A DNA stretch of 64,000 nucleotides, from contig CALUPH010000003.1 in the NCBI GenBank assembly GCA_944322615.1, forward strand, positions 124,001 to 188,000, given 5' to 3'. Origin of the DNA: Candidatus Gastranaerophilales bacterium. GTDB taxonomy: Bacteria; Cyanobacteriota; Vampirovibrionia; Gastranaerophilales; Gastranaerophilaceae. Each line of letters opens with the position of its first letter. Within the stretch, counting starts at the first letter, position 1. Under the pieces are notes generated by a model, which had not been told where the DNA came from, ran no database searches, and saw nothing but the letters and a program-made list of their open reading frames with translations. Shown piece after piece: positions 1-64,000 of this stretch. Position numbers and translations under genes: made by a program.

Positions 1-266
1 TCATATCCTGCTTTAATTATAAATTTGTAACTTTTTAGTTTTATATAATCAACTAAAACAACTTCTACTTCATTTTCACAAAATAATGGTTTCTTTTTTG
101 CTTTTCTTATTTCTTCCTTTTTCATTACTTTTTTATTAATTATTTTATTCTCAATTTTAGGTATATCAGAAAATAGTATCGTTAAAATATCATCTCTATA
201 CCATTCTATAAATTGTTTCTTGTCATGTATTACCTTATTTAATCTTTCAACGAACTTACAAAACAC
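1..266 (-). CDS. Partial unknown protein at the left edge of the prophage
   Basis: An open frame of 88 codons runs off the window, so the C-terminus is missing. The start is a GTG at 266 preceded by AGGAG with a 5-base gap; there is no in-frame ATG near it. The visible protein is rich in Lys and Ile (opening VFCKFVERLNKV) with no motif I recognise. It lies 41 bases downstream of the small secreted protein on the same strand, so it probably belongs to the same late phage transcript. It could equally be a lysogeny-conversion (moron) gene. Confidence 0.55.
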   Translation of the reverse strand, partial: MFCKFVERLNKVIHDKKQFIEWYRDDILTILFSDIPKIENKIINKKVMKKEEIRKAKKKPLFCENEVEVVLVDYIKLKSYKFIIKAGY

Positions 267-307
267 TCTTTCTCCTATCTAAAATTCCTTCTTAAGTTTA
301 AATAGTA

Positions 308-550
308 CTATTTAAGTAAATCATTCTCGCAATAAAACTTGTAGGTATTTCTATTTATATTGATGTTAAATGCACTATGTTCATTTGTAATTTTCTGCTT
401 TTTGATTTTGCCTTCAGGTGTTACTTGCGAGTCAAGGTTGATTGTTGCAAAACCTTTTGAGCTTTTAATTTCTTGTGTTACGTCTTGTTCTTCTGCTAAA
501 ACAGGAACTGAAAATAAAATTAAAGTAATAATTGCTACTAATTTTTTCAT
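308..550 (-). CDS. Small exported protein, unknown function
   Basis: This 80-residue protein opens with a classical Sec signal peptide: MKK, a hydrophobic run, then a VLA-type signal peptidase I site at about residues 17-19 followed by EEQ. There is no lipobox Cys. The mature part of about 60 residues is polar, with one Cys near the C-terminus. A GGAG box lies 7 bases before the ATG. It sits at the distal end of the phage structural genes, a usual place for lysis or lysogenic-conversion genes. It has no transmembrane segment besides the signal, so it is not an obvious holin; a spanin-like or host-altering role is only a guess. Confidence 0.6.
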   Translation of the reverse strand: MKKLVAIITLILFSVPVLAEEQDVTQEIKSSKGFATINLDSQVTPEGKIKKQKITNEHSAFNININRNTYKFYCENDLLK

Positions 551-554
551 ATTT

Positions 555-1157
555 CTACTCCGCTATTAATTGTGACATCGGCATAAAATCATTGGAAAGT
601 TGTAAAAAACATTCTTGTACAAACTCTGCAGTTACGTTTTGAACTGTCTGCAAGCTCTCAAGATATTCTTTTGTTAATTCCTTCGAAAAATCGGGCAAAC
701 CATATGTAATTATAGGTACTGTTTGACCTGATTGAAGGCCCATAGATATTACCGGTAACAAATCTGATAGGAAATCTTTTATTTCCCCTGTTGACATTGA
801 GACCTTTCTGCGGATATATCCTAATGAAGTTAAGAAAAATTCTTTGTTAAATTCTTCTTGTTTTGCTTGTATTTGTTCCTGTTCATATTCTTCCGTATTA
901 TCTATAACTTCACCATCTACAAGTTTTTCCCAATGTTCTAATGCATAATAAGTCGGATAATTTTCTTCCACTTTTTTAATAACTGCTTCTTGAATAACCT
1001 CTTGAGTTTCAGGGTCAATAATTTTTTCTTGAATCACATAGTTAATTAAAACTAAATTATCAACAGTCTCAATCATTAATCCTTTTCTATGATTATACTC
1101 AACAATAAAATCGTTTTTTTCTATTTCTGTATAAGGGTATTCTAATTTATATGACAT
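555..1157 (-). CDS. Phage protein following the tail fibre, possible fibre chaperone
   Basis: A 200-residue acidic protein starts 12 bases after the tail-fibre stop, with AGGAG upstream. Its position directly after the fibre gene is where podo- and siphoviruses often encode a tail-fibre assembly protein. The mid part (about residues 40-95) is rich in Glu and Gln. The C-terminal half reads as mixed helices, with a hydrophobic PVISMG stretch. I do not recognise a defined family. The role is inferred from gene order only. Confidence 0.6.
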   Translation of the reverse strand: MSYKLEYPYTEIEKNDFIVEYNHRKGLMIETVDNLVLINYVIQEKIIDPETQEVIQEAVIKKVEENYPTYYALEHWEKLVDGEVIDNTEEYEQEQIQAKQEEFNKEFFLTSLGYIRRKVSMSTGEIKDFLSDLLPVISMGLQSGQTVPIITYGLPDFSKELTKEYLESLQTVQNVTAEFVQECFLQLSNDFMPMSQLIAE

Positions 1158-1169
1158 TTTATAAAGCTC

Positions 1170-3497
1170 CTATTTTATATAACCGCATGTTTTCCAGTCA
1201 GCATTCATTGTTCCAGATGCAACAAATATTATCATTTTAGATTTTGTTTTATCTTTCCATTGGATATTTTCATTTAAATCATAACGAAGATCTCCACGTC
1301 CAAAACTAATATTATAATTTGAATCAACATATGGTTTTAAAAATTCAACCAATACGCCTGTATTGGTTATTGAAGGCAAATACCCCCATTGTTCACAATA
1401 TCCATCAGACCATACTCTATAACCGCTTGTTGAATTTATATAGCTTTCCACAATCACTGCCGGTGACTTTAAGGTTGGATAAATATTAGCTATAGGAGAA
1501 ATTCCTTGCCAAATAATAATATTATTAACAAGAATACTAAATCCCGTTATATTCATTGTCCCCAACCAAGGTTCCGAGTTGTTATTTACATCTTTTCCAA
1601 TATAAAGAAGATTTGCACCTTTATATACTACGCCGCTATCAACTGTAATATCTTGTATGTAAGAACTTCCATTAAGAGAATAACTTAGTATATATTGAGT
1701 TCCTGTAAATTGAACTTTTATATAATATACTGTACTTGGTAAAACATTATATGTTCCCTGTAGCGTAGAACCCGAGTTAATTTCTAATGCAAAATGACCA
1801 TTCGTTATTTCTATTTCTATTGCATTCGTTGAATCAGCACAGATTTCTTGTGTTGTAGTAACGTTAGTTGATGTTCCGATAATAAAATTCATTTCCCAAC
1901 TATAATTTTCCGGTTCAAATTTAGCATTAATAATTGCATAATTAGAGGTCGAAAAATTACTCAAAACATTATCAGACTTGGTAAGTTCGCCATATATTGT
2001 AACCCCGTAGTTTTTAATTTCAGGTGATTTTGTACATAATGTATTTGACAAAACCTTTCCAAAATCTTGATAACTAACAACACAAAAGGATTCTATAACT
2101 GATGTTTCTTCTGCTGTATTAACTGCCAAATTAATATAATCCATTTGTATCCAAGAGGTCTCGTCTGATTCGTGAGAATACCATAATCTGGTTTGCGTAT
2201 TATAATACCATTGAAAACTGTTCCCTATTGGAGGTATATAGTTTAATTCACCTAAATATGAGCTTTGAGAGATATTATCAGTTTGTAAAATACCTGATGA
2301 CAATTTTCTAAAGAACATTATGGTATTTTCAGAGAAAGTATGATAAGAAATCATAACTTCATTTGTTATATATTCAACATTATTATATGTTCCATCTGAA
2401 TTATACCCATGTGCAATTAGCATTTTTACATTTGGAAGTAAATAATTATTATTTTTAATATAACCTATACCATTAAATATTTTATCTATAGTGGATTTTC
2501 CATTAACATTTCTTGTTACAATACCTAATGGCAACCAACATTCAATATCATTATACGTAACTTTATTATTATTAAATTTTAGCTTAGGATCTGTTAAAGA
2601 AATTAAAAATATTCCTAAATCTGTTTTTTTAATCAAAACATAACAAGCTACTGCACTTGTATATGTTATTGTTGTACTTCTTTCCAAATCTAATATTAAA
2701 GAATTATTACTTGCATCATATAATTTTGTTCCGGATTTAACTTTTAAAAATTCTCCATTTAATTCTATTTTAATATCTTGCGGAACTTCTAAAACACAAT
2801 TATAAGTTTGACTTTTATTTAGGAAATGTTTTTCTCCGGTTTCTGATAAATTTGTTAAATCTATATTACTTCTCGTATCGATACCGCTTTCAATTATAGA
2901 TTGAAGGCATTCCTCGTATTCACTACTAAATTCGTCTACTTTTTGTTGATATTCTTCCAGATACTCAATACAATCATTTTTATTTTCTTCAGCAATATTT
3001 TTGGATTCTAACGCTGATTCTGCAGCATTTATAGCTATTCTTTTTGATTCATTAAGTTCATCCATAAGTTCATCAGGAGAACTTGATAAACCTTCACCGA
3101 CTTTAACACATCTCTCTATTTTTCGGCTTAATATTTGAAGGATTCGAACTATATAATCAAATGTCCACTCAAGTATATTCAAATTAAAATAAGAAGAATT
3201 TTTAAATTCACTTTCTTGCTTGATTGTTAAAGTAAGCATTAAAGTTATTTTTTCATTTTCTTTTAAAATATTATATGATGAATTTTCCAAAGGAAATATA
3301 ATATAACTTCCGTTTTGATTACCAATTTCATTAATTGAATAATCAACTCCTAACGTTAGCGTAGTTATTACATTATCTTCACTAATATGCTGAACGATTA
3401 ATTCATTTTCGTTTTCTATTAAAAAATCAAAATCAAATTTTTTAACAGTTGAATTTCCCGTATATGTATTTACGGGAACAATTGATGATACTGTCAT
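1170..3497 (-). CDS. Phage tail fibre with lectin-like and tip domains
   Basis: A 775-residue fibre protein. Residues 1 to about 110 look like the T7 gp17/podovirus tail-fibre N-terminal domain that docks on the tail tube: an early NTYTGNSTVKKFDF stretch followed by a DYSINE strand. A coiled-coil stretch covers about 140-210. A region at about 480-660 has the beta-rich pattern of a LamG/concanavalin-like fold, ending in a LYIGKD...WLGTMNI strand pair. The last 90 residues (SGYRVWSDGYCEQWG onward) match the usual C-terminal receptor-binding tip of phage fibres. Two Shine-Dalgarno-like boxes precede the ATG. The host receptor is presumably a surface sugar. Confidence 0.85.
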   Translation of the reverse strand: MTVSSIVPVNTYTGNSTVKKFDFDFLIENENELIVQHISEDNVITTLTLGVDYSINEIGNQNGSYIIFPLENSSYNILKENEKITLMLTLTIKQESEFKNSSYFNLNILEWTFDYIVRILQILSRKIERCVKVGEGLSSSPDELMDELNESKRIAINAAESALESKNIAEENKNDCIEYLEEYQQKVDEFSSEYEECLQSIIESGIDTRSNIDLTNLSETGEKHFLNKSQTYNCVLEVPQDIKIELNGEFLKVKSGTKLYDASNNSLILDLERSTTITYTSAVACYVLIKKTDLGIFLISLTDPKLKFNNNKVTYNDIECWLPLGIVTRNVNGKSTIDKIFNGIGYIKNNNYLLPNVKMLIAHGYNSDGTYNNVEYITNEVMISYHTFSENTIMFFRKLSSGILQTDNISQSSYLGELNYIPPIGNSFQWYYNTQTRLWYSHESDETSWIQMDYINLAVNTAEETSVIESFCVVSYQDFGKVLSNTLCTKSPEIKNYGVTIYGELTKSDNVLSNFSTSNYAIINAKFEPENYSWEMNFIIGTSTNVTTTQEICADSTNAIEIEITNGHFALEINSGSTLQGTYNVLPSTVYYIKVQFTGTQYILSYSLNGSSYIQDITVDSGVVYKGANLLYIGKDVNNNSEPWLGTMNITGFSILVNNIIIWQGISPIANIYPTLKSPAVIVESYINSTSGYRVWSDGYCEQWGYLPSITNTGVLVEFLKPYVDSNYNISFGRGDLRYDLNENIQWKDKTKSKMIIFVASGTMNADWKTCGYIK

Positions 3498-3507
3498 TCC
3501 TTTCTCC

Positions 3508-4893
3508 TTATATTTTATTTTTAAATCTTTCCAAAACTGTTGATATTAGCTTATTTCTTACTTCAAAATCAGGATTTTTGTTATTATTTTGCTTATATTC
3601 GTTGTTTACTGTTAGTATTAATTTAAATATATTGTATTTATCTTCTTCTTTATTTATTTTTAAATTTTTTATTTCATCAATTACATATTTATAATCAATA
3701 TTTAACTTAAAAAATTCGATGTTATCTATTTCCTGTAAATTAGAAAATAATTCATAATCTTCTTTTGAAAAACAACTCTGATAATTTGAAATATCTTTTG
3801 TTTTAAATTTTTCAAAATTTTCAAAATATTCAGATAATAATGATATAAATTGTTTTTTATCAGTCAATATAAAATCTTGCTTTTTAATTAGCTTTATATA
3901 TTCCTTTTTGCTTTTTATATCATCAGATTTTCCATTAAAATCAATATATAATAAAGCTCTATCTATATCTGACTTAGCTATATCTATTATTTCCTGCCAA
4001 TTTTTGATATTTTTTTCTTTTGCAATTACTTCTTCTTGTTTTTTCTCCGATAAAGAAAAATCATAAAGATAATTTCTAACTATTTTTTCTATTTCTTTAT
4101 CTTTTATTGTCTTTATTTCTTTTTCCTGCTCAGATTTCGCCATATTATAAGAGAAAAGTTCTTTTGCCCAATTATAAGCAATAACATTATTCTTAAGTTC
4201 TTTTATTGATTTTTCAAATTTTTCTGTATCTTCAAGATTTAATATATTTTTATATTTATTAAAATAAAAGTTTGCTTTTGGATTTTTATCTTTTGTAAAT
4301 GCATCTATCAAAGAAGAATAAAATTCAGATTTATATTTTTCTTCTCGGTATTTTAAAATTTTAGGAGCCCATTCTTCATTTTCAGCCATTAGTTTCAAGA
4401 CGGATAAACCATTTTTTAAAGATGAGTCTATAATATTTACATCAGACTTATACAATACAGCCCTTGATATGGATGATTTTATAGCATTCTCATAAACTTC
4501 AGTTTCCCAGTTTTTCAGTTCTGTTTGTTCATGGGCTTTCATTTTTCTTTTTATTGATTCAATTTTTTCTAGTTTAATCGTTTTTGCAAGTTTTTTGGAT
4601 GAATTATCAACAAATGCAATCTCTTGAATTTTAGAATCAATAAAATCATCAAGTTCTGCTACAAATTCGTTAATTTTTCCTTCTACATTCTTACCTTTTA
4701 AAGAGAAAAATCCATTTTCTGAAAATAAAAGTTCTTGTTCCCATTTATCAATAATATTACTTAATTCTAATATTTTAATTTTATCTATATGGTTATCAGA
4801 TAAAGATTCCTGTTGTATTTCACTTTCAGTAACAGGTATTTTTCTTATTGAAAAAGATTTTCCTCTTCCATCTTTATTGAGATTTCCTTCCAT
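3508..4893 (-). CDS. Long helical internal virion protein
   Basis: A 461-residue, Lys- and Glu-rich protein predicted almost wholly alpha-helical, with no transmembrane segment. It lies between the gp14-like protein and the tail fibre, which is the slot of the T7 gp15/gp16 internal core proteins ejected with the genome. It is much shorter than T7 gp15 plus gp16, and I see no transglycosylase motif. An AGAAGGTG box precedes the ATG. Function is assigned from synteny and composition, not from a recognised domain. Confidence 0.6.
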   Translation of the reverse strand: MEGNLNKDGRGKSFSIRKIPVTESEIQQESLSDNHIDKIKILELSNIIDKWEQELLFSENGFFSLKGKNVEGKINEFVAELDDFIDSKIQEIAFVDNSSKKLAKTIKLEKIESIKRKMKAHEQTELKNWETEVYENAIKSSISRAVLYKSDVNIIDSSLKNGLSVLKLMAENEEWAPKILKYREEKYKSEFYSSLIDAFTKDKNPKANFYFNKYKNILNLEDTEKFEKSIKELKNNVIAYNWAKELFSYNMAKSEQEKEIKTIKDKEIEKIVRNYLYDFSLSEKKQEEVIAKEKNIKNWQEIIDIAKSDIDRALLYIDFNGKSDDIKSKKEYIKLIKKQDFILTDKKQFISLLSEYFENFEKFKTKDISNYQSCFSKEDYELFSNLQEIDNIEFFKLNIDYKYVIDEIKNLKINKEEDKYNIFKLILTVNNEYKQNNNKNPDFEVRNKLISTVLERFKNKI

Positions 4894-4910
4894 AATACAC
4901 CTTCTTTTTA

Positions 4911-5396
4911 TTATCTTATTAGATTATTATTCTTAGAAAAGACACCAAATGAAGTACTAAACAAACCATTTGCATAACGATTATTGCTTCTAAAAGAAGC
5001 AAGCCCTGCTTTTTCATAGTATTGTTCAGCTCTATCCATATATTGTTGAGCTTCTCTTTCTGAATCTTTCAATGTTGTAAGCGCATCAAGTTCACCATTT
5101 AATTTTTCATCATCTACGATATTTATAGCCATCTGAGAAGATAAGCCAATATTTCCAGCTGCAAGACTCGTTTTTTCTTCTCCCATATTCAATATAGACT
5201 GAAGTCTTTTTCTTCTTGCTTCTTCTATACCTTCTTGGCGAACATAAGTTGCATCTTTTTCTGCTTTTTTTGCTTGTTTTGTGTATAGTTCTGTTTGGTA
5301 TTCACTTTCAGCTTTTTGCGTTTGTATTTCTTTTATTTCTACTGCTGCTACAACCAAATTTGCAGCAGCTTGAACAGCATCATATATAGAACACAT
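4911..5396 (-). CDS. Internal virion protein, T7 gp14-like
   Basis: A 161-residue protein starting MCSIYDAVQAAANLVVAA, then a long Lys/Glu/Gln helix (about 20-75) containing EEARRKRLQSIL, a small-residue segment (ETSLAAGNIGLSSQ pattern) and a second helix. This layout, including the DAxY-like A-rich opening and a central G-N-x-G-L-S turn, is typical of gp14-type internal core proteins of T7-like podoviruses. GAAAGG precedes the ATG, and the gene begins 3 bases after the gp13-like stop. Confidence rests on both pattern and gene order. Confidence 0.7.
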   Translation of the reverse strand: MCSIYDAVQAAANLVVAAVEIKEIQTQKAESEYQTELYTKQAKKAEKDATYVRQEGIEEARRKRLQSILNMGEEKTSLAAGNIGLSSQMAINIVDDEKLNGELDALTTLKDSEREAQQYMDRAEQYYEKAGLASFRSNNRYANGLFSTSFGVFSKNNNLIR

Positions 5397-5399
5397 TTA

Positions 5400-5882
5400 T
5401 CAATTACCTTTCTTATTTACCTTATAAAAGAACTCGAATCCATCTTGAACAGGAATATTTTTCGGCTTAGGATTATCAAATTTAAAACCGAATTTTAACA
5501 ACCAATTCTTAGCATTAAAATTTGTTCTATGTATAAAGTTAAACATAATCTCATATTTTTCTTCTGCATATAAAAGTTGTTTTTTAAATTCTTTCAGAAA
5601 TATAGACTTATTTTTTTGTATATATAAAGAAGATAAAAGCCAAGCACAGGCAATTGATTTATCATTATTAAAACATTCATTGAAACCACCGATTGCTATC
5701 GGAATAATATTTGAATAGTTATCTTGTCCATAAAGTACAAGAAATTTCTTATTTTCCAAATCATTCAATGTTTTAATTTTCCAATTATTACCATATAAAG
5801 CTATTAATTCTTCTTTATCTTCTTTCCTTAAATTTTCAAGAACAAAAATGATTTCTGATTTTTCGCTACACTCTTTAATCAT
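5400..5882 (-). CDS. Internal virion protein, T7 gp13-like (GNAT-like fold)
   Basis: A 160-residue protein with the strand-helix pattern of the gp13/DUF2833 family, which has an acetyltransferase-like fold but is used as a structural internal protein. Visible are a FLVLYGQDN...IAIGGF central strand pair and a C-terminal NWLLKFGFKF segment like the last GNAT strand. I chose the ATG at 5882 because it overlaps the end of the preceding gene as ATGATTAA, with GGTGG upstream; a longer frame from 5903 lacks a ribosome site. A true acetyltransferase cannot be excluded. Confidence 0.65.
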   Translation of the reverse strand: MIKECSEKSEIIFVLENLRKEDKEELIALYGNNWKIKTLNDLENKKFLVLYGQDNYSNIIPIAIGGFNECFNNDKSIACAWLLSSLYIQKNKSIFLKEFKKQLLYAEEKYEIMFNFIHRTNFNAKNWLLKFGFKFDNPKPKNIPVQDGFEFFYKVNKKGN

Positions 5883-7935
5883 TGGAATTTGCCACCGTAA
5901 CATCTAAAGAGATTGAATTTATTGTCAAAGGTAAAGGGAAAATCTGTTTTATATGAACAGTTGCATTTTCACTATAATCAGAAAATGAAAATACATTTAC
6001 ATTCCCCGAATATAAATAATTATGATTGTTTATACTATCCATACTTCTAATATTTTGAAGTAAAGTCCCGTTTGTGCCGACAACAAAAAAATCTTCTCTT
6101 GATTTATCTATGCAGATATTAATTTCATTAACTATTTTTAGAAGACCATGAGTATTTTCCCCTTCTAAATTAAGTGTTTCCAGTTCAAATTCATATGGCA
6201 AACCTGCAACAATAGTTGAAGCAGGATAATCAAGTTGTATTTTGCCATTTTGAACAGTTTTGTTTTCAACAACACAGCCATCAGCAAGTATAGTTATATT
6301 TTCACCTTCAAGATGCTCTAATCCTGTTATATTTTGTATTGGTTCACCTTTATAACACAATGAACTATCAAGAAATATTCCATCTTCTGTTTTTTCAACA
6401 TATCTTGAAGCTAAACGTTCTATAAAACGCTTTGTTTTCCCGTTTATCTGTCTTTTTACAACAAAATAAGCTACGTCTTCATTATCTTCACGAACAACTG
6501 CAACAGATTCAAAAAAGCCTTTAGTTTCATGCCTGTGCCAACCTGCAACTTCTTGTTTTTTATTATATGTTAAGGCATTTACCGTCCCATCAGACATTAC
6601 ACACCAAAGAATTCTATATGGCTCTTTAGAATATGCCATATCTACAACCTGTTTACCTTCAAAAAGGTGATTTGCAAATATAGATAACTCTTCTCCGTCA
6701 TAACTGTCAGAAACATAAGTATAACCTAAATCTCTAACAACGCTACCTCCTGATTGCACAAAAATAATCATATTTCCTGAAACAACAGGAGGGACATGTG
6801 AACAGCCATAAAAACTTTGAGGAGATGCAACCAAAGAAGAAGATGCCGCAAAAGCACCATCTGTACCATTTAATTTCCACTCTCCACCCGAGGTTAGCAA
6901 TATTAAATCATTCATCGCAATAATATGTCTTATTTCATTAACTTCTCGTTCAGAGAGCGTTATATTTATTGAATCAGAACTATTTAAGGGTCTTGAAATA
7001 TTAAAATTGTTATTAGTTGACGTTTGTGAGGCAACCAATTGCTGTGGGCTATTTTTCAGACAGGCAAAAACTTTTCTTTGTTGAAAATAATTTACACAAG
7101 CCGGATTATTATCATTTTCAAAAGGATTTGTAAATATTGGCGCAGTAGATGTCAAGTCAGGTTCTATTTTATTATCAGTGAAAGTAGTATTGGAAGTTGT
7201 ACCTACAAAACCAAAAACTCCATTAACATCTCTGTATATATTATATTCAACAGCATCTTCAACTGCTTCAAAAGTTATTGTAATATATTCAGTAGTACCC
7301 CAAGATGATTCTAACTCCCCAACCACAGATATTTCCTCGGAGCGATTACTTTCTTCATATGTATCTTTTTTAACCGCGGTAATTACATATTTATAAGTTG
7401 TAGGATTTTCGTTTCCACCTGTCCAAACTGCACTTAAGCCTTTAGGAGGCAAGATTTGAGGTTCAAACATAACTTCCGTTAATTGCCAATCATAATGAGA
7501 TAAACGTGAAAGTTCCATTGGCTCATAATTATTATGACATAATGTCAATACATCTGCATTTTGAGCATATTTTATGTTAAATAAATCATTTTGTTCATAT
7601 TCTGTAGTTATTTCAACCGGAGTATTTTCATCTGTTTCATCAATATTTAATATTTGAGCTCCATTTTTTATAAAACGGGCATATTTATCTCCAAGTTCAA
7701 TAATATATGTCTGCTCTGTATTAAAAGAAAAAGGAATTATACGAACTTTAGAATCTGAATTTTTGACTTCACAAACAAGTTCCAATCCGGCTCTATTACT
7801 AACACATCCTTCGGCACGTACAAAACCATTTTTTAGAGTTTTTAAACCAATTGCATATTTTGCCAAATCATTTCTTGCATATAATGCGGAACTCAATTCT
7901 CCACCTGTAAAAGATCTTTGGGTATATCTCGACAT
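5875..7935 (-). CDS. Tail tubular protein B-like nozzle protein
   Basis: A 686-residue protein that opens with the phrase found in podovirus tail tubular/nozzle proteins (SRYTQRSFTGGELS, then about residue 37 VRAEGCVSNRAGLELV). A fibronectin-type stretch at about 165-265 (GTTEYITITFEAVEDAVEYNIYR) and a beta-propeller-like middle (ILLTSGGEWKLNG; AGWHRHET) are typical of T7 gp12 relatives. It forms the distal tail tube with the gp11-like protein encoded just upstream, and overlaps the gp13-like gene by 8 bases. AGAGAGGG precedes the ATG. Confidence 0.85.
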   Translation of the reverse strand: MSRYTQRSFTGGELSSALYARNDLAKYAIGLKTLKNGFVRAEGCVSNRAGLELVCEVKNSDSKVRIIPFSFNTEQTYIIELGDKYARFIKNGAQILNIDETDENTPVEITTEYEQNDLFNIKYAQNADVLTLCHNNYEPMELSRLSHYDWQLTEVMFEPQILPPKGLSAVWTGGNENPTTYKYVITAVKKDTYEESNRSEEISVVGELESSWGTTEYITITFEAVEDAVEYNIYRDVNGVFGFVGTTSNTTFTDNKIEPDLTSTAPIFTNPFENDNNPACVNYFQQRKVFACLKNSPQQLVASQTSTNNNFNISRPLNSSDSINITLSEREVNEIRHIIAMNDLILLTSGGEWKLNGTDGAFAASSSLVASPQSFYGCSHVPPVVSGNMIIFVQSGGSVVRDLGYTYVSDSYDGEELSIFANHLFEGKQVVDMAYSKEPYRILWCVMSDGTVNALTYNKKQEVAGWHRHETKGFFESVAVVREDNEDVAYFVVKRQINGKTKRFIERLASRYVEKTEDGIFLDSSLCYKGEPIQNITGLEHLEGENITILADGCVVENKTVQNGKIQLDYPASTIVAGLPYEFELETLNLEGENTHGLLKIVNEINICIDKSREDFFVVGTNGTLLQNIRSMDSINNHNYLYSGNVNVFSFSDYSENATVHIKQIFPLPLTINSISLDVTVANSND

Positions 7936-7947
7936 AAAAATCCCTCT

Positions 7948-8538
7948 CTATCTGATATCCAACCAAGAACAACTATCATCATTTTTTAAATATCCTTCAG
8001 AAGCATTTATAGTTTTTGCTTTTGCAAGAATACTTGTATAAACACTTAAACAATCTGATTGAATAGACCTGTTACCTGTAATTGCAGGAGCCGCTAAAAA
8101 AGCTAAATACCAACATAAAGCCATTACAAACTCGGTTGAAAAGAATGTTTCATTATCTACTGATTTTGTATACCTTAATACCGCAGGTGTAATATTAGTA
8201 TTTATAACCTTTTGACCGGTTACATTTGAAGCAACCTCAAATTCAACAATCTCTTTATTTACATAAGGTATAATTTCTCTTGCAAATAAACAATCATTAG
8301 GATAATCATATTCATATAAAAATTTAGGATTTTGAGGAATATTACCAGTAAGCGCCAATTCTCTATACGAATTAGCGAAGTTCCAATCAAAATCTTTTAA
8401 GACTTGCTCTTTTGCACTATCATAAAACTCATTTAAAATAACGGTATTTTTATCCGACTGGTTAGAATTTTGAATACAAACACTTACACGTAAATTTTTC
8501 AGAGTAATATTAAATATTTTAGATTTTGTATAGTTCAT
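7948..8538 (-). CDS. Tail tubular protein A-like gatekeeper
   Basis: A 196-residue protein matching T7 gp11-type adaptors. It has an N-terminal helix (AKEQVLKDFDWNFA at about 42-55, the usual L..ypW.FA motif), a YEYDYPNDCLFAREI motif at about 75-90 and a C-terminal helical half (MALCWYLAFLAAPAITGN). It joins portal to nozzle. AAAAAGGAG lies just before the ATG. The gene is separated from the capsid genes by a strong terminator, so it may be transcribed less than, or separately from, the head genes. Confidence 0.85.
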   Translation of the reverse strand: MNYTKSKIFNITLKNLRVSVCIQNSNQSDKNTVILNEFYDSAKEQVLKDFDWNFANSYRELALTGNIPQNPKFLYEYDYPNDCLFAREIIPYVNKEIVEFEVASNVTGQKVINTNITPAVLRYTKSVDNETFFSTEFVMALCWYLAFLAAPAITGNRSIQSDCLSVYTSILAKAKTINASEGYLKNDDSCSWLDIR

Positions 8539-8552
8539 TTTAACTCCTTTTT

Positions 8553-8585
8553 AAAAAAAGATATCCGGTGTAAACACCGGATATC
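8553..8585 (-). terminator. Rho-independent terminator between head and tail genes
   Basis: A perfect 12-base inverted repeat, GATATCCGGTGT / ACACCGGATATC, spans 8560-8585 with a 2-base loop. On the minus strand it is followed directly by seven T residues (8553-8559). It lies between the cement-protein stop and the tail tubular A start. It would cut or reduce readthrough from the capsid genes into the tail genes. Confidence 0.9.
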
Positions 8586-8621
8586 AAAATAAAGAATGAG
8601 GATTATTATATGTCAAAAGCA

Positions 8622-9020
8622 TTATGCATTATGGAAGCTTTCTTGGATTCCATCTACAACGCCTGCGATAATAGCACCTTGAGTAGGGTTTGTTCCGTCA
8701 ACAGTATATACAAGACGTAAAAAACCCAAATTTCCCTTTGGTAAAAACTTAATTGAAGAAACAGCACCTTTTGTTAATTCTTTTAATAACATTTTTTGTT
8801 CTACTAAATCTACACTTGAAGAGAAATCTTCTTCCATTGAAGTTTGAACTTTAATAGACAAACTTGTTAAATTATTAAATGTTTCAGCTATCTGAATAAA
8901 AAGTCCGACTGGTGTACCAAAAGAAACTTCTCTTTTACCCATATCAAGTACATTTTCAGATACACAACTTTCTGTTATGGCTTGTTTATTTGAGAACAAA
9001 CCTTGTTCATCTAATATCAT
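8622..9020 (-). CDS. Capsid cement (decoration) protein, Bbp16 family
   Basis: A 132-residue protein with the layout of Bordetella phage BPP-1 Bbp16: MILDEQGLFSNKQAIT opening, a VLDMGK strand, a VGLFIQI strand, and a C-terminal YTVDGTNPTQGAIIAGVVDG segment. Family members clip onto the outside of HK97-fold capsids to stabilise them. It follows the major capsid gene by 14 bases, as expected for such a pair, and has a GGGAGG ribosome site. The protein also contains a VSFGT string, which I take as family sequence and not as the host SF(x)G motif. Confidence 0.85.
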   Translation of the reverse strand: MILDEQGLFSNKQAITESCVSENVLDMGKREVSFGTPVGLFIQIAETFNNLTSLSIKVQTSMEEDFSSSVDLVEQKMLLKELTKGAVSSIKFLPKGNLGFLRLVYTVDGTNPTQGAIIAGVVDGIQESFHNA

Positions 9021-9034
9021 ATTTTACCTCCCTT

Positions 9035-10030
9035 TTAAGAAACCACATCTTCATTGCAAGTAATTTGTTCACATTCACGAATAGGAATATTTTTATAATG
9101 AAGAATATTTTCATTTAGATATTCTTTAATCGTAAAGTTAACGTTTGTTTTTGCTCTAAGCTGTGCTTCAAAGTACATTAAAACTGTTGAATTGCAATAA
9201 ATATAAGTCTTACCTGTTTTAGCGAATCTTCTTATTTTGTAATATGCCTGATTTAGAAGTTCTTCTAAATCAGCTGCAGACTCAGAAGCCAAATTAGCTA
9301 TACTAATATTTGCAATACGACAAGTAGAACGCCAATCTCTGACAGATAAACCAACATCCATTTTAAAATGATCTTGATAAACTTTTCTTTTACCACCGGT
9401 TGAACTTGTTTCTGTCAAGATACCGTCATCTTTATGTTGAACACCGGCTTGAGAACCTTGAGGATATAAAAGAGAAGTATGTAAATCACCCCAAGTAACA
9501 AACCAAACAGATGTATTATCAGTAGATTTTCCACCCGCATCAATGATATTTGAACCTATTTTCTTTGCATCTGTAGATTTTTTAGAATATCTTGCAGCTA
9601 AACCGTCAAAAGCTGCTGCATTTTCTTTAATGCTGCCATAAAAAATAGTTTCTTGTAATTTTTGATTCATAGCTTCAATGAACGCAGAAGATTCTGATAA
9701 TCTGAATGCTTTGGGATTTTCTGACTTGTCAACCAAATCAACATCCACAATCGAATAAGTTTCAAGCATCCCTGTAACATCTTTTACTTGTTCTGTTGTT
9801 GATTTAGAAGTCGGAACAAAACCGTATAAATTTCTAAATACAGCAGAAGGCAAGCCTGTTCTGATAGTAGTAATATGATTTGTACCATCATTACATTGAA
9901 GTGCATTTGCATCTTGTAATAATTCATTTGTTTCTGACATCATTTCAATAATTTCGGCAGCAATTTTCCCATTTTCAGTTCTTTTTAATCTGTCTGCCAA
10001 AGTCAAATAACTAGCACCTAATGTTGCCAT
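9035..10030 (-). CDS. Major capsid protein, HK97-fold podovirus type
   Basis: A 331-residue protein, MATLGASYLTLADRLKR, followed by an N-terminal helical arm and a region with LPSAVFRNLYGFVPTSKS, AFRLSESSAFIEAMNQ and DWRSTCRIANISIANL. These are characteristic of BPP-1/GP7-like major capsid proteins. I chose the ATG at 10030: an upstream in-frame ATG at 10036 lies almost on top of the AAAGGA box, whereas 10030 is about 8 bases away. The gene sits between the scaffold and cement genes. Confidence 0.88.
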   Translation of the reverse strand: MATLGASYLTLADRLKRTENGKIAAEIIEMMSETNELLQDANALQCNDGTNHITTIRTGLPSAVFRNLYGFVPTSKSTTEQVKDVTGMLETYSIVDVDLVDKSENPKAFRLSESSAFIEAMNQKLQETIFYGSIKENAAAFDGLAARYSKKSTDAKKIGSNIIDAGGKSTDNTSVWFVTWGDLHTSLLYPQGSQAGVQHKDDGILTETSSTGGKRKVYQDHFKMDVGLSVRDWRSTCRIANISIANLASESAADLEELLNQAYYKIRRFAKTGKTYIYCNSTVLMYFEAQLRAKTNVNFTIKEYLNENILHYKNIPIRECEQITCNEDVVS

Positions 10031-10054
10031 TACCATTTCCTTTCTTTTCTTACA

Positions 10055-10657
10055 CTACATTGTAGGGAATAATATATCTTCCCTACTTTCCTTTTGAACA
10101 GCAGGAGAATTTGCTTCATATATCTTGTCGTTTTGCATCTTTTTCCCAATGTTATAGAACATTTTCACTACTTTAGGGTGACAATTTAGTCCTGTTTCTT
10201 CAAGTAAAGATTGAACTTCATCATCTGCAAATTGAGTATAAGCAATATTAGCAGTTCTCATCGTTTTGGCATAATTAGCACCGCCAAGTTCCATATCCAT
10301 TGATAATGCGCGCTTAAAATTATTTATTTTTTGTCTTTGTTGTTCCGCCATAGTTTTAGAGAAATTAGATCCCGTTAACTGTGTCAGCTTCACGGCCATC
10401 GACATTAGTTCATTTGCGCTTTTTTGTGACAAATTATACTTTCCTGCAAGTTCATTAAACTCGTTTAATAATTCTTCATCGTAATAACAATTTTCAGGAA
10501 GTTTAACATCCGAATAATCATATTTTTCAGGTTTTCCAAAATAACCGTTTTCATCTTGAGGATTAGATTCAATATTATTATTTTCTTTTTGTTGATTTTC
10601 ATAAGCATTAACGCCTAATCCGACATTTTGTTTTTCTTGTAATTCTTCATTTAACAT
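10055..10657 (-). CDS. Capsid scaffolding protein
   Basis: A 200-residue, acidic and Asn/Gln-rich protein located between portal and major capsid, the usual scaffold position. The first 55 residues look disordered. Residues about 60-140 are helical (EELLNEFNELAGKYNLSQKSANELM, typical of the mid region of podovirus scaffolds). A short C-terminal segment ending DILFPTM would bind the capsid shell. AAGGAG precedes the ATG. Confidence 0.75.
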   Translation of the reverse strand: MLNEELQEKQNVGLGVNAYENQQKENNNIESNPQDENGYFGKPEKYDYSDVKLPENCYYDEELLNEFNELAGKYNLSQKSANELMSMAVKLTQLTGSNFSKTMAEQQRQKINNFKRALSMDMELGGANYAKTMRTANIAYTQFADDEVQSLLEETGLNCHPKVVKMFYNIGKKMQNDKIYEANSPAVQKESREDILFPTM

Positions 10658-10669
10658 TTTTATCTCCTT

Positions 10670-12325
10670 CTATGTTAATCCTAGTCTAGCCATTAAATCA
10701 CTGCCGTATGAATCAACACCGGCAATATTTTTTATAATTTCAGAGCCTTCTTTCGCCTGCTGGATTAATTGATTTTGGCTTGCAGCTTCATCTTCTTTTT
10801 GTTTTTGTTTTTCAACTTCTCTTGTCGGAACTATCTGTTCTGGAGAAATATTTGCGAAATCAGCATAATCATCAACCATCTTATTTGCGTTTATTTTATT
10901 TTTTAATGAAGGGTCAAGAGAGTTTGCAAGATTTATTGTAAATGTTGTAAAACGTTCCATTGAAGAAATTTTTGAAACTTTCTGTGCTTGAGCCAATGTT
11001 GATACAAACTCTATATCCATATTTTCACCCATTATTTCAAGAGGAGGTTCAGGCAAAATATTAAGAGTAATACACTCTGAGAAAACCCAATCCATAATTT
11101 GGTTTAAACCATTATGTATTTGTTGTAATAATGGCGATAAAAGTACCATTTTTTCTTCTTTAAGTTCATTAACTTCAGTTGCAGTTCTTGATCTTTCTGC
11201 TGTATTCAAAATCATTGCAAACAAATCATTATAAAAAATTTCTTTAATTGATTCTTTTAGTTTTTCAATAATTGAATCAACTTCCAAAACCCTCGGATTG
11301 ACTTCATATATAGGAGTCAAACCTCTCCCGTTTTCATCTTCTTCTATAAAAGCAGCAGGTGCATCAATCATTTTTTTATTTTTTAAACTTGCAGGTCCCT
11401 TATAAGTAGGGCTAATCATTTTCTTTACGGCTTTACCCTCATCAACAACCATACTCATTAGTTGTTTTACATCAGGCAAAGCATTTATCCCCGGACACTC
11501 GGACGGATAAACATCTTCTCCGTTTACTTCCGATTCAAATACCGCATAAGGAAATTTATCAAAACCGCTTTTGGAGAGAAATTTATCTTCTGTTGAAGAA
11601 GATTCATAATAAACAGACACAAATTCTTTATCTTTAGCCCATACAGACTCAGGCATATAATCCTTATTGGGTTCAACAAAGTGAACAACTTCAAACATTT
11701 CTTCCAGCCTGTTTGAATGAATTGCATTTAATACCTCCTTAGAAACATTTTCTTCGCCAAACTTATCATAAAGATTTTTTGCAGTTTCCATATAAACACG
11801 GCAAATAGTATCAACATCACCTTTTTGGTTTTTTGCTATTCTATATGAACCAATAGGTAATAACTGACATCTCAAGATTGTATTTTCATCACTCATCAAG
11901 CCGATAACGGAAATACCAAAAACCCCAATTTGTTTATATACCGCAGGTAGCACTCTATATAAGTTGGAAGAATTAAATATATCTCTGAAAAGATTTTCAA
12001 CGGCACTGCACCAGCTTTTAACCTCATAGCTTCTGTCTTGTCCGTAATTTCTTACTCTGACTTTAAACCAATTCGTCGCTGGACTCGTAGCTCCTGACAT
12101 CATTCCTGATGAGAAATTACGAACAGCTACTAATGGTGTTGAGTCTTTTATTTTTTTATTTTTTACAGGCTGTTTATTTACATTACGTGCAAGAAATCTT
12201 ACAGAACGTGGTAAAAAATAATCGGCTAAATCCTGCCAATCAGGTTTTAATGCATTATATGCAACATCAAGTTCTGCTTTCCTTGCTTCAAAATAGCCCT
12301 TTGAATATTTTGTTGAGTTTTGCAT
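10670..12325 (-). CDS. Portal (head-tail connector) protein
   Basis: A 551-residue protein of the podovirus head-tail connector family. Visible are the N-terminal helix (RKAELDVAYNALKPDWQDLADYFLPR), the SGMMSGATSPATNWF segment at about 73-87 and an EVNPRV strand. A wing/crown helix follows with RTATEVNELKEEKMVLLSPLLQQ, a signature of this family. It forms the 12-subunit DNA gate at one capsid vertex, served by TerL. GGGGAG overlaps the stop of the preceding small gene, so the two are translationally coupled. The length is normal. Confidence 0.9.
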   Translation of the reverse strand: MQNSTKYSKGYFEARKAELDVAYNALKPDWQDLADYFLPRSVRFLARNVNKQPVKNKKIKDSTPLVAVRNFSSGMMSGATSPATNWFKVRVRNYGQDRSYEVKSWCSAVENLFRDIFNSSNLYRVLPAVYKQIGVFGISVIGLMSDENTILRCQLLPIGSYRIAKNQKGDVDTICRVYMETAKNLYDKFGEENVSKEVLNAIHSNRLEEMFEVVHFVEPNKDYMPESVWAKDKEFVSVYYESSSTEDKFLSKSGFDKFPYAVFESEVNGEDVYPSECPGINALPDVKQLMSMVVDEGKAVKKMISPTYKGPASLKNKKMIDAPAAFIEEDENGRGLTPIYEVNPRVLEVDSIIEKLKESIKEIFYNDLFAMILNTAERSRTATEVNELKEEKMVLLSPLLQQIHNGLNQIMDWVFSECITLNILPEPPLEIMGENMDIEFVSTLAQAQKVSKISSMERFTTFTINLANSLDPSLKNKINANKMVDDYADFANISPEQIVPTREVEKQKQKEDEAASQNQLIQQAKEGSEIIKNIAGVDSYGSDLMARLGLT

Positions 12326-12326
12326 T

Positions 12327-12527
12327 TTACTCCCCTAAAAGTTTCTTCTTAGAAGCAAGTACTTCATCTTCAAGTCCATTGTTTGTTGTTTTTATGTTTT
12401 CTGATACAATGCCCCTTACTCCGGAACGATTTGCAGCGTTTGCTTTTTGTGTAGAAGCATCTGCTTGAACAGCAGTTTTTATAGTTTCAGCTTCTTCAAC
12501 AACTGGCACTTTTGTTGTAGAACACAT
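12327..12527 (-). CDS. Small virion-associated protein upstream of portal
   Basis: A 66-residue protein starting MCSTTK. The ATG at 12527 is preceded by AAAGGAG; a longer frame from 12542 would start on top of that box. The C-terminal half (NRSGVRGIVSENI...GLEDEVL...KKKLLG) resembles the short proteins encoded just before portals in podoviruses (T7 gp7.3-like), which share a G-x-x-x-T...GL...KK-LLG tail pattern. It may be a head-tail joining or tail-tip protein. The similarity is from memory and should be treated as moderate. Confidence 0.6.
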   Translation of the reverse strand: MCSTTKVPVVEEAETIKTAVQADASTQKANAANRSGVRGIVSENIKTTNNGLEDEVLASKKKLLGE

Positions 12528-12624
12528 AGTTTCTCCTTTCATTTTTTGATTAATAATATATTTATAGATAATTGTTTTTAATAAAAATCTTCAAATGTCC
12601 AAACGACAAATCAAACAGTGATAA

Positions 12625-13107
12625 TTAATTACAGTCAGAGTTTATGTAATTTTCTAATTTTTTTAATCGGTTTAACCAACCGGCATAAAAAACTTTCTGA
12701 GTCGGATTTCTTTCAACTATTGATTTATATTTTTCTCGTCTCAGTTGTAAAAATAAATCAACATTACCGGCTGATTTTAAATATAAAGACTTACCTACAG
12801 AAACCCCATGGTTAACACAAGAATCAAATAATATTAAAGCCAAAGAAAAATTTTGAATTTTATTTGCACCTGACGCTACCCAATAATCTTCGTAATAAAT
12901 TTTGATAGCTTCTGTTTTTTCAATTTGTTTGACAGAACGCGGAGCAAGTTTATTTTTCTTTCGATAATAATCATAAGTTTTTTGAGTAATACCAAAATTA
13001 GTAGCTCCGCCCCTGTCATTTTTATGATTACTGTAACCGCCTTCTACATTAAACAAATATTCCATTGCTTTTTTAAAGTTAAAATCATCGTTATCACAAG
13101 TAACCAT
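12625..13107 (-). CDS. Endolysin, GH108-type muramidase
   Basis: A 160-residue protein whose N-terminal part carries the glycoside hydrolase 108 signature: the catalytic Glu in VEGGYSNHKNDRGGATNFGIT at about residues 23-43. A C-terminal helical domain with FDSCVNHG and LRREKYKSIVERNP...AGWLNRL is standard for GH108/PG-binding endolysins. It cuts the glycan strands of peptidoglycan. No signal peptide or transmembrane helix is present, so a holin is needed. The ATG at 13107 is chosen for its AGAAAGG box with a 6-base gap. The gene lies between terL and portal. Confidence 0.88.
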   Translation of the reverse strand: MVTCDNDDFNFKKAMEYLFNVEGGYSNHKNDRGGATNFGITQKTYDYYRKKNKLAPRSVKQIEKTEAIKIYYEDYWVASGANKIQNFSLALILFDSCVNHGVSVGKSLYLKSAGNVDLFLQLRREKYKSIVERNPTQKVFYAGWLNRLKKLENYINSDCN

Positions 13108-13123
13108 AAGCATCCTTTCTGTT

Positions 13124-14434
13124 TTATCCATATGGATCAAAATTAGAATCTAAGATAACGGTTTCATCTTTTTCATCAATTAAATATGAATAATAATTTA
13201 TTGCATAAGTACCCATCATCAAACTATCAGCAAAATCAGGACTTTCACCTTGTTCTGATTTCATTTCTTTTTTAGACTGAATAAATATTTGACCATTCGG
13301 CTTATAAGATTTCTTAATATACTCCAATTGAGATATTGTAAAATCTGAAGATATTTTCAACCACTCATTATCAATAAAATCTTTTAAAGTAAGATAACCA
13401 TCCGCTCTTCTGTTTAAAGCATTTGGTCTGTTACTTGAAGCGGCACCATTGAATTTTATAGTATTAGATATTACATTCTTAATACTTACATAAATAGAAT
13501 AGCCTAAACCATCTGCATCTAAAATTAAAAGTTCAGGTTTCCAAAGTGAATATAAATTGATTATTCTTCCTTTAGTTATATCAGTATCAGGTTCATTCCA
13601 ATACTCTTGTTTTTCCAAAGACCACTGAGTGGAACTTTTAGACTCAATAAGACTTGCAACACACAAATCACCGCCATTACCGGCTAAATCGACAGACATA
13701 CATTTTATTTTTCTGTAACTTTCATCTTTTAATACAATATTCTTAGCTTTATCAAGCTTTATTGCAGAAAAAAGAAAGTCATTTGTAGTATCTAACGGAT
13801 TTCCTTCCCAAATATATTCATAATCAAGAATATTTCTTTCTTTACAGCGTTTAGCTTCATCTATAAGTTTTTTAGGACAATGTTTATTATCGTAATAATT
13901 AATTTTTATATGAAGACAATCATCTCTGGAAACGAACTCGGAATATACAGGATCCTTACGGACAAGTCTGTTCATAGTAAAAATAACAATAGAATTAACT
14001 TTTCTTATTGTAGGGATTATTACATCAAGAGTTGATTTAGTTATAGCTTGTGCTTCATCAATCCAAAGGATGTCAACACCTTCAAGACCTTTTATATTGA
14101 CTCTGCCTTGTTCTCTAAATCCCTTAAAAATAATACTTGATGAACTTTTATTATGAACAATTTTATTAGACTTTACTGTAAAATTTAAATTATAATCACT
14201 TATTAAATCGTTAAATATTTTATAAACACTATCAGAAATTGTAGCCTGTGTTTCTCTCCCGCAACAAACCCTGACGTTCCGTTGTTCAGCTAACCAGAGG
14301 ATAATTCGTGCTATACTTTGGGACTTGCCACCACCCCTTCCTCCTTCGATTAAAAAATAATTATAGTTATTAATATTAGTTATTATAGGTATAAGTTTTT
14401 CAGGGATATTTAAAATTTCGGGTAATTCAATCAT
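13124..14434 (-). CDS. terL: Terminase large subunit
   Basis: A 436-residue packaging motor. The ATPase has Walker A GGRGGGKS (about residues 32-39) and Walker B ILWIDEAQ (about 126-133). The nuclease domain shows the expected acidic residues in SVDLAGNGGD, LILDADGLG and the last ADSLMMG segment. The order and spacing fit PBSX/Terminase_3-like enzymes, which cut and translocate concatemers. I start at 14434, where AGGA lies upstream and ATGATTGA overlaps the terS stop. A longer frame to 14464 is available but lacks a ribosome site. Confidence 0.92.
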   Translation of the reverse strand: MIELPEILNIPEKLIPIITNINNYNYFLIEGGRGGGKSQSIARIILWLAEQRNVRVCCGRETQATISDSVYKIFNDLISDYNLNFTVKSNKIVHNKSSSSIIFKGFREQGRVNIKGLEGVDILWIDEAQAITKSTLDVIIPTIRKVNSIVIFTMNRLVRKDPVYSEFVSRDDCLHIKINYYDNKHCPKKLIDEAKRCKERNILDYEYIWEGNPLDTTNDFLFSAIKLDKAKNIVLKDESYRKIKCMSVDLAGNGGDLCVASLIESKSSTQWSLEKQEYWNEPDTDITKGRIINLYSLWKPELLILDADGLGYSIYVSIKNVISNTIKFNGAASSNRPNALNRRADGYLTLKDFIDNEWLKISSDFTISQLEYIKKSYKPNGQIFIQSKKEMKSEQGESPDFADSLMMGTYAINYYSYLIDEKDETVILDSNFDPYG

Positions 14435-14723
14435 TTTCTTCTTCCTGAGCGCAATCTTCTCCAACTTTTATTTCTAATGCTTTTCCGTCAATCATAACTT
14501 TGCCCATTATATTGACATTTGTAGAAGTTTTTTCCTTTTCGGAATACAAACCGCATAATTTACCTTTTAACTCTTCAGCCTTTAAAAATATAGAAATATC
14601 AGGACTGACTTCATCATCTTTTCCTTTTCTATTTAGAGCCATTTGTTGTACGACCTCTAAATTTTCAAAGGATTCATTTTTTGAATATTCAAATTTTTTA
14701 GTCTGTTTCTTTTTAGCAGCCAT
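14427..14723 (-). CDS. Probable terminase small subunit
   Basis: A 98-residue protein that overlaps the terL start by 8 bases, the standard place for terS. It has a Lys-rich N-terminus, a central helix (DISIFLKAEELKGKLCGLY) and a strand-rich acidic tail (VNIMGKVMIDGKALEIKVGEDCAQEEEND) resembling the oligomerisation end of small terminases. I see no clear helix-turn-helix, so the assignment rests mainly on position and size. GGTGGA precedes the ATG. Confidence 0.6.
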   Translation of the reverse strand: MAAKKKQTKKFEYSKNESFENLEVVQQMALNRKGKDDEVSPDISIFLKAEELKGKLCGLYSEKEKTSTNVNIMGKVMIDGKALEIKVGEDCAQEEEND

Positions 14724-14754
14724 AAATTATCCACCAACATTTTTAACACATTTG

Positions 14755-14795
14755 GCAATATAATGTATTACCTGTGCGACATTACATTATATTGC
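14755..14795 (-). promoter_or_regulatory. Inverted repeat overlapping a -10 box upstream of terS
   Basis: Two perfect 13-base arms, GCAATATAATGTA (14755-14767) and its complement (14783-14795), are separated by 15 bases. Each arm carries TATAAT on its own outward strand. On the minus strand, the right-arm TATAAT is preceded by TTTGTA/TTGTAT at a 15-16 base distance, so a promoter for the late genes is plausible here. A dimeric repressor on the repeat would block it. The T-run needed for a terminator is missing. Confidence 0.55.
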
Positions 14796-14944
14796 TTGTT
14801 TTTCAAATACAAAAGTTCATTAAGAAAGAGAATTCACTTTTTATTTTACGTTATAATGACATTTTATATCTTTTTTAAAGAATTACTTTTAATGCAAAAA
14901 TTTTTAAATTAAGATTCAAATCAACAATAAATAATCAACAAAAG

Positions 14945-15217
14945 CTACCAGTCAAAACCATATCGTTCTTTTATTGTTGCAACGTCTGTATTATCCCTTA
15001 TCGCCATACAATGGACTATTATTTCATCTGTATCCGTCAAACCTGTTTCTTCCAGCAAATCTATCATTTTTTGCTTCTTTTCATCTGTTTTTAGGTCTAA
15101 TAACATTGAAATCAAAAAATTTTCTTCATCCCATATTTCTTTCAACATATTATAGAATTTTTTTGCAATTGGTGTACTCGTATTTTTCTTTATGAATTCT
15201 TGTATATCAATGCTCAT
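14945..15217 (-). CDS. Small phage protein, unknown
   Basis: A 90-residue acidic helical protein (MSIDIQEFIKKN...; a KTDEKKQKMIDLLEETG helix in the middle; C-terminal KERYGFDW). Its ATG overlaps the stop of the preceding small gene as ATGA, so it is translationally coupled. It is followed by a 221-base gap holding the terS inverted repeat; apart from that repeat I see nothing in the gap. No family is recognised. Position upstream of terS suggests a late regulator or packaging accessory, but that is unproven. Confidence 0.65.
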   Translation of the reverse strand: MSIDIQEFIKKNTSTPIAKKFYNMLKEIWDEENFLISMLLDLKTDEKKQKMIDLLEETGLTDTDEIIVHCMAIRDNTDVATIKERYGFDW

Positions 15218-15477
15218 TCTATTATTATCCTTTCGGTTATTATATACTCATTAAAACCATTATTTATTATTTTGTATTGATAACTTCCAACCCGCCAAGT
15301 TATAATTTTTTTATTTTTCATTGATGCAGGCAAATTTGTATTAAGCTCACTTAGCAAATTAGCATACTCTTCCTTTTCTATGAAAATTGGTTTTAAACCC
15401 GTTCTGTTAATTTTATCATACAGAACTTCATTTTTACCAACATTATCAACATTGTTTACAAGAGCTCTATATTTAAT
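15214..15477 (-). CDS. Small phage protein with no standard start codon (ATT proposed)
   Basis: A clear 87-codon frame between two phage genes ends in TGA overlapping the next ATG (ATGA). The reading frame has good codon texture (LVNNVDNVGKNEVLYDKIN; KKIITWRVGSYQYKIINNGF; ITERIII). No ATG, GTG or TTG is available before residue 25 or so. An AAAAAGG box lies 5 bases upstream of ATT at 15477 and overlaps the stop of the preceding gene. I therefore propose ATT initiation; an in-frame internal start at TTG or ATG further on would lose a third or more of the protein. No family is recognised. Confidence 0.5.
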   Translation of the reverse strand: MKYRALVNNVDNVGKNEVLYDKINRTGLKPIFIEKEEYANLLSELNTNLPASMKNKKIITWRVGSYQYKIINNGFNEYIITERIIIE

Positions 15478-15487
15478 AAAAACCTTT

Positions 15488-15946
15488 TTAACTTATAACT
15501 TTTACAAGTTTCCTCTCACCATTAAAATTAACTGCATATTGATATATTTTTCCGTTTTTATACTCTCGGTTAATACCGTAAACGAAACCCGAACGCTCTT
15601 TTGTGCCGTATTGCACTTTAATTTCTTGCCATTTATCATTTTCTATTTTTTTAATAAATGCCGATACTTTCTTTCGTTTTGGTCTAAAAGTTTCATACTT
15701 TTGAGTTTTTACATTAAACTGAACCAACTCGGCTACTAACGCACCACAAATCGGACATACCACAACTTCCAGTTTCCTATCTCTATACCCAAAATCAGGC
15801 AACAAGAACACTGTTCTAAGAGGCTTGTGGTAGCCTCCGCAACAATAAATCACACCATTCCCCCTTGACTTAACGAACCCAGTCACCTTTTGGCTAGAAT
15901 TTCTCAATTCTACAAACTCTGCATAATAAAATTGAAATCTACTCAT
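15488..15946 (-). CDS. Zinc-ribbon-like phage protein, unknown
   Basis: A 152-residue basic protein with two Cys pairs that could hold one metal: a CCGGYHK motif near residue 35 and CPICG near residue 64. A Lys/Arg-rich C-terminal beta region follows (KERSGFVYGINREYKNGKIYQYAVNFNGERKLVKV). It is the first gene of the visible phage module next to rlmH. No strong ribosome site precedes the ATG (GAAGACGAAGC, weak). It could be a DNA-binding regulator of the late genes, but there is no direct evidence. Confidence 0.65.
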   Translation of the reverse strand: MSRFQFYYAEFVELRNSSQKVTGFVKSRGNGVIYCCGGYHKPLRTVFLLPDFGYRDRKLEVVVCPICGALVAELVQFNVKTQKYETFRPKRKKVSAFIKKIENDKWQEIKVQYGTKERSGFVYGINREYKNGKIYQYAVNFNGERKLVKVIS

Positions 15947-16014
15947 TTTTATTTGCTTCGTCTTCGCTACTCAAGTCTTAGCTCAAATCACAATTTTATA
16001 ATAACATCTTTTTA

Positions 16015-16075
16015 TTCTATTCGATATATCTTTAAGAAATATATTTACATTTTGTTACATTTCTATTCGATATAT
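16015..16075. repeat. 15-base direct repeat at the prophage-rlmH junction
   Basis: TTCTATTCGATATAT occurs at 16015-16029 and again at 16061-16075, a 46-base period (about 4.4 helical turns), in the 148-base non-coding stretch between the end of the phage module and the end of rlmH. Such pairs can be arm-type integrase sites of an att region or operators for the first phage gene. Nothing else recognisable lies in the stretch. Confidence 0.5.
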
Positions 16076-16094
16076 TTTTGGTTTTGATATATTA

Positions 16095-16565
16095 TTATCT
16101 GTGATATGGTTCATTTGCATTAATTTTAAAAGCGCGATATATTTGCTCGATTAATAGTAGCCTAATCATTTGGTGTGTAAATGTCATTTGAGAAAAACTT
16201 ATTTTTAGATTTGCGATATCACTAACTTTCTTATGTAAGCCATTCGCACCACCTATAATAAAAACAACATCATTTATACCTTCATTTGAAATATCTTTTA
16301 TTTTTTGTGCAAAAGATTCAGAAGAAAAACTTTTTCCTTTAATTTCTAAAGTTATAATATAGGAATTTTGTTTTATATTTTGCAATATTCTGTCAGCTTC
16401 AATTTCTTTATATTTTTCGCATAAAGATTCATCATTAATTTGTTCTGCAACAACTTCTACAACAGAGAAAGAACAAAAGGACATGAGGCGTTTTTCATAT
16501 TCTTTTATAGCATCCTTTAAGTATTGTTCTTTTATTTTACCGACAGCAATTATTTTTATATTCAT
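16095..16565 (-). CDS. rlmH: 23S rRNA pseudouridine-1915 N3-methyltransferase
   Basis: A 156-residue SPOUT-type methyltransferase of normal length. The trefoil-knot motifs are present: FIIGGANGLHKKV binds S-adenosylmethionine and TFTHQMIRLLLIEQIYRAFKI is the conserved C-terminal helix. The protein ends EPYHR, the family's usual C-terminus. The enzyme acts on the 50S subunit of assembled ribosomes. Phage genes begin directly behind its 3' end. That end is the known insertion site of staphylococcal SCC elements, so this gene may be an attachment site here too. Confidence 0.95.
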   Translation of the reverse strand: MNIKIIAVGKIKEQYLKDAIKEYEKRLMSFCSFSVVEVVAEQINDESLCEKYKEIEADRILQNIKQNSYIITLEIKGKSFSSESFAQKIKDISNEGINDVVFIIGGANGLHKKVSDIANLKISFSQMTFTHQMIRLLLIEQIYRAFKINANEPYHR

Positions 16566-16688
16566 ATAATGATTATAAAAAATAGATTGAGTTAAGTAAA
16601 ATGTTTTTTACGTTCTGTTCTATTAAGAGAATATTTAGGTTACAATCGACATGTCAAAAAGACTTTACGAAATATAGTGGAGAAAAAA

Positions 16689-18062
16689 ATGTATAATGTA
16701 GCTATTGTTGGTGGCGGACCTGCCGGAATATTTGCGGCACTTGAGATTGTAAAACTTAAGCCGGAATGGAAAGTTGTTCTTGTTGAAAAAGGTGTACAAA
16801 TAGAAAAAAGAAAATGCCTTTTAAGAGAAGGATATGAAAAGTGTCCTACCTGCAAAAAATGTGGTTTACTTTGCGGTTGGGGCGGAGCAGGTGCTTTTTC
16901 TGACGGTAAATTAACACTTACCCCTGATGTTGGAGGTCACCTTCTTGATTATATGTCAAGAAAAAATGTTGAAGATTTAGTTAAATACACTGATGATACA
17001 TATCTTAAATTTGGTGCAACAGATGAAGTTTTCGGCTTAGACAGAGAAGCGTTTGCGGATATAGAACGTGCCGCGACTTTAGCAGAATTAAAACTTGTTC
17101 ACTCTCCCGTAAGACACTTGGGAACAGAAAGAAGTTTGAATGTTCTAAAAAACATGCAAGACTACTTAGATAAAAGAATTACAATTTTATATGATACAAT
17201 AGCTGACCAATTAATAGTTGAAAACGGTCAAGTAAAAGGATTTATTACTCAAGATAATCAAAAAATTACAGCAGAGCATATTATTATAGCACCCGGAAGA
17301 GAAGGTGCTGATTGGTTAACCCATGAATTTGCTAAAAATAAAATAGGTATGGTTAACAATGCAGTTGATGTGGGTGTTCGTGTTGAACTTCCGGCTCCTG
17401 TTTTTGAACCGATTACCGAAAAATTATACGAATCAAAACTTATATATCATTCACCAACATTTGGTGATGAAGTTAGAACATTCTGTATGAATCCATATGG
17501 AGAAGTAGTAACTGAAAATTATTCAGGTATTGCTACCGTTAACGGACACAGCTATGCAAATTACAGAACTAATAATACAAACTTTGCATTATTGGTATCA
17601 GAAAAATTCACAGAACCTTTTAAAGAACCGATTGCATACGGACAACACGTAGCAAGATTAGCAAATATGCTTGCCGGCGGTGTATTAGTCCAAAGATTTG
17701 GAGACTTGCTTGACGGACGCCGTTCTACTCCGGAAAGAATTAAGAACAGCATAATAACTCCAACTCTTTCTTGTGCAACTCCAGGTGATTTAAGCCTTGT
17801 TCTTCCATACAGACAAATGACTGCTATTATTGAAATGCTTTATGCTTTAGATAAAATAGCACCGGGTACTGCATCAAGATATACATTACTATATGGTATA
17901 GAAGTAAAATTCTATTCGGGAAGAGTAAAACTTACAAATGATTTAGAAACCGAAGGTGTTAAAAATCTATACGCAATCGGAGATGGTGCAGGTGTAACAA
18001 GAGGCTTAATACAAGCTTCCGCATCAGGTGTTCACGCTGCAAGAGTAATTTGTTCTAAATAA
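16689..18062 (+). CDS. FAD-dependent dehydrogenase, COG2509 family
   Basis: A 457-residue flavoprotein. An N-terminal Rossmann motif, VAIVGGGPAGIFAA, is followed by a Cys-rich insert (CPTCKKCGLLCGWGGAG at about 56-72, four Cys in C-x2-C-x2-C-x3-C) and the GAFSDGKL motif typical of this family. A C-terminal AIGDGAG motif closes the FAD site. The exact substrate is unknown in the family. I start at the ATG at 16689, which has GTGGAG 6 bases upstream; the GTG at 16677 is part of that box. It is followed 16 bases later by gcvT, so it is probably co-transcribed. Confidence 0.85.
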   Translation: MYNVAIVGGGPAGIFAALEIVKLKPEWKVVLVEKGVQIEKRKCLLREGYEKCPTCKKCGLLCGWGGAGAFSDGKLTLTPDVGGHLLDYMSRKNVEDLVKYTDDTYLKFGATDEVFGLDREAFADIERAATLAELKLVHSPVRHLGTERSLNVLKNMQDYLDKRITILYDTIADQLIVENGQVKGFITQDNQKITAEHIIIAPGREGADWLTHEFAKNKIGMVNNAVDVGVRVELPAPVFEPITEKLYESKLIYHSPTFGDEVRTFCMNPYGEVVTENYSGIATVNGHSYANYRTNNTNFALLVSEKFTEPFKEPIAYGQHVARLANMLAGGVLVQRFGDLLDGRRSTPERIKNSIITPTLSCATPGDLSLVLPYRQMTAIIEMLYALDKIAPGTASRYTLLYGIEVKFYSGRVKLTNDLETEGVKNLYAIGDGAGVTRGLIQASASGVHAARVICSK

Positions 18063-18078
18063 AAGAAAAGAGATAAAT

Positions 18079-19182
18079 ATGGCAAGAACATTTTTATATA
18101 ACGACCACGTTAGACTTGGCGCAAAAATGGTTGATTTTGCTGGCTGGGAAATGCCTGTTCAATATACAAGTATTATAGAAGAACATAACAATGTAAGAAA
18201 CAATGCCGGTTTATTTGATGTTTCACATATGGGCGAAATTTTTGTAACAGGTAGTGATGCATTAAACTTTTTACAAACCCTTGCTCCGCAAGATATTTCC
18301 AAAGTTATAGATAAAAAAGCCAAATACTGTCAATTTACAACAGAAAAAGGCGGTATTGTTGATGACTTATTCATATATAAGTTAGAAGACAATAATTATT
18401 TGTTAATTGTAAACGCTTCAAGACTTGAGGATGATTACAATTGGTTAATCAAAAATAAAAATAGTTTTGACGTAGAAATAAAAAACAAATCAAATGAATT
18501 ATCAATGGTTGCCCTTCAAGGTCCGAAAGCTTCTGATATTTTGGAAGAAGTTGGTTTAAATAAAGAACATCAACCACATACAATGTTCATAACGAAAACA
18601 AAACTTATCGGAGAAGATGTATATATTTCAAGAACCGGATACACAGGCGAAGACGGATTTGAAATAATCATAAGGAATGAAAAAGTTTCAGACTTGTGGA
18701 ATACAATTCTTGAAAAAGGTAAGAAATATAATATTTTACCAATCGGACTTGGTGCAAGAGATACATTAAGACTTGAAGCAGCAATGAGTTTATATGGACA
18801 TGAATTGGATGAAAACACATCACCAATTGAAGCAACTTTAACTTGGTCTATAGATAAGGACAAAACCGAAGATTATATTGGTAAAGATATAATCCTAAAC
18901 CAAATTAAGAACGGAGTAGAAAAGAAATTAATTGCATTCAAAATGACAGATAGAGCAATTGCTCGTAACGGATATAAAATATGTTTAAATAATGAAGAAA
19001 TAGGCTACGTTACAAGCGGATGTGTTGCACCTTCGATCGGACAAAATATTGGCTTGGGTTATATAAAAACAAACAAAAATTTAAAAATTAATGATACAAT
19101 TCAAATAATGATACGTAATAAGTTATATAATGCTATAATTACAAGCAAAAACTTTATAGAGAAACATAATAGAGGAAATTAA
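18079..19182 (+). CDS. gcvT: Aminomethyltransferase (glycine cleavage T protein)
   Basis: A 367-residue T protein of normal length, with the N-terminal folate-binding region (VDFAGWEMPVQY; GLFDVSHMGEI), the SRTGYTGEDGFEI loop and a GLGARDTLRLEA segment that holds the catalytic Asp and Arg. It transfers the methylene group from lipoyl-bound aminomethyl to tetrahydrofolate and releases ammonia. It is the first gcv gene in a run with gcvH and gcvPA. Confidence 0.95.
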   Translation: MARTFLYNDHVRLGAKMVDFAGWEMPVQYTSIIEEHNNVRNNAGLFDVSHMGEIFVTGSDALNFLQTLAPQDISKVIDKKAKYCQFTTEKGGIVDDLFIYKLEDNNYLLIVNASRLEDDYNWLIKNKNSFDVEIKNKSNELSMVALQGPKASDILEEVGLNKEHQPHTMFITKTKLIGEDVYISRTGYTGEDGFEIIIRNEKVSDLWNTILEKGKKYNILPIGLGARDTLRLEAAMSLYGHELDENTSPIEATLTWSIDKDKTEDYIGKDIILNQIKNGVEKKLIAFKMTDRAIARNGYKICLNNEEIGYVTSGCVAPSIGQNIGLGYIKTNKNLKINDTIQIMIRNKLYNAIITSKNFIEKHNRGN

Positions 19183-19198
19183 CCTGAGGAGTAATTAA

Positions 19199-19579
19199 AT
19201 GACTGTAAAAGACAATATGTTATGCAGTAAATCACATGAATATGTATATGAAGAAAACGGCAATTATAATATAGGTTTAACAGACTATGCAATAGAGCAA
19301 CTTGGCGATATTGTTTTTGTTGAATTGCCGGAAGTAGGAACAAAATATACAAAAGGTGAAATATTCGGAACAATAGAATCAGTAAAAGCCGCATCAGAAA
19401 TATACATGCCAGTTGGCGGTACTGTAGTGGAAATCAATGAACAATTGATTGAAAAACCTGAACTATTAAACGAAGAACCTTTTGAAGATATGTGGTTAAT
19501 AAAAGTTTCTTCAGAAGCATATTTAGAAGATAGTAAAGATTTATTGGATTACACAACATATAAAGAAGAAGTTGAATAG
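19199..19579 (+). CDS. gcvH: Glycine cleavage H protein (lipoyl carrier)
   Basis: A 126-residue H protein with the lipoylation motif IESVKAASEIYMP, where the Lys after V carries lipoate (about residue 63). The surrounding GDIVFVELPEVG and EPFEDMWLIKV strands fit the family. It shuttles the aminomethyl group between the P, T and L proteins. GAGGAG precedes the ATG. The stop lies 1 base before the chosen gcvPA start. Confidence 0.95.
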   Translation: MTVKDNMLCSKSHEYVYEENGNYNIGLTDYAIEQLGDIVFVELPEVGTKYTKGEIFGTIESVKAASEIYMPVGGTVVEINEQLIEKPELLNEEPFEDMWLIKVSSEAYLEDSKDLLDYTTYKEEVE

Positions 19580-19580
19580 A

Positions 19581-20879
19581 ATGAAAAATTTTAAAGCTAA
19601 TTCAGATGAAACAATAAAGGAAATGCTTGAAAGCATCGGAGAAAAAAATCTTGATGATTTATTTTCTATGGTAGATAAAAGAGCAATAATGCCAAAATTA
19701 AATTTACCTGATGCACTAAGTGAAATGGAAACTCAAAAAGATATAAAAAAGCTATCAAAAGAAAATAATATAGAATATTCATATTTTATAGGAGCAGGAG
19801 CATACAAAAGATTTATTCCTGCTGCCATTTCACAAATTTCGTCAAGATTTGAATTTAATACAGCATATACACCATATCAACCTGAAATTTCTCAAGGAAC
19901 ATTACAAGTAATATACGAATTTCAATCTATGATTTGTGATATTACAGGTATGGATGTATGTAATGCATCTGTGTATGATGCAGGAAATGCTTGTGCTGAA
20001 GCTATGTTAATGGCTTCAAGAATAAGTGGTAGAGATAAAATTCTTGTTAGCAAAAGTATAAATCCTCAATATATGGAAGTTATAAAGACATACGCTAACG
20101 CTGGGGATATCAAAGTAGAATTCATTGAAACAAGAAATTTCAAAACAGATTTAGATTCTATACAGGATAAATTAACCTCAGGAGAATACTCTGCTTTATT
20201 AATTCAAAATCCAAACTTTTATGGAACTATTGAGGATATAGATAAACTCAAAAATCTGAATAAAGACACAAAAACATTGTTAATTATGTGTTTAGAAATG
20301 ATGAGTAATACAGTATTGAATAAACCATCAACATATAATGCAGATATTGTAGTGGGCGATGTACAGTCTTTTGGAAATCCTGTTTCTTATGGCGGTCCAT
20401 ATGCAGGCTTTATTGCAACATTAGATAAATACAAAAGACAAATGCCCGGTAGAATTGTCGGCAGAACATTAGACGCTGAAGGTAAACAAGCATTTACATT
20501 AACACTTCAAGCAAGAGAACAACACATAAGAAGAGAAAAAGCAACCAGCAATATTTGTTCAAATCAAGGATTAGCGATATTAAATGCAGTTATTTACCTT
20601 TCATTATTAGGTAAAAAAGGAACACAGCAAGCTGCATACTTAAGTGCAAAGAATGCGCATATGTTGGCTGATGGATTACAAAAAAAGGGTTATAATGTAT
20701 TAAATCAAGATTTCTTTAATGAGTTCATTTTAGAAATTGATAATGCCGATAACTTCTTAGCAAAAATGAAACAAAATGGAATATTAGCAGGCTATAAAAC
20801 AGGCACAAAACAAATATTAGTGTGCTGTACAGAAATAATAACAAAAGAAGAAATAGAAAAATACATAAACTGTGCATAA
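19581..20879 (+). CDS. gcvPA: Glycine dehydrogenase (decarboxylating) subunit 1
   Basis: A 432-residue protein matching the N-terminal half of P protein: SYFIGAGAYKRFIPAAI, YTPYQPEISQGTLQ, YDAGNACAEAML and SYGGPYAGFIAT in the expected order. The two-subunit enzyme needs GcvPB, which carries the pyridoxal phosphate Lys. No gcvPB follows; the next gene is a glycosyltransferase. I start at the ATG at 19581, one base after the gcvH stop; a TTG at 19572 would overlap gcvH. The length is slightly short for the family but no motif is missing. Confidence 0.92.
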   Translation: MKNFKANSDETIKEMLESIGEKNLDDLFSMVDKRAIMPKLNLPDALSEMETQKDIKKLSKENNIEYSYFIGAGAYKRFIPAAISQISSRFEFNTAYTPYQPEISQGTLQVIYEFQSMICDITGMDVCNASVYDAGNACAEAMLMASRISGRDKILVSKSINPQYMEVIKTYANAGDIKVEFIETRNFKTDLDSIQDKLTSGEYSALLIQNPNFYGTIEDIDKLKNLNKDTKTLLIMCLEMMSNTVLNKPSTYNADIVVGDVQSFGNPVSYGGPYAGFIATLDKYKRQMPGRIVGRTLDAEGKQAFTLTLQAREQHIRREKATSNICSNQGLAILNAVIYLSLLGKKGTQQAAYLSAKNAHMLADGLQKKGYNVLNQDFFNEFILEIDNADNFLAKMKQNGILAGYKTGTKQILVCCTEIITKEEIEKYINCA

Positions 20880-20901
20880 CCAAAAACAAAAAGGGAATAA
20901 A

Positions 20902-22635
20902 ATGGACTATTTAAGAAAAAACTCAAGCTTAATCTCTATAGTTATTTTATTTATAGTTTGTCTTCTCTTATATTTTCCCAATATAGGAGGCTACCCTTTT
21001 ATAGATACAGATGAAACAAAATTTGTATCAATAGCAAAAGATATGCTAAATTACAGTGACTGGATTAATATAAAGATAAACGGAGAAAAAGCTTTTGATA
21101 TTTCTCCATTATTTTTTTGGATAACAAATTTATCTTGTTTGCTTTTTGGGAAAATAAGCAGTGAAACAGTAAGATTGCCAATTTCTATAATATCTGCAAT
21201 CGGAATAATTTTTCTTTATATAAGCATAAAGAAGATTCTAAGAAAAACTTATTCTTTTATAATTTCCTTGATAATGGCAACTTGCTTAGGCACAGTCGTT
21301 TTTTCACGACTTGCAACAAATGATTTTATATTTGTTATCACAACAATGGCGGCTATTCTATTTTCTTACTTGGCAATATTCACAAATGAAGATAAAAGTA
21401 AAACAAAATATTGGATAGGAACATATATTTTCTGTGCATTATCAATATTATGCTCAGGTCTATTCGGTTTCTTTATAGTATTTTTCTCTGTTCTTGCAAT
21501 GCATATTTTTGCAGGAAAACTAAAAGAAATATTTATTCCCAAGAACTTAATAATAGGATTATTAATCTTTGCAATATTATTACTTCCTTGGCATTTAATT
21601 ATGATATATAAATATGGGATACCCTTTGTAAAAGAATATCTCTTTATATACAATTTAATTAATTATATAAGTATTAAAAATATTTTAATTGTAATTGGTT
21701 TCTTTATATTAGGATTTTCCCCATGGTCTTTTTCATTTTTGTGGATATTAGGAAGTAAAGCAAAGGACATATTAACATCAATTTTTTCATACTTTAAAGA
21801 TAACTCAGAAGAAAAACTAAAAGAGAAATGGAATAATCTTAGCAAAATAGATAAATTTCTTTCACTAAATACAATAGTATTCTTTACATCATTAATATTC
21901 GCATTATTGTATGGTTCTAAATATACATATTTAATATTATTCCTAATGTTTCCGGCATCTTGTATTTCCGGTCATTATTGGTTTGAATATATGATAAGAA
22001 AAGAACACGACAGAAGTATATTTTTTGCAACAATGATTCCAAACCTAATCTTCATTATATGTTCATTATTAGGATTATTTGGTCATAACATAATAAATAA
22101 ATGGTTATTTCAAGGTTTAAGCCATTTAATCTTACCTTTAATAATTATATTTTTCATTATTCCGGTTATAAGTATTTTTGCAGTAATTCTAAGAAGCAGA
22201 ATAGTACCATATGCAGCCAATATAATATTAATGCTTAGTTTATCATTTGTTATAACACCTACTATATTTAATTTTATAGCCCTAAATGGCGGAGAAAATG
22301 ATTTAATAAGTTTTGCTCAAATAGCAAATAAGGATAATGCTCCACTAACAGCATTTATACCGGCAAAGAAATACAGTTTAATATATTATTATGATAAACC
22401 TATAACATTTCATAATAACAAAGATTTTGACTGGTTGGAAAAATACTTAAAAGAAAACCCATACACATATGTGGTTGTTGAGATAAAAGATATGTGGGAT
22501 ATTGAAGCAAAAAATATAAAATACATGTTGTTAGACTCAGGGAAAAGATACTGTTTAATACAACATATGGCGACATCTTTACAAGAAATTCAAGAACCAG
22601 AAGAAAATACAGAACCGGAAGTAATAGTATATTAG
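20902..22635 (+). CDS. ArnT/PMT-like membrane glycosyltransferase
   Basis: A 577-residue polytopic membrane protein of the GT-C class. The first periplasmic loop carries the DTDETKF motif at about residues 34-40 (the acidic pair expected for lipid-linked sugar transfer), followed by about 11-12 hydrophobic helices and a soluble C-terminal tail from about 470 on. It probably moves a sugar or aminosugar from undecaprenyl phosphate to lipid A or another surface glycan. The start at 20902 follows AAAAAGGGA. The frame extends upstream into gcvPA, and I reject that extension. Confidence 0.8.
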
Positions 22636-22636
22636 A

Positions 22637-22846
22637 ATGATAAAAAAAATAATTATAAAATTAATAAATATATATCAGTTTTTTTCAAGGCTTAAACCTC
22701 CTGTATGCAGATTTTATCCGACTTGTTCTGAATATACAAAGCAAGCGATAATAAAATACGGAATAATAAAAGGTGGCTATTTAGGAATAAAAAGAATATT
22801 AAAATGTCATCCTTTTCATCCCGGCGGATACGACCCTGTACCATAA
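22637..22846 (+). CDS. yidD: Membrane protein insertion efficiency factor
   Basis: A 69-residue YidD protein with the family core [17 protein letters not shown] followed by [24 protein letters not shown], which is near the consensus. It is thought to help YidC insert inner-membrane proteins. It begins one base after the glycosyltransferase stop, so it is translated with it. Its more common neighbours (rpmH, rnpA, yidC) are not here. Confidence 0.95.
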
Positions 22847-22932
22847 ATTCGTTACAAAAAATTACAAACAAAAGCCTTTTAGTCAAATTTCGAATTTTTT
22901 ATACGTTATTAAAAGCATAGTAAGGTGAATTA

Positions 22933-23013
22933 ATGCTTAGTATAAAAATATATGGAAAAATAAAGGCGAACAAAGAAATTGTTGACCTTATGAATATGAT
23001 ATGGGGGCTTTGA
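22933..23013 (+). CDS. Possible 26-residue leader peptide
   Basis: A short frame (MLSIKIYGKIKANKEIVDLMNMIWGL) with AAGGTG before its ATG ends 6 bases before the start of the next gene; its last codons include the GGGGG ribosome site of that gene. This arrangement would couple translation of the two. There is no run of one amino acid as in attenuators. It may be chance in AT-rich DNA. Confidence 0.3.
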   Translation: MLSIKIYGKIKANKEIVDLMNMIWGL

Positions 23014-23019
23014 TTTATT

Positions 23020-24351
23020 ATGTCTATGAATATAGGATCAAAACTCGTATCAAAATTAGGTTCTCCAAATTCCAGAATACCATTAGCAGCAAAAGATATA
23101 TTTAATTCTACAGGTTACACATATTTTTCCTATGATGCAGGCGGTAAGATTGAAGGCAAAGACAGACTTGTAGATGAAGTAGGAACCGGAGCCTTATGGC
23201 TATTCGGTATACCAGCCTATAAAAAATTAATTGATAAGACTATATTTAAAAAAGCAGGCATTTCTCCTGAAGTAGACGTAAGAATCTTAAAAGATAATGA
23301 TTATTTAAAAAAAGCAATAGAAAATGCTCCAACCAAAACAATAATGGAGGATTTAAAAAAAGCCGGAGCTAATATTCCAAAAACAAAAGCCCTTACCATA
23401 CTCAAATTTGGTATGTCACTTGGCTTAACTATGCTTTCATATTTTGCATTAACTAAATTCAAGCAAAATATGACAAAAAAGAACATTGAAAAAGAATTTC
23501 TAGCTAAACAAATTGAAAATCAACCAGAAACATTGTCACCTTACAATAATGAAAACCCGATTTTTTCTGATTTTAATCAGGGAAAGAAAAAAAATAACAC
23601 ACCATCATTTGGGTCATCTTCACTATCAAAAGTAGCTGAATCAATTGTACTAAACCCAATAAATAATATGTTCGTACTTGATACTTGTATATCAGGAGAG
23701 AGACTTTCCAGTGCAAGAACAAAAGGTGAATTTGCAGAATACGGAATAAAAGAAGGTTCTTTTTTATTTTTTGTATATATAGCAGACAAATTAATAAAGA
23801 AAGGAATTGAAACCGCATCTGAAAAAATATTAAAAAGTCCAATAAAACTGGATGCAAAATTTTTATCCACAAACTTAGCAGAGAATATACTTAAGCAAAA
23901 ATCACTTCAAGATGAAATAAAGGAATTTAGTAAAAAATTCGGTAAAAATTGTGATACGAATGCTTTATATGAATATATATTTAAAAATCAAAACAGCACA
24001 GTTGTAGAAGCAGCAAAAAGTTCAGGAATTATTTCTACAATAAAAACAGGGCAAATTGACACAAGAAAATATATCGACGTAAAGAAAATGCAAGAACTTG
24101 CAGAAAATCTGCAAAAATTCATATCATCTTCAACCAATTCAAATAATACAAAATCCTATCTAAACAAAATTAAAGCATTAAAAGTAGGTTCAACAATGCT
24201 TAACATAGGAGTATGTTGTTTATTCTTAGGTTATGTTGTTCCCAAAATGATGTATGACTACAGAAAAAAACATCAAAACGGAAAAAATGATTTCCACGTA
24301 AAAACAGAATATGAAAAAGAACTCGCAACAAAACATGCAAAATCACTTTAA
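23020..24351 (+). CDS. Unknown membrane protein with PSFG motif
   Basis: A 443-residue protein with no recognised domain. Likely membrane segments are at about 131-147, at about 245-260 (weak) and at about 407-425. A Lys-rich linker at about 180-200 carries NTPSFGSS, one of the five SF(x)G strings in host proteins of this window. The rest is helical and Lys-rich. It is probably a lineage-specific inner-membrane protein. It is preceded by a possible leader peptide and followed by another short SFG protein. Confidence 0.75.
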   Translation: MSMNIGSKLVSKLGSPNSRIPLAAKDIFNSTGYTYFSYDAGGKIEGKDRLVDEVGTGALWLFGIPAYKKLIDKTIFKKAGISPEVDVRILKDNDYLKKAIENAPTKTIMEDLKKAGANIPKTKALTILKFGMSLGLTMLSYFALTKFKQNMTKKNIEKEFLAKQIENQPETLSPYNNENPIFSDFNQGKKKNNTPSFGSSSLSKVAESIVLNPINNMFVLDTCISGERLSSARTKGEFAEYGIKEGSFLFFVYIADKLIKKGIETASEKILKSPIKLDAKFLSTNLAENILKQKSLQDEIKEFSKKFGKNCDTNALYEYIFKNQNSTVVEAAKSSGIISTIKTGQIDTRKYIDVKKMQELAENLQKFISSSTNSNNTKSYLNKIKALKVGSTMLNIGVCCLFLGYVVPKMMYDYRKKHQNGKNDFHVKTEYEKELATKHAKSL

Positions 24352-24366
24352 ATAAGAAAAATATAT

Positions 24367-24374
24367 GCTATAAT
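24367..24374 (+). promoter_or_regulatory. Extended -10 promoter
   Basis: TGCTATAAT (the TG at 24366-24367) is an extended -10 element with no good -35 box. It lies about 26 bases before the ATG at 24400, which has its own AAGGAG box. The same TGCTATAAT string precedes the homocitrate-synthase-like operon at 42,930. Confidence 0.55.
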
Positions 24375-24399
24375 ATTAGTAGTAAGGAGTGTAAAAGAA

Positions 24400-24684
24400 A
24401 TGTTGACATCATATTTAGCAATGCAAAATGCTATTTTAGCTCAAAATATGGCTACATCAAGGATGATGCAGAATGCAGACAATATGATGGCATCTGTAAG
24501 TTTTGGAAACAGTTTGCCGCTTCGTCCTTCTTTTGCAAAAGCAAACGAAGCTGAACTTCAAACAAAAGCAGATGAAACAAAAGTATCTATTTTGCAAAAA
24601 ATCATTGATGCAATTCAAAAGAAATTAGGCAAAGATATCGAAAAATCAACACCAAAATATTCCGGTGTTAACTACGTTGCTTAA
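24400..24684 (+). CDS. Small SFG-motif protein, unknown
   Basis: A 94-residue protein: a Met- and Gln-rich helix (residues 1-30, MQNAILAQNMATSRMMQNADNMM), then VSFGNSLPLRPSF at about 33-45, then a charged helix and a C-terminal KYSGVNYVA. There is no signal peptide or transmembrane segment. It has its own extended -10 promoter and a strong AAGGAG box, which suggests high expression. It is one of the clearest carriers of the SF(x)G motif. Function unknown. Confidence 0.7.
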   Translation: MLTSYLAMQNAILAQNMATSRMMQNADNMMASVSFGNSLPLRPSFAKANEAELQTKADETKVSILQKIIDAIQKKLGKDIEKSTPKYSGVNYVA

Positions 24685-24703
24685 ATACTTATTATTAATA
24701 CTT

Positions 24704-24732
24704 TTGAGCTTTCCCTTTCAATATGATATAAT
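24704..24732 (+). promoter_or_regulatory. Promoter upstream of the HExxH protein
   Basis: TTGAGC (24704-24709) and TATAAT (24727-24732) are separated by 17 bases. The predicted start of transcription, near 24739, leaves a short leader before the ATG at 24756. Confidence 0.7.
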
Positions 24733-24755
24733 CTGTCTATGAAAGGTAGATTTTG

Positions 24756-26378
24756 ATGCGTAGAGAAAAAGCAAATAAAATTTCTTTAAAATTTATATTT
24801 TTCCTATTAGTTATATTTTCTGTAATTGTTTTCTATATAAGCCAACCAAGTGATAACAAAAAAATTAACAAATCCAAAACATTTGAAGAGATGTTAGAAT
24901 ATTCAAACACTAGTTTTACAAACAAAATAAAAGAAAAAGGAAACAATAGAATATCTGAAGATTATAAAAAAGAAAACAAAGTAAAAACATTAAATCAAAC
25001 ACAATATATACCACAAAAGCCAATAGAACAGGCAAATTATACAACAACTAATAATTATGATAGATTACTGGATTCACTATCGGAGTATCCAGCTAAGAGC
25101 ATATCATCTGCGACAAATATCGTAAATAAATTATTAGTATATAAAGGATATCCTCAAAATTGTTTAAGAGTAGTTTCAAGTGATATTGATCAATCAAAGT
25201 CAAAAACAGAAGGAAGTTATCAAGTTGCAAATTTTGATTTTAGTTCAGGCAATATGTATATAAGCAGCAAAATGTTATATGAGCTTGATACAAAAGTATT
25301 AATTGCAATAATAGCGCATGAACTTGACCATTTTGACAAACTGGTAAAAGTATGTAAATACATGGGATTACAACAATTCAAGCAATTATTGGAAGATAAT
25401 AAAATAAAAAACATAGATGTTTCTTTTTGGAGCAGAGCATCAATGTATGCCAATCTAAAAAATTTTAATGGGGAATATTATAAACAAGCATTAACAAGAT
25501 TTATAACTCAAAATGATTTAGAACTAACAAGTTCATATTCTGACTTTTACAGACTATCAGAAAATATAAGAAACCCATTAGAAATAAGCGCCTATGCAGA
25601 ATCGGACTATGTATACAGACACTTTAACATTCCGATAGAAGAAGGTCCGATGAAGATTCTGATTAAAAAGTTCAATGACGTAGATTGGGGAATATATAAC
25701 ACAATCTCACAAAATCCGTTAATAAAGGAAGAGAGAATTGCCATTTTTGATTATTTCTTTTTAGAAGCAATAATTACAAGATTTCCTGACTTACAAAGTA
25801 TATACAATGAATGCCGTCTACAAAAGAATGGAGATTTAACAGCATTTTGGTATGCTTTTGAAAATAATGTAAGAAGTTTCTACCAAAAAGGAGAAATGGA
25901 CAAAGAAACATATAATAAAATGCTCAATATACTAACTATAACAGAATCAAAAATAAAACAGGGAATAACAGATGAAGAAATAGCAACAGCATTAAAATAC
26001 AAAATAAATACTCTTTTCTCTAATTTAGTATATCCAAATGCATTACAAAATTTAGAGAAAACAACTATAAATTACCTAAAATATATAAAAGAGAAAAATA
26101 TAAATGATGCTGCACAAGAACTAAAATGTATTCTAATATTAATAAATATGGAGAATGAAATAAACACAAGAAATCCGGAAATCAAAACATCTTTATATTA
26201 TATAAAAATACCTGAAAGCCTTACAAAAATATATAAAGTAGCAGATAAAAGACAAATGTTTATAAACATATATAACAATCCGGCATTCAAATCAACTTTA
26301 GAACAAAATCAAACAGAACAAAAACATTTAGAAAAATTATTAGCACAAAATAAACTTGACATAAGAATTAATAATTAA
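24756..26378 (+). CDS. Membrane-anchored putative zinc metalloprotease
   Basis: A 540-residue protein with one N-terminal membrane anchor (about 12-29) and a long extracytoplasmic part. AHELDHFDK at about 187-195 contains HExxH (H188, E189, H192), the zinc-binding and catalytic motif of gluzincin/metzincin-type peptidases. A later LEISAYAESDYVYR segment could give the third ligand, as in proteins where E-x-x-A follows the first helix. The C-terminal 250 residues are helical. The start at 24756 is preferred to the TTG one codon earlier. The family is otherwise unknown to me. Confidence 0.65.
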   Translation: MRREKANKISLKFIFFLLVIFSVIVFYISQPSDNKKINKSKTFEEMLEYSNTSFTNKIKEKGNNRISEDYKKENKVKTLNQTQYIPQKPIEQANYTTTNNYDRLLDSLSEYPAKSISSATNIVNKLLVYKGYPQNCLRVVSSDIDQSKSKTEGSYQVANFDFSSGNMYISSKMLYELDTKVLIAIIAHELDHFDKLVKVCKYMGLQQFKQLLEDNKIKNIDVSFWSRASMYANLKNFNGEYYKQALTRFITQNDLELTSSYSDFYRLSENIRNPLEISAYAESDYVYRHFNIPIEEGPMKILIKKFNDVDWGIYNTISQNPLIKEERIAIFDYFFLEAIITRFPDLQSIYNECRLQKNGDLTAFWYAFENNVRSFYQKGEMDKETYNKMLNILTITESKIKQGITDEEIATALKYKINTLFSNLVYPNALQNLEKTTINYLKYIKEKNINDAAQELKCILILINMENEINTRNPEIKTSLYYIKIPESLTKIYKVADKRQMFINIYNNPAFKSTLEQNQTEQKHLEKLLAQNKLDIRINN

Positions 26379-26482
26379 ATCTAACCATAAAAATATATAA
26401 ACCTCGACTAAATGTATGGTATGACTTCCAATATCATAAGATTTATGCTTTAATTTACATATAATAATTAGAGAATAGTATT

Positions 26483-27430
26483 ATGATAAAGATACTCAAA
26501 ACAGAAGACAATAAAAAACTTCTAAAACTAAGTATAAGTGAAGCTGTATCAGGTTCTTGGTTTAGCTTAATAGAACCTAATGAAGAAGAAATAAAACAGG
26601 TTTCATTGGTACTGGGTTTAGATGAAGATTTTCTTTTAAACTCATTGGACTTAGACGAACGTTCTCGTATAGAAATTGAAGACGGAAATACACTTATAAT
26701 TACAAATCTCCCAATTATGACGGAAGATGGATGCTTTGATACTCTGCCATTAGGTATAATATACACACCAACTTCCATTATAACAGTATGTTCAAAAGAT
26801 AATAATATCCTGTCATCGTTTAATGAAACAACAGCATATTCATTTGATACAAGAAACAAAACAGAATTTATGTTAAAGATTCTGTATCGTTCAGTTAAAT
26901 TTTACTTGAAATATTTAGACATAATAAACAGAACAACAGAAAATATAGAAATAGAACTTCAAAAAGCAACAAATAATAAAGCATTATTCCAATTGATGGA
27001 AATACAGAAAACACTTGTATATTTTTCAACAGCATTAAAAGACAATGATATAGTATTGCAAAAAATAATGAGAATGACAAAATCTTCAGCAAATTTATTA
27101 AAAACAACAGAAGAAGACATAGATATGTTAGAAGATGTTATCATAGATACAAGACAGGCAATCGAAATGGTAGATATGCACAGAATGATTCTTGAAGCAA
27201 TGATGGAAGGTTTTGCATCTATAATAAATAATAATCTAAACTTAGTAATGAAATTTTTAGCTGCAATAACAATTATTATGTCTATTCCAACAATGATAGG
27301 CGGGCTATGGGGAATGAATGTTAAAGTGCCATATGGAAATAATCCTTATGGTTTTCTAATAGTTGTGGCATTATCAATAATAACTTCCACAGTAGTAGTA
27401 TTTTATTTCAGAAAAAAAGGTATGTTCTAA
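26483..27430 (+). CDS. corA: CorA-type divalent cation channel
   Basis: A 315-residue CorA protein: soluble N-terminal domain, long stalk helix (about 150-240) and two C-terminal membrane helices, with the hallmark GMN motif in GGLWGMNVKVP just after the first. It takes up Mg2+ or Co2+/Ni2+ as a pentamer in the inner membrane. The next gene starts two bases after its stop, so they share a transcript. Confidence 0.92.
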   Translation: MIKILKTEDNKKLLKLSISEAVSGSWFSLIEPNEEEIKQVSLVLGLDEDFLLNSLDLDERSRIEIEDGNTLIITNLPIMTEDGCFDTLPLGIIYTPTSIITVCSKDNNILSSFNETTAYSFDTRNKTEFMLKILYRSVKFYLKYLDIINRTTENIEIELQKATNNKALFQLMEIQKTLVYFSTALKDNDIVLQKIMRMTKSSANLLKTTEEDIDMLEDVIIDTRQAIEMVDMHRMILEAMMEGFASIINNNLNLVMKFLAAITIIMSIPTMIGGLWGMNVKVPYGNNPYGFLIVVALSIITSTVVVFYFRKKGMF

Positions 27431-27431
27431 A

Positions 27432-28700
27432 TTGAAAAACGGATCTATATTAATAATATCAAACGATAATAAAAAGGGAATTCACATTTCAGAAAAGATA
27501 AAATTACTAAGAGAATGTGACACCATAAGAATAGTTTCATATATAGAGGCAATATCGGTTCTAAATTCAACACAACCCTCATTGATTCTTGTATATTGTT
27601 CAAGTTCCGATTCAATAAGCATTATAAAAGAAATAAGAACAATAAAAGCATTAGATAAAGTACCAATAATATTTGTAATGGATTCATTGGTAGAAAATTT
27701 ATTAATGTACGCATTTGATAATGGAATAGACGACTTTTTCTTTTTAACAGATACCGATTCCGTCATTTTAATGCGAATATTTCTAACATTACAAAAGTCT
27801 ATTTTATACAAACAAATTGATATTCATAATGAGATATTGGTATCAGCAAATATTATAGATAAACAAACGGGTATATATAAGAAAGAACAAGCACCAATTG
27901 CCTTAAGAAATTTCTTTAGTAAAAGTATAGAAGAGAATCTTGAAAATACAGTATTTATGTATTTGCGTCCAATACAAATAGAAAACAAAAGATTAAATCT
28001 TCAAAAGATAGCATCAGTAGTAAAATCAGTTCCAAGAGGAAATGATATAATCGCATATGGAAAGAGTTCCGGATTTTATCTGATACTATATAATGCAGGC
28101 ATTTCAGGTGCAAAATCAGTAGCATCAAGAATAAGAAATACGCTTGCAAGCACCTGCAAAGTATATGCCATTGCAGCAGAAATAACAAATTCATTTGAAG
28201 AAATGGAGCCTATACTATACCAAAGTTTAAAAGATCAAATCGCAGCAGGAAAAGAATTCAATTATTTATATGACCTAACATTCAATGAAGCAGCAGAGGT
28301 TATAGAAGTTCGTGATGAAAACGGAAAGAAGTTTAAAGATTTCAAAAAAGAATTCCATACTAATTTTGAAAAAATAGTAGCACCTGTTTTCTATCAAATT
28401 CAAACAGCAAACGCGGAAAAGTTTCCAAATGCCAAAATTGATTTTTCCATAGAAGAAACAGAAAGTAAGTTTACAATTTCACAAGATAATATATCGAGTG
28501 AACTTATAATCACATATCCAACATATATAAAGTTAATTATGGACATAAAGCATAATGAAGAAGAAAAACAGCCGGAAATAAGAAGATTAACATTTGACTT
28601 TGAAGATTTTTCAGCAGAGAAACTTACATCAATATTAAATGATGTAATCAGTGAATTTTCGGCGAGATTAAATCTAAACATAATGCACACAGCGGAATAA
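27432..28700 (+). CDS. Pseudo-receiver plus degenerate GGDEF-like protein
   Basis: A 422-residue soluble protein with a TTG start one base after corA. Residues 1 to about 120 follow a response-regulator fold (SILIISND; PSLILVYCSSSD; VPIIFVMD), but the phosphorylatable Asp position in the LILVYC strand is not Asp, so this looks like a pseudo-receiver. Residues about 150-290 resemble a GGDEF domain with the signature lost (a YGKSSGFYLIL strand where GGDEF would sit). The last 130 residues are unassigned. It may sense and relay something without phosphotransfer or cyclic di-GMP synthesis. Confidence 0.6.
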   Translation: MKNGSILIISNDNKKGIHISEKIKLLRECDTIRIVSYIEAISVLNSTQPSLILVYCSSSDSISIIKEIRTIKALDKVPIIFVMDSLVENLLMYAFDNGIDDFFFLTDTDSVILMRIFLTLQKSILYKQIDIHNEILVSANIIDKQTGIYKKEQAPIALRNFFSKSIEENLENTVFMYLRPIQIENKRLNLQKIASVVKSVPRGNDIIAYGKSSGFYLILYNAGISGAKSVASRIRNTLASTCKVYAIAAEITNSFEEMEPILYQSLKDQIAAGKEFNYLYDLTFNEAAEVIEVRDENGKKFKDFKKEFHTNFEKIVAPVFYQIQTANAEKFPNAKIDFSIEETESKFTISQDNISSELIITYPTYIKLIMDIKHNEEEKQPEIRRLTFDFEDFSAEKLTSILNDVISEFSARLNLNIMHTAE

Positions 28701-28703
28701 ATT

Positions 28704-29492
28704 ATGACAAACAAAAATAAATTATTAATATCATCCTCAGCCAAAAAGACAATAAGAGACTCTGTACTTTTAGCGCAAGAACTTGGGACTGGTATTGAAA
28801 TCAGCAGAGTTCCATTATTTAAAAACAAAAATCTTACAGTAAATGATACTATTGAAATTTTAAATAAAGATTTAGCAGATTTTAAAGATAGAGTAACACT
28901 GCATGCAATGTTTTCAGATGTAAATGTTGCAAGTTCAGATTGTCTATTAAGAGAAATTGCCCAACAAAGATGTATTGAATCATTGGAAATAGGTAAAGGA
29001 ATAAAAGCAGATACAGTATTATTTCATACCGGAAACAAAGGCACAAAGCATTATGGTTCTATTGAAATATTTAAAAAGAATTTTATCTCTTTCTGGAAAG
29101 AATTTATAAAAGAGTTTGAAAAGGCGAATATTATTGCGGTAATAGAAAATGTTTTTGAAACATCACCTCAATTTTGCCTTGATTTATATGAAAAAATAGA
29201 TTCACCATATTTAAAGCTTGCCTTAGATTGCGGACACGTAAATTTATATGCACATGATACAAATATAATTGAATGGTTGGATGCATATGGCAATAATTTA
29301 TATCACTTGCACATACACAACAATTTCAGAGAAAATGATGACCATTCTAACTTAAACAAAGGAACATTAGATTATGCAACTATTCTAAAAAAGATAAAAG
29401 AATCAAAAATAGACCCAACATTTGTTCTAGAGATGTTTACTGAAGAAGATATAAGAAAGAGTGTAAAAATATATAACTCTATTATGTTCTAA
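28704..29492 (+). CDS. Xylose isomerase-like TIM-barrel protein
   Basis: A 262-residue AP-endonuclease-2/xylose-isomerase-like barrel. Metal ligands appear in the right order: TLHAMFSD (His), VLFHTGNKG (His), AVIENVFE (Glu), LALDCGHVN (Asp, His), YHLHIHNN (His) and FVLEMF (Glu). Such enzymes are sugar isomerases, epimerases or nucleases; the substrate cannot be told from sequence. It sits 3 bases after the pseudo-receiver gene. Confidence 0.8.
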   Translation: MTNKNKLLISSSAKKTIRDSVLLAQELGTGIEISRVPLFKNKNLTVNDTIEILNKDLADFKDRVTLHAMFSDVNVASSDCLLREIAQQRCIESLEIGKGIKADTVLFHTGNKGTKHYGSIEIFKKNFISFWKEFIKEFEKANIIAVIENVFETSPQFCLDLYEKIDSPYLKLALDCGHVNLYAHDTNIIEWLDAYGNNLYHLHIHNNFRENDDHSNLNKGTLDYATILKKIKESKIDPTFVLEMFTEEDIRKSVKIYNSIMF

Positions 29493-29510
29493 ACACTATA
29501 GGAATCTTAA

Positions 29511-30326
29511 ATGAATATAAAAACAGAATTATTAAATGAAAATATTTTAAAAATAACGTCAAAAAGGACACTACTATATTCACTAATAATAAATATATCA
29601 TTTATTATCATATTTTTTACTGCTTTATATGCCTTTCATAATTTTATTGAATCATATCAAAAAGTATCTATAGGAATAATAAAAGATAAAAAGCTTTGCA
29701 ACATAGAGCAAGATTTTTTCATATATGGAAAGAAAAATACAAAAGCCGAATACATAGAAATGAAGCAAGCAAAATTATATAAACATTATAGTAGAGGTAT
29801 AACAAGCTATTGTGTTGAATTACCTTGTGAAATAGACCATTCAAAATTTATACTATATAAAAACTATACGCTAAATAGAAAATTAACACAATGGATTACA
29901 AATAAATTTAATGAATTGAATAATGATACCTCTCTTAATTCCTTTAAAATAGATATACAAAGAGGTGATTTTTATAAAAGTTCATATTTCTTGTTTGATA
30001 TATCAAGTGCTATTATATTATTTATTTTTTCATTTTTAATTTTTGGTTCTATTCCATACAGAAGTGAACTATTAATAGATAAAGAAAAAAACATAATTCA
30101 AATAAATAATTCTACATTTCTTTTTAAAAATTTCCCAAATTTTCACAAAATAGAATTTGAAATTTCGAAAATAAAGAACATAGATAAAAAAGACATAGGA
30201 AAACTATTTCAACCAATAATATTTACAACAGAGAATGGCAAAATATATAGTTTCAATATATTACAATTATCACAAAAAGGAATGGAAGAACCTTTGAGTA
30301 TAATAAAAAACTTTTTAAATATCTAA
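29511..30326 (+). CDS. Small membrane protein, unknown
   Basis: A 271-residue protein with two membrane helices, at about 22-45 and about 163-187, enclosing an extracytoplasmic loop of about 115 residues and leaving a cytoplasmic C-terminal tail of about 80 residues. The tail has a PH-like strand pattern (LLIDKEKNIIQINNSTFLFKNF). No family is recognised. It is the last gene of this plus-strand run and converges on the next minus-strand gene with a 12-base gap and no visible terminator. Confidence 0.7.
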   Translation: MNIKTELLNENILKITSKRTLLYSLIINISFIIIFFTALYAFHNFIESYQKVSIGIIKDKKLCNIEQDFFIYGKKNTKAEYIEMKQAKLYKHYSRGITSYCVELPCEIDHSKFILYKNYTLNRKLTQWITNKFNELNNDTSLNSFKIDIQRGDFYKSSYFLFDISSAIILFIFSFLIFGSIPYRSELLIDKEKNIIQINNSTFLFKNFPNFHKIEFEISKIKNIDKKDIGKLFQPIIFTTENGKIYSFNILQLSQKGMEEPLSIIKNFLNI

Positions 30327-30338
30327 CATAGTAAAAGT

Positions 30339-31400
30339 TTAATGTTCAAACTTAATTTCTTTTAGCCCGAATCCATTCAAATCAATCTGAACATTAGTTG
30401 AATCAATAGAAATTAATTCAGATTTTTCTTCATTATAGTCTATACTCCAAGTTCCAAGAAAAAGTGGTTTATCTTTAGTAAAAGCATAGGCATATACAAT
30501 TAATCTGTCAGGATTATTTTTATCCCAGCCAATTGGAAAAATATCCCATAAATAATCTTTTAATTCAATCTGTTTATTTTGACGCCACCAATATATTATA
30601 GCTTCTCTGACGGCAGTTAATCTTTTCCAAGATTTTGATTTAAAATCATAAATAATAACATTAGTCTGCCAAGTTTCATATAAATTAGAACCTATTTTTT
30701 CTTTAAAAGCAATCTTTGTACTATCTTTAGACCAATCTATCGGAAAAAGTGTTTTAAATTGGTATTCTTGTAAATAATCCATTCCAACAGTAAAAATAGG
30801 TTTTACATCACCTTGCATAACATTTGTTTTAAATAAAGCTTCATATGCATCATTAATATTTTCTTTAACGGGAATATAATAAGCCGATGATGATGTTTGA
30901 GAATATTTCGGATAAAAGAAACATTTAGTATACACCATTTTTTTATTATCTGGAGACAATATCCCTGGGGACGCAATTGTCCTTTGAGCAACAAGTTTTG
31001 TTAAGTCAATATTTCTTTGACCGGGAGGTGAATTATAACTCACAACTCTATAATGAGGATCAGGTAAAATAATTTCACTATTTTGTTCAAAAGATGGTTC
31101 AGGTATTATAAAATCTTTTCTCTTTTTTTCAGCTGATAGCTTATAATAATCATCCATTGTAATAGGCATATTAGACTTATCGATATTATGATAATAAGTC
31201 TTCTTTGATGGTGGTAAATGAAGTTTTTCTCTAACCTTTTCTTGCAAAGTTCTAGGGTCATATTCCTTTTCTGGTTCTTCAACTTTAGATGAATCTAATA
31301 CTTCAGAATTTAAATATAAAGGATCAGGAATAACCTTTTCAGCTTTTACAAAAGAAGATGCCAGTATTAAACAAAATAATAAAATTAAATAATTTCTCAT
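30339..31400 (-). CDS. Exported beta-propeller-like protein
   Basis: A 353-residue protein with a Sec signal peptide (MRNYLILLFCLILASSFVKA, cut after about residue 20). The second half has TolB/WD40-like repeats, for example ILSPDNKKMVYT, DWSKDSTKIAFKE and FPIGWDKNNPDRLIVYA. The middle is Pro-rich with no domain. Its ATG overlaps the stop of the response regulator by one base (TAATG), so it is co-translated with the two-component system and may be a periplasmic partner or output of it. Confidence 0.7.
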   Translation of the reverse strand: MRNYLILLFCLILASSFVKAEKVIPDPLYLNSEVLDSSKVEEPEKEYDPRTLQEKVREKLHLPPSKKTYYHNIDKSNMPITMDDYYKLSAEKKRKDFIIPEPSFEQNSEIILPDPHYRVVSYNSPPGQRNIDLTKLVAQRTIASPGILSPDNKKMVYTKCFFYPKYSQTSSSAYYIPVKENINDAYEALFKTNVMQGDVKPIFTVGMDYLQEYQFKTLFPIDWSKDSTKIAFKEKIGSNLYETWQTNVIIYDFKSKSWKRLTAVREAIIYWWRQNKQIELKDYLWDIFPIGWDKNNPDRLIVYAYAFTKDKPLFLGTWSIDYNEEKSELISIDSTNVQIDLNGFGLKEIKFEH

Positions 31401-32074
31401 TAAACAAGACCTTCTTTAACAGCTTGAATTGTCGCTTGAGTTCTGTTTGTAACATATAATTTTTGCAAAATACTATGAACATGCGCTTTCGCTGTAGAAA
31501 GAGTAATAACAAGTCTCTTAGCAATTTGAGAGTTATTTAGCCCTTCAACAATTAATGCTAACACTTCAATTTCTCTATCGGTAAGGCCATAAACATTTTT
31601 TGCATTTTTATTTACTGATGAGATATTATTATCAAGAGATGTCGAAGTTTGCCTTTTTACACTTGATAAAACCAACCTTGCAATAGCAGGGTCTAACCAA
31701 GCAGTACCTTCTGCTACAGCTTTGATAGCAGAAATCATTTGTTCTTCATTAGCCCCCTTCATAATATATCCGTCAGCCCCTGCAGATAAAGAATCAAATA
31801 CATCATCTTCTGATTCTCTTGAAGTAAATATCAAAACTTTAATATTAGGATTAGACTTCTTAATTAAAGAAGTAGCTTGAATACCATCCATTTCCGGAAG
31901 TCCTATATCCATAAGAATAACATCAGGATTCAGCTTCAAAGCAAGTTCAACACCCTTTTTACCATTTTCAGCTTCCCCTATTAAGTTAATGTCCTTCGAA
32001 TTTTCAAAGACAAGAGAAAGCCCAAGCCTTACCATAGTATGATCTTCTACAAGTAAAACCTTTATACCGTCCAT
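31400..32074 (-). CDS. NarL/FixJ-type response regulator
   Basis: A 224-residue regulator. The receiver (about 1-120) has LVEDH, the phospho-acceptor Asp in DVILMDIGLPEMDG (about residue 55), and the Thr and Lys switch residues in VLIFTSR and YIMKG. The C-terminal LuxR-type helix-turn-helix (about 160-220) shows LTDREIEVLALIVEGLNNSQIA. It overlaps the histidine kinase gene by 13 bases, so the two are almost certainly a pair. Confidence 0.92.
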   Translation of the reverse strand: MDGIKVLLVEDHTMVRLGLSLVFENSKDINLIGEAENGKKGVELALKLNPDVILMDIGLPEMDGIQATSLIKKSNPNIKVLIFTSRESEDDVFDSLSAGADGYIMKGANEEQMISAIKAVAEGTAWLDPAIARLVLSSVKRQTSTSLDNNISSVNKNAKNVYGLTDREIEVLALIVEGLNNSQIAKRLVITLSTAKAHVHSILQKLYVTNRTQATIQAVKEGLV

Positions 32075-33606
32075 AATTTATCCTCATTTTTTAACATAAC
32101 GGAATCAAGCAGAACAAAGAAAAATTCACTACCTTTTCCTTTATCACTTTCAAGCCAAATTTTACCGCCATGTGCATCTATAATTTGTTTAGACAAATAA
32201 AGTCCTAAACCGGTACTGATAGAACGTTTTTCCTGAGTTCCTTGTGAAAAACGCTTGAATAACTTAGGAATATCCTTCTTGTAAATACCTTCTCCGTTAT
32301 CTTTTACAGAGAAATGCAAGTCATTTGACTCAATTTCTGCTTTTACTTCAATGTATCCGCCATCTTGAGTATATTTAACAGCATTACCAAGTAAATTTAT
32401 AATAACTCTTCTTATTTCATTTCTATCAGCCAAAACTTCTGCAGAATCTAAATTTTTATATATTTTCTCAATTTTTTGATGTTTTGAATCAGCAATTGGT
32501 AAAACTTGTTCAATACATTCATCAAGAAGTAAGGAAAAATCAAAAGGTGTTTTAACTAATTTTAAACGCCCGGCTTCATACTTATAAACTTCTAATAATG
32601 TATTAACTAAGCCAAGCATGTCTTCATGACTTTTTTTCATTGTTTTTAGTAGCATTTGCTGTTTTTCATTCAAATCACCAAGTTTCCCGTTCAGGAAATA
32701 TTCTAAGGTTTGTATTGAAGCTACAGAAGGCGTTCTAAGATCATGAGTCAGAGTTGCAATAAAATCTTCTCTAAGTCTATCCATTTCCTTTTGAAAATGA
32801 ACGTTTCTTATTACAAACACATATTTTTCTTGTTCATTTTCTGATTTAGCAAGTATATAAGCACAACTAATCTCAACAGGAATTTTATTACCATTAACAA
32901 CATTTATAACATTAATTTCTCTGAGCAAATTTTCATCTTTGCTTGATAACACTTCATTCCAATCTATTTCCTTTGCTTCAAAAAGATCATTTACATTTTT
33001 TGTTTTTAAAATTTCTTCAGACAAACCAAACAATAACTCACAGGCAGGATTTACATCCAAAACAAAGCCATTAGAAGAAAGAAGTATTATACCATCAGCA
33101 CAATTGTTTATTATTGCAGATAATCTTTCATTCATTTCAATAATATCAGCTGTTTTTTCTTTTACAAGCTCTTCTAAATTTTGAGAATACTTCGTCAATT
33201 GTTTGTTTGTCTGTTCCAATTTTTCAATCAAATGAGATCTCTCATAGGCATTTTTTATATTTATAATAAGTTCATCATTATCCCAAGGTTTTTCAATATA
33301 TTTATAAAGACCAACCTCATTTATAGCTCTAATAGCATTTTCTTTATCGGCATAACCAGTAAGTAAAATCATACTGGCATTTGGATACATTTCCTTTGCT
33401 TTTGAAAGAAACTCCAATCCATTCATTTGCGGCATCATAAAATCAGAAATTATTACATCTCTGGAGTTTTTTTCCAAATATTTAAGCGCCTCAATAGGAT
33501 CATTAAAAAAAGCGGCATCACAAAATCCTTCTAACATAAATAAAGATTTTAATGAAGAAGTAACAAGTTTATCATCATCAAGAACTAGTATTTTATATTT
33601 TTGCAT
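32062..33606 (-). CDS. Soluble hybrid histidine kinase (REC-PAS-HisKA-HATPase)
   Basis: A 514-residue kinase without membrane segments. It has an N-terminal receiver with the Asp in VIISDFMMPQMNG, a coiled coil, a PAS domain (about 155-280, with VLDVNPACELLFG), an H-box with His in TLTHDLRTP, an N-box (NEIRRVIINLLGNAVKYT) and G-boxes (DNGEGIYKKD; GTGLGLYLSK). With a receiver in front and no transmembrane sensor it probably takes a phosphate from another kinase or senses a cytosolic ligand by PAS. Its partner regulator overlaps its 3' end. Confidence 0.92.
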   Translation of the reverse strand: MQKYKILVLDDDKLVTSSLKSLFMLEGFCDAAFFNDPIEALKYLEKNSRDVIISDFMMPQMNGLEFLSKAKEMYPNASMILLTGYADKENAIRAINEVGLYKYIEKPWDNDELIINIKNAYERSHLIEKLEQTNKQLTKYSQNLEELVKEKTADIIEMNERLSAIINNCADGIILLSSNGFVLDVNPACELLFGLSEEILKTKNVNDLFEAKEIDWNEVLSSKDENLLREINVINVVNGNKIPVEISCAYILAKSENEQEKYVFVIRNVHFQKEMDRLREDFIATLTHDLRTPSVASIQTLEYFLNGKLGDLNEKQQMLLKTMKKSHEDMLGLVNTLLEVYKYEAGRLKLVKTPFDFSLLLDECIEQVLPIADSKHQKIEKIYKNLDSAEVLADRNEIRRVIINLLGNAVKYTQDGGYIEVKAEIESNDLHFSVKDNGEGIYKKDIPKLFKRFSQGTQEKRSISTGLGLYLSKQIIDAHGGKIWLESDKGKGSEFFFVLLDSVMLKNEDKLWTV

Positions 33607-33666
33607 ACACGCTCCCTAATAAAATGATAGTTTAAAATGGTCAAAGAAACAAATATTGTTACAATA

Positions 33667-35583
33667 TTAAGATTGAGTTTCTCTAAGTTTTTCAATATCA
33701 AGCTGCTTAACTTCTAAATCTTTAATAGTAGACTGAAGCAATATAATTTCAGCTTTTAGAGCAGAAATAACAGATGGCAGTTTAAGATAAGCTTGTTTAT
33801 CATTTATACGTCTAATATGAGCAGTTAAAGATTGAGACTCAATCTGAGCATCTTCCAAAGTTTTTCCTGCAGTAACTTTCAAATAATTTTCAATATTTTT
33901 TTCAGCAGAACTAATTTGTTTTTTTAATTCAGATTCTTGCTTTCTCAAAGAATCAATTTCATCTTGAAGTTCCTTACGTTTCAATGCTTCATTTGCAGAT
34001 ATTACAATATTTGATTGTAATAGTTCAGAAATTTCAGAATCAATTGAATTTTTAGCAGCAGTATTAATAATTGCTTTCAATCCATTACCGGCAGAATGTG
34101 CTTCAATATATTTAGCAGCTTCTACAAGAGCAAGATATCTTTGATAAAGCGTTTGTTCTTCTTCTGAAAATAAAGAAGGATCGAAGTCATTTTCAGAATA
34201 CTGCAAAATTTCAGCCTCTAAATTAAAAATTCCTTGCTGGCAAGACAATAAAGAACTATTTAGTTGTTCTAAGTTAGCCTTTTCTGCAGCAATTTTAAGA
34301 TGTGCAGAAATTATAGCATCAACCTTATTTTTAGAAACTTGCAACATTTCTAAAGTAGGGAAATTCTCATCAAGCTCCATTATTTCAAGTTCTAAATCAT
34401 CTTTACGAGATTCTTGTAGTTCAATATCTTGATTCAAAGTAGCAATAGAAGCTTTATAAGCTTGAATTTTTTCTTCTTTCTCAGCATCTGTCATTTGAAC
34501 TTTAGGATTTTTTTTAGCTTTCTTCGGTGGATTTCGCAAATCATTCAATGCAGAACTAATATTACTTCTTCTATCTCTAAGAGTTTGTATTGCATTTATC
34601 AACTGATCACGTTGATTAACTTTTTGTATTCTTTTAATTAAAGCTTGATATTCCTCATCAGAAGAAACAGAATCCAATTTTGTTTGTAGTGTTTCAATTT
34701 CAGCCTGTTTTGACAGAATTTCATCTTTGCAATTTTGAATACTTGTCGAAACAGAAGAGTTAGCTTCTAATATTCTAAAATCAATACTTCCTAGCCGAGA
34801 AACCGTTTCTTCTCTTTGACCAAAAAGTCTTTGGACATATTTTAGCAAATTTGTAGCCGACATTCTGCTCAATATACTGGATGCAGAAGAAGACATTAAA
34901 TTCGAATAAGCATAATGAAATTTATCAGGAGGCATGTTTTCTTTGATAGAAGGAAACATAGCATAAAATTCAGGAAAAGACATGCCCTTTTTCAGATCAT
35001 GATTACAACAATAGCAAGCTTCAACCAAATTAATATCTGCATTATTATTTTCCTCCTCTAAATTTTGTGGAGAAACATGGTCAACAGTACGGGTTAAAGG
35101 GCGCATATTTCTTTTAAGAAGTTCTAAAGCTTCTTCAGGTTCCATATTATATACCTGTTGAAAAATTGCATCACCTTTCAAGAAAGACTTATCTTCAGCA
35201 ATTTTTTGCAATTTTCTGAAAAATTCAATTTCTTCACGATTTTCAATTTTTTTAGCAAATGTTAATTCTTCAGAACGAACAGCTGATTCAAGTTTTTCCA
35301 ATACACTTTTAATATCACCTTGTAAACGATGAGATTTTGAACTAAGCATGCTTTTTGCAAGAGATTCTATTTGAGCCTCACTATAAACCTTGCATCCACA
35401 ATATGCACAGTGATTAGTAGGATTAATAATAGAATCTATATCATATTTTTTCGCACGAAAAGTTACAATATCACCAAAAGAATTTTCATTTTTACGATTC
35501 ATAGGTGAATATGTTTCAGCTTTATCAAAAACAAATCTTTGTTTAAAAGGATTATATAAATTACTTACACTTTGAATTTTCAC
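33667..35583 (-). CDS. HNH-nuclease-like protein with long coiled coil and SFG motif
   Basis: A protein of about 638 residues. CAYC near residue 60 and TVDHVSPQN...INLVEACYCCN near 167-195 form an HNH/zinc-finger nuclease pattern, with DH as the general base and two Cys pairs for zinc. From about 230 to the end it is coiled coil with high Glu, Gln and Lys content. SFGDIVTFRAKK lies at about 35-46, one of the SF(x)G strings. I take the GTG at 35583, which has GAGAG upstream; a TTG two codons earlier is the alternative. Function unknown; a structural or SMC-like nuclease role is possible. Confidence 0.65.
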   Translation of the reverse strand: MKIQSVSNLYNPFKQRFVFDKAETYSPMNRKNENSFGDIVTFRAKKYDIDSIINPTNHCAYCGCKVYSEAQIESLAKSMLSSKSHRLQGDIKSVLEKLESAVRSEELTFAKKIENREEIEFFRKLQKIAEDKSFLKGDAIFQQVYNMEPEEALELLKRNMRPLTRTVDHVSPQNLEEENNNADINLVEACYCCNHDLKKGMSFPEFYAMFPSIKENMPPDKFHYAYSNLMSSSASSILSRMSATNLLKYVQRLFGQREETVSRLGSIDFRILEANSSVSTSIQNCKDEILSKQAEIETLQTKLDSVSSDEEYQALIKRIQKVNQRDQLINAIQTLRDRRSNISSALNDLRNPPKKAKKNPKVQMTDAEKEEKIQAYKASIATLNQDIELQESRKDDLELEIMELDENFPTLEMLQVSKNKVDAIISAHLKIAAEKANLEQLNSSLLSCQQGIFNLEAEILQYSENDFDPSLFSEEEQTLYQRYLALVEAAKYIEAHSAGNGLKAIINTAAKNSIDSEISELLQSNIVISANEALKRKELQDEIDSLRKQESELKKQISSAEKNIENYLKVTAGKTLEDAQIESQSLTAHIRRINDKQAYLKLPSVISALKAEIILLQSTIKDLEVKQLDIEKLRETQS

Positions 35584-35809
35584 AGTCAATCTCTCAAACG
35601 TATCACTTAGAGAAAATATGAATAAAAGATTTTTTGTTACTATATTAAAAAAGATTTACAAGACCCTCAAAAATACTTGTAAAATTTTGTAAATAGGAGA
35701 ATAAAAACTAACAATAACATAATTTAGAATTTTTATATACAGATGTCTTTTGTGTTTAGAAATAATATATTAATTCTCATTCAGAATTAGGAAAGAGAGG
35801 GTAGTTTAT

Positions 35810-38734
35810 ATGAGAATTTTGTTCAATCAAACTTATGGCATTGGAAACATTAATGCTTTACAGAATAAAAAAGCAAACAAAATATATACCAATGCAACAA
35901 CAAGTGACGTAGTATCTTTTTCGGGGAATATAGAGCGTCATAAAATCAAAGTAGAGCCTGATACAGCAGAATTTGTTGCAAACAGCTTATCAACATCAAC
36001 ATCAGGACACAGAGCACCATATGGTTCAAAAACTTTTAATCCCGAGATAGTAGAACTAATGACCCTAGGCGTAGCAGAATATGCAAAAGAGGCTGCAGCA
36101 AGAGGCAACAAGAAACCGGTAGTATTAATTGGTGGAGACACAAGACAAGCCACAAAAGAATCACTTCCATTAATAAAAGATACACTGGTAAATCAAGGTG
36201 TAGATGTAATATATATAAAAGAACCGGTACCTACACCATTACATGCTCTAATGACAAAAGAAAATGATATTGATGTATCAATTTTATTAACAGCAAGCCA
36301 TAATCCTTGGAGTGATGGAGGATTTAATTTAGTAACAAAAGAAGGCGCAATTGCCCCACCAGCTGTAACAAAGAAAGTAGCACAAAATATTGTGGACTAC
36401 GCAAAAAAAGGAGTATATACAACCGACAAAAGAAAAAAAGGAGATGTTACAGAAACATATCCATATAATATGTACAGAGATAAACTAAATTCATATCATT
36501 TGATAGACTGGGATGCTATAAAAGATGCCGGAATATCAATATACTATGATGATTTAAAGGGTACAGGCGGAAATGTATTCCCAAAATTATTAAAAGAATA
36601 TGGAATTCCTAATAACTTTGTAATTTCAGGAAAGAAAGAAGGTCCAAATCCAACAGACGCAAATTTAACAGAAGTTAAAGATTGTATAAGAGATGACAAA
36701 GCAGAATTAAAAGTAGGGTTAGCAAATGATGGAGATGCTGATAGATTTGGAATCATAGATGAAAAAGGAAACTTTATAACTCCTAATGATGTTATTTTGC
36801 TTGTAGCACACCATTTAGCAAATAACAAAGGATTAAAAGGAGATATTATAAGAAGCCAAGCAACTTCGTCACAACTAGATTTGTTTGCAAGAAATAATGG
36901 TCTAAATGTAATACAAACACCTGTAGGATTTAAATATATAGGTGAAGATATTCTCGGATTAAGAGAACAAGGTAAGGATATATTAGTCGCAGGAGAAGAA
37001 TCCGGCGGACTAACAATAAACGGACATATACCGGAGAAAGACGGAATTATAGCTTTACTAACTATCTTAGATTTAATGGCAACAGAAAATAAACCAATAT
37101 CTGAAATTTTAGAAGAAACAAAAAAAGGTTTAAATTCTGAATTTAGAGCAGATAGCTTTAGCCAAAAGTTAGAAAAAGAGTCAGATAAAGAAATCATAAT
37201 GAACAGAATGAAAGAAATTTATACAAAAGCTCTTGAAGGAGAAACAACTTTTGGCGACTTTGAAATAGATGTTGAAAAAACAAAAGCAAATGCAGAAGAA
37301 ATGGAAAGATATCGCCAAGGCGGAGATGGAGTAAAATTATACTTTACAGACGGTTCATCAATATTAGTAAGAAAGAGCGGAACAGAACCCAAAGTAAAAG
37401 CATATATTGAAACATATAATGATTCTGCAGAGATAGCTGATGCAAATGTTGTAAAACTAAGAAATGAACTTGAAAAAATATTTGAAATCAGTCCTAAAAA
37501 TACAAGTTTTAAAGGGACAAATAATGAAGTACAAGTAAAGATACCGGATATTGATTTATCACAATATAAAGTAAATGCCGCAGAAGCAACGAAAGATATA
37601 CAATCAAGAATCGGAGTAAAAGGTCAATTTCTAAACTGGATTGGAGAATTACCGCAAACACAGCTAAAGAATATTGATAATATATACAACCTTGCACAAG
37701 AAGCAAAAAAAGGTGGCTACACAGACTTAGCAATACTGGGAATAGGTGGTTCAAGACACACGACTGAAGCAATGATGAAAATGTTGGGAAAAGATGCAAA
37801 CGTGCATTTTTACTCAGCAGTTGACGGAGAAAGTTTCAGAAGATTTACAGAAGGACTTGATTTAGATAAAACAAAATTCTTAGTTGTATCAAAATCCGGC
37901 GGAACCTTAGAAACAACAACAGCATATGAAGCAGCAAAAAAATTAATGCAAGAACATACACAAAAAAATGATGTTTCAGATAAATTTATTGCAATGACAG
38001 ATGCTTCAAGTGAAAAAAGTAATCTAAGAAGAGCTGTAGACAGAGGCGAAATTGATCTTTCAGGACTTGTACATGATGATGTTGGCGGAAGATTTTCAAT
38101 ATTTGATGATGCAACAATCTTTACAATGGCATATGCCGGAGTTCCAAAAGAAGATATCATAATAATGTTAAAAGCATCAATAAAAGCACAGAAAGAATTT
38201 TTAAATCCAAACATAAACGAAAATGAAGCACTTCAATTGGCAGCATTCAATTTGGATTCAAAAACAAAGGGAAAAAGCAAACACTATGTTGAATACTTTT
38301 CTGATGCATTTTCAGGAACTACACTTTGGGACAAACAACTAAACAATGAATCTCTTAAAGCCCAAATTTCAACAGAAACAAATATCGGTCCAGGCTATCT
38401 TCACTACAATGCAGAAGCAGATTTAGATGAAGCAAATACAGATTCATATTATACATTTGTATACCCAAAATCTGATGAAAAAACAACAAATGCTGTTATA
38501 AAAGGGGTAACAACAGCATATTCAAAACAACATCCTGTGACAGAAATAGAAATTAAAGATTTTAGTCCGGAATCAATTGCTAGATTTATAGAACTAAAAC
38601 ACTTTGAAACTCTATACACAGGGAATATGTTAAGACGTTACAACGGAAATGTCACATCAGAGAATGAAGCATTACCTGAAGTATTACAACCTAATGTAGA
38701 AAAATACAAGAAAGAGGTAAAGGCAAATCTATAA
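35810..38734 (+). CDS. Fusion: phosphoglucomutase/phosphomannomutase and glucose-6-phosphate isomerase
   Basis: A 974-residue bifunctional enzyme. After an N-terminal tail with VVSFSGN (about 35-40), the phosphohexomutase domain (about 60-555) has the phospho-Ser loop TASHNP, metal loop DGDADRFG, sugar loop GEESGG and phosphate loop RKSGTEPK. A linker with NTSFKGT (SFKG at 566-569) joins a phosphoglucose isomerase domain (about 600-974) with LGIGGS, SKSGGTLET and GGRFSIF. Together they could interconvert glucose 1-, glucose 6- and fructose 6-phosphate. AGAGAGGG precedes the ATG. Each half looks complete in its key motifs. Confidence 0.85.
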   Translation: MRILFNQTYGIGNINALQNKKANKIYTNATTSDVVSFSGNIERHKIKVEPDTAEFVANSLSTSTSGHRAPYGSKTFNPEIVELMTLGVAEYAKEAAARGNKKPVVLIGGDTRQATKESLPLIKDTLVNQGVDVIYIKEPVPTPLHALMTKENDIDVSILLTASHNPWSDGGFNLVTKEGAIAPPAVTKKVAQNIVDYAKKGVYTTDKRKKGDVTETYPYNMYRDKLNSYHLIDWDAIKDAGISIYYDDLKGTGGNVFPKLLKEYGIPNNFVISGKKEGPNPTDANLTEVKDCIRDDKAELKVGLANDGDADRFGIIDEKGNFITPNDVILLVAHHLANNKGLKGDIIRSQATSSQLDLFARNNGLNVIQTPVGFKYIGEDILGLREQGKDILVAGEESGGLTINGHIPEKDGIIALLTILDLMATENKPISEILEETKKGLNSEFRADSFSQKLEKESDKEIIMNRMKEIYTKALEGETTFGDFEIDVEKTKANAEEMERYRQGGDGVKLYFTDGSSILVRKSGTEPKVKAYIETYNDSAEIADANVVKLRNELEKIFEISPKNTSFKGTNNEVQVKIPDIDLSQYKVNAAEATKDIQSRIGVKGQFLNWIGELPQTQLKNIDNIYNLAQEAKKGGYTDLAILGIGGSRHTTEAMMKMLGKDANVHFYSAVDGESFRRFTEGLDLDKTKFLVVSKSGGTLETTTAYEAAKKLMQEHTQKNDVSDKFIAMTDASSEKSNLRRAVDRGEIDLSGLVHDDVGGRFSIFDDATIFTMAYAGVPKEDIIIMLKASIKAQKEFLNPNINENEALQLAAFNLDSKTKGKSKHYVEYFSDAFSGTTLWDKQLNNESLKAQISTETNIGPGYLHYNAEADLDEANTDSYYTFVYPKSDEKTTNAVIKGVTTAYSKQHPVTEIEIKDFSPESIARFIELKHFETLYTGNMLRRYNGNVTSENEALPEVLQPNVEKYKKEVKANL

Positions 38735-38748
38735 ATATATAAAAGACA

Positions 38749-38776
38749 AAAAGGCACTCTTAATTGAGTGCCTTTT
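38749..38776 (+). terminator. Terminator after the mutase-isomerase gene
   Basis: An 11-base stem, AAAAGGCACTC / GAGTGCCTTTT, with a 6-base loop; the right arm ends in four T residues and the sequence works in both directions. Confidence 0.85.
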
Positions 38777-38786
38777 ATATATTAAA

Positions 38787-38817
38787 AAGAAAAGGCTGAT
38801 TTATTCAGCCTTTTCTT
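38787..38817 (-). terminator. Terminator after tuf
   Basis: A 13-base stem, AAGAAAAGGCTGA and its complement, with a 5-base loop lies 20 bases past the tuf stop. On the minus strand the stem is followed by T-rich sequence. It is also usable from the plus side as a second terminator. Confidence 0.85.
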
Positions 38818-38836
38818 CAATATAGATTAATATTTA

Positions 38837-40045
38837 CTATTCAGTAATTTTATCTACAACACCAGCACCAACTGTACGGCCACCTTCTCTGATAGCAAAT
38901 CTCATACCTTGTTCGATAGCTACAGGAGAGATAAGTTCAACGTCCATAACAACGTTATCACCAGGCATTACCATTTCGCCATCAAATTTGATAGAACCGG
39001 TAACGTCAGTTGTTCTGATGTAGAATTGAGGTCTGTAACCTGGGAAGAATGGAGTATGACGACCACCTTCATCTTTTGTTAATACATAAACGTTAGCAGT
39101 AAATTTAGTGTGAGGTTTAATAGAACCAGGAGCTGCTAATACTTGACCTCTTTGAACTTCAGATTTATCAACACCTCTTAATAAAGCACCGATATTATCA
39201 CCAGCGATACCTTCATCAAGAAGTTTTCTGAACATTTCAACACCAGTTACAGTAGTCTTTTTAGTTTCGCCGAAACCAACGATTTCAACTTCTTGACCAA
39301 CTTTAACTTTACCACGTTCAACTCTACCAGTTGCAACAGTACCACGACCTGTAATAGAGAAAACGTCTTCAACAGGCATTAAGAATGGTTGGTCAACATC
39401 ACGTTCAGGAGTTGGGATCCAAGTATCAACTGCATCCATAAGTTCCCAAATTTTGTCAACCCATTTATCTTGACCACGACCGATTGTTGGGTTAGCTTGA
39501 ACAGCTTCTAAAGCTTTTAAAGCAGAACCTCTGATGAAAGGAGTATTGTCGCCGTCGAATTCGTAGCTTGATAATAATTCTCTAGCTTCCATTTCAACTA
39601 ATTCTAACAATTCTTCATCTTCAACCATATCACATTTGTTCAAGAAAACTACTAATTTTGGAACACCAACTTGTCTAGCAAGTAAGATGTGTTCTCTTGT
39701 TTGAGGCATTGCACCATCAGTAGCTGCAATAACAAGAATACCGCCGTCCATTTGAGCAGCACCTGTAATCATATTTTTTACATAGTCTGCGTGACCTGGG
39801 CAGTCAACGTGAGCATAGTGTCTTGCATCTGTTTCATATTCTACGTGAGCTGTAGAGATTGTTATACCTCTTGCTTTTTCTTCTGGAGCTGCATCGATTT
39901 CATCAAACTTTTTAGCTTGAGCTTTACCAACAGCTGCCATACAAGATGTGATTGCTGCAGTTAATGTTGTTTTACCGTGGTCAACGTGACCTACAGTACC
40001 AATATTAACGTGCGGTTTGGTTCTTTCAAACTTTTCGCGTGCCAT
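38837..40045 (-). CDS. tuf: Elongation factor Tu
   Basis: A 402-residue EF-Tu with GHVDHGKTT (P-loop), [22 protein letters not shown] and the three-domain length. It delivers aminoacyl-tRNA to the ribosome. AAGGAG lies just before the ATG. It is the last gene of a tRNA-Thr/tRNA-Tyr/tRNA-Thr/tuf transcript, an order also seen in the E. coli thrU-tyrU-glyT-thrT-tufB operon. Confidence 0.98.
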
Positions 40046-40108
40046 GAGTTTAAACTCCTTTTTTCTTTAATATGTCTACTTTTTTGAATTTTCTATCTTA
40101 TACATTTT

Positions 40109-40180
40109 AGCCCTTGATGGGACTTGAACCCATGACCTTTCCCTTACCAAGGGAATGCGCTACCTCTGCGCCACAAGGGC
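40109..40180 (-). tRNA. tRNA-Thr (GGT)
   Basis: A complete cloverleaf: 7-base acceptor GCCCTTG / CAAGGGC, D arm with AGAGGTAGCGC, anticodon stem TTCCC / GGGAA enclosing TTGGTAA (anticodon GGT) and a T arm ATGGG-TTCAAGT-CCCAT. CCA is not encoded. It lies 63 bases upstream of tuf. Confidence 0.95.
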
Positions 40181-40184
40181 ATGA

Positions 40185-40283
40185 ATGCTTGCCCAAATTT
40201 ATGCGCCTTCCCAACGGGAATGCTACCTCTTCTGAAACGATACTTAATCGTTTCACTCGGCAGAGTCTCTGCGCCACAAGGGC
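40185..40283 (-). pseudogene. Broken tRNA-Thr-like copy with palindromic insert
   Basis: On the minus strand this stretch begins with the same 17 bases as tRNA-Thr (GGT), GCCCTTGTGGCGCAGAG. It then carries about 36 extra bases with two hairpins (GCAGAG-A-CTCTGC and GAAACGAT / ATCGTTTC), and resumes with GAGGTAGC and a shrunken anticodon hairpin TTCCC-GTT-GGGAA. The T arm and the 3' acceptor strand are not recognisable. It cannot fold as a tRNA and sits where the E. coli operon has glyT. Confidence 0.6.
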
Positions 40284-40295
40284 TCATAAAAAGAA

Positions 40296-40378
40296 TGGGC
40301 AGAGGTGGATTCGAACCACCGTACACTCTCGTGAACAGATTTACAGTCTGTCGCCTTTAGCCACTCGGCCATCTACCC
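40296..40378 (-). tRNA. tRNA-Tyr (GTA)
   Basis: A class II tRNA with acceptor GGGTAGA / TCTGCCC, anticodon stem ACAGA / TCTGT enclosing CTGTAAA (anticodon GTA), a variable arm and the T loop TTCGAAT. 83 bases including the discriminator A. Confidence 0.95.
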
Positions 40379-40409
40379 ATATATTATTTGCAATGTACAA
40401 TCTAGAAAA

Positions 40410-40481
40410 AGCCGGTGATAGGAATCGAACCTACAACCTACGGTTTACAAAACCGTTGCTCTACCGTTGAGCTACACCGGC
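40410..40481 (-). tRNA. tRNA-Thr (TGT)
   Basis: A complete cloverleaf with acceptor GCCGGTG / CACCGGC, D arm TAGCTCAACGGTAGAGCA, anticodon stem ACGGT / ACCGT enclosing TTTGTAA (anticodon TGT) and T arm TAGG-TTCGATT-CCTA. It is the first gene of the tRNA-tuf operon. Confidence 0.95.
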
Positions 40482-40501
40482 ATAATTTCTATGCTTCTTG
40501 T

Positions 40502-40530
40502 ATAATATAAGGGACATAACTCATTGTCAA
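40502..40530 (-). promoter_or_regulatory. Promoter of the tRNA-tuf operon
   Basis: TTGACA (40525-40530) and TATTAT (40502-40507) are 17 bases apart on the minus strand, about 20 bases ahead of tRNA-Thr (TGT). It is the best sigma-70 consensus in the window. No stringent-type GC-rich discriminator is visible. Confidence 0.85.
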
Positions 40531-40658
40531 GGACTTTTTTATATTTTTTATTTAGTATTTTTTTAATATAATTTTATCTAATATAATATAGAACTATTTA
40601 CCAATTTAATATTAGGGTTTATCATTAATAGATAGTGATTTATAGGAGGGATATTAAC

Positions 40659-40982
40659 ATGGCAAATGTATTAGAAATTACAGACGAAACATTTGAAACA
40701 GAAGTCTTAAAAGAAGAAAAACTAACTCTTGTAGATTTTTGGGCAACATGGTGCGGACCTTGCAGAAAACTTTCTCCAGTAATTGATGAATTGGCAAACG
40801 AATTTGACGGCAAAGTTAAATTTGTTAAAATAAAAGCAGATGAGAACATAGAAACAGCTCAAAAATACTCAATTAGCGGTGTTCCTTGCCTTTTAATATT
40901 TAAAAACGGACAACCTGTTGAAAGAATAGTAAATATTGTTCCAAAATCTATAATTATAAATAACTTAAACAAACATTTATAG
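40659..40982 (+). CDS. trxA: Thioredoxin
   Basis: A 107-residue thioredoxin with the redox motif WCGPC at about residues 28-32 and the cis-Pro in SGVPCLLIF. The second Cys next to cis-Pro is unusual but tolerated. It reduces disulfides in cytosolic proteins. The start at 40659 has GGAGGG upstream; an ATG-like frame from 40635 would include that box. A small membrane protein follows 8 bases later. Confidence 0.95.
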   Translation: MANVLEITDETFETEVLKEEKLTLVDFWATWCGPCRKLSPVIDELANEFDGKVKFVKIKADENIETAQKYSISGVPCLLIFKNGQPVERIVNIVPKSIIINNLNKHL

Positions 40983-40990
40983 GAAACTTT

Positions 40991-41449
40991 ATGACATATA
41001 AACAATCAAACAATGATTTTTTCAGCTACCAAGGTACAATAAACAGAAAAGACTACGCAATCAATATGTTGATTGTAATTGCGCTATTAATCGGAATTTC
41101 TTTAGTAAGATTTGATAGTTTTGCACCTTATATAAGACCTGAATTTTTATACAAGGTTTTGATGTTTATGGTTAATTTGTTTCAATTTGTAATGTTGATG
41201 TCTGCAATTTCTCTTGTTTATAGAAGAATTGCAGATTTTTCAATATTAAAATCAACAACATTTATTGCTTGGATGAAAAAAATCTTTTTTATTTTATTTG
41301 TATTCCCTGTTCTATACTTGTTTTGCTTTAGATTTTTCATAGATATAATTCCAATTCTTCAAAACATAATTGATATACTTGTTATTTTTTTACTTGCGCC
41401 TATAGGGCTAATCACAATGATTATTTTAGTTTTTATCAAGGGCAATTAG
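40991..41449 (+). CDS. DUF805-like membrane protein
   Basis: A 152-residue protein with about four membrane helices. The N-terminus FFSYQGTINRKDYAI matches the G-x-I-N-R-x-x-Y-W/A-type opening of DUF805 inner-membrane proteins. The biochemical role of the family is unknown. Co-directional with trxA (8-base gap), and another small membrane protein follows. Confidence 0.7.
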   Translation: MTYKQSNNDFFSYQGTINRKDYAINMLIVIALLIGISLVRFDSFAPYIRPEFLYKVLMFMVNLFQFVMLMSAISLVYRRIADFSILKSTTFIAWMKKIFFILFVFPVLYLFCFRFFIDIIPILQNIIDILVIFLLAPIGLITMIILVFIKGN

Positions 41450-41507
41450 ATATTTCTCTTGATATTTGACATTTGATATTTTATACTGAACAGAAAAGGG
41501 GAAAATA

Positions 41508-41996
41508 ATGAGTGATGATAGACTTTTCGTATCTAATAATGCAATAGGAAGAAAATGGTATTTTATTAATATATTTATTCTTACAATAATTGCTTTTGTT
41601 ACACAGACTGTATTTATAGATTTTATAATTCCGCATGTAACAAGTGAAGTACATGAAATAATCGCAAAAGGTATATTATATTTTGCATATTTATTTTTTC
41701 TTATAACATTCTTTGCATTGATAGAAAGAAGACTATTTGATGTTTGCGGAAAAAGAGATACAAAAGAATATAAAAATATATCTGCCATACTTAAATTAGC
41801 AGTATTTTGTCAAATTGTTTCTTTATACTGCAACTGGCAAAAACCGGCAATTCCAATCTCATATTCAACTATAGACTTTATTGCAATGATAATGGATTTA
41901 GTATTTTTAATTATTGTATTTATATTAGGACTAAAGAAAGGTAAAATTTCCAGTCTTACATATAATGAATACAAAAATAAAATAAAGTACGAATAA
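41508..41996 (+). CDS. Membrane protein, possibly DUF805-like
   Basis: A 162-residue protein with about four membrane helices and an N-terminal LFVSNNAIGRKWYFIN that resembles a diverged DUF805 opening. It follows its likely paralogue after a 58-base gap. AAAAGGGG precedes the ATG. Function unknown. Confidence 0.6.
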   Translation: MSDDRLFVSNNAIGRKWYFINIFILTIIAFVTQTVFIDFIIPHVTSEVHEIIAKGILYFAYLFFLITFFALIERRLFDVCGKRDTKEYKNISAILKLAVFCQIVSLYCNWQKPAIPISYSTIDFIAMIMDLVFLIIVFILGLKKGKISSLTYNEYKNKIKYE

Positions 41997-42000
41997 ATAT

Positions 42001-42918
42001 ATGAAAGAAATAAACAAAGTAATTATATGCGGTCTTGGAGGTTTAGGAAGCATATTTGCTTCAGCTATCAAAGATAGCAATAGTGGCATTTTAAAAATTT
42101 TATTGAATGAAGAACGATATAAAAAATATAAAATGACTCCAACCATCTTCAATTCTAAAGAATACAATTTTGAATATATTTTACCTGATGAAAACAACTT
42201 TAAAGCTGATTTGATAATAATTGCAACAAAAAATGATGGTTTAAACTGGGCAATAGAAAACATTAATAATTTTGTCAGTAAAGATACAATTATAATATCA
42301 ATATTAAACGGAATACGAAGTGAAAAAGAAATAATCAATACATACAAAGATTCCAAAGTTATAACTTCATTTTATATCGGGCATTCCTGCATAAGACAAG
42401 AGAGAAATATATATCAAGACGGAATATATGAAATAGTCATTGGTTCAACAAATAAAAACGAAGAATATGCATTAAATAAATTAAGCTTATTTTTAGAAAA
42501 GTCAAATATAAAGTACAGAATTTCAAATTCAATAGAAGAAGAATACTGGAAAAAATTTATGATAAACGTTGGTGTGAACCAACTATGTGCATTAACAGGT
42601 TTAAGACTCAAAGAGATAAGAAACAATGATATATTAAAAAGGCAGCTTAAAGACTTAATAAAAGAGGTTGAAATAATTGCAGAAGCTGAAGGAATTACTA
42701 ATCATAGAAAAATATATAATGAAGCATTACATTTTTTATTAGAAGAATTAGAAGATGCGAATCCTTCAATGTTACAAGATATAAAAGCAAAAAGAGGAAC
42801 AGAAATAGAAATTTTTGCCGGAGAAATAATAAAGTTAGGGCAAAAACATAATATACCGACACCACTAAACAGAGAAATTTACAATAAAATAAAACAACTT
42901 GAGCAAAAGAATAACTAA
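42001..42918 (+). CDS. Ketopantoate reductase family protein
   Basis: A 305-residue PanE/ApbA-type NADPH reductase. It has the N-terminal dinucleotide motif IICGLGGLGSIFA, an IIIATKNDGL strand, SILNGIRSEKEI with the conserved Asn, the catalytic Lys in EEYWKKFMINVGVNQLCALTG, and a C-terminal KRGTEIEIFAGEII. Ketopantoate reductase makes pantoate for coenzyme A. No other pan genes are adjacent, so another 2-keto acid is possible. The ATG has no good ribosome site and may depend on the upstream gene. Confidence 0.82.
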   Translation: MKEINKVIICGLGGLGSIFASAIKDSNSGILKILLNEERYKKYKMTPTIFNSKEYNFEYILPDENNFKADLIIIATKNDGLNWAIENINNFVSKDTIIISILNGIRSEKEIINTYKDSKVITSFYIGHSCIRQERNIYQDGIYEIVIGSTNKNEEYALNKLSLFLEKSNIKYRISNSIEEEYWKKFMINVGVNQLCALTGLRLKEIRNNDILKRQLKDLIKEVEIIAEAEGITNHRKIYNEALHFLLEELEDANPSMLQDIKAKRGTEIEIFAGEIIKLGQKHNIPTPLNREIYNKIKQLEQKNN

Positions 42919-42929
42919 TATGAAATATA

Positions 42930-42938
42930 TGCTATAAT
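42930..42938 (+). promoter_or_regulatory. Extended -10 promoter of the citrate-to-oxoglutarate operon
   Basis: TGCTATAAT at 42930-42938 lies 30 bases ahead of the first gene's ATG; no -35 match is seen. The nine bases are identical to the element before the gene at 24,400. Confidence 0.6.
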
Positions 42939-42968
42939 AGTTTTCAAGATTTATATGAGGAAAATAGA

Positions 42969-44279
42969 ATGCCGAAAAAGTATATTTATTTTGTTGATGT
43001 AACAAACCGAGACGGAGTACAAACATCAAGATTAGGATTAGCGAAATTACAAAAAACCATTATTAATCTTATGTTGGATGACTTAGGTATAACTCAATCA
43101 GAGTTTGGTTTTCCAACAACCAAACACGAAATAAATTACTTAAACGGGAACTTAGAATTAGTAGATAGAGGTGTTATAACAAAAACCAAATTATCCGGTT
43201 GGATGAGAGGAATAGAAGAAGATGTTTTGCTATCCTTTCAGAATGTACCAAGGTTAAAGAACATAAATCTTTCTGTATCTACATCCGATCAAATGATAAA
43301 AGGAAAGTTTGGCGGGAAAAAGACACGTGAAGATATAATAAAATCAACAATAAAAGCATTAGATACAGCAGTAGCATGCGGAGCACAAATAATAGGTGTA
43401 AATGCAGAAGATGCTTCAAGAACAGACATCGATTATTTAATTGAATTTGCATTAGAATCTAAAAAACACGGTGCGCAAAGATTCAGATACTGCGATACAT
43501 TGGGCTATGATGATCCAATAAGTGCATATGAAAGAATATCAAAAATAGCCCAAGAAACAAAAATGGATATAGAATTACACTTCCACAACGATTTAGGAAT
43601 GGCGGCAGGAAATTCTGTAATGGGAGCAAAAGCAGCTATTGATGCCGGAGTTAATGCATATATAAATACCGCTATAAACGGAATGGGAGAAAGAGCAGGT
43701 AATGCTGACCTTATTTCTTGTTTACTCGGTGTACTAAAATCAAGCGGAATGCACGGAAGATATGAAATAGATCCGAACATAGATTTATCAAAGACATGGA
43801 AACTTGCGAAATATACATCATACGCATTTAATGTTCCTATTCCGATAAATCAACCTGCAACAGGTGACAACGCATTTGCGCATGAATCAGGAATACATGC
43901 AGATGGTGCATTAAAAGACAGACTAAATTATGAATTATACGACTATGAAGAACTTGGAAGAGGCGAACCTGAAATTGTAGAAACAGGAAGAATGATAACA
44001 ACAGGTGAATATGGTGGTATAAAAGGTTTTAGAAATGTATACGAAAAAATGGAAATAGAATTCCAAGATGAAGACGAAGCAAGAAATATCTTAGAACTTG
44101 CAAGGTATGCAAATGTACATACACAAAAACCATTAACACAAAGTGAATTAAAATTCATATATTATTATCCTGATATAGCAGCAAAAATTATGACAGTTAC
44201 GCCATATTATATGCCTACAGGAAATCTAAAGAAAAGAGTTGACAACAACTTCATTACACAACCGCACCTATTTGTATAA
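42969..44279 (+). CDS. Re-citrate synthase-like / homocitrate synthase family
   Basis: A 436-residue DRE-TIM metallolyase. VDVTNRDGVQTSR supplies the metal Asp and catalytic Arg, HFHNDLG the two metal His, and GMGERAGN and FAHESGIHADG the remaining signature. The opening TNRDGVQTSRL, in place of the usual LRDGEQ, resembles the Re-citrate synthase of clostridia and Dehalococcoides as I recall it. With aconitase and isocitrate dehydrogenase behind it, condensation of oxaloacetate with acetyl-CoA is more likely than homocitrate or isopropylmalate synthesis. The C-terminal LeuA allosteric domain is absent or much reduced. Confidence 0.75.
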   Translation: MPKKYIYFVDVTNRDGVQTSRLGLAKLQKTIINLMLDDLGITQSEFGFPTTKHEINYLNGNLELVDRGVITKTKLSGWMRGIEEDVLLSFQNVPRLKNINLSVSTSDQMIKGKFGGKKTREDIIKSTIKALDTAVACGAQIIGVNAEDASRTDIDYLIEFALESKKHGAQRFRYCDTLGYDDPISAYERISKIAQETKMDIELHFHNDLGMAAGNSVMGAKAAIDAGVNAYINTAINGMGERAGNADLISCLLGVLKSSGMHGRYEIDPNIDLSKTWKLAKYTSYAFNVPIPINQPATGDNAFAHESGIHADGALKDRLNYELYDYEELGRGEPEIVETGRMITTGEYGGIKGFRNVYEKMEIEFQDEDEARNILELARYANVHTQKPLTQSELKFIYYYPDIAAKIMTVTPYYMPTGNLKKRVDNNFITQPHLFV

Positions 44280-44290
44280 AGGAAAAAGAT

Positions 44291-45544
44291 ATGGGACAAA
44301 CAATAGCAGAAAAAATACTATCTGCACACGCAGGGAAAGAAGTGAAACCGGGAGAACTGGTTATTTCTAATATAGATGTAGTAATGGTTCAAGACGGAAC
44401 AGGACCATTAGCAGTAAGTGAGTTCAAAAAGCTAGGTAAAACGAAACTAAATAATCCTCAAAGAACGATTTTGTTTATAGACCATGCGGCACCAAGTCCG
44501 AGAAAAGAGTTATCTAACTCACATAAAGTCTTGAGAGATTTTGCAAAAGATTATGGCGCAATTCTATCAGAAGTAGGTGAAGGAGTATGTCACCAAAGGC
44601 TTATAGAAAGTTATGTTAATCCAGGCGAAACATTATTAGGAGCAGACTCCCATACATGCACATCAGGCGCATTAGGCGCTTTTGCGACAGGTGCCGGTTC
44701 TACTGACATTGCAGTAGTAATGGGATTAGGAAGAACATGGTTAAAGGTTCCATCAACATTTAAAATTGTTGTAGAAGGAAGTTTTCCGAAAGGCGTATAT
44801 GCAAAAGATTTAATTTTACATTTAATAGGATTGATAGGCGCAGATGGAGCCACATATAAAGCCTTGGAATTCACAGGATCCGGTGTAAAGAATATGACAA
44901 TGGCTGATAGATTCACAATATCAAATATGGCAGTTGAAGCCGGAGCAAAGGTCGGATTATTTGAAACTGATGAAAAAACATATGAATACTTAAAAGAACA
45001 AGGCAGAGCAGATAAATATAAAGAAATAAAAGCAGATGAAGATGCCGTTTATGAAAAAGTAATAAATATTAATTTGAATGATTTAAAACCAACTATTTCA
45101 TGCCCACATACAGTTGATAATACGAAAACCATAGATGAAATGGAAAAAGTAAAAGTTGACCAAGTATATATAGGAACATGTACAAACGGAAGAATAGAAG
45201 ATCTTCGAATTGCAGCAAAAATATTAAAAGGTCAAAAGGTAAATAAAGATGTAAGATTATTAGTAGCACCGGCATCAAGAAAAGTCTTTATGCAAGCATT
45301 AGAGGAAGGATTGATTTCTACATTTGTAGAAGCAGGAGCTGCAATAGTAACATCAGGATGCGGAGCTTGTGTTGGTGTTCACGCTGGAATTTTAGGTGAT
45401 GGTGAAGTTTGTTTAGCAACTCAAAATAGAAACTTTAGAGGAAGAATGGGGAATACTGAAGGATTTATCTATCTATCATCTCCGGCGACAGCAGCATACA
45501 GTGCAATTAAAGGGTATATAGCCGATGTAAGGGAGGTTTTATAA
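44291..45544 (+). CDS. Aconitase/isopropylmalate dehydratase-type large subunit
   Basis: A 417-residue LeuC/homoaconitase-type large subunit. The three [4Fe-4S] Cys are in the expected places: DSHTCTSGALGAFATGAGS, IGTCTNGRIEDL and SGCGACVGVH. It pairs with the small subunit encoded next. The LeuC-like clade includes enzymes acting on isopropylmalate, homocitrate or citrate. The operon context points to citrate/isocitrate isomerisation here. The small-subunit ATG overlaps its stop. Confidence 0.85.
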   Translation: MGQTIAEKILSAHAGKEVKPGELVISNIDVVMVQDGTGPLAVSEFKKLGKTKLNNPQRTILFIDHAAPSPRKELSNSHKVLRDFAKDYGAILSEVGEGVCHQRLIESYVNPGETLLGADSHTCTSGALGAFATGAGSTDIAVVMGLGRTWLKVPSTFKIVVEGSFPKGVYAKDLILHLIGLIGADGATYKALEFTGSGVKNMTMADRFTISNMAVEAGAKVGLFETDEKTYEYLKEQGRADKYKEIKADEDAVYEKVININLNDLKPTISCPHTVDNTKTIDEMEKVKVDQVYIGTCTNGRIEDLRIAAKILKGQKVNKDVRLLVAPASRKVFMQALEEGLISTFVEAGAAIVTSGCGACVGVHAGILGDGEVCLATQNRNFRGRMGNTEGFIYLSSPATAAYSAIKGYIADVREVL

Positions 45545-46044
45545 TGGAATTAAAAGGTAAAGCATTCAAATTTGGAGATGATATATCAACAGATCATATA
45601 GCTCCCGGCAGATTATTCCATTTACGTTCAAATCTTCCGGAATTAGCAAAACACGTTTTAGAAGACGCGGATCCTGAATTTGCATCAAAAATGAATAAAG
45701 GCGACTTTGTAGTAGCTGGCAATAATTTTGGACTTGGCTCATCAAGAGAACACGCTCCTCAAATAATAAAGATTGCAGGAGTTGGGGCTGTTTTAGCGAA
45801 AAGTTTTGCAAGAATTTTTTATCGTAATGCAATAAACATTGGTTTATTATTAATCGAATGTGATACAGACAAGATTGATGCAGGTGATGAACTTGAAATA
45901 GATGTAAAACAAGGTTTTGTTAATAATAAAACCAAGAATATAAAATTACCGTTTGCACCATTACCTGATGTAATGATAAAACTACTTAATGAAGGTGGAT
46001 TAATTGAACATCTAAAAATACATGGTGATTTTGATTTAGTCTAG
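45544..46044 (+). CDS. Aconitase/isopropylmalate dehydratase-type small subunit
   Basis: A 166-residue swivel-domain subunit with DDISTDHIAPGR and NFGLGSSREHAPQIIK (the substrate-carboxylate Ser/Arg loop) and SFARIFYRNAINIGL. The residues after NFGLGSSREHAP decide the substrate in this family; here they do not match the isopropylmalate type strictly, so citrate is acceptable. The ATG overlaps the preceding stop (TAATG), ensuring equal amounts of both subunits. Confidence 0.85.
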   Translation: MELKGKAFKFGDDISTDHIAPGRLFHLRSNLPELAKHVLEDADPEFASKMNKGDFVVAGNNFGLGSSREHAPQIIKIAGVGAVLAKSFARIFYRNAINIGLLLIECDTDKIDAGDELEIDVKQGFVNNKTKNIKLPFAPLPDVMIKLLNEGGLIEHLKIHGDFDLV

Positions 46045-46054
46045 GAGAAAACAA

Positions 46055-47050
46055 ATGCAAACAGTAACATTAATTCCAGGAGATGGAATAGGACCTGAAA
46101 TAACAGAATCGGTTACACAAATACTAAAATCAGCTGGTGCTGAGATTAATTGGGATATACAATCAGCAGGAGCAGATGTGGCTGAAACAGAAGGTTCACC
46201 ACTTCCGGATAGAGTAATTGAATCAATAAAAAAGACAAAAGTTGCATTAAAAGCACCGGTTACAACTCCTATCGGCAAAGGATTTAGGAGTGTAAATGTA
46301 GCATTAAGAAAATCGCTAGATTTATATGCAAACTTACGTCCTTGTAAAAATATAGAAGGAATAAAAACCCGCTTTGAAAATGTAGACATAGTAATTGTAA
46401 GAGAAAATACAGAAGATTTATATGCCGGTATAGAAAGACAAATTGATAATGATACAGCTGAGTCAATAAAAATAATTACCAGAAAAGCTTCAACAAGAAT
46501 TGTTGAATTTGCATTTGAATATGCAATAAAAAATAACAGAAAACTTGTAACTGCAGTTTCAAAAGCCAATATATGCAAATTATCTGACGGATTATTCTTA
46601 GAATGCGCAAGAGAAGTTGCAAAAAAATATCCGCAAATAGAATATAAAGAAATTTTAGTAGATAATCTTTGTATGCAATTAGTTCAAAAACCTGAACAGT
46701 TTGATGTTCTGGTTCTACCAAATTTATATGGAGATATAGTATCAGATTTATGCGCAGGACTAATAGGTGGCTTAGGTATTGCACAAGGAGCAAATATAGG
46801 CAAAGATGCGGCGGTATTTGAACCGGTACATGGCAGTGCACCCGACATAAAAGGACAAAATAAAGCAAATCCTACAGCACTTTTGATGTCTGCTATTGAA
46901 ATGCTAAAGTATATAAATCAAAATGATATTGCAAATAAAATAGAAAAAGCTCTTTTCAAAACAATAAAAGAACAAAAAGTTCTAACACCTGATTTATGCG
47001 GGAATGCAACAACTACTGAATATACAAACGAAATAATAAAAAATATGTAA
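46055..47050 (+). CDS. NAD-type isocitrate dehydrogenase
   Basis: A 331-residue beta-decarboxylating dehydrogenase. LIPGDGIGPEI opens it. SVNVALRKSLDLYANLRPCK and RENTEDLYAGIE are typical of isocitrate-specific, NAD-type enzymes (isopropylmalate enzymes have REL-G-G). NLYGDIVSDLCAGLIGGLG holds the metal Asp residues, and VHGSAPDI closes the site. It makes 2-oxoglutarate, which feeds glutamate. A good terminator follows, so this is the last gene of the operon. Confidence 0.88.
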   Translation: MQTVTLIPGDGIGPEITESVTQILKSAGAEINWDIQSAGADVAETEGSPLPDRVIESIKKTKVALKAPVTTPIGKGFRSVNVALRKSLDLYANLRPCKNIEGIKTRFENVDIVIVRENTEDLYAGIERQIDNDTAESIKIITRKASTRIVEFAFEYAIKNNRKLVTAVSKANICKLSDGLFLECAREVAKKYPQIEYKEILVDNLCMQLVQKPEQFDVLVLPNLYGDIVSDLCAGLIGGLGIAQGANIGKDAAVFEPVHGSAPDIKGQNKANPTALLMSAIEMLKYINQNDIANKIEKALFKTIKEQKVLTPDLCGNATTTEYTNEIIKNM

Positions 47051-47078
47051 TCTTTTGTTAATTTTTATATATAAAAAA

Positions 47079-47114
47079 GATATACAAGTCAATTTTGATT
47101 TGTATATTTTTTTT
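47079..47114 (+). terminator. Terminator of the citrate-to-oxoglutarate operon
   Basis: ATATACAAGTCA pairs with TGATTTGTATAT (one G-T pair) over a 4-base loop, followed by a run of eight T residues at 47107-47114. Confidence 0.85.
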
Positions 47115-47136
47115 ATTTATATAACGAGGATTATTT

Positions 47137-49107
47137 ATGAACATTTCATCATTAATACAAGGTTTTTCATCATACTTAGAAAATTTAAACGAAACATCAG
47201 AGAAAAACTACAATACAAGTTCATCTAATGTTAGTATTTTTATGTATTCATCAGAATTTAAATCTTATATTGCTAATGAATTGGATATTGCAGATTCATC
47301 AATTTTCTCAAAAAGTATTAATGATATTTTATCAATGGATGTAGTTAATGGTAAATTAGTAGAAAATAAAGACGAAAACACTGATTCATTTGAAACATCA
47401 GAAGATAATGAAACAGATGAAACTAATTCAATTCAACCGGAAGAAAATATTCCAAACCAAAATGAAACACCGGCTGCTGAGAATACAAATTCAGGAGAAA
47501 TAGCTCAAGAAGGCGGAGAAGAAGGAACTGAAGCATTAACAGATCTTCTCAATAATTTATTCCAAGATGAAAGTGTAATTTCCGCATTAGATACTGATAA
47601 CAGCGGAGAACTCGACAAAGAAGAAATATCATCATTTATCGAAACAATAAATGGTGCAGATGGTGATGCAAACAATCTTACTCTTGATGATATATTAGCA
47701 GGCATAGAACAAATCAAAGAAAAAGCAAATGAAACAGAAACGGCAGAAGAAGAAACAGAACCTGAAACAGAAGAAATAAACCAAGCACAAAATGTTGCAG
47801 CTTCAACAGGAACACCTGCAAGTTCATCAGGAAGTTTTTCAGGCGGTTCTACAGGAGGAAGTTCAATACCAAGTTCTTCTTCAAATAATTCAGTACAAGA
47901 AAAAACTCTTGATAACATGACAAGAGAAGAATTAAATTCAGAACTTTCAACAGCAGAATCTGATTTAACAGAAAAGCAAGGAGCTTTATCAGCATTATAT
48001 GACGGTTCTGATTCAAATCTTCAAGCTTTAAATGAAAATATGGAAAATTTATACGACACATATTTAGAAGAACTTGAAACAGTTGATGAAGAAATGGCTG
48101 AACAAGTTGATACATTAAAGCAAGATATAGATTCAAAACAAGATGAAATAGATGCCAAAGATCAAGAAATAGCAGATCAAGAAGGTGTTGTATCAAATGC
48201 AGAAGCAGCATATAACAATACTGTTTCAAATACACAACAACTTAAATCTTCATTATCATCATTGCAATCAACAGATACATCAAACATGGATGATTCACAA
48301 ATTGCAGAACTAAATTCAAAAATTGCAGAACTTCAATCAAAAGTTACAGAAGCCGAACAAGCAGAAGATGATGCAAAACAAGCTTGGGACGATGCAGAGG
48401 ATGCATTAGATACACTTAATGAACAAAGAGATAGTTTACAAACAGAACTTGATAATTTAAATAATGACATGACAGAACTTGAAGCAGAAATAGTAGAAAA
48501 ATACCCTGAAATTCAAGAATCATTAAACGCATATAATGAAGCAAAACAAGAACACGATAATTACAAATCAGAAGCAATTACAAGTGCAAAATCTGAAATT
48601 GAATCAGCTCAAAACTATGTAAATGAAATCAACACAGCAATTAATAACCTTGATAATAAAGAAATAGAAAAAGAATACAGCATGAATCAATATGATGCTG
48701 AAGAAGGTGAAAGACTTGTTGATGTTGCAAAACAAATGTTAGGAAGATATGGTTCTTCAACAGGATATTGTGCAACAGGTGTAAGCAGAACAATGTCTAT
48801 GGCATATGGAATAAGCATGGGCGGCAATGGTTGTGACTGGGATACAAATATGGACAAACTAGTTGCAGAAGGGATGTTTACAGAAGTAACAAGTGACTAC
48901 CCAACATCCGGAGACTTATCAAGTTTACCTGCAGGTGCAGTTGTATGTTGGGAAGCAACAGGAGGAACAAACGGCGGCGGAGCCCAATATGGACACGTTA
49001 CAATAGCAGATGGTAACGGTGGCGAAATTTCAGACCACTATGCTTCAAATATCTATACAAGTGTTGGTGGCAGAAGCGATACTTACAGAATTTTCATACC
49101 TGTATAA
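47137..49107 (+). CDS. EF-hand/coiled-coil protein with C-terminal CHAP/NlpC-like peptidase domain (copy 1)
   Basis: A 656-residue protein without signal peptide. Residues 1 to about 76 form a domain shared with the next gene (NVSIFMYSSEFKSYI; SINDILSMDVVNGKLV). An acidic linker follows, then an EF-hand loop at 152-163 (D152, D154, S156, E163), a Ser/Gly linker (about 225-250), a coiled coil (about 260-510) and a papain-like domain from about 523. The likely Cys is C545 (GYCATG), the His H620 (YGHVTIADG), and the third residue is near 633. It probably cuts peptidoglycan peptides, either as a cell-wall enzyme exported without Sec or as a delivered effector. Confidence 0.75.
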   Translation: MNISSLIQGFSSYLENLNETSEKNYNTSSSNVSIFMYSSEFKSYIANELDIADSSIFSKSINDILSMDVVNGKLVENKDENTDSFETSEDNETDETNSIQPEENIPNQNETPAAENTNSGEIAQEGGEEGTEALTDLLNNLFQDESVISALDTDNSGELDKEEISSFIETINGADGDANNLTLDDILAGIEQIKEKANETETAEEETEPETEEINQAQNVAASTGTPASSSGSFSGGSTGGSSIPSSSSNNSVQEKTLDNMTREELNSELSTAESDLTEKQGALSALYDGSDSNLQALNENMENLYDTYLEELETVDEEMAEQVDTLKQDIDSKQDEIDAKDQEIADQEGVVSNAEAAYNNTVSNTQQLKSSLSSLQSTDTSNMDDSQIAELNSKIAELQSKVTEAEQAEDDAKQAWDDAEDALDTLNEQRDSLQTELDNLNNDMTELEAEIVEKYPEIQESLNAYNEAKQEHDNYKSEAITSAKSEIESAQNYVNEINTAINNLDNKEIEKEYSMNQYDAEEGERLVDVAKQMLGRYGSSTGYCATGVSRTMSMAYGISMGGNGCDWDTNMDKLVAEGMFTEVTSDYPTSGDLSSLPAGAVVCWEATGGTNGGGAQYGHVTIADGNGGEISDHYASNIYTSVGGRSDTYRIFIPV

Positions 49108-49224
49108 ACTCAGAAACAGAATCTTATTAAATTATAAAGATTTGTAACATTTTATTTATTATTTATTAATTTTGAAAGAAAAAAATTTTTCTTATGTATA
49201 AGAGAACAAAAACACGAGAGTACT

Positions 49225-51309
49225 ATGAGATTAGAATTTCTAAAAGCAGGATTTCAAAGTTTTTTAGAAGAGTTAAGTCAAATTTCCAACAAAGAATATG
49301 CCTTAACAGATTCTGACGTTAGTATTTTCATGTATGCAAATGAATTCAAAAATTATATTTCAGATGAAATTGATGTAGATCCGAAAGTATTATCAATGAG
49401 CATCAATGATATTTTGAATATGGAAATAGTAAACGGGAAATTAGTTGACCCAAATGAAGAAGAAGACACAAAAGCAGAAGATATAGAAGAAAAAACAGAA
49501 ACAGAAACTGAAGCAGAAACAACAACAGAAACAGAAGAAATTGCGCCTGAAGATAGTGCTTTAGCAATGCAAGAAGATACACAAGGTGCAACAGAAGAAG
49601 GTACAGCAACAACTGAAACAACTACTTCAGCTAAAGGCGATAATGTTCAACAATATGGAGAAAACCCAACAATCAATATGGGTGAAATTCCTGTTAGCGA
49701 TATGTTAAATGAATTGTTTGAGTTAGATACAATAAAAGAAACCATAGATACAGATGTAGATGGTGAACTAAATGAAGAAGAAATTCAAACATTTTTAAAT
49801 GCAATAAAAGGTTATGATGGAAATGATCAAGACATTTCATTAGAAGATATTTTCAATTCTTTACAAGCGATAGCAGATGGAAAATTCTCATTAGATCCGG
49901 AAGCAGAAGCAAAAATTGAAGAAGAAGAAAAACCTGAAGAAATAAAAGAAGAAGCAGTTGAAAGTGCAAATGAAAGCACAGGTACAACTCCAAGCAGAAA
50001 TGTTGGCGGAACATCCGGAACAGGAAGTGTAGGCGGATCTTCTGGAGCAGTTCAAAGCTCAACTCCACAAGAAAAAACTCTTGATAACATGACGAAAGAA
50101 GAATTAAAATCAGAACTTTCATCTGCGCAATCTGATTTATCAGAAAAACAAAATAAATTATCTTCAATACTTGACGGTTCAGATGAAAAACTTCAATCAC
50201 TTAATGAAAATAAAGAAAAATTATATGACACATATCAAGAAGAACTTGAAAAAGTAGATAAAGATATGGCTGAACAAGTTGATACTTTAAAACAAGATAT
50301 CGACTCAAAACAAGATGAAATAGACTCAAAAGATCAAGAAATAGCTGATCAAGAAGGCGTAGTATCAGAGTCTGAAAATGCATATAATAATGCTGTTTCT
50401 ACAAGAGAAAATTTAGAAGCTTCTCTATCCGCATTACAAGGTGTAGACACAGCGGATATGGATAGTGACAAAAAATCAGAATTAAGTTCTAAAATTGCAG
50501 AACTTCAATCAAAGATTTCAGATGCAAAAGAAGCAGAAAACAACGCAAAAGAAGCTTGGGACAATGCAGAAGAAAAATTAGATACATTAAATGAAGAAAG
50601 AGAAACTCTTCAAGGCGAGTTAGATGAACTTGAAAAACAAATGACAGATCTTGAAGCAGAAATTGTTGAAAAATATCCACAAATGAAAGAATATATGGAT
50701 GCCTATAATGAAGCTGATGAAGAATACAAAGAATACAAAGAATCAGCAACCGCATCTGCAAAAGCTGAAATACAAGAAGCACAAGATTATGTAAATGAAG
50801 TAAATACAGCAATCAATAATTATGACAACAGAGAAACAGCAAAAGAATATTGCTTTGGCGACTTTGGTGAAGAAGTTTTAGAATATGCAAAACAATTTAT
50901 CGGTGCAAACGAAGCAGACGGCAGTGCAGATAAATTTGTAGCAGCTTGGGGAACAACATCATCAGCAACTCCTTGGTGTGCAGCATTCGTTGATTATGTA
51001 TTATCTAATTGTGAAAGTGCGGATGACGTTCCTGATTGGTATAAAAATATAGGAAATAAATGGTATTGTCCGAACGTTGATGCAGCAGCTAAAAGTGCAG
51101 ATGCTATAATTAGCGCAGATGAAGTACAACAAGGTGATATTGTTTTATTTGACTGGGATGGAGATGGAACAAAAGACCACATTGGTATTGTTGATTCAAC
51201 AGAAAATGGACAAGTTATAACTATAGAAGGTAATACATCAGACCAAGTAGCACAAAGAACATATAACTTAAATGATTCAAGACTTACTTTCTGTAAAATG
51301 ACAGCATAA
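49225..51309 (+). CDS. EF-hand/coiled-coil protein with C-terminal CHAP peptidase domain (copy 2)
   Basis: A 694-residue paralogue of the preceding protein. The N-terminal domain (DVSIFMYANEFKNYI; SINDILNMEIVNGKLV), the EF-hand (DTDVDGELNEEE), the acidic and Ser/Gly linkers, and the coiled coil (several near-identical stretches such as MAEQVDTLKQDIDSKQDEID) are shared. The C-terminal domain from about 544 differs: a canonical CHAP with C585 (TPWCAAFVDYV), H652 (KDHIGIVDS) and E668/N670 (TIEGNT). No signal peptide is present. The conserved body with swapped catalytic ends suggests a modular toxin or hydrolase scaffold. Confidence 0.78.
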   Translation: MRLEFLKAGFQSFLEELSQISNKEYALTDSDVSIFMYANEFKNYISDEIDVDPKVLSMSINDILNMEIVNGKLVDPNEEEDTKAEDIEEKTETETEAETTTETEEIAPEDSALAMQEDTQGATEEGTATTETTTSAKGDNVQQYGENPTINMGEIPVSDMLNELFELDTIKETIDTDVDGELNEEEIQTFLNAIKGYDGNDQDISLEDIFNSLQAIADGKFSLDPEAEAKIEEEEKPEEIKEEAVESANESTGTTPSRNVGGTSGTGSVGGSSGAVQSSTPQEKTLDNMTKEELKSELSSAQSDLSEKQNKLSSILDGSDEKLQSLNENKEKLYDTYQEELEKVDKDMAEQVDTLKQDIDSKQDEIDSKDQEIADQEGVVSESENAYNNAVSTRENLEASLSALQGVDTADMDSDKKSELSSKIAELQSKISDAKEAENNAKEAWDNAEEKLDTLNEERETLQGELDELEKQMTDLEAEIVEKYPQMKEYMDAYNEADEEYKEYKESATASAKAEIQEAQDYVNEVNTAINNYDNRETAKEYCFGDFGEEVLEYAKQFIGANEADGSADKFVAAWGTTSSATPWCAAFVDYVLSNCESADDVPDWYKNIGNKWYCPNVDAAAKSADAIISADEVQQGDIVLFDWDGDGTKDHIGIVDSTENGQVITIEGNTSDQVAQRTYNLNDSRLTFCKMTA

Positions 51310-51328
51310 TAATAAAAATCAAAATAAA

Positions 51329-51365
51329 AGAAAGAGCATACTCGTCAGTATGCTCTTTCTTCTTT
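51329..51365 (+). terminator. Terminator after the second CHAP gene
   Basis: A 14-base perfect stem, AGAAAGAGCATACT and its complement (51329-51360) with loop CGTC, then TCTTT. It also faces the end of pckA, so it can serve both convergent transcripts. Confidence 0.88.
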
Positions 51366-51416
51366 TGTTAACCAACGTCTTGGTCTTCAAAATTTATTAA
51401 AGAATATCTGTATCAA

Positions 51417-53078
51417 TTAAACACCAACGCCAACTTTAGCTTGAGCAACAACTTTTTCTAAAGCTTCTAAAGCGTCAGCAGGAAGTTTATCGATACCTGC
51501 TTTTTCAGTTTCTCTTGATTTTACGAAGTTAATTCTGTCGTTCATACGAGCAACAAATTGAGAAGCATATTCTTTGTTACTGAATGAAGCATCAAAGCCT
51601 TCAACATCCATAATTTCGATATCAGAGAAGTTTTCCCATTTATGGAATTTAGCACTTCCTTCAACAATAGCTTCAATTACACCTAAAGTATGAGCAGGTT
51701 TAACCTTTGTACCCATAAATTCACCAGTATTCAAGATATAACAATCAACACCATCTTCAATTAATTGTTTGAATCTTGTATAATCAACAGCTAAAGGATA
51801 AACTCTGAATGGGTTAGCATATGGTTCAACTACTAAAGCATTTGGATCAACACCTTTAGCAAGTCTTTCAGCAGATGAACGTTTAGTAGCAAGAGTAGCA
51901 CCCATTGCAGAACCTAAAGAAGCACCTGATAATTTCAATACAGGAGGTATAGTAGGATCTTTCATCAACCAGAAAATAGCATTGATAGGTTGATCAATTC
52001 TATCAACTCTATTTGGTGACCATAATTTAGATTTTACTGCACGACCATTACCGTTTCTGATATCTTCAGTTACAGAAACTATTTTACCGTCAGCCATTGC
52101 AATAACACCATTATTTTGTTGAGTTAAAATATATTTGTTATCATCACAACCTATCGGATAATCTGCAGTTTTGTCAAAATAAGCAGGTTCCAATGCGATT
52201 GTATATTTATCTTCAACATTGATAATAAATGCATCATCGTGAAGAACAGTAATATCATATTTGTTATTGTGTTTAGCGTGAGTAATTGTAGATTTACCAC
52301 TTCCTGATAGACCAAATACAGCAACTTGGAAAGATTTACCATCAGCAAGGTTATATCTCTTCATACCACCGTGGCAAGAAGCATAACCATTTCTAGCAGC
52401 AGCACCCCAAGCAAGAGTTAATGTACCTTTTTTATGTTCACCAAAATATCTCATACCTAAAATAGCTGCACAGTTATGTTCAGGATCAAAGAATGTTAAA
52501 CCATATGGGAAATCAGGGTGACTCCAATCAGGATCAGAGAATACATAAATATCACCTTCATTGATTTTTCTTGAATCTGCATACATTTGTGCATATACTT
52601 CGTTAATGTATTGGAAGTTTAACATCCAAGAATACATAACATTTTCAAAACCTTCAGGAATTAATAAATGAGCTTTAATCATAAAGTCATTTTCTAATCC
52701 AACAACAACTTCTGTTGAATACATTAAACGGTCACGAGTGTTGTATACAGCTTCTCTGATAATTGGTAATAAATAAGCCAAATCACAATTTGGTTCACCA
52801 ACAATTTTTCTGGCAGCAGCACAACGACCAACTACAGTACCATCGTTGAATAATAATTGGTTAGCACCTTGAGGCAAACCTAATTTTTCAGGCATATATA
52901 CAGGCATACCTGTCAATTCTACAGTACCCGGGCTGTTTTTTGCTAATTTATAAGCTTCAGCTACAGATTTTACATGTTCTACATTGTTTCCGAAGAATGG
53001 AGCAGTTAACGTTGCTCTTGCAGGAGACATCATTTTATGCAATTCTTCTGAGTTTGAAAAATATTCAATTGTACTCAT
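51417..53078 (-). CDS. pckA: Phosphoenolpyruvate carboxykinase (ATP)
   Basis: A 553-residue enzyme with the kinase P-loop GLSGSGKST, the metal/oxaloacetate segment LHDDAFIIN and the HNCAAILGMRYFGEHKKG segment. It interconverts oxaloacetate and ATP with phosphoenolpyruvate, CO2 and ADP. The start at 53078 has AAAGGAG at a 7-base gap; an upstream GTG lies before that box. It follows oadB after a 92-base gap with a perfect palindrome, so it may be expressed partly separately from the oad genes. Confidence 0.93.
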   Translation of the reverse strand: MSTIEYFSNSEELHKMMSPARATLTAPFFGNNVEHVKSVAEAYKLAKNSPGTVELTGMPVYMPEKLGLPQGANQLLFNDGTVVGRCAAARKIVGEPNCDLAYLLPIIREAVYNTRDRLMYSTEVVVGLENDFMIKAHLLIPEGFENVMYSWMLNFQYINEVYAQMYADSRKINEGDIYVFSDPDWSHPDFPYGLTFFDPEHNCAAILGMRYFGEHKKGTLTLAWGAAARNGYASCHGGMKRYNLADGKSFQVAVFGLSGSGKSTITHAKHNNKYDITVLHDDAFIINVEDKYTIALEPAYFDKTADYPIGCDDNKYILTQQNNGVIAMADGKIVSVTEDIRNGNGRAVKSKLWSPNRVDRIDQPINAIFWLMKDPTIPPVLKLSGASLGSAMGATLATKRSSAERLAKGVDPNALVVEPYANPFRVYPLAVDYTRFKQLIEDGVDCYILNTGEFMGTKVKPAHTLGVIEAIVEGSAKFHKWENFSDIEIMDVEGFDASFSNKEYASQFVARMNDRINFVKSRETEKAGIDKLPADALEALEKVVAQAKVGVGV

Positions 53079-53135
53079 TTTCTTTTCTCCTTTCACTTGA
53101 GTATATATTTTTACAACCTTTAATTTTATTTAAAA

Positions 53136-53161
53136 TTCTCGGAGGTTTAAACCTCCGAGAA
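53136..53161 (-). terminator. Perfect 26-base palindrome between oadB and pckA
   Basis: TTCTCGGAGGTTT is followed at once by its complement, giving a 13-base stem with almost no loop. On the minus strand the sequence after it is ATTTTAAAT, a weak T-run. It may be an attenuating terminator or an mRNA processing hairpin that sets the ratio of oad to pckA. Confidence 0.6.
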
Positions 53162-53170
53162 AACTATTTT

Positions 53171-54358
53171 TTAGTGCGGGATTAAAGCAAGTAATACACC
53201 GGCAGCAACTGCAGAACCGATTACACCTGCAACATTTGGACCCATTGCGTGCATCAATAAGAAGTTTTGAGGATTTGCTTCTAAACCTAATTTATTAGAT
53301 ACACGTGCTGCCATTGGTACAGCAGAAACGCCAGCCGAACCAATAAGTGGATTAATTTTTTCTTTTAAGAATAAATTCATTATTTTAGCCATTATTACCC
53401 CAGCTGCTGTAGCTAATGAGAATGCAACAATACCTAAGAATAATATCTTCAAAGTTTCAATTGTTAAGAAATGATCTGCTTGCAATTTTGAACCAACAGT
53501 CAATCCTAAGAAGATAGTAACTATATTAATTAAGGCATTTTGCATTGTATCAGACAATCTATCAACAACACCACATTCTTTACATAGATTACCAAATGTT
53601 AAAGCCCCAACTAATGGACAAGCTGAAGGTAAGAATATCAAACAAAGAACAAGAACTGCAATAGGGAATACAATTTTTTCTCTTTTTGAGACTTCTCTTA
53701 GCTGAGTCATTTGAATTTTACGTTCAGCTTCAGTAGTTAATAATTTCATAATAGGCGGCTGAATAACAGGAACTAAAGCCATATAAGAATATGCAGCAAC
53801 TGCTATTGAACCTAACAATTCTTGTTTAAGTTTTGTTGTTACATATATAGATGTAGGACCATCAGCACCGCCAATTATACCAATTGAACCTGCAGCTTGC
53901 ATATCAAAACCTAAAACCAAAGCAAGTAATAAAGCACCAAAAATACCAAATTGTGCAGCACCACCTAGAAGTAAAGTTTTAGGATTTGCAATTAAAGGAC
54001 CGAAATCGGTCATTGCACCTACACCCATAAATATAATCAATGGGAATAAGCCTTTATCAATACCTGCAGCGAAGATTATACCTAAGAATCCATTTGGACC
54101 AGCTATTTCTTCACCTAATGGCATCGGAATATTTGATAATAAACCACCAAAAGCGATTGGTACCAATAGCAATGGTTCAAACTGTTTTTTGATTCCAAGC
54201 CACAATAAGAAGCAGCAAATAAGAATCATTATAGGCTGACCGAAATGAGTCAAAAATTGATCAACACAGGTTCCGTCTACATGTTCAGTAGCTGTTTTAA
54301 TAAAATTATAAATACCGGTTGATTGCCAAAGTTGTTCTAAACCTTCTGTTAATTGCAT
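53171..54358 (-). CDS. oadB: Na+-pumping oxaloacetate decarboxylase beta subunit
   Basis: A 395-residue polytopic membrane protein with the conserved Asp motif [14 protein letters not shown] in the middle, a Na+-binding [19 protein letters not shown] stretch and a C-terminal [19 protein letters not shown]. It decarboxylates carboxybiotin and moves 1-2 Na+ out per turn. The gene starts 10 bases after oadA, as normal for this complex. Confidence 0.93.
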
Positions 54359-54368
54359 TTAAAACCTC

Positions 54369-56177
54369 CTAACCTACAGTTGCCAATACTTGACCTGTAG
54401 CAATTTTATCATTTTGAGCAACTGCCAATGAAGTTATAGTTCCGGCAACAGGAGCTTTAATAGGAGTTTCCATTTTCATAGCTTCAATAACCAAAATTTC
54501 TTCATTTTCTTCTACAGTATCACCAACTGATTTTAGAACTCTTAACACAGCGCCTGGCATTGGAGCTTTTACTTCAGTACCTTCGCCACTTGCAGAAGCA
54601 GAAGATACTTCTTCAATACCATCTTTAACATCAACATTATATTCTTTACCATTAACAACTGCTTTGCCATTTTGGAATTTAACAGCATATTTTTTGCCGT
54701 TAACAGTAACAGTACAACCATCAGAAGAGCCTGCAGCAGGTGCTGAAGCTTGTGCTTTTGCAGCAGTTTTATTAACGGAAACTTGACCTTTGCCCAATAA
54801 GAAATCTATACCTTTATCAACATTTCCATCTTTACAAGCAGCAGCAATAAACAGATTTTCATCAGTTACAGGAAGGCCTGCAGCTATTAATCTCTTTTCA
54901 GCAGCTTTTAATCCTTTTTCAGGATCTTTTTCATTCAAGTCAACAACTTTTTCAGTAGTTGGTTGCATATTTAATTTTTCACTAGCCCATTTAACTAATT
55001 CAGGATCAGGTTCGCAAGGAGTTTTACCAAAATATCCTAACAACATTTTAGCGTAACCGGGATTTGCTTGTACCCAAGGTCCTTGAACTGCGTTTAAGAA
55101 AGCTTGTTGTGCATAGAATTGAGAAACAGGTGTTACAGAAGTTGCGAAACCGCCTCTTTCAACACATTCTTTCATAGCAGCAATAAGAGCCGGGAATTTA
55201 TCAAGCATACCCATATCTTTTAATTGATTTACAGTAGTTGCTGTTGCACCACCTGGTAATGGAGCTTGAATCAAAATCGGGTTAACTGCTAAAGAAATAG
55301 GATCTAAAGGATAATCTTTCATACATTCTTTAAAGATTTCTTCTGTTTCCATAACTTTCTTTATGTCTAGGCCAAGATCATATTCAGTACCTTTTAATGC
55401 ATGCCACATAGAGATAATATCAGGTTGACCGGTACCGCCTGAAACAGGTTTCATAGCCAAGTCTATACCATCAGCACCACCATCTAAAGCTGCCAAATAT
55501 GCAGCCAAACCTGTACCGGCTGTTTCGTGTGAATGGAATCTGATATGGAAGTTTTCACCTAATATTTCACGAGCCATTTTAACTGTTTCATATACTTTTC
55601 TTGGATTTGAAGTACCTGAAGCATCTTTAAATGCTAATGAATCAAATGGCAATCCTGAATCTAATATATTTCTTAAAACTTTTTCATAGAAAGCTACATC
55701 ATGAGCGCCTTCACAACCAAAAGGTAATTCCATCATTGTGATAGTAACTTCATGTTGTAAACCGTGTTTTTTAATACTATTTGCAGAATCAATCAAATTG
55801 TTTACATCATTCAATGCATCAAAGTTTCTTATTACATTTACACCATGTTTTGCAAACATTTTTGCGTGTAAATCAATAACATCTCTTGGTTGAGAATTCA
55901 AACCAACAACATTTACACCACGAGAAAGTGATTGTAATTTTACATCAGGACCAACAGCAGCTCTGATTTTATCCATAGTTTCAAATGCATTTTCATTGCA
56001 GAAGAATATAGGAGCTTGAAATCTAGCACCACCTGCAGTTTCAAAATGTTTAATTCCTGCATTTACAGCAGCTTGAAGAGCAGGAATAAAGTCATCTACT
56101 AAAACTTTAGCACCATAAATTGATTGAAATCCATCTCTAAAAGATGTATCCATAACTTTAATAAGTTTTTTTGCCAT
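54369..56177 (-). CDS. oadA: Oxaloacetate decarboxylase alpha subunit (carboxyltransferase, biotinylated)
   Basis: A 602-residue soluble subunit. The N-terminal carboxyltransferase barrel has MDTSFRDGFQS (most homologues have RDAHQS; the His-to-Phe change is unusual), LAFKDASG with the carboxylated Lys and FHSHETAGTG as metal site. After a helical region and an Ala/Pro linker near 475-490 comes a biotinyl domain with EAMKMETP, biotin on K568. It moves CO2 from oxaloacetate to biotin. It is preceded by oadG and birA. Confidence 0.93.
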   Translation of the reverse strand: MAKKLIKVMDTSFRDGFQSIYGAKVLVDDFIPALQAAVNAGIKHFETAGGARFQAPIFFCNENAFETMDKIRAAVGPDVKLQSLSRGVNVVGLNSQPRDVIDLHAKMFAKHGVNVIRNFDALNDVNNLIDSANSIKKHGLQHEVTITMMELPFGCEGAHDVAFYEKVLRNILDSGLPFDSLAFKDASGTSNPRKVYETVKMAREILGENFHIRFHSHETAGTGLAAYLAALDGGADGIDLAMKPVSGGTGQPDIISMWHALKGTEYDLGLDIKKVMETEEIFKECMKDYPLDPISLAVNPILIQAPLPGGATATTVNQLKDMGMLDKFPALIAAMKECVERGGFATSVTPVSQFYAQQAFLNAVQGPWVQANPGYAKMLLGYFGKTPCEPDPELVKWASEKLNMQPTTEKVVDLNEKDPEKGLKAAEKRLIAAGLPVTDENLFIAAACKDGNVDKGIDFLLGKGQVSVNKTAAKAQASAPAAGSSDGCTVTVNGKKYAVKFQNGKAVVNGKEYNVDVKDGIEEVSSASASGEGTEVKAPMPGAVLRVLKSVGDTVEENEEILVIEAMKMETPIKAPVAGTITSLAVAQNDKIATGQVLATVG

Positions 56178-56208
56178 ATTTTTTCCCTCTTATGTGTCTA
56201 TCTTCCAA

Positions 56209-56427
56209 TTATTTTCTCAATTTAGCAGCAGCAACGGCTAAAGCCACTTCTAAATCACCTGCAGCGGCTTTTACAGCTGTTTTAACAGCTTGTATTTCCG
56301 CAGGGAACAACTTGTTTAAATAACTAACAACCATTCCCAAAAAACAAACAATAGCCCAAAGAATTATCAAGAAACTAAATACAGTTCCCATTCCAACAGC
56401 CATTGTTGCTAAACCTTCATTTAACAT
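56209..56427 (-). CDS. oadG: Oxaloacetate decarboxylase gamma subunit
   Basis: A 72-residue protein with one N-terminal membrane helix (VGMGTVFSFLIILWAIVCFLGMVV) and an Ala/Lys-rich tail. Gamma subunits are small, one-helix anchors that join alpha and beta. Here the usual zinc-binding His tail is absent; the C-terminus is Ala-rich with LAVAAAKLRK. The start overlaps the birA stop by 7 bases. Confidence 0.85.
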   Translation of the reverse strand: MLNEGLATMAVGMGTVFSFLIILWAIVCFLGMVVSYLNKLFPAEIQAVKTAVKAAAGDLEVALAVAAAKLRK

Positions 56428-57152
56428 AACACATCTCCTGTTATTATCCTACATTCGTTATTTTGTTCATCTAATACTACCAATAGACCATCATCATCTA
56501 TTGATTTTGCATAATAATTTCTTATTTCTTCCGCTTCTCTTATAGAAATTTTTTGACCTAAGAAATTACATCTTTTTATATATTCATCTTTGATATAACC
56601 AAAGCCTGAATCAATAAACTTTTCATATTCAGAAAAGAATTTTTCACAAATCATTTTTACAACATTTTCTATGTCATAGTTCCTGTTTTTCAGAACAAAA
56701 ATTGATGTAGCCTTTTGATCAATTTTATCTATGGTTTCTTGTTTCAAGTTAATATTCAAACCAAGCCCAAGTACAACTCCATCAATTTTATTATTTGACA
56801 TACCTGTTTCAGCCAAGATTCCGGATATTTTCGCCCCATCGACTAAAATATCATTTGGCCATTTAATACTTGGATTAATTCCAAAATTTTCTTCCAACAC
56901 TTTGCATAATATTACAGATAAATATTGTGTTAAATTCGGGAAAGGAAAAGATTTTTTTTCCGGTTTAAGAACAATTGACATGTATAAATTTTCGGTATCA
57001 TCACATATCCATTTTCTATTATATCGGCCACGCCCACAATGTTGATGAGGCGTATAGATTACGGTTCTATCATCAAAAGATGATAAATACTCAAGTGCAT
57101 AACTATTCGTTGAATGTACTTCTTCCAGTGCTACTATAGTATATTTCGACAT
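56421..57152 (-). CDS. birA: Biotin--protein ligase
   Basis: A 243-residue, regulator-free biotin ligase. HSTNSYALEYL and the biotinyl-AMP loop GRGRYNRKW are followed by IKWPNDI, VDGAKISGILAE and GLGLNIN, in the standard order. It lacks the DNA-binding wing helix, so it does not act as a repressor. The gene directly precedes the oad genes, whose alpha subunit is its substrate. I chose the ATG at 57152, with GGTG upstream; starts at 57167 and 57173 are possible. Confidence 0.9.
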   Translation of the reverse strand: MSKYTIVALEEVHSTNSYALEYLSSFDDRTVIYTPHQHCGRGRYNRKWICDDTENLYMSIVLKPEKKSFPFPNLTQYLSVILCKVLEENFGINPSIKWPNDILVDGAKISGILAETGMSNNKIDGVVLGLGLNINLKQETIDKIDQKATSIFVLKNRNYDIENVVKMICEKFFSEYEKFIDSGFGYIKDEYIKRCNFLGQKISIREAEEIRNYYAKSIDDDGLLVVLDEQNNECRIITGDVLC

Positions 57153-57223
57153 GTCTAAGTTCACCATAATCAAATTTATACTAACACAAACAAAATTTTA
57201 TTTACATTCAAAAATAGATGAAA

Positions 57224-57640
57224 TCAATTAAGATTCTTTAAAAAAGGCATCAGTTTTTCAAACATGAACTTCATTAGCAATTTATTACCAATTAATAAAT
57301 TTTTCGATATACACTCAACATCCAACTTTTTGGCTATATATTCAATATTATACATTGCAGATACTATAATAATCTTAGAACAAGAATATTCACGAATTCT
57401 TTTAACCTGTTCGACTAACCACTCACCTGCTAATTTAGGTTCATAATCGGTTTCCATTTGTAAATCTGTTATTATTAAGGCAAATGGTTCTCCGACATTA
57501 TGTTTTATTATATTTAATGCTTCTGCAGCCGAAGCTGCAACAATAATATCAAACGTTCCACCATACAACTGCTTAATCAAGTCAATATGAAACATCCGCC
57601 AAGCTTTTGTGTCATCAACTATCAATAATTTCTTATACAT
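57224..57640 (-). CDS. Stand-alone receiver-domain protein
   Basis: A 138-residue CheY-like protein: LLIVDDTKAWRMFH (acidic pair), the phospho-acceptor Asp in LIITDLQM, VSAMYN for the switch Ser and CISKN for the Lys. The lengthened loop after the Asp (ETDYEPKLAGEWLVEQV) resembles receivers that follow PilH or archaeal types. No output domain is present. The start at 57640 has no ribosome site; see the promoter that sits immediately upstream. Confidence 0.75.
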   Translation of the reverse strand: MYKKLLIVDDTKAWRMFHIDLIKQLYGGTFDIIVAASAAEALNIIKHNVGEPFALIITDLQMETDYEPKLAGEWLVEQVKRIREYSCSKIIIVSAMYNIEYIAKKLDVECISKNLLIGNKLLMKFMFEKLMPFLKNLN

Positions 57641-57646
57641 AGGTCT

Positions 57647-57676
57647 ATTATACAACAGCATAATATTTAAGTACAA
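57647..57676 (-). promoter_or_regulatory. Promoter for the receiver protein, predicted leaderless
   Basis: TTGTAC (57671-57676) and TATAAT (57647-57652) are 18 bases apart on the minus strand. Only 6 bases separate the -10 box from the ATG at 57640, so transcription should begin at or next to the start codon. Confidence 0.6.
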
Positions 57677-57750
57677 GATTGATATTTAGAGGGTTATTTT
57701 GCCATATCAAATTATCTATAATCATAAAGGAAATAGTTGGAAAATAGCAT

Positions 57751-57906
57751 ATGAATATATTTATTTACTTCAATAATATAATGCAAAGAATAAATAATAT
57801 TAATTCTTTTATATCGAACCCTATAAATCATAAAGACATCAACAACCCTTTTGCCTCAATATTACCAAAAACTTATGTTTGGATTGAAGACGAAAAAAAT
57901 TATTAA
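57751..57906 (+). CDS. Possible 51-residue protein
   Basis: An ATG-to-TAA frame of 52 codons (ending in KTYVWIEDEKNY) lies in the gap between the receiver gene and the glycosyltransferase remnant, and overlaps the remnant's last bases. TTGGAAAATAG lies upstream as a weak ribosome site. It is Asn- and Ile-rich, as chance frames are in AT-rich DNA. I list it only because nothing else occupies this 262-base gap. Confidence 0.25.
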   Translation: MNIFIYFNNIMQRINNINSFISNPINHKDINNPFASILPKTYVWIEDEKNY

Positions 57907-58385
57907 CCAATCTTTTTTTCAATTATATATCTGGGTCTTGATTTTACTTCTTGAAATAATTGTCCCAAATATTCAGCGATTATTCCCATACACAATATTT
58001 GTACACCGCTTATAAAACCAATTGCTGCTACAATAGTTGCCCATCCGGGAACCGTAGTATGTCTTATCCATTTATCAATAAATGCACTAAAACCCAATAA
58101 AAAACTAAGGAAAGACATCATAAAACCAACAAAAGTAACTATTCTCAAAGGTATAATACTAAAAGAAGTAATACCACTTATCGCTAAAGAGAACAAAGAA
58201 ACTGGTGTAAATTTAGTTTTACCTTTTTCTCTTGCTTTGACATCAAAGTAAACAAAATCATTGGTAAAACCCAGTTCATTAAAAATACCTCGTAGAAAAA
58301 GATTTGTTTCCGGAAATTTTTTTAATGATTCAACAACTTGTCTACTTACAAGTCTATAGTCAGAATGATTTACTTTTATTTCAGA
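57903..58385 (-). pseudogene. 5'-truncated GtrB-like glycosyltransferase
   Basis: A 160-codon open stretch without start codon encodes only the last half of a polyisoprenyl-phosphate glucosyltransferase (GT2, GtrB/DPM1-like). It shows DYRLVSRQVVESLKKFPETNLFLRG, then AREKGKTKFTP, then two membrane helices and AEYLGQLFQEVKSRPRY. A TGA at 58386-58388 stands where the catalytic half (about 150 residues with the DXD motifs) should join. The break is 25 bases from the end of the next gene. The remainder cannot be a full enzyme. Confidence 0.8.
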
Positions 58386-58410
58386 TCAAAGCAAATTCAT
58401 TATTTTATAA

Positions 58411-60396
58411 TTAGTGCATGTTTTTTACATAATCAATAACTTTATCTTGCGGATAACCTTTTTCAAATAATGATATTAAGCTGTCAGCTCTCATATTATC
58501 AATATCACCATCAGCTGTTTTACAAAATTCAATAGCGCTTTTTATATCCTGAATTTGAGTTTTACCGACACTTAATTCCCATAATATTTCAGATAATTTA
58601 CTATTAATTTTACCTGAGGAATCTTTACATTGCTGAAGCATAAATAGAATATCCTCATAACGTTCACCATTCTGACACATTATAGAACAGATACCGGCAC
58701 CTTCATCATTCACATTAATCTCATCTTCATTCATAGCCGCATATACAATATCATTAGCATTCTGAACAAATTGTTCTTCATTCATTGGTTCAGCAGCAAC
58801 TACAAAGAAATTATGTGCAAGAACATATAATACATCCATTGCATTTTCATCAATATTACCTTCTTCATCTTTTATCAAAGGTAAAAGTTTTAATAAATTA
58901 GATTTATCTTCAAAGAATTGAGAAAAGTATACAAAGAATTCTTTTATATTTTCATTTCCGCGAACTTCAGGAAGCAAAGCAGAAACTTCTTTACCGCCAA
59001 TAACAGCAGAACTCAACGAACAAATATTCTTAATATCTTCTGAAGAATAAGAACCATCTTGTTCTTTTTCAACAACATTCAATAAAGGTAGAATATCTAT
59101 ACCTAAAGCACCGGAAGATTTAATTTGTGTAATTGTATTCAATTTATGAGCATTGATTCCATTTTCTTCTAAACAGAAATCTGTCATACTTAACAATTGG
59201 TCATATGGAATTCCGTTATTTCTTAATACAGACATTATACGAAGAGACTTGGAATCTATTTCTCCATTTTTATCACGATATTTTTTTACGTATTCTAATA
59301 ATAAATTATCTTCTATCTTTGAAATAATTTCCGAATACTCTTTCCTAAGATCATGAACAGATTCACCCTCAACAGGAGAAATATATGTAACTTTATTATC
59401 TTTCATAATCATTACATCATTTCCAAACTTAATGGTAATTACTCCCAAATGATTAATAGGATTATCTCTTTCCGCTTTTTCATTAGATCTGGTAGAAACC
59501 AATGCTTTTTTCAAAGATACAACTGACTTTACAGCGGAATCTGAAATAGTCCGAAGCGAAGTATCAGTACTTTTTACTGCTAATGAATCTAATATTTTTA
59601 TTATCGAATCAGTAGAAATACCGGCTTTTTTCATTTTAAGTATTTTCGTTTCAACTGAAGCTTTATCTTCAAAATCAGAATTTAAAAACCTAACAAGTTT
59701 TAAAGCTTCAAAATCATCAAAATCAGCCTTTTTAAAGTCAGCAATTTTACTGCACATAGATAAATTAAGAACATCTTTTCCCGAATCATTTTCAGCTACA
59801 ATTGATTCAAGTATTTGAGGAATAATAACCGGTTTAACAGATGCTTTAGCGAGAATTGAAACAGCTTGAGCAATATCATCCGGAATTGCCCCATCATCAT
59901 CACAACATTTCTTTAACAGATAAGACAAAGAATATCCGTCTGCAATAGAAGAATCAAATGCTGTCACAATAGCTTGTGCATTTTCGTCAATGGTACCATC
60001 AGCCTTTTTATAATTTTCTAATATTTTTAAATTATCAACATCTTCATTCGGATTAAATGCAGTATTTTTTGTTGATAAACCTTTAAATGACGGCATAGGA
60101 TAAACCGGCAACTTCAAAGTTTGCCCTTGTTCTGCAAGTGAATTTTGTATTTCTGTAATTCTTTTATCAATCCAAGCTTGCTCGTTTTCAAGAGTTTCAT
60201 TTTTTGCAGCAATACTTAACTTTTGAAGCAAGTCATATTCTTTTTCCATCATAACAGGCGAATTAGCCATATCAGACTTTGCCGCTTTCTTTTTAAAGGA
60301 ATTATATTCCTTTTTAAGAACTTCAAACTCAGATTTCTGAGTTTTTTTGCTTACAATTAACCCTTCTGATGCTTTACCAATTGATATATCAGTCAT
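58411..60396 (-). CDS. Repeat-rich, solenoid-like protein with SFKG motif
   Basis: A 661-residue acidic protein. After a helical N-terminus comes YPMPSFKGLST (SFKG at 103-106). From about 125 to the end there are at least eight imperfect repeats of 35-50 residues. Each opens with a short acidic loop such as KKADGTIDEN, CCDDDGAIPDD, YRDKNGEIDSK, IKDEEGNIDEN, CKDSSGKINSK or CKTADGDIDNM, followed by two helices. The loop resembles an EF-hand half. The start at 60396 has AAAAGGTG before it; a longer frame to 60423 does not. No known family. Confidence 0.7.
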   Translation of the reverse strand: MTDISIGKASEGLIVSKKTQKSEFEVLKKEYNSFKKKAAKSDMANSPVMMEKEYDLLQKLSIAAKNETLENEQAWIDKRITEIQNSLAEQGQTLKLPVYPMPSFKGLSTKNTAFNPNEDVDNLKILENYKKADGTIDENAQAIVTAFDSSIADGYSLSYLLKKCCDDDGAIPDDIAQAVSILAKASVKPVIIPQILESIVAENDSGKDVLNLSMCSKIADFKKADFDDFEALKLVRFLNSDFEDKASVETKILKMKKAGISTDSIIKILDSLAVKSTDTSLRTISDSAVKSVVSLKKALVSTRSNEKAERDNPINHLGVITIKFGNDVMIMKDNKVTYISPVEGESVHDLRKEYSEIISKIEDNLLLEYVKKYRDKNGEIDSKSLRIMSVLRNNGIPYDQLLSMTDFCLEENGINAHKLNTITQIKSSGALGIDILPLLNVVEKEQDGSYSSEDIKNICSLSSAVIGGKEVSALLPEVRGNENIKEFFVYFSQFFEDKSNLLKLLPLIKDEEGNIDENAMDVLYVLAHNFFVVAAEPMNEEQFVQNANDIVYAAMNEDEINVNDEGAGICSIMCQNGERYEDILFMLQQCKDSSGKINSKLSEILWELSVGKTQIQDIKSAIEFCKTADGDIDNMRADSLISLFEKGYPQDKVIDYVKNMH

Positions 60397-60651
60397 ACTA
60401 CACCTTTTCTCGTGATTAATCACGTAATTTTACAAAATTCCGAATATTATTTATTACGGTAAAAAAATTTTTAACTTTAATTTATTGCTTAAAAAAAGAA
60501 GTTACAGTTACATTTATTAACATTATTTAAATTCAAGCATTAATGATTTGTAAACTAATGTAACGTTTCATCTTTTTTTTGTAAATTCAGAATTTTCAGT
60601 TAACTTTTTTACCACGGATGACAGATTAAATCGGAATAAAAGGTAAGTAAA

Positions 60652-60999
60652 ATGTTAAACGCAGAAAAAAAAGTAACAGTAGAATGGATTAACGAAAATC
60701 AAGAAGAAAACAAAGATACGAACTGTATGTTTGAACAAAGTAAAACGTCAAATCCAATATATGTATCACATAACACAGACAAATTATCTCAAATGATAAC
60801 AAGCGTTTTGGACAAAGAATTACCAATGTTAAAAAATAACTCTCTCCTGCATGATTTGGTTTTATACACTTTAATGGAGAAGATGAAGACTGTACAAACA
60901 GTAAAAAATGTTTTATCATATATAAAGGGAAATCGTGCAAAAAAAGTTCAAGATGTATATTTTGAAAATGGAGAAGTTCGTATAAAATGTTCGGTTTAA
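60652..60999 (+). CDS. Small unknown protein
   Basis: A 115-residue helical protein (VTVEWINENQEEN opening; HDLVLYTLMEKMKTVQTVKNVLSYIKG) with no recognised domain. AAAGGT precedes its ATG. It is divergent from the solenoid-like protein across a 255-base AT-rich gap (60397-60651) in which I see nothing but probable promoters. It overlaps the next small gene by 13 bases, so the two act as a unit. Confidence 0.6.
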   Translation: MLNAEKKVTVEWINENQEENKDTNCMFEQSKTSNPIYVSHNTDKLSQMITSVLDKELPMLKNNSLLHDLVLYTLMEKMKTVQTVKNVLSYIKGNRAKKVQDVYFENGEVRIKCSV

Positions 61000-61289
61000 A
61001 GCATTTTAAACTTGTAAAAGAATTAAAGAATATAAAGCCGCAATTAGATTGGCTTCAATTTTCTTCAACTAAAAACAGACAAAAAGATAAACTTCTCAAA
61101 TCTATCATTGCAGATAATAAATTTGTTGCCGAAGAATTAAGAATCAGAGCAATGGTTGAAGATATGCTAAAAAAGGAATTTTCCGAAGAAATCACAAAAA
61201 TTAAGTCATATGATTTTCTTGTTGATTCTGTTGTTAATAAATTAAAACAAAAACAACTTGCAGATTTTCCATCTGATGATTTAGAATAA
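60987..61289 (+). CDS. Small unknown helical protein
   Basis: A 100-residue charged helical protein (KHFKLVKELKNIKPQLDWLQF; LKKEFSEEITKIKSYDFLVDSVVNKLKQKQLADFPSDDLE). GGAGAA lies upstream of the ATG inside the preceding gene. The C-terminal half looks like a small stress or anti-sigma type bundle, but no family is recognised. It is the second gene of an overlapping pair placed ahead of hsp20. Confidence 0.6.
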   Translation: MFGLKHFKLVKELKNIKPQLDWLQFSSTKNRQKDKLLKSIIADNKFVAEELRIRAMVEDMLKKEFSEEITKIKSYDFLVDSVVNKLKQKQLADFPSDDLE

Positions 61290-61324
61290 ATAGCCTTTTG
61301 ATAACTACCCTAATAGGGAATGAT

Positions 61325-61350
61325 TTATTCTCTTTTTTTCCTGAGAATAA
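61325..61350 (+). promoter_or_regulatory. Inverted repeat ahead of hsp20
   Basis: TTATTCTC (61325-61332) and GAGAATAA (61343-61350) enclose a T-rich 10-base loop in the gap before hsp20. A shorter palindrome, CCCTAATAGGG, lies just upstream. This could be a terminator for the preceding pair or a heat-shock operator. It does not match CIRCE. Confidence 0.4.
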
Positions 61351-61391
61351 TATCGGTTTATGCCGTATTTATTATATAGGAGAAAAGAGAA

Positions 61392-61850
61392 ATGAAATAT
61401 TTAATAAAAAAACCTGATACTTTTTTAAATACATTAAATGAAGATATTAACGCAATACTTCAAAAGAGTTTTGATAATTTATTTCCCGAATATATATTTC
61501 ATCAAGAATTAAAAGGAATGGCAATGCCTGTTGATGTAAAAGAATATGATGATAAATATTGTGTAAAAGTGGAGCTCCCGGGGATAGATAAAAATGATAT
61601 TAATGTTGATATCAACAAATCATATATAAAAATTGAAGCAAAAAAAGAAACAGAAAAAGAAGAAGAACAGAAACACAAATATCATAAAACTGAGTTCAGA
61701 TATGGTACATATTCAAGAACATTATATTTTCCATATGAAATAGATGTAGAGAAATCCTCTGCAGACTTAAAGAAAGGAATTCTAGAACTTCATTTGCCTA
61801 AATTACACGCTGATAATAAAGAAACCAAAAAGCTTGAAATAAAAGATTAA
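61392..61850 (+). CDS. Small heat-shock protein, Hsp20/alpha-crystallin
   Basis: A 152-residue Hsp20. The alpha-crystallin domain (about 55-145) begins PVDVKEYDDKYCVKVELPGI and includes DINVDINKSYIKIEAKKE, TYSRTLYFPYEID and the A-x-x-x-x-G-[IL]-L signature ADLKKGILELHLPK. It holds unfolding proteins in an ATP-independent way. The C-terminal I-x-I anchoring motif is reduced to LEIKD. AGGAGA precedes the ATG. Confidence 0.93.
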   Translation: MKYLIKKPDTFLNTLNEDINAILQKSFDNLFPEYIFHQELKGMAMPVDVKEYDDKYCVKVELPGIDKNDINVDINKSYIKIEAKKETEKEEEQKHKYHKTEFRYGTYSRTLYFPYEIDVEKSSADLKKGILELHLPKLHADNKETKKLEIKD

Positions 61851-61855
61851 TTATA

Positions 61856-62095
61856 ATGACAGTTATCATAGGAATCAAACTTCCGGACAAAACGCATAAT
61901 GCAGTTGAATTACAAAAAATACTAACTGAATTCAACTGCATTATAAAAATGCGTATAGGAATAAATAATTCATCAATATTCTGTTCAACAAATGGAATTG
62001 TACTATTACAAGTTGAGAATAGTGATAATTCAATAATATTAGAACAAGCACTACTAGAAATCAGCGGAATAGAGATCCAGCGAATGATTTTTTAA
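61856..62095 (+). CDS. TM1266-like ACT-domain protein
   Basis: A 79-residue protein with one ACT-like beta-alpha-beta repeat: VIIGIKLPDKTHNAVELQKILTEFNCIIKMRIGI, then GIVLLQVENSDNSIILEQALLEISGIEIQRM. The layout resembles the TM1266 family, small dimeric regulators found beside hydrogenase maturation genes. No hydrogenase gene is in view. It starts 5 bases after hsp20 and ends 12 bases before the flavoprotein. Confidence 0.6.
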   Translation: MTVIIGIKLPDKTHNAVELQKILTEFNCIIKMRIGINNSSIFCSTNGIVLLQVENSDNSIILEQALLEISGIEIQRMIF

Positions 62096-62107
62096 GAGGG
62101 AATAAAA

Positions 62108-63472
62108 ATGAGTGAAAAAGTTGTAATAATCGGTGGCGGAGCTGCAGGACCAAAAACCGCAGCAAAACTGAGACGAGAACGTGCAGATATACAAATAGAC
62201 TTATATACACAAGAAGATATTATTTCATATTCAGCATGCGGACTGCCATATTTTATAGAAAACATAATTAAATCTCCTGATACATTAATTATGCGAACTC
62301 CGGAAGATTTCAAAAAACAAAATATAAATATTCACATTAAACAAAAATGCATAAATGTTGATACCAGAAAAAAGATAGTACTAATCGAAGATATTGAGAC
62401 ACTTAATATATATAAAGTACCATATGATATTTTGGTAATAGCAACAGGAGCGACACCAGAGATTCCTAATATAAGGAATGTTGATTTGAAAAATATATTT
62501 ACATTGAGAACAATTCAAGACGGAATAAAAATAAAAGAGAAAATGTTTCAATCACAAAAAGCCGTTTTGATTGGAGGGGGTTATATTTCAATTGAGGTAA
62601 TGGAAGCGTTTGTTCAAAACAACTTGCAAGTTACTTTAATTGAAAAGAATCCGCACATATTAAAAATGTTTGATGATGACTTTGCAAAGCTGATTACGGA
62701 CTATATAATAGGAAGAAATCCCGGGCAGGTTAATATACTAACTAATGAAGAAGTAGTAATGTTTCAAGGTAATGAGAAGGGCGAAGTAACTAAAGTTATA
62801 ACCGCATCAGGTAAACAAATTGAGACAGACCTTGTCGTATTAGGTACCGGGGTACGACCAAATACTGACTTTCTAATAGGAAGTGATATCAACCTAAGTG
62901 TAAAAAACAGTATAAAAGTAGGGAATACAATGCGAACCTCAAAGTTAGGGGTATACGCAGTAGGAGACTGCACTGATAATTTTAATTTAATAACAAACAG
63001 ATACACTTGGGTACCAATGGGTTCAACTGCAAATAAAGAAGGAAGATGTGCAGCAATTAATATAGCAGGTGGTAATTGTTTATTTGAAGGAATTTTAAAT
63101 TCAACAATTACCAAATATTTTGATTTTACAATTTCAATAATCGGAATAAGTTACCAAGAAGCATTAAAACTTGGATTTCAACCCGAATATGCAATAGTAA
63201 CCAAAAGAGATAAAGCAGGTTACATGCCAGATCCGGGGATATTAACCTTAAAATTAATTGCAGATAGAAACACTCACACGATACTAGGGATACAAGGTAT
63301 AGGAGAAGGCGAAGTTAATCAAAGAATAAATACCGTAATTCCGGCAATCTTAGAAAAGACAAAACTTGAATCTTTTATGAATTTAGATTTGCCATATTCA
63401 CCACCTTATTCACCGGCTATAGATCCTGTATTAAATGCCGCACAAATTGTTTACCATAAAATTAATTACTAA
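62108..63472 (+). CDS. CoA-disulfide reductase/NADH oxidase-like flavoprotein
   Basis: A 454-residue pyridine-nucleotide disulfide oxidoreductase. It has FAD motif VIIGGGAAGPKTA, a single active Cys C44 in YSACGLPYF, the NAD motif AVLIGGGYISIEVME and GVYAVGDC. The single redox Cys is the hallmark of CoA-disulfide reductases and water-forming NADH oxidases, not of lipoamide dehydrogenases, so it does not supply the missing L protein of glycine cleavage. AGAGGG precedes the ATG. Confidence 0.88.
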   Translation: MSEKVVIIGGGAAGPKTAAKLRRERADIQIDLYTQEDIISYSACGLPYFIENIIKSPDTLIMRTPEDFKKQNINIHIKQKCINVDTRKKIVLIEDIETLNIYKVPYDILVIATGATPEIPNIRNVDLKNIFTLRTIQDGIKIKEKMFQSQKAVLIGGGYISIEVMEAFVQNNLQVTLIEKNPHILKMFDDDFAKLITDYIIGRNPGQVNILTNEEVVMFQGNEKGEVTKVITASGKQIETDLVVLGTGVRPNTDFLIGSDINLSVKNSIKVGNTMRTSKLGVYAVGDCTDNFNLITNRYTWVPMGSTANKEGRCAAINIAGGNCLFEGILNSTITKYFDFTISIIGISYQEALKLGFQPEYAIVTKRDKAGYMPDPGILTLKLIADRNTHTILGIQGIGEGEVNQRINTVIPAILEKTKLESFMNLDLPYSPPYSPAIDPVLNAAQIVYHKINY

Positions 63473-63497
63473 AATATATATAAATATATTATGTAAT

Positions 63498-63532
63498 AAA
63501 AAACCGGATCAAAATATGTTATCCGGTTTTTT
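63498..63532 (+). terminator. Bidirectional terminator
   Basis: AAAAAACCGGAT (63498-63509) and its complement ATCCGGTTTTTT (63521-63532) form a 12-base stem between the flavoprotein and the convergent protease gene. T residues run on both strands. Confidence 0.9.
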
Positions 63533-63562
63533 ATCATACTTAAAAAATTATTAAATTCTAAA

Positions 63563-64000
63563 CTAACGGTTAACAGACATCTTTTCATTTTGAATCATCT
63601 GCAATAAAACTTCTTGAGCTTTTTTCAATTGTACATCATTCTTTTCTTTTATATCTTCCTCTGTAATTTTAACCTCAATATCCGGTGCAATACCTTTTTT
63701 ATTGATGTCAGTACCATTTGGAGTTAAATATTTTTGTACAGTGATATTAAGCCCCGCACCAAATGGGCTTAAAGGTTTTACCTCTTGAACTAAGCCTTTA
63801 CCAAAAGTATTTTCACCGATAAGTATTGCCCTTTGATTATCTTTCAAAGCACCTGACATAATTTCACTTGCTGAAGCACTACCTTTATTAATTAAAATTA
63901 CCAAAGGTTGAGTTGAAAAATATCTTTTAGAAGAACGTGAAGTATCCTTATAACCATCTCTATCCACAGTGCTTACAATAATATCATCATCCAAAAATAA
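63563..64000 (-). CDS. Carboxyl-terminal processing protease (S41), 3' part
   Basis: The visible 145 codons are the C-terminal half of an S41 (CtpA/Prc-type) serine protease; the N-terminal half and PDZ domain lie beyond the window edge. The catalytic Ser is in NKGSASASEIMSGAL and the Lys in GENTFGKGLVQ. YLTPNGTDINKKGIAPDI is the usual closing motif. It would cleave C-terminal tails of periplasmic or lumenal proteins. The frame continues open to base 64000. Confidence 0.92.
   Translation of the reverse strand, partial: LFLDDDIIVSTVDRDGYKDTSRSSKRYFSTQPLVILINKGSASASEIMSGALKDNQRAILIGENTFGKGLVQEVKPLSPFGAGLNITVQKYLTPNGTDINKKGIAPDIEVKITEEDIKEKNDVQLKKAQEVLLQMIQNEKMSVNR

What the first reader, a model, noticed from the sequence alone, without database searches (positions are those of the whole stretch)
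35810..38734. Phosphoglucomutase fused to phosphoglucose isomerase
One frame carries all key loops of a phosphohexomutase (TASHNP, DGDADRFG, GEESGG, RKSGTEPK) and of an isomerase (GIGGS, SKSGGT, GGRFSIF). Fusions of isomerase with transaldolase or with mannose isomerase are known; this pairing is not one I know. It would link glycogen or nucleotide sugars to glycolysis in one polypeptide, with SF(x)G strings at the tail and the linker.
Basis: partly seen in the sequence, partly recalled or inferred. Interest (0 to 1): 0.6.

Follow-up and report, generated by a model that had tools for sequence, protein, structure and literature searches.

The report
Tagged sugar-phosphate mutase–isomerase fusion enzyme
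A gut cyanobacterial relative (Gastranaerophilales) makes two neighbouring sugar-phosphate enzymes as one protein, and that protein carries a short address tag shared with a spare set of starch/glycogen enzymes, which may mark them for export or for a special place in the cell.

Summary
The fusion is real. One 974-aa frame (35810-38734) holds a four-domain phosphohexomutase and a phosphoglucose isomerase (PGI). Mutase loops are intact; PGI Arg, Glu and Lys are kept, the His is uncertain. Full-length homologues occur in 7 other Gastranaerophilales assemblies (69-98% identical), so it is not an assembly error. Separate PGI and mutase genes coexist: this is an extra copy. Two relatives keep the PGI unfused at the same locus beside EF-Tu.

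The further finding is the SFxG string. Both partner genes bear a disordered N-terminal leader ending in [VI]-S-F-x-G. All 8 fusions keep one copy at the N-terminus and a second in the linker. About 30 proteins of this genome carry such leaders, including second copies of GlgA-, GlgB-, MalQ- and GlgC-like enzymes.

The genome also encodes a flagellar-type type III export apparatus with no filament, hook-cap or MotA/MotB homologue detected. The leader resembles the two-part export signal of early flagellar subunits.

Best reading: a bifunctional F6P-G6P-G1P enzyme of a tagged, possibly exported, alpha-glucan pathway. Fusion and tag are shown; catalysis and export are inferred.

The parts
35810..38734 (+). 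Fusion gene, 974 aa: leader - phosphohexomutase - linker - phosphoglucose isomerase
35795..35801 (+). Shine-Dalgarno-like GAGAGGG before the ATG
   Evidence: read from sequence; upstream stretch listed
35810..35926 (+). N-terminal leader, residues 1-39, ending in VSFSG (35-39); disordered in the AlphaFold2 model (1-38 below pLDDT 50)
35996..37441 (+). Phosphohexomutase domains I-IV (residues 63-544)
   Evidence: Pfam PF02878, PF02879, PF02880, PF00408; best PDB fold matches are phosphoglucomutases
36290..36304 (+). TASHN catalytic serine loop (161-165)
36728..36745 (+). DGDADR metal-binding loop (307-312)
36992..37003 (+). GEES of the sugar-binding loop GEESGG (395-398)
37370..37387 (+). RKSGTE phosphate-binding loop (521-526)
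37499..37516 (+). Linker copy of the tag, NTSFKG (564-569), inside a disordered stretch 562-572; SF[KR]G kept in 8 of 8 fusions
37529..38722 (+). Phosphoglucose isomerase half (about residues 574-971)
   Evidence: Pfam PF00342 at 638-858; unfused homologues 82-83% identical over this half
38090..38092 (+). Arg761 in GGRFSIF, aligned with the Arg of E. coli Pgi GGRYS
38348..38350 (+). Glu847, aligned with E. coli Pgi Glu355
38402..38404 (+). His865 in GPGYLHYNAE; invariant in the 11 PGIs aligned, two columns from E. coli Pgi His386
38708..38710 (+). Lys967, aligned with E. coli Pgi Lys514
33667..35589 (-). Neighbouring 640-aa protein of unknown function that also bears the leader motif (GDIVTFRAKK); flanks the unfused PGI too in G002 and G031
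38837..40045 (-). EF-Tu gene, the conserved downstream neighbour of both fused and unfused PGI

Best explanation
This is a bifunctional enzyme that interconverts fructose 6-phosphate, glucose 6-phosphate and glucose 1-phosphate. It arose, probably once, within one Gastranaerophilales genus, when a leader-bearing mutase gene was joined in frame to a leader-bearing PGI gene beside EF-Tu; the linker is what remains of the PGI leader. It belongs to a set of tagged second copies of alpha-glucan enzymes (GlgC-like, GlgA-like, GlgB-like and MalQ-like). The leader, a small hydrophobic start plus a downstream [VI]-S-F-x-G, is a targeting signal. My preferred mechanism is recognition by the retained filament-less flagellar-type type III export apparatus, so that the sugar-phosphate and glucan steps work away from the cytosolic housekeeping set. 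Shown: the fusion, the intact mutase loops, the tag and its conservation, the co-existing untagged paralogues, and the export apparatus genes. Inferred: catalysis, the direction of the joining, and export.
For: Fusion; 8 assemblies, 69-98% identity. Single group: 80/97 support in the mutase tree; one side of a branch in 73% of bootstraps in the PGI tree. Same flanks around the unfused PGI of G002 and G031, whose leaders end DTVSF..., then VEITIP or VQVKIP, matching the fusion linker NTSFKG..VQVKIP. Linker SF[KR]G kept in 8/8 while its flanks vary; leader and linker are disordered. Tag in the genome: SFKG 15 seen against 2.9 expected, NISF 16 against 2.6; 43 N-terminal motif hits against 6 for the reversed motif, and I/V at residue 3 more often than in other proteins (p = 2e-5); Shine-Dalgarno-like sites before 18/29 tagged starts against 4% of internal Met codons. 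Motif kept in divergent GlgA-, GlgB- and NTP-transferase orthologues whose leaders otherwise differ. Untagged paralogues of GlgA, GlgB, MalQ and helicase exist, with about 2-7 times more cysteine. Tagged GlgA-like gene in all 5 genomes with fusion-type PGI, but in only 10 of 58 overall. Export genes FlhA, FlhB, FliP, FliQ, FliE, FliF, FliH, FliI and rod proteins found; FliC, FliD, FlgD, FlgK, FlgL, MotA and MotB not found. Early flagellar signals have hydrophobic residues at 2-5 and a Phe motif at 36-40 (PMC8983047); fusion leaders have Phe at 37-43. E. coli FliE has TISFAGQL, and this genome's own FliE and FlgB have GVSFKN and DISFSQ. Precedent: a Chlamydia phosphoglucomutase acquired a type III signal (PMC9251005).
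Against: No activity or localisation data. Some tagged proteins have the motif Phe at residues 6-11, too close to the start for the 19-24 residue spacing of flagellar signals. The hydrophobic residues that follow the Phe in FlgD (FLTLL) are not kept. An internal tag copy in the linker is not needed by a purely N-terminal export signal. The export apparatus marker FlhA is present in all 57 order members searched, so its presence does not discriminate within the order. The rod-protein resemblance was noticed after looking. Some tagged proteins look membrane-embedded. The PGI catalytic His is not cleanly aligned. Neither half reaches an NCBIfam equivalog cut-off.
Confidence: 0.42

Rival explanations
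1. The SFxG motif is a docking peptide for a cytosolic scaffold, granule or membrane site. Fusing two tagged enzymes strengthens a glucan metabolon inside the cell; nothing is exported.
For: The internal linker copy is kept in 8/8 fusions. The glucan steps include a GlgC-like enzyme that would need a nucleoside triphosphate. The tagged GlgA has hydrophobic C-terminal segments. Very short leaders also carry the motif.
Against: No scaffold or shell protein was identified; one simple BMC-shell pattern gave no hit. Low cysteine relative to paralogues hints at life outside the cytosol. The tag is also on helicase, nuclease-like and other non-glucan proteins.
Confidence: 0.33
2. A plain bifunctional housekeeping fusion. 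The leader and linker are tolerated spacer without a targeting role.
For: Both halves are ordinary families with their key loops; fusions of consecutive enzymes are common (own knowledge).
Against: The genome keeps separate PGI and mutase genes. The motif is enriched at N-termini and conserved across divergent leaders and in the linker.
Confidence: 0.15
3. One half has lost its standard activity and acts on another sugar phosphate (for example phosphoglucosamine, mannose or a 6-deoxy sugar) or as a regulator.
For: Best profile for the mutase half is archaeal GlmM, below cut-off (214 against 439 bits); PGI equivalogs are far below cut-off. The PGI His position is ambiguous.
Against: All four mutase loops and the PGI Arg, Glu and Lys are kept, and much of the PGI half is invariant in 11 homologues.
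Confidence: 0.08
4. Assembly or sequencing artefact joining two genes.
For: None found.
Against: Eight assemblies, down to 69% identity, with different contigs.
Confidence: 0.01

Closest known systems
Bifunctional transaldolase / phosphoglucose isomerase (NCBIfam NF007080)
   Same: PGI as the C-terminal half of a fusion; the profile matches residues 606-918
   Different: The partner here is a phosphohexomutase, not a transaldolase; score 86.9 against a cut-off of 712
Bifunctional phosphoglucose/phosphomannose isomerase (TIGR02128)
   Same: A sugar-phosphate isomerase fold
   Different: One active site with two substrates (own knowledge), not two enzymes; score 22 against 213.9
Archaeal phosphoglucomutase/phosphomannomutase (PDB 9du5, 1wqa)
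   Same: Same four-domain fold; best structural matches
   Different: Stand-alone, without leader or PGI half
Chlamydia trachomatis CT295, a phosphoglucomutase that is a type III secretion substrate (PMC9251005)
   Same: A housekeeping phosphohexomutase with an added N-terminal signal, within glycogen metabolism outside the bacterium
   Different: Its signal was shown to be recognised by a type III machinery; here export is inferred. No PGI fusion is described there; different signal and organism
Two-part export signal of early flagellar subunits (FlgD; PMC8983047)
   Same: Small hydrophobic residues at 2-5, then a Phe motif about 30 residues on
   Different: Motif is SFxG rather than FLTLL; some tagged proteins have much shorter spacing; no export test

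Membership tests
Alpha-D-phosphohexomutase superfamily | Four PGM_PMM domains | tested here: met
   PF02878, PF02879, PF02880, PF00408 above gathering scores; fold match
Alpha-D-phosphohexomutase superfamily | Catalytic Ser, metal, sugar and phosphate loops | tested here: met
   TASHN 161, DGDADR 307, GEES 395, RKSGTE 521
Alpha-D-phosphohexomutase superfamily | Membership of one named equivalog (GlmM, Pgm, ManB) | tested here: not met
   Best is TIGR03990 with 214 bits against a cut-off of 439
Phosphoglucose isomerase | PGI domain (PF00342) | tested here: met
   54 bits against 22
Phosphoglucose isomerase | Arg, Glu and Lys of the active site | tested here: met
   R761, E847, K967 aligned with E. 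coli Pgi; E. coli residue numbers from my own knowledge
Phosphoglucose isomerase | Catalytic His | tested here: inconclusive
   E. coli H386 aligns with N867; invariant H865 lies two columns away
Phosphoglucose isomerase | Catalytic activity | not testable with these tools
   needs an assay
Transaldolase-PGI fusion | Transaldolase domain before PGI | tested here: not met
   No transaldolase match; mutase domains instead
Type III (flagellar-type) export substrate | Disordered N-terminal leader with small hydrophobic residues at 2-5 | tested here: met
   MRIL start; residues 1-38 low pLDDT
Type III (flagellar-type) export substrate | Downstream Phe recognition motif at suitable spacing | tested here: inconclusive
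   Phe at 37-43 in 8 fusions, but the FLTLL-type sequence is not kept and some other tagged proteins have Phe at 6-11
Type III (flagellar-type) export substrate | Export apparatus in the same genome | tested here: met
   FlhA, FlhB, FliP, FliQ, FliH, FliI, FliF, FliE and rod proteins
Type III (flagellar-type) export substrate | Demonstrated export | not testable with these tools
   needs a secretion assay

The most novel reading that the evidence does not exclude
Gastranaerophilales have turned a filament-less flagellar basal body into a general protein exporter. Its cargo is marked by [VI]-S-F-x-G leaders that copy the recognition motif of rod subunits, and includes a second fructose-6-phosphate-to-alpha-glucan pathway, part of it fused into this mutase-isomerase.
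Probability: 0.35. Interest if true: 0.88.

Novelty: new variant of a known kind. Interest (0 to 1): 0.63.

Why it matters
The pairing of phosphohexomutase with phosphoglucose isomerase is an enzyme-fusion architecture for which I found no published description. More important, the fusion exposes a tag shared by about 30 proteins in a widespread, little-studied gut lineage. If the tag is an export signal, it gives a function to the partial flagellar gene sets reported in Gastranaerophilales (PMC4040986) and makes their effect on hosts or gut protists testable. It would parallel the secreted glycogen enzymes of Chlamydia in an unrelated phylum.

Tried and rejected
Artefact: rejected, 8 independent homologues. 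Viral or plasmid origin: the viral-contig scan gave no relative; phage and plasmid searches gave only mutase-half matches in the rows listed and none covering 80% of the query. DNA-pattern census of the tag over 146 genomes of the phylum was uninformative, with too few hits per genome. Simple patterns for FliP, FliQ and flagellin gave nothing; phmmer with E. coli K-12 proteins worked better. The AlphaFold2 model has modest confidence (mean pLDDT 70, 11 sequences), so no claim is made about domain packing or the PGI active-site geometry. PGI tree: canonical PGI and L159 are long branches, so deep placement is unsure.

Full report
WHAT IS THERE. Window 35810-38734 (+) is one open frame of 974 aa. 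Pfam places phosphohexomutase domains I-IV at 63-544 and a phosphoglucose isomerase (PGI) domain at 638-858. The mutase loops TASHN, DGDADR, GEES and RKSGTE are all present; in the PGI half Arg761, Glu847 and Lys967 align with E. coli Pgi, while the catalytic His is uncertain (H865, two columns off). A Foldseek search with the AlphaFold2 model gives phosphoglucomutases as best matches. Neither half reaches a curated NCBIfam equivalog cut-off, so I do not assign a narrower substrate.

NOT AN ARTEFACT, AND CLADE-RESTRICTED. Full-length homologues occur in 4 of 41 genomes of the genus, the window's own included, and in 7 assemblies of the named collection, titled Candidatus Gastranaerophilales, Candidatus Galligastranaerophilus or goat gut bacterium; with the window this makes 8. 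They form a single group in the mutase tree (80/97) and, with weaker support, in the PGI tree (73% of bootstraps), where two unfused PGIs (L229, L230) sit beside them.

HOW IT AROSE. In G002 and G031 an unfused PGI stands at the same place, between the same tagged neighbour and EF-Tu. Its own leader carries DTVSF[ST].., then VEITIP or VQVKIP. The fusion has NTSFKG..VQVKIP at its linker. The simplest reading is that a leader-bearing mutase gene was joined upstream and the PGI leader was trimmed to a linker. A later split in G002/G031 is not excluded. Mutases with the same kind of leader exist unfused elsewhere in the genus (L019, L021, L144-L150) and in another family (L151).

THE TAG. All 8 fusions keep D-x-V-[ST]-F-[ST]-G-N-I at the end of an otherwise variable leader and SF[KR]G in a variable linker. 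Both stretches are disordered in the model (1-38, 562-572). I fetched 1.91 Mb of the 1.96 Mb genome and made a simple gene list. NISF, ISFK and SFKG are among the most N-terminally enriched 4-mers once hydrophobic ones are set aside. The motif [IVPT][ST]F[KSGRT][GAS] occurs in residues 4-95 of 43 proteins, against 6 for the reversed motif, and these proteins have I/V at residue 3 more often than others (p = 2e-5). A rate of about 1% per 92-residue window at internal positions means that some of the 43 are chance, so I speak of about 30. Leader starts look like real translation starts by Shine-Dalgarno-like sites (18/29, against 38% of all genes and 4% of internal Met).

WHO CARRIES IT. Besides the fusion: a GlgA-like protein (C15:4702), a GlgB-like protein (C19:297), two MalQ-like proteins (C16:18803; C2:90039), a GlgC-like nucleotidyltransferase (C10:2431), a DEAD/DSHCT helicase, an AAA ATPase, an HNH protein, a metallophosphatase and many proteins without Pfam match. 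Untagged paralogues of GlgA, GlgB, MalQ and the helicase exist in the same genome. In orthologues from other genomes the leaders differ but the motif stays: GlgB [VIL]SFGR or PSFGR, GlgA ISF[KGA]G or VSF[RK]G, nucleotidyltransferase V[NS]FG or NISF. The tagged GlgA-like gene is found in 10 of 58 relatives and in all 5 of those with fusion-type PGI; related genomes are not independent, so I give no p-value. Tagged copies are poorer in cysteine than untagged paralogues (GlgA 0.52 against 1.66%, GlgB 0.75 against 2.41%, helicase 0.29 against 1.96%; fusion 0.10%); over a hand-picked set p = 0.003. The untagged stand-alone PGI (411 aa) has no cysteine at all, so the sign is not exclusive.

A POSSIBLE ADDRESS. 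The genome holds an operon with FlgF/G-like, FlgB-like and FlgC-like rod proteins, FliE, FliF, FliH, FlhA and FliI (C6:100332-110729), plus FlhB, FliP, FliQ and a FliN-like protein elsewhere. With E. coli K-12 queries no FliC, FliD, FliS, FlgD, FlgK, FlgL, FlgH, FlgI, FliM, MotA or MotB was found. Absence by phmmer does not exclude diverged forms. All 57 order members searched have an FHIPEP protein and the class outgroup G057 has none. Most genomes of other families have two full-length types, one scoring near 870 bits and one near 710; in this genus the full-length copies listed are all of the lower-scoring type. PMC4040986 reported that most Gastranaerophilales then known kept only part of a flagellar gene set. 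PMC8983047 showed that early flagellar subunits are exported by a hydrophobic signal at residues 2-5 and a Phe motif (FlgD 36-40) at least 19 residues apart. The fusion leaders have Ile at 3 and Phe at 37-43. E. coli FliE reads TISFAGQL, and this genome's own FliE and FlgB read GVSFKN and DISFSQ with Phe at 43 and 44. The last comparison was made after seeing the sequences and is a lead only.

WEIGHING. Fusion and tag are well supported. That the tag is a targeting element is likely. Whether the target is the export apparatus or an internal scaffold is open: cysteine content, leader anatomy, the export genes and the Chlamydia precedent (PMC9251005) favour export; the conserved internal linker copy, very short leaders on some proteins and membrane-like tagged proteins favour a docking role. 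I put export at about 0.4 and scaffold at about 0.33.

LIMITS. Gene calling was simple; 2.3% of the genome was not read; the tag boundary is a regular expression; catalytic residue numbers of E. coli Pgi are from my own knowledge; the literature search covers only the open papers held.

Noticed in passing
G000 C6:100332-110729; C3:22603; C4:110170-114112: Flagellar-type type III export apparatus without detected filament, hook-cap or MotA/MotB genes; a lower-scoring FHIPEP type is conserved across the order beside the higher-scoring one of other families.
   Followed up: partly
G000 C2:156401-157867 and C8:66605-67402; similar hits in nearly all relatives: Separate proteins matching only the C-terminal (cytosolic) part of FlhA, about 490 aa and 265 aa. 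Could be docking partners or adaptors of the export system.
   Followed up: no
G000 C15:4702-7572: Tagged GlgA-like protein has hydrophobic C-terminal segments and may be membrane-anchored.
   Followed up: no
window 555-14464: Run of minus-strand genes that reads like a prophage structural cluster (terminase-like at 13124, others downstream of it); judged by eye only.
   Followed up: no
window 23020-24351 and 58411-60423: Two further proteins with tag-like strings at unusual positions (TPSFGSSS inside the first, MPSFKGLS near residue 110 of the second); no Pfam match above cut-off.
   Followed up: partly
window 47137-51309: Two paralogous long, acidic proteins of 656 and 694 aa in tandem.
   Followed up: no
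phage record MW495066.1, 219639-221150: Microcystis phage MaAM05 carries a phosphoglucomutase 39% identical to the mutase half.
   Followed up: no
G000 C2:44018-45253 and orthologues: A 411-aa stand-alone PGI, 67% identical to the fused PGI, without leader and without cysteine, present in nearly all genomes of the genus beside the canonical PGI seen in this one.
   Followed up: partly
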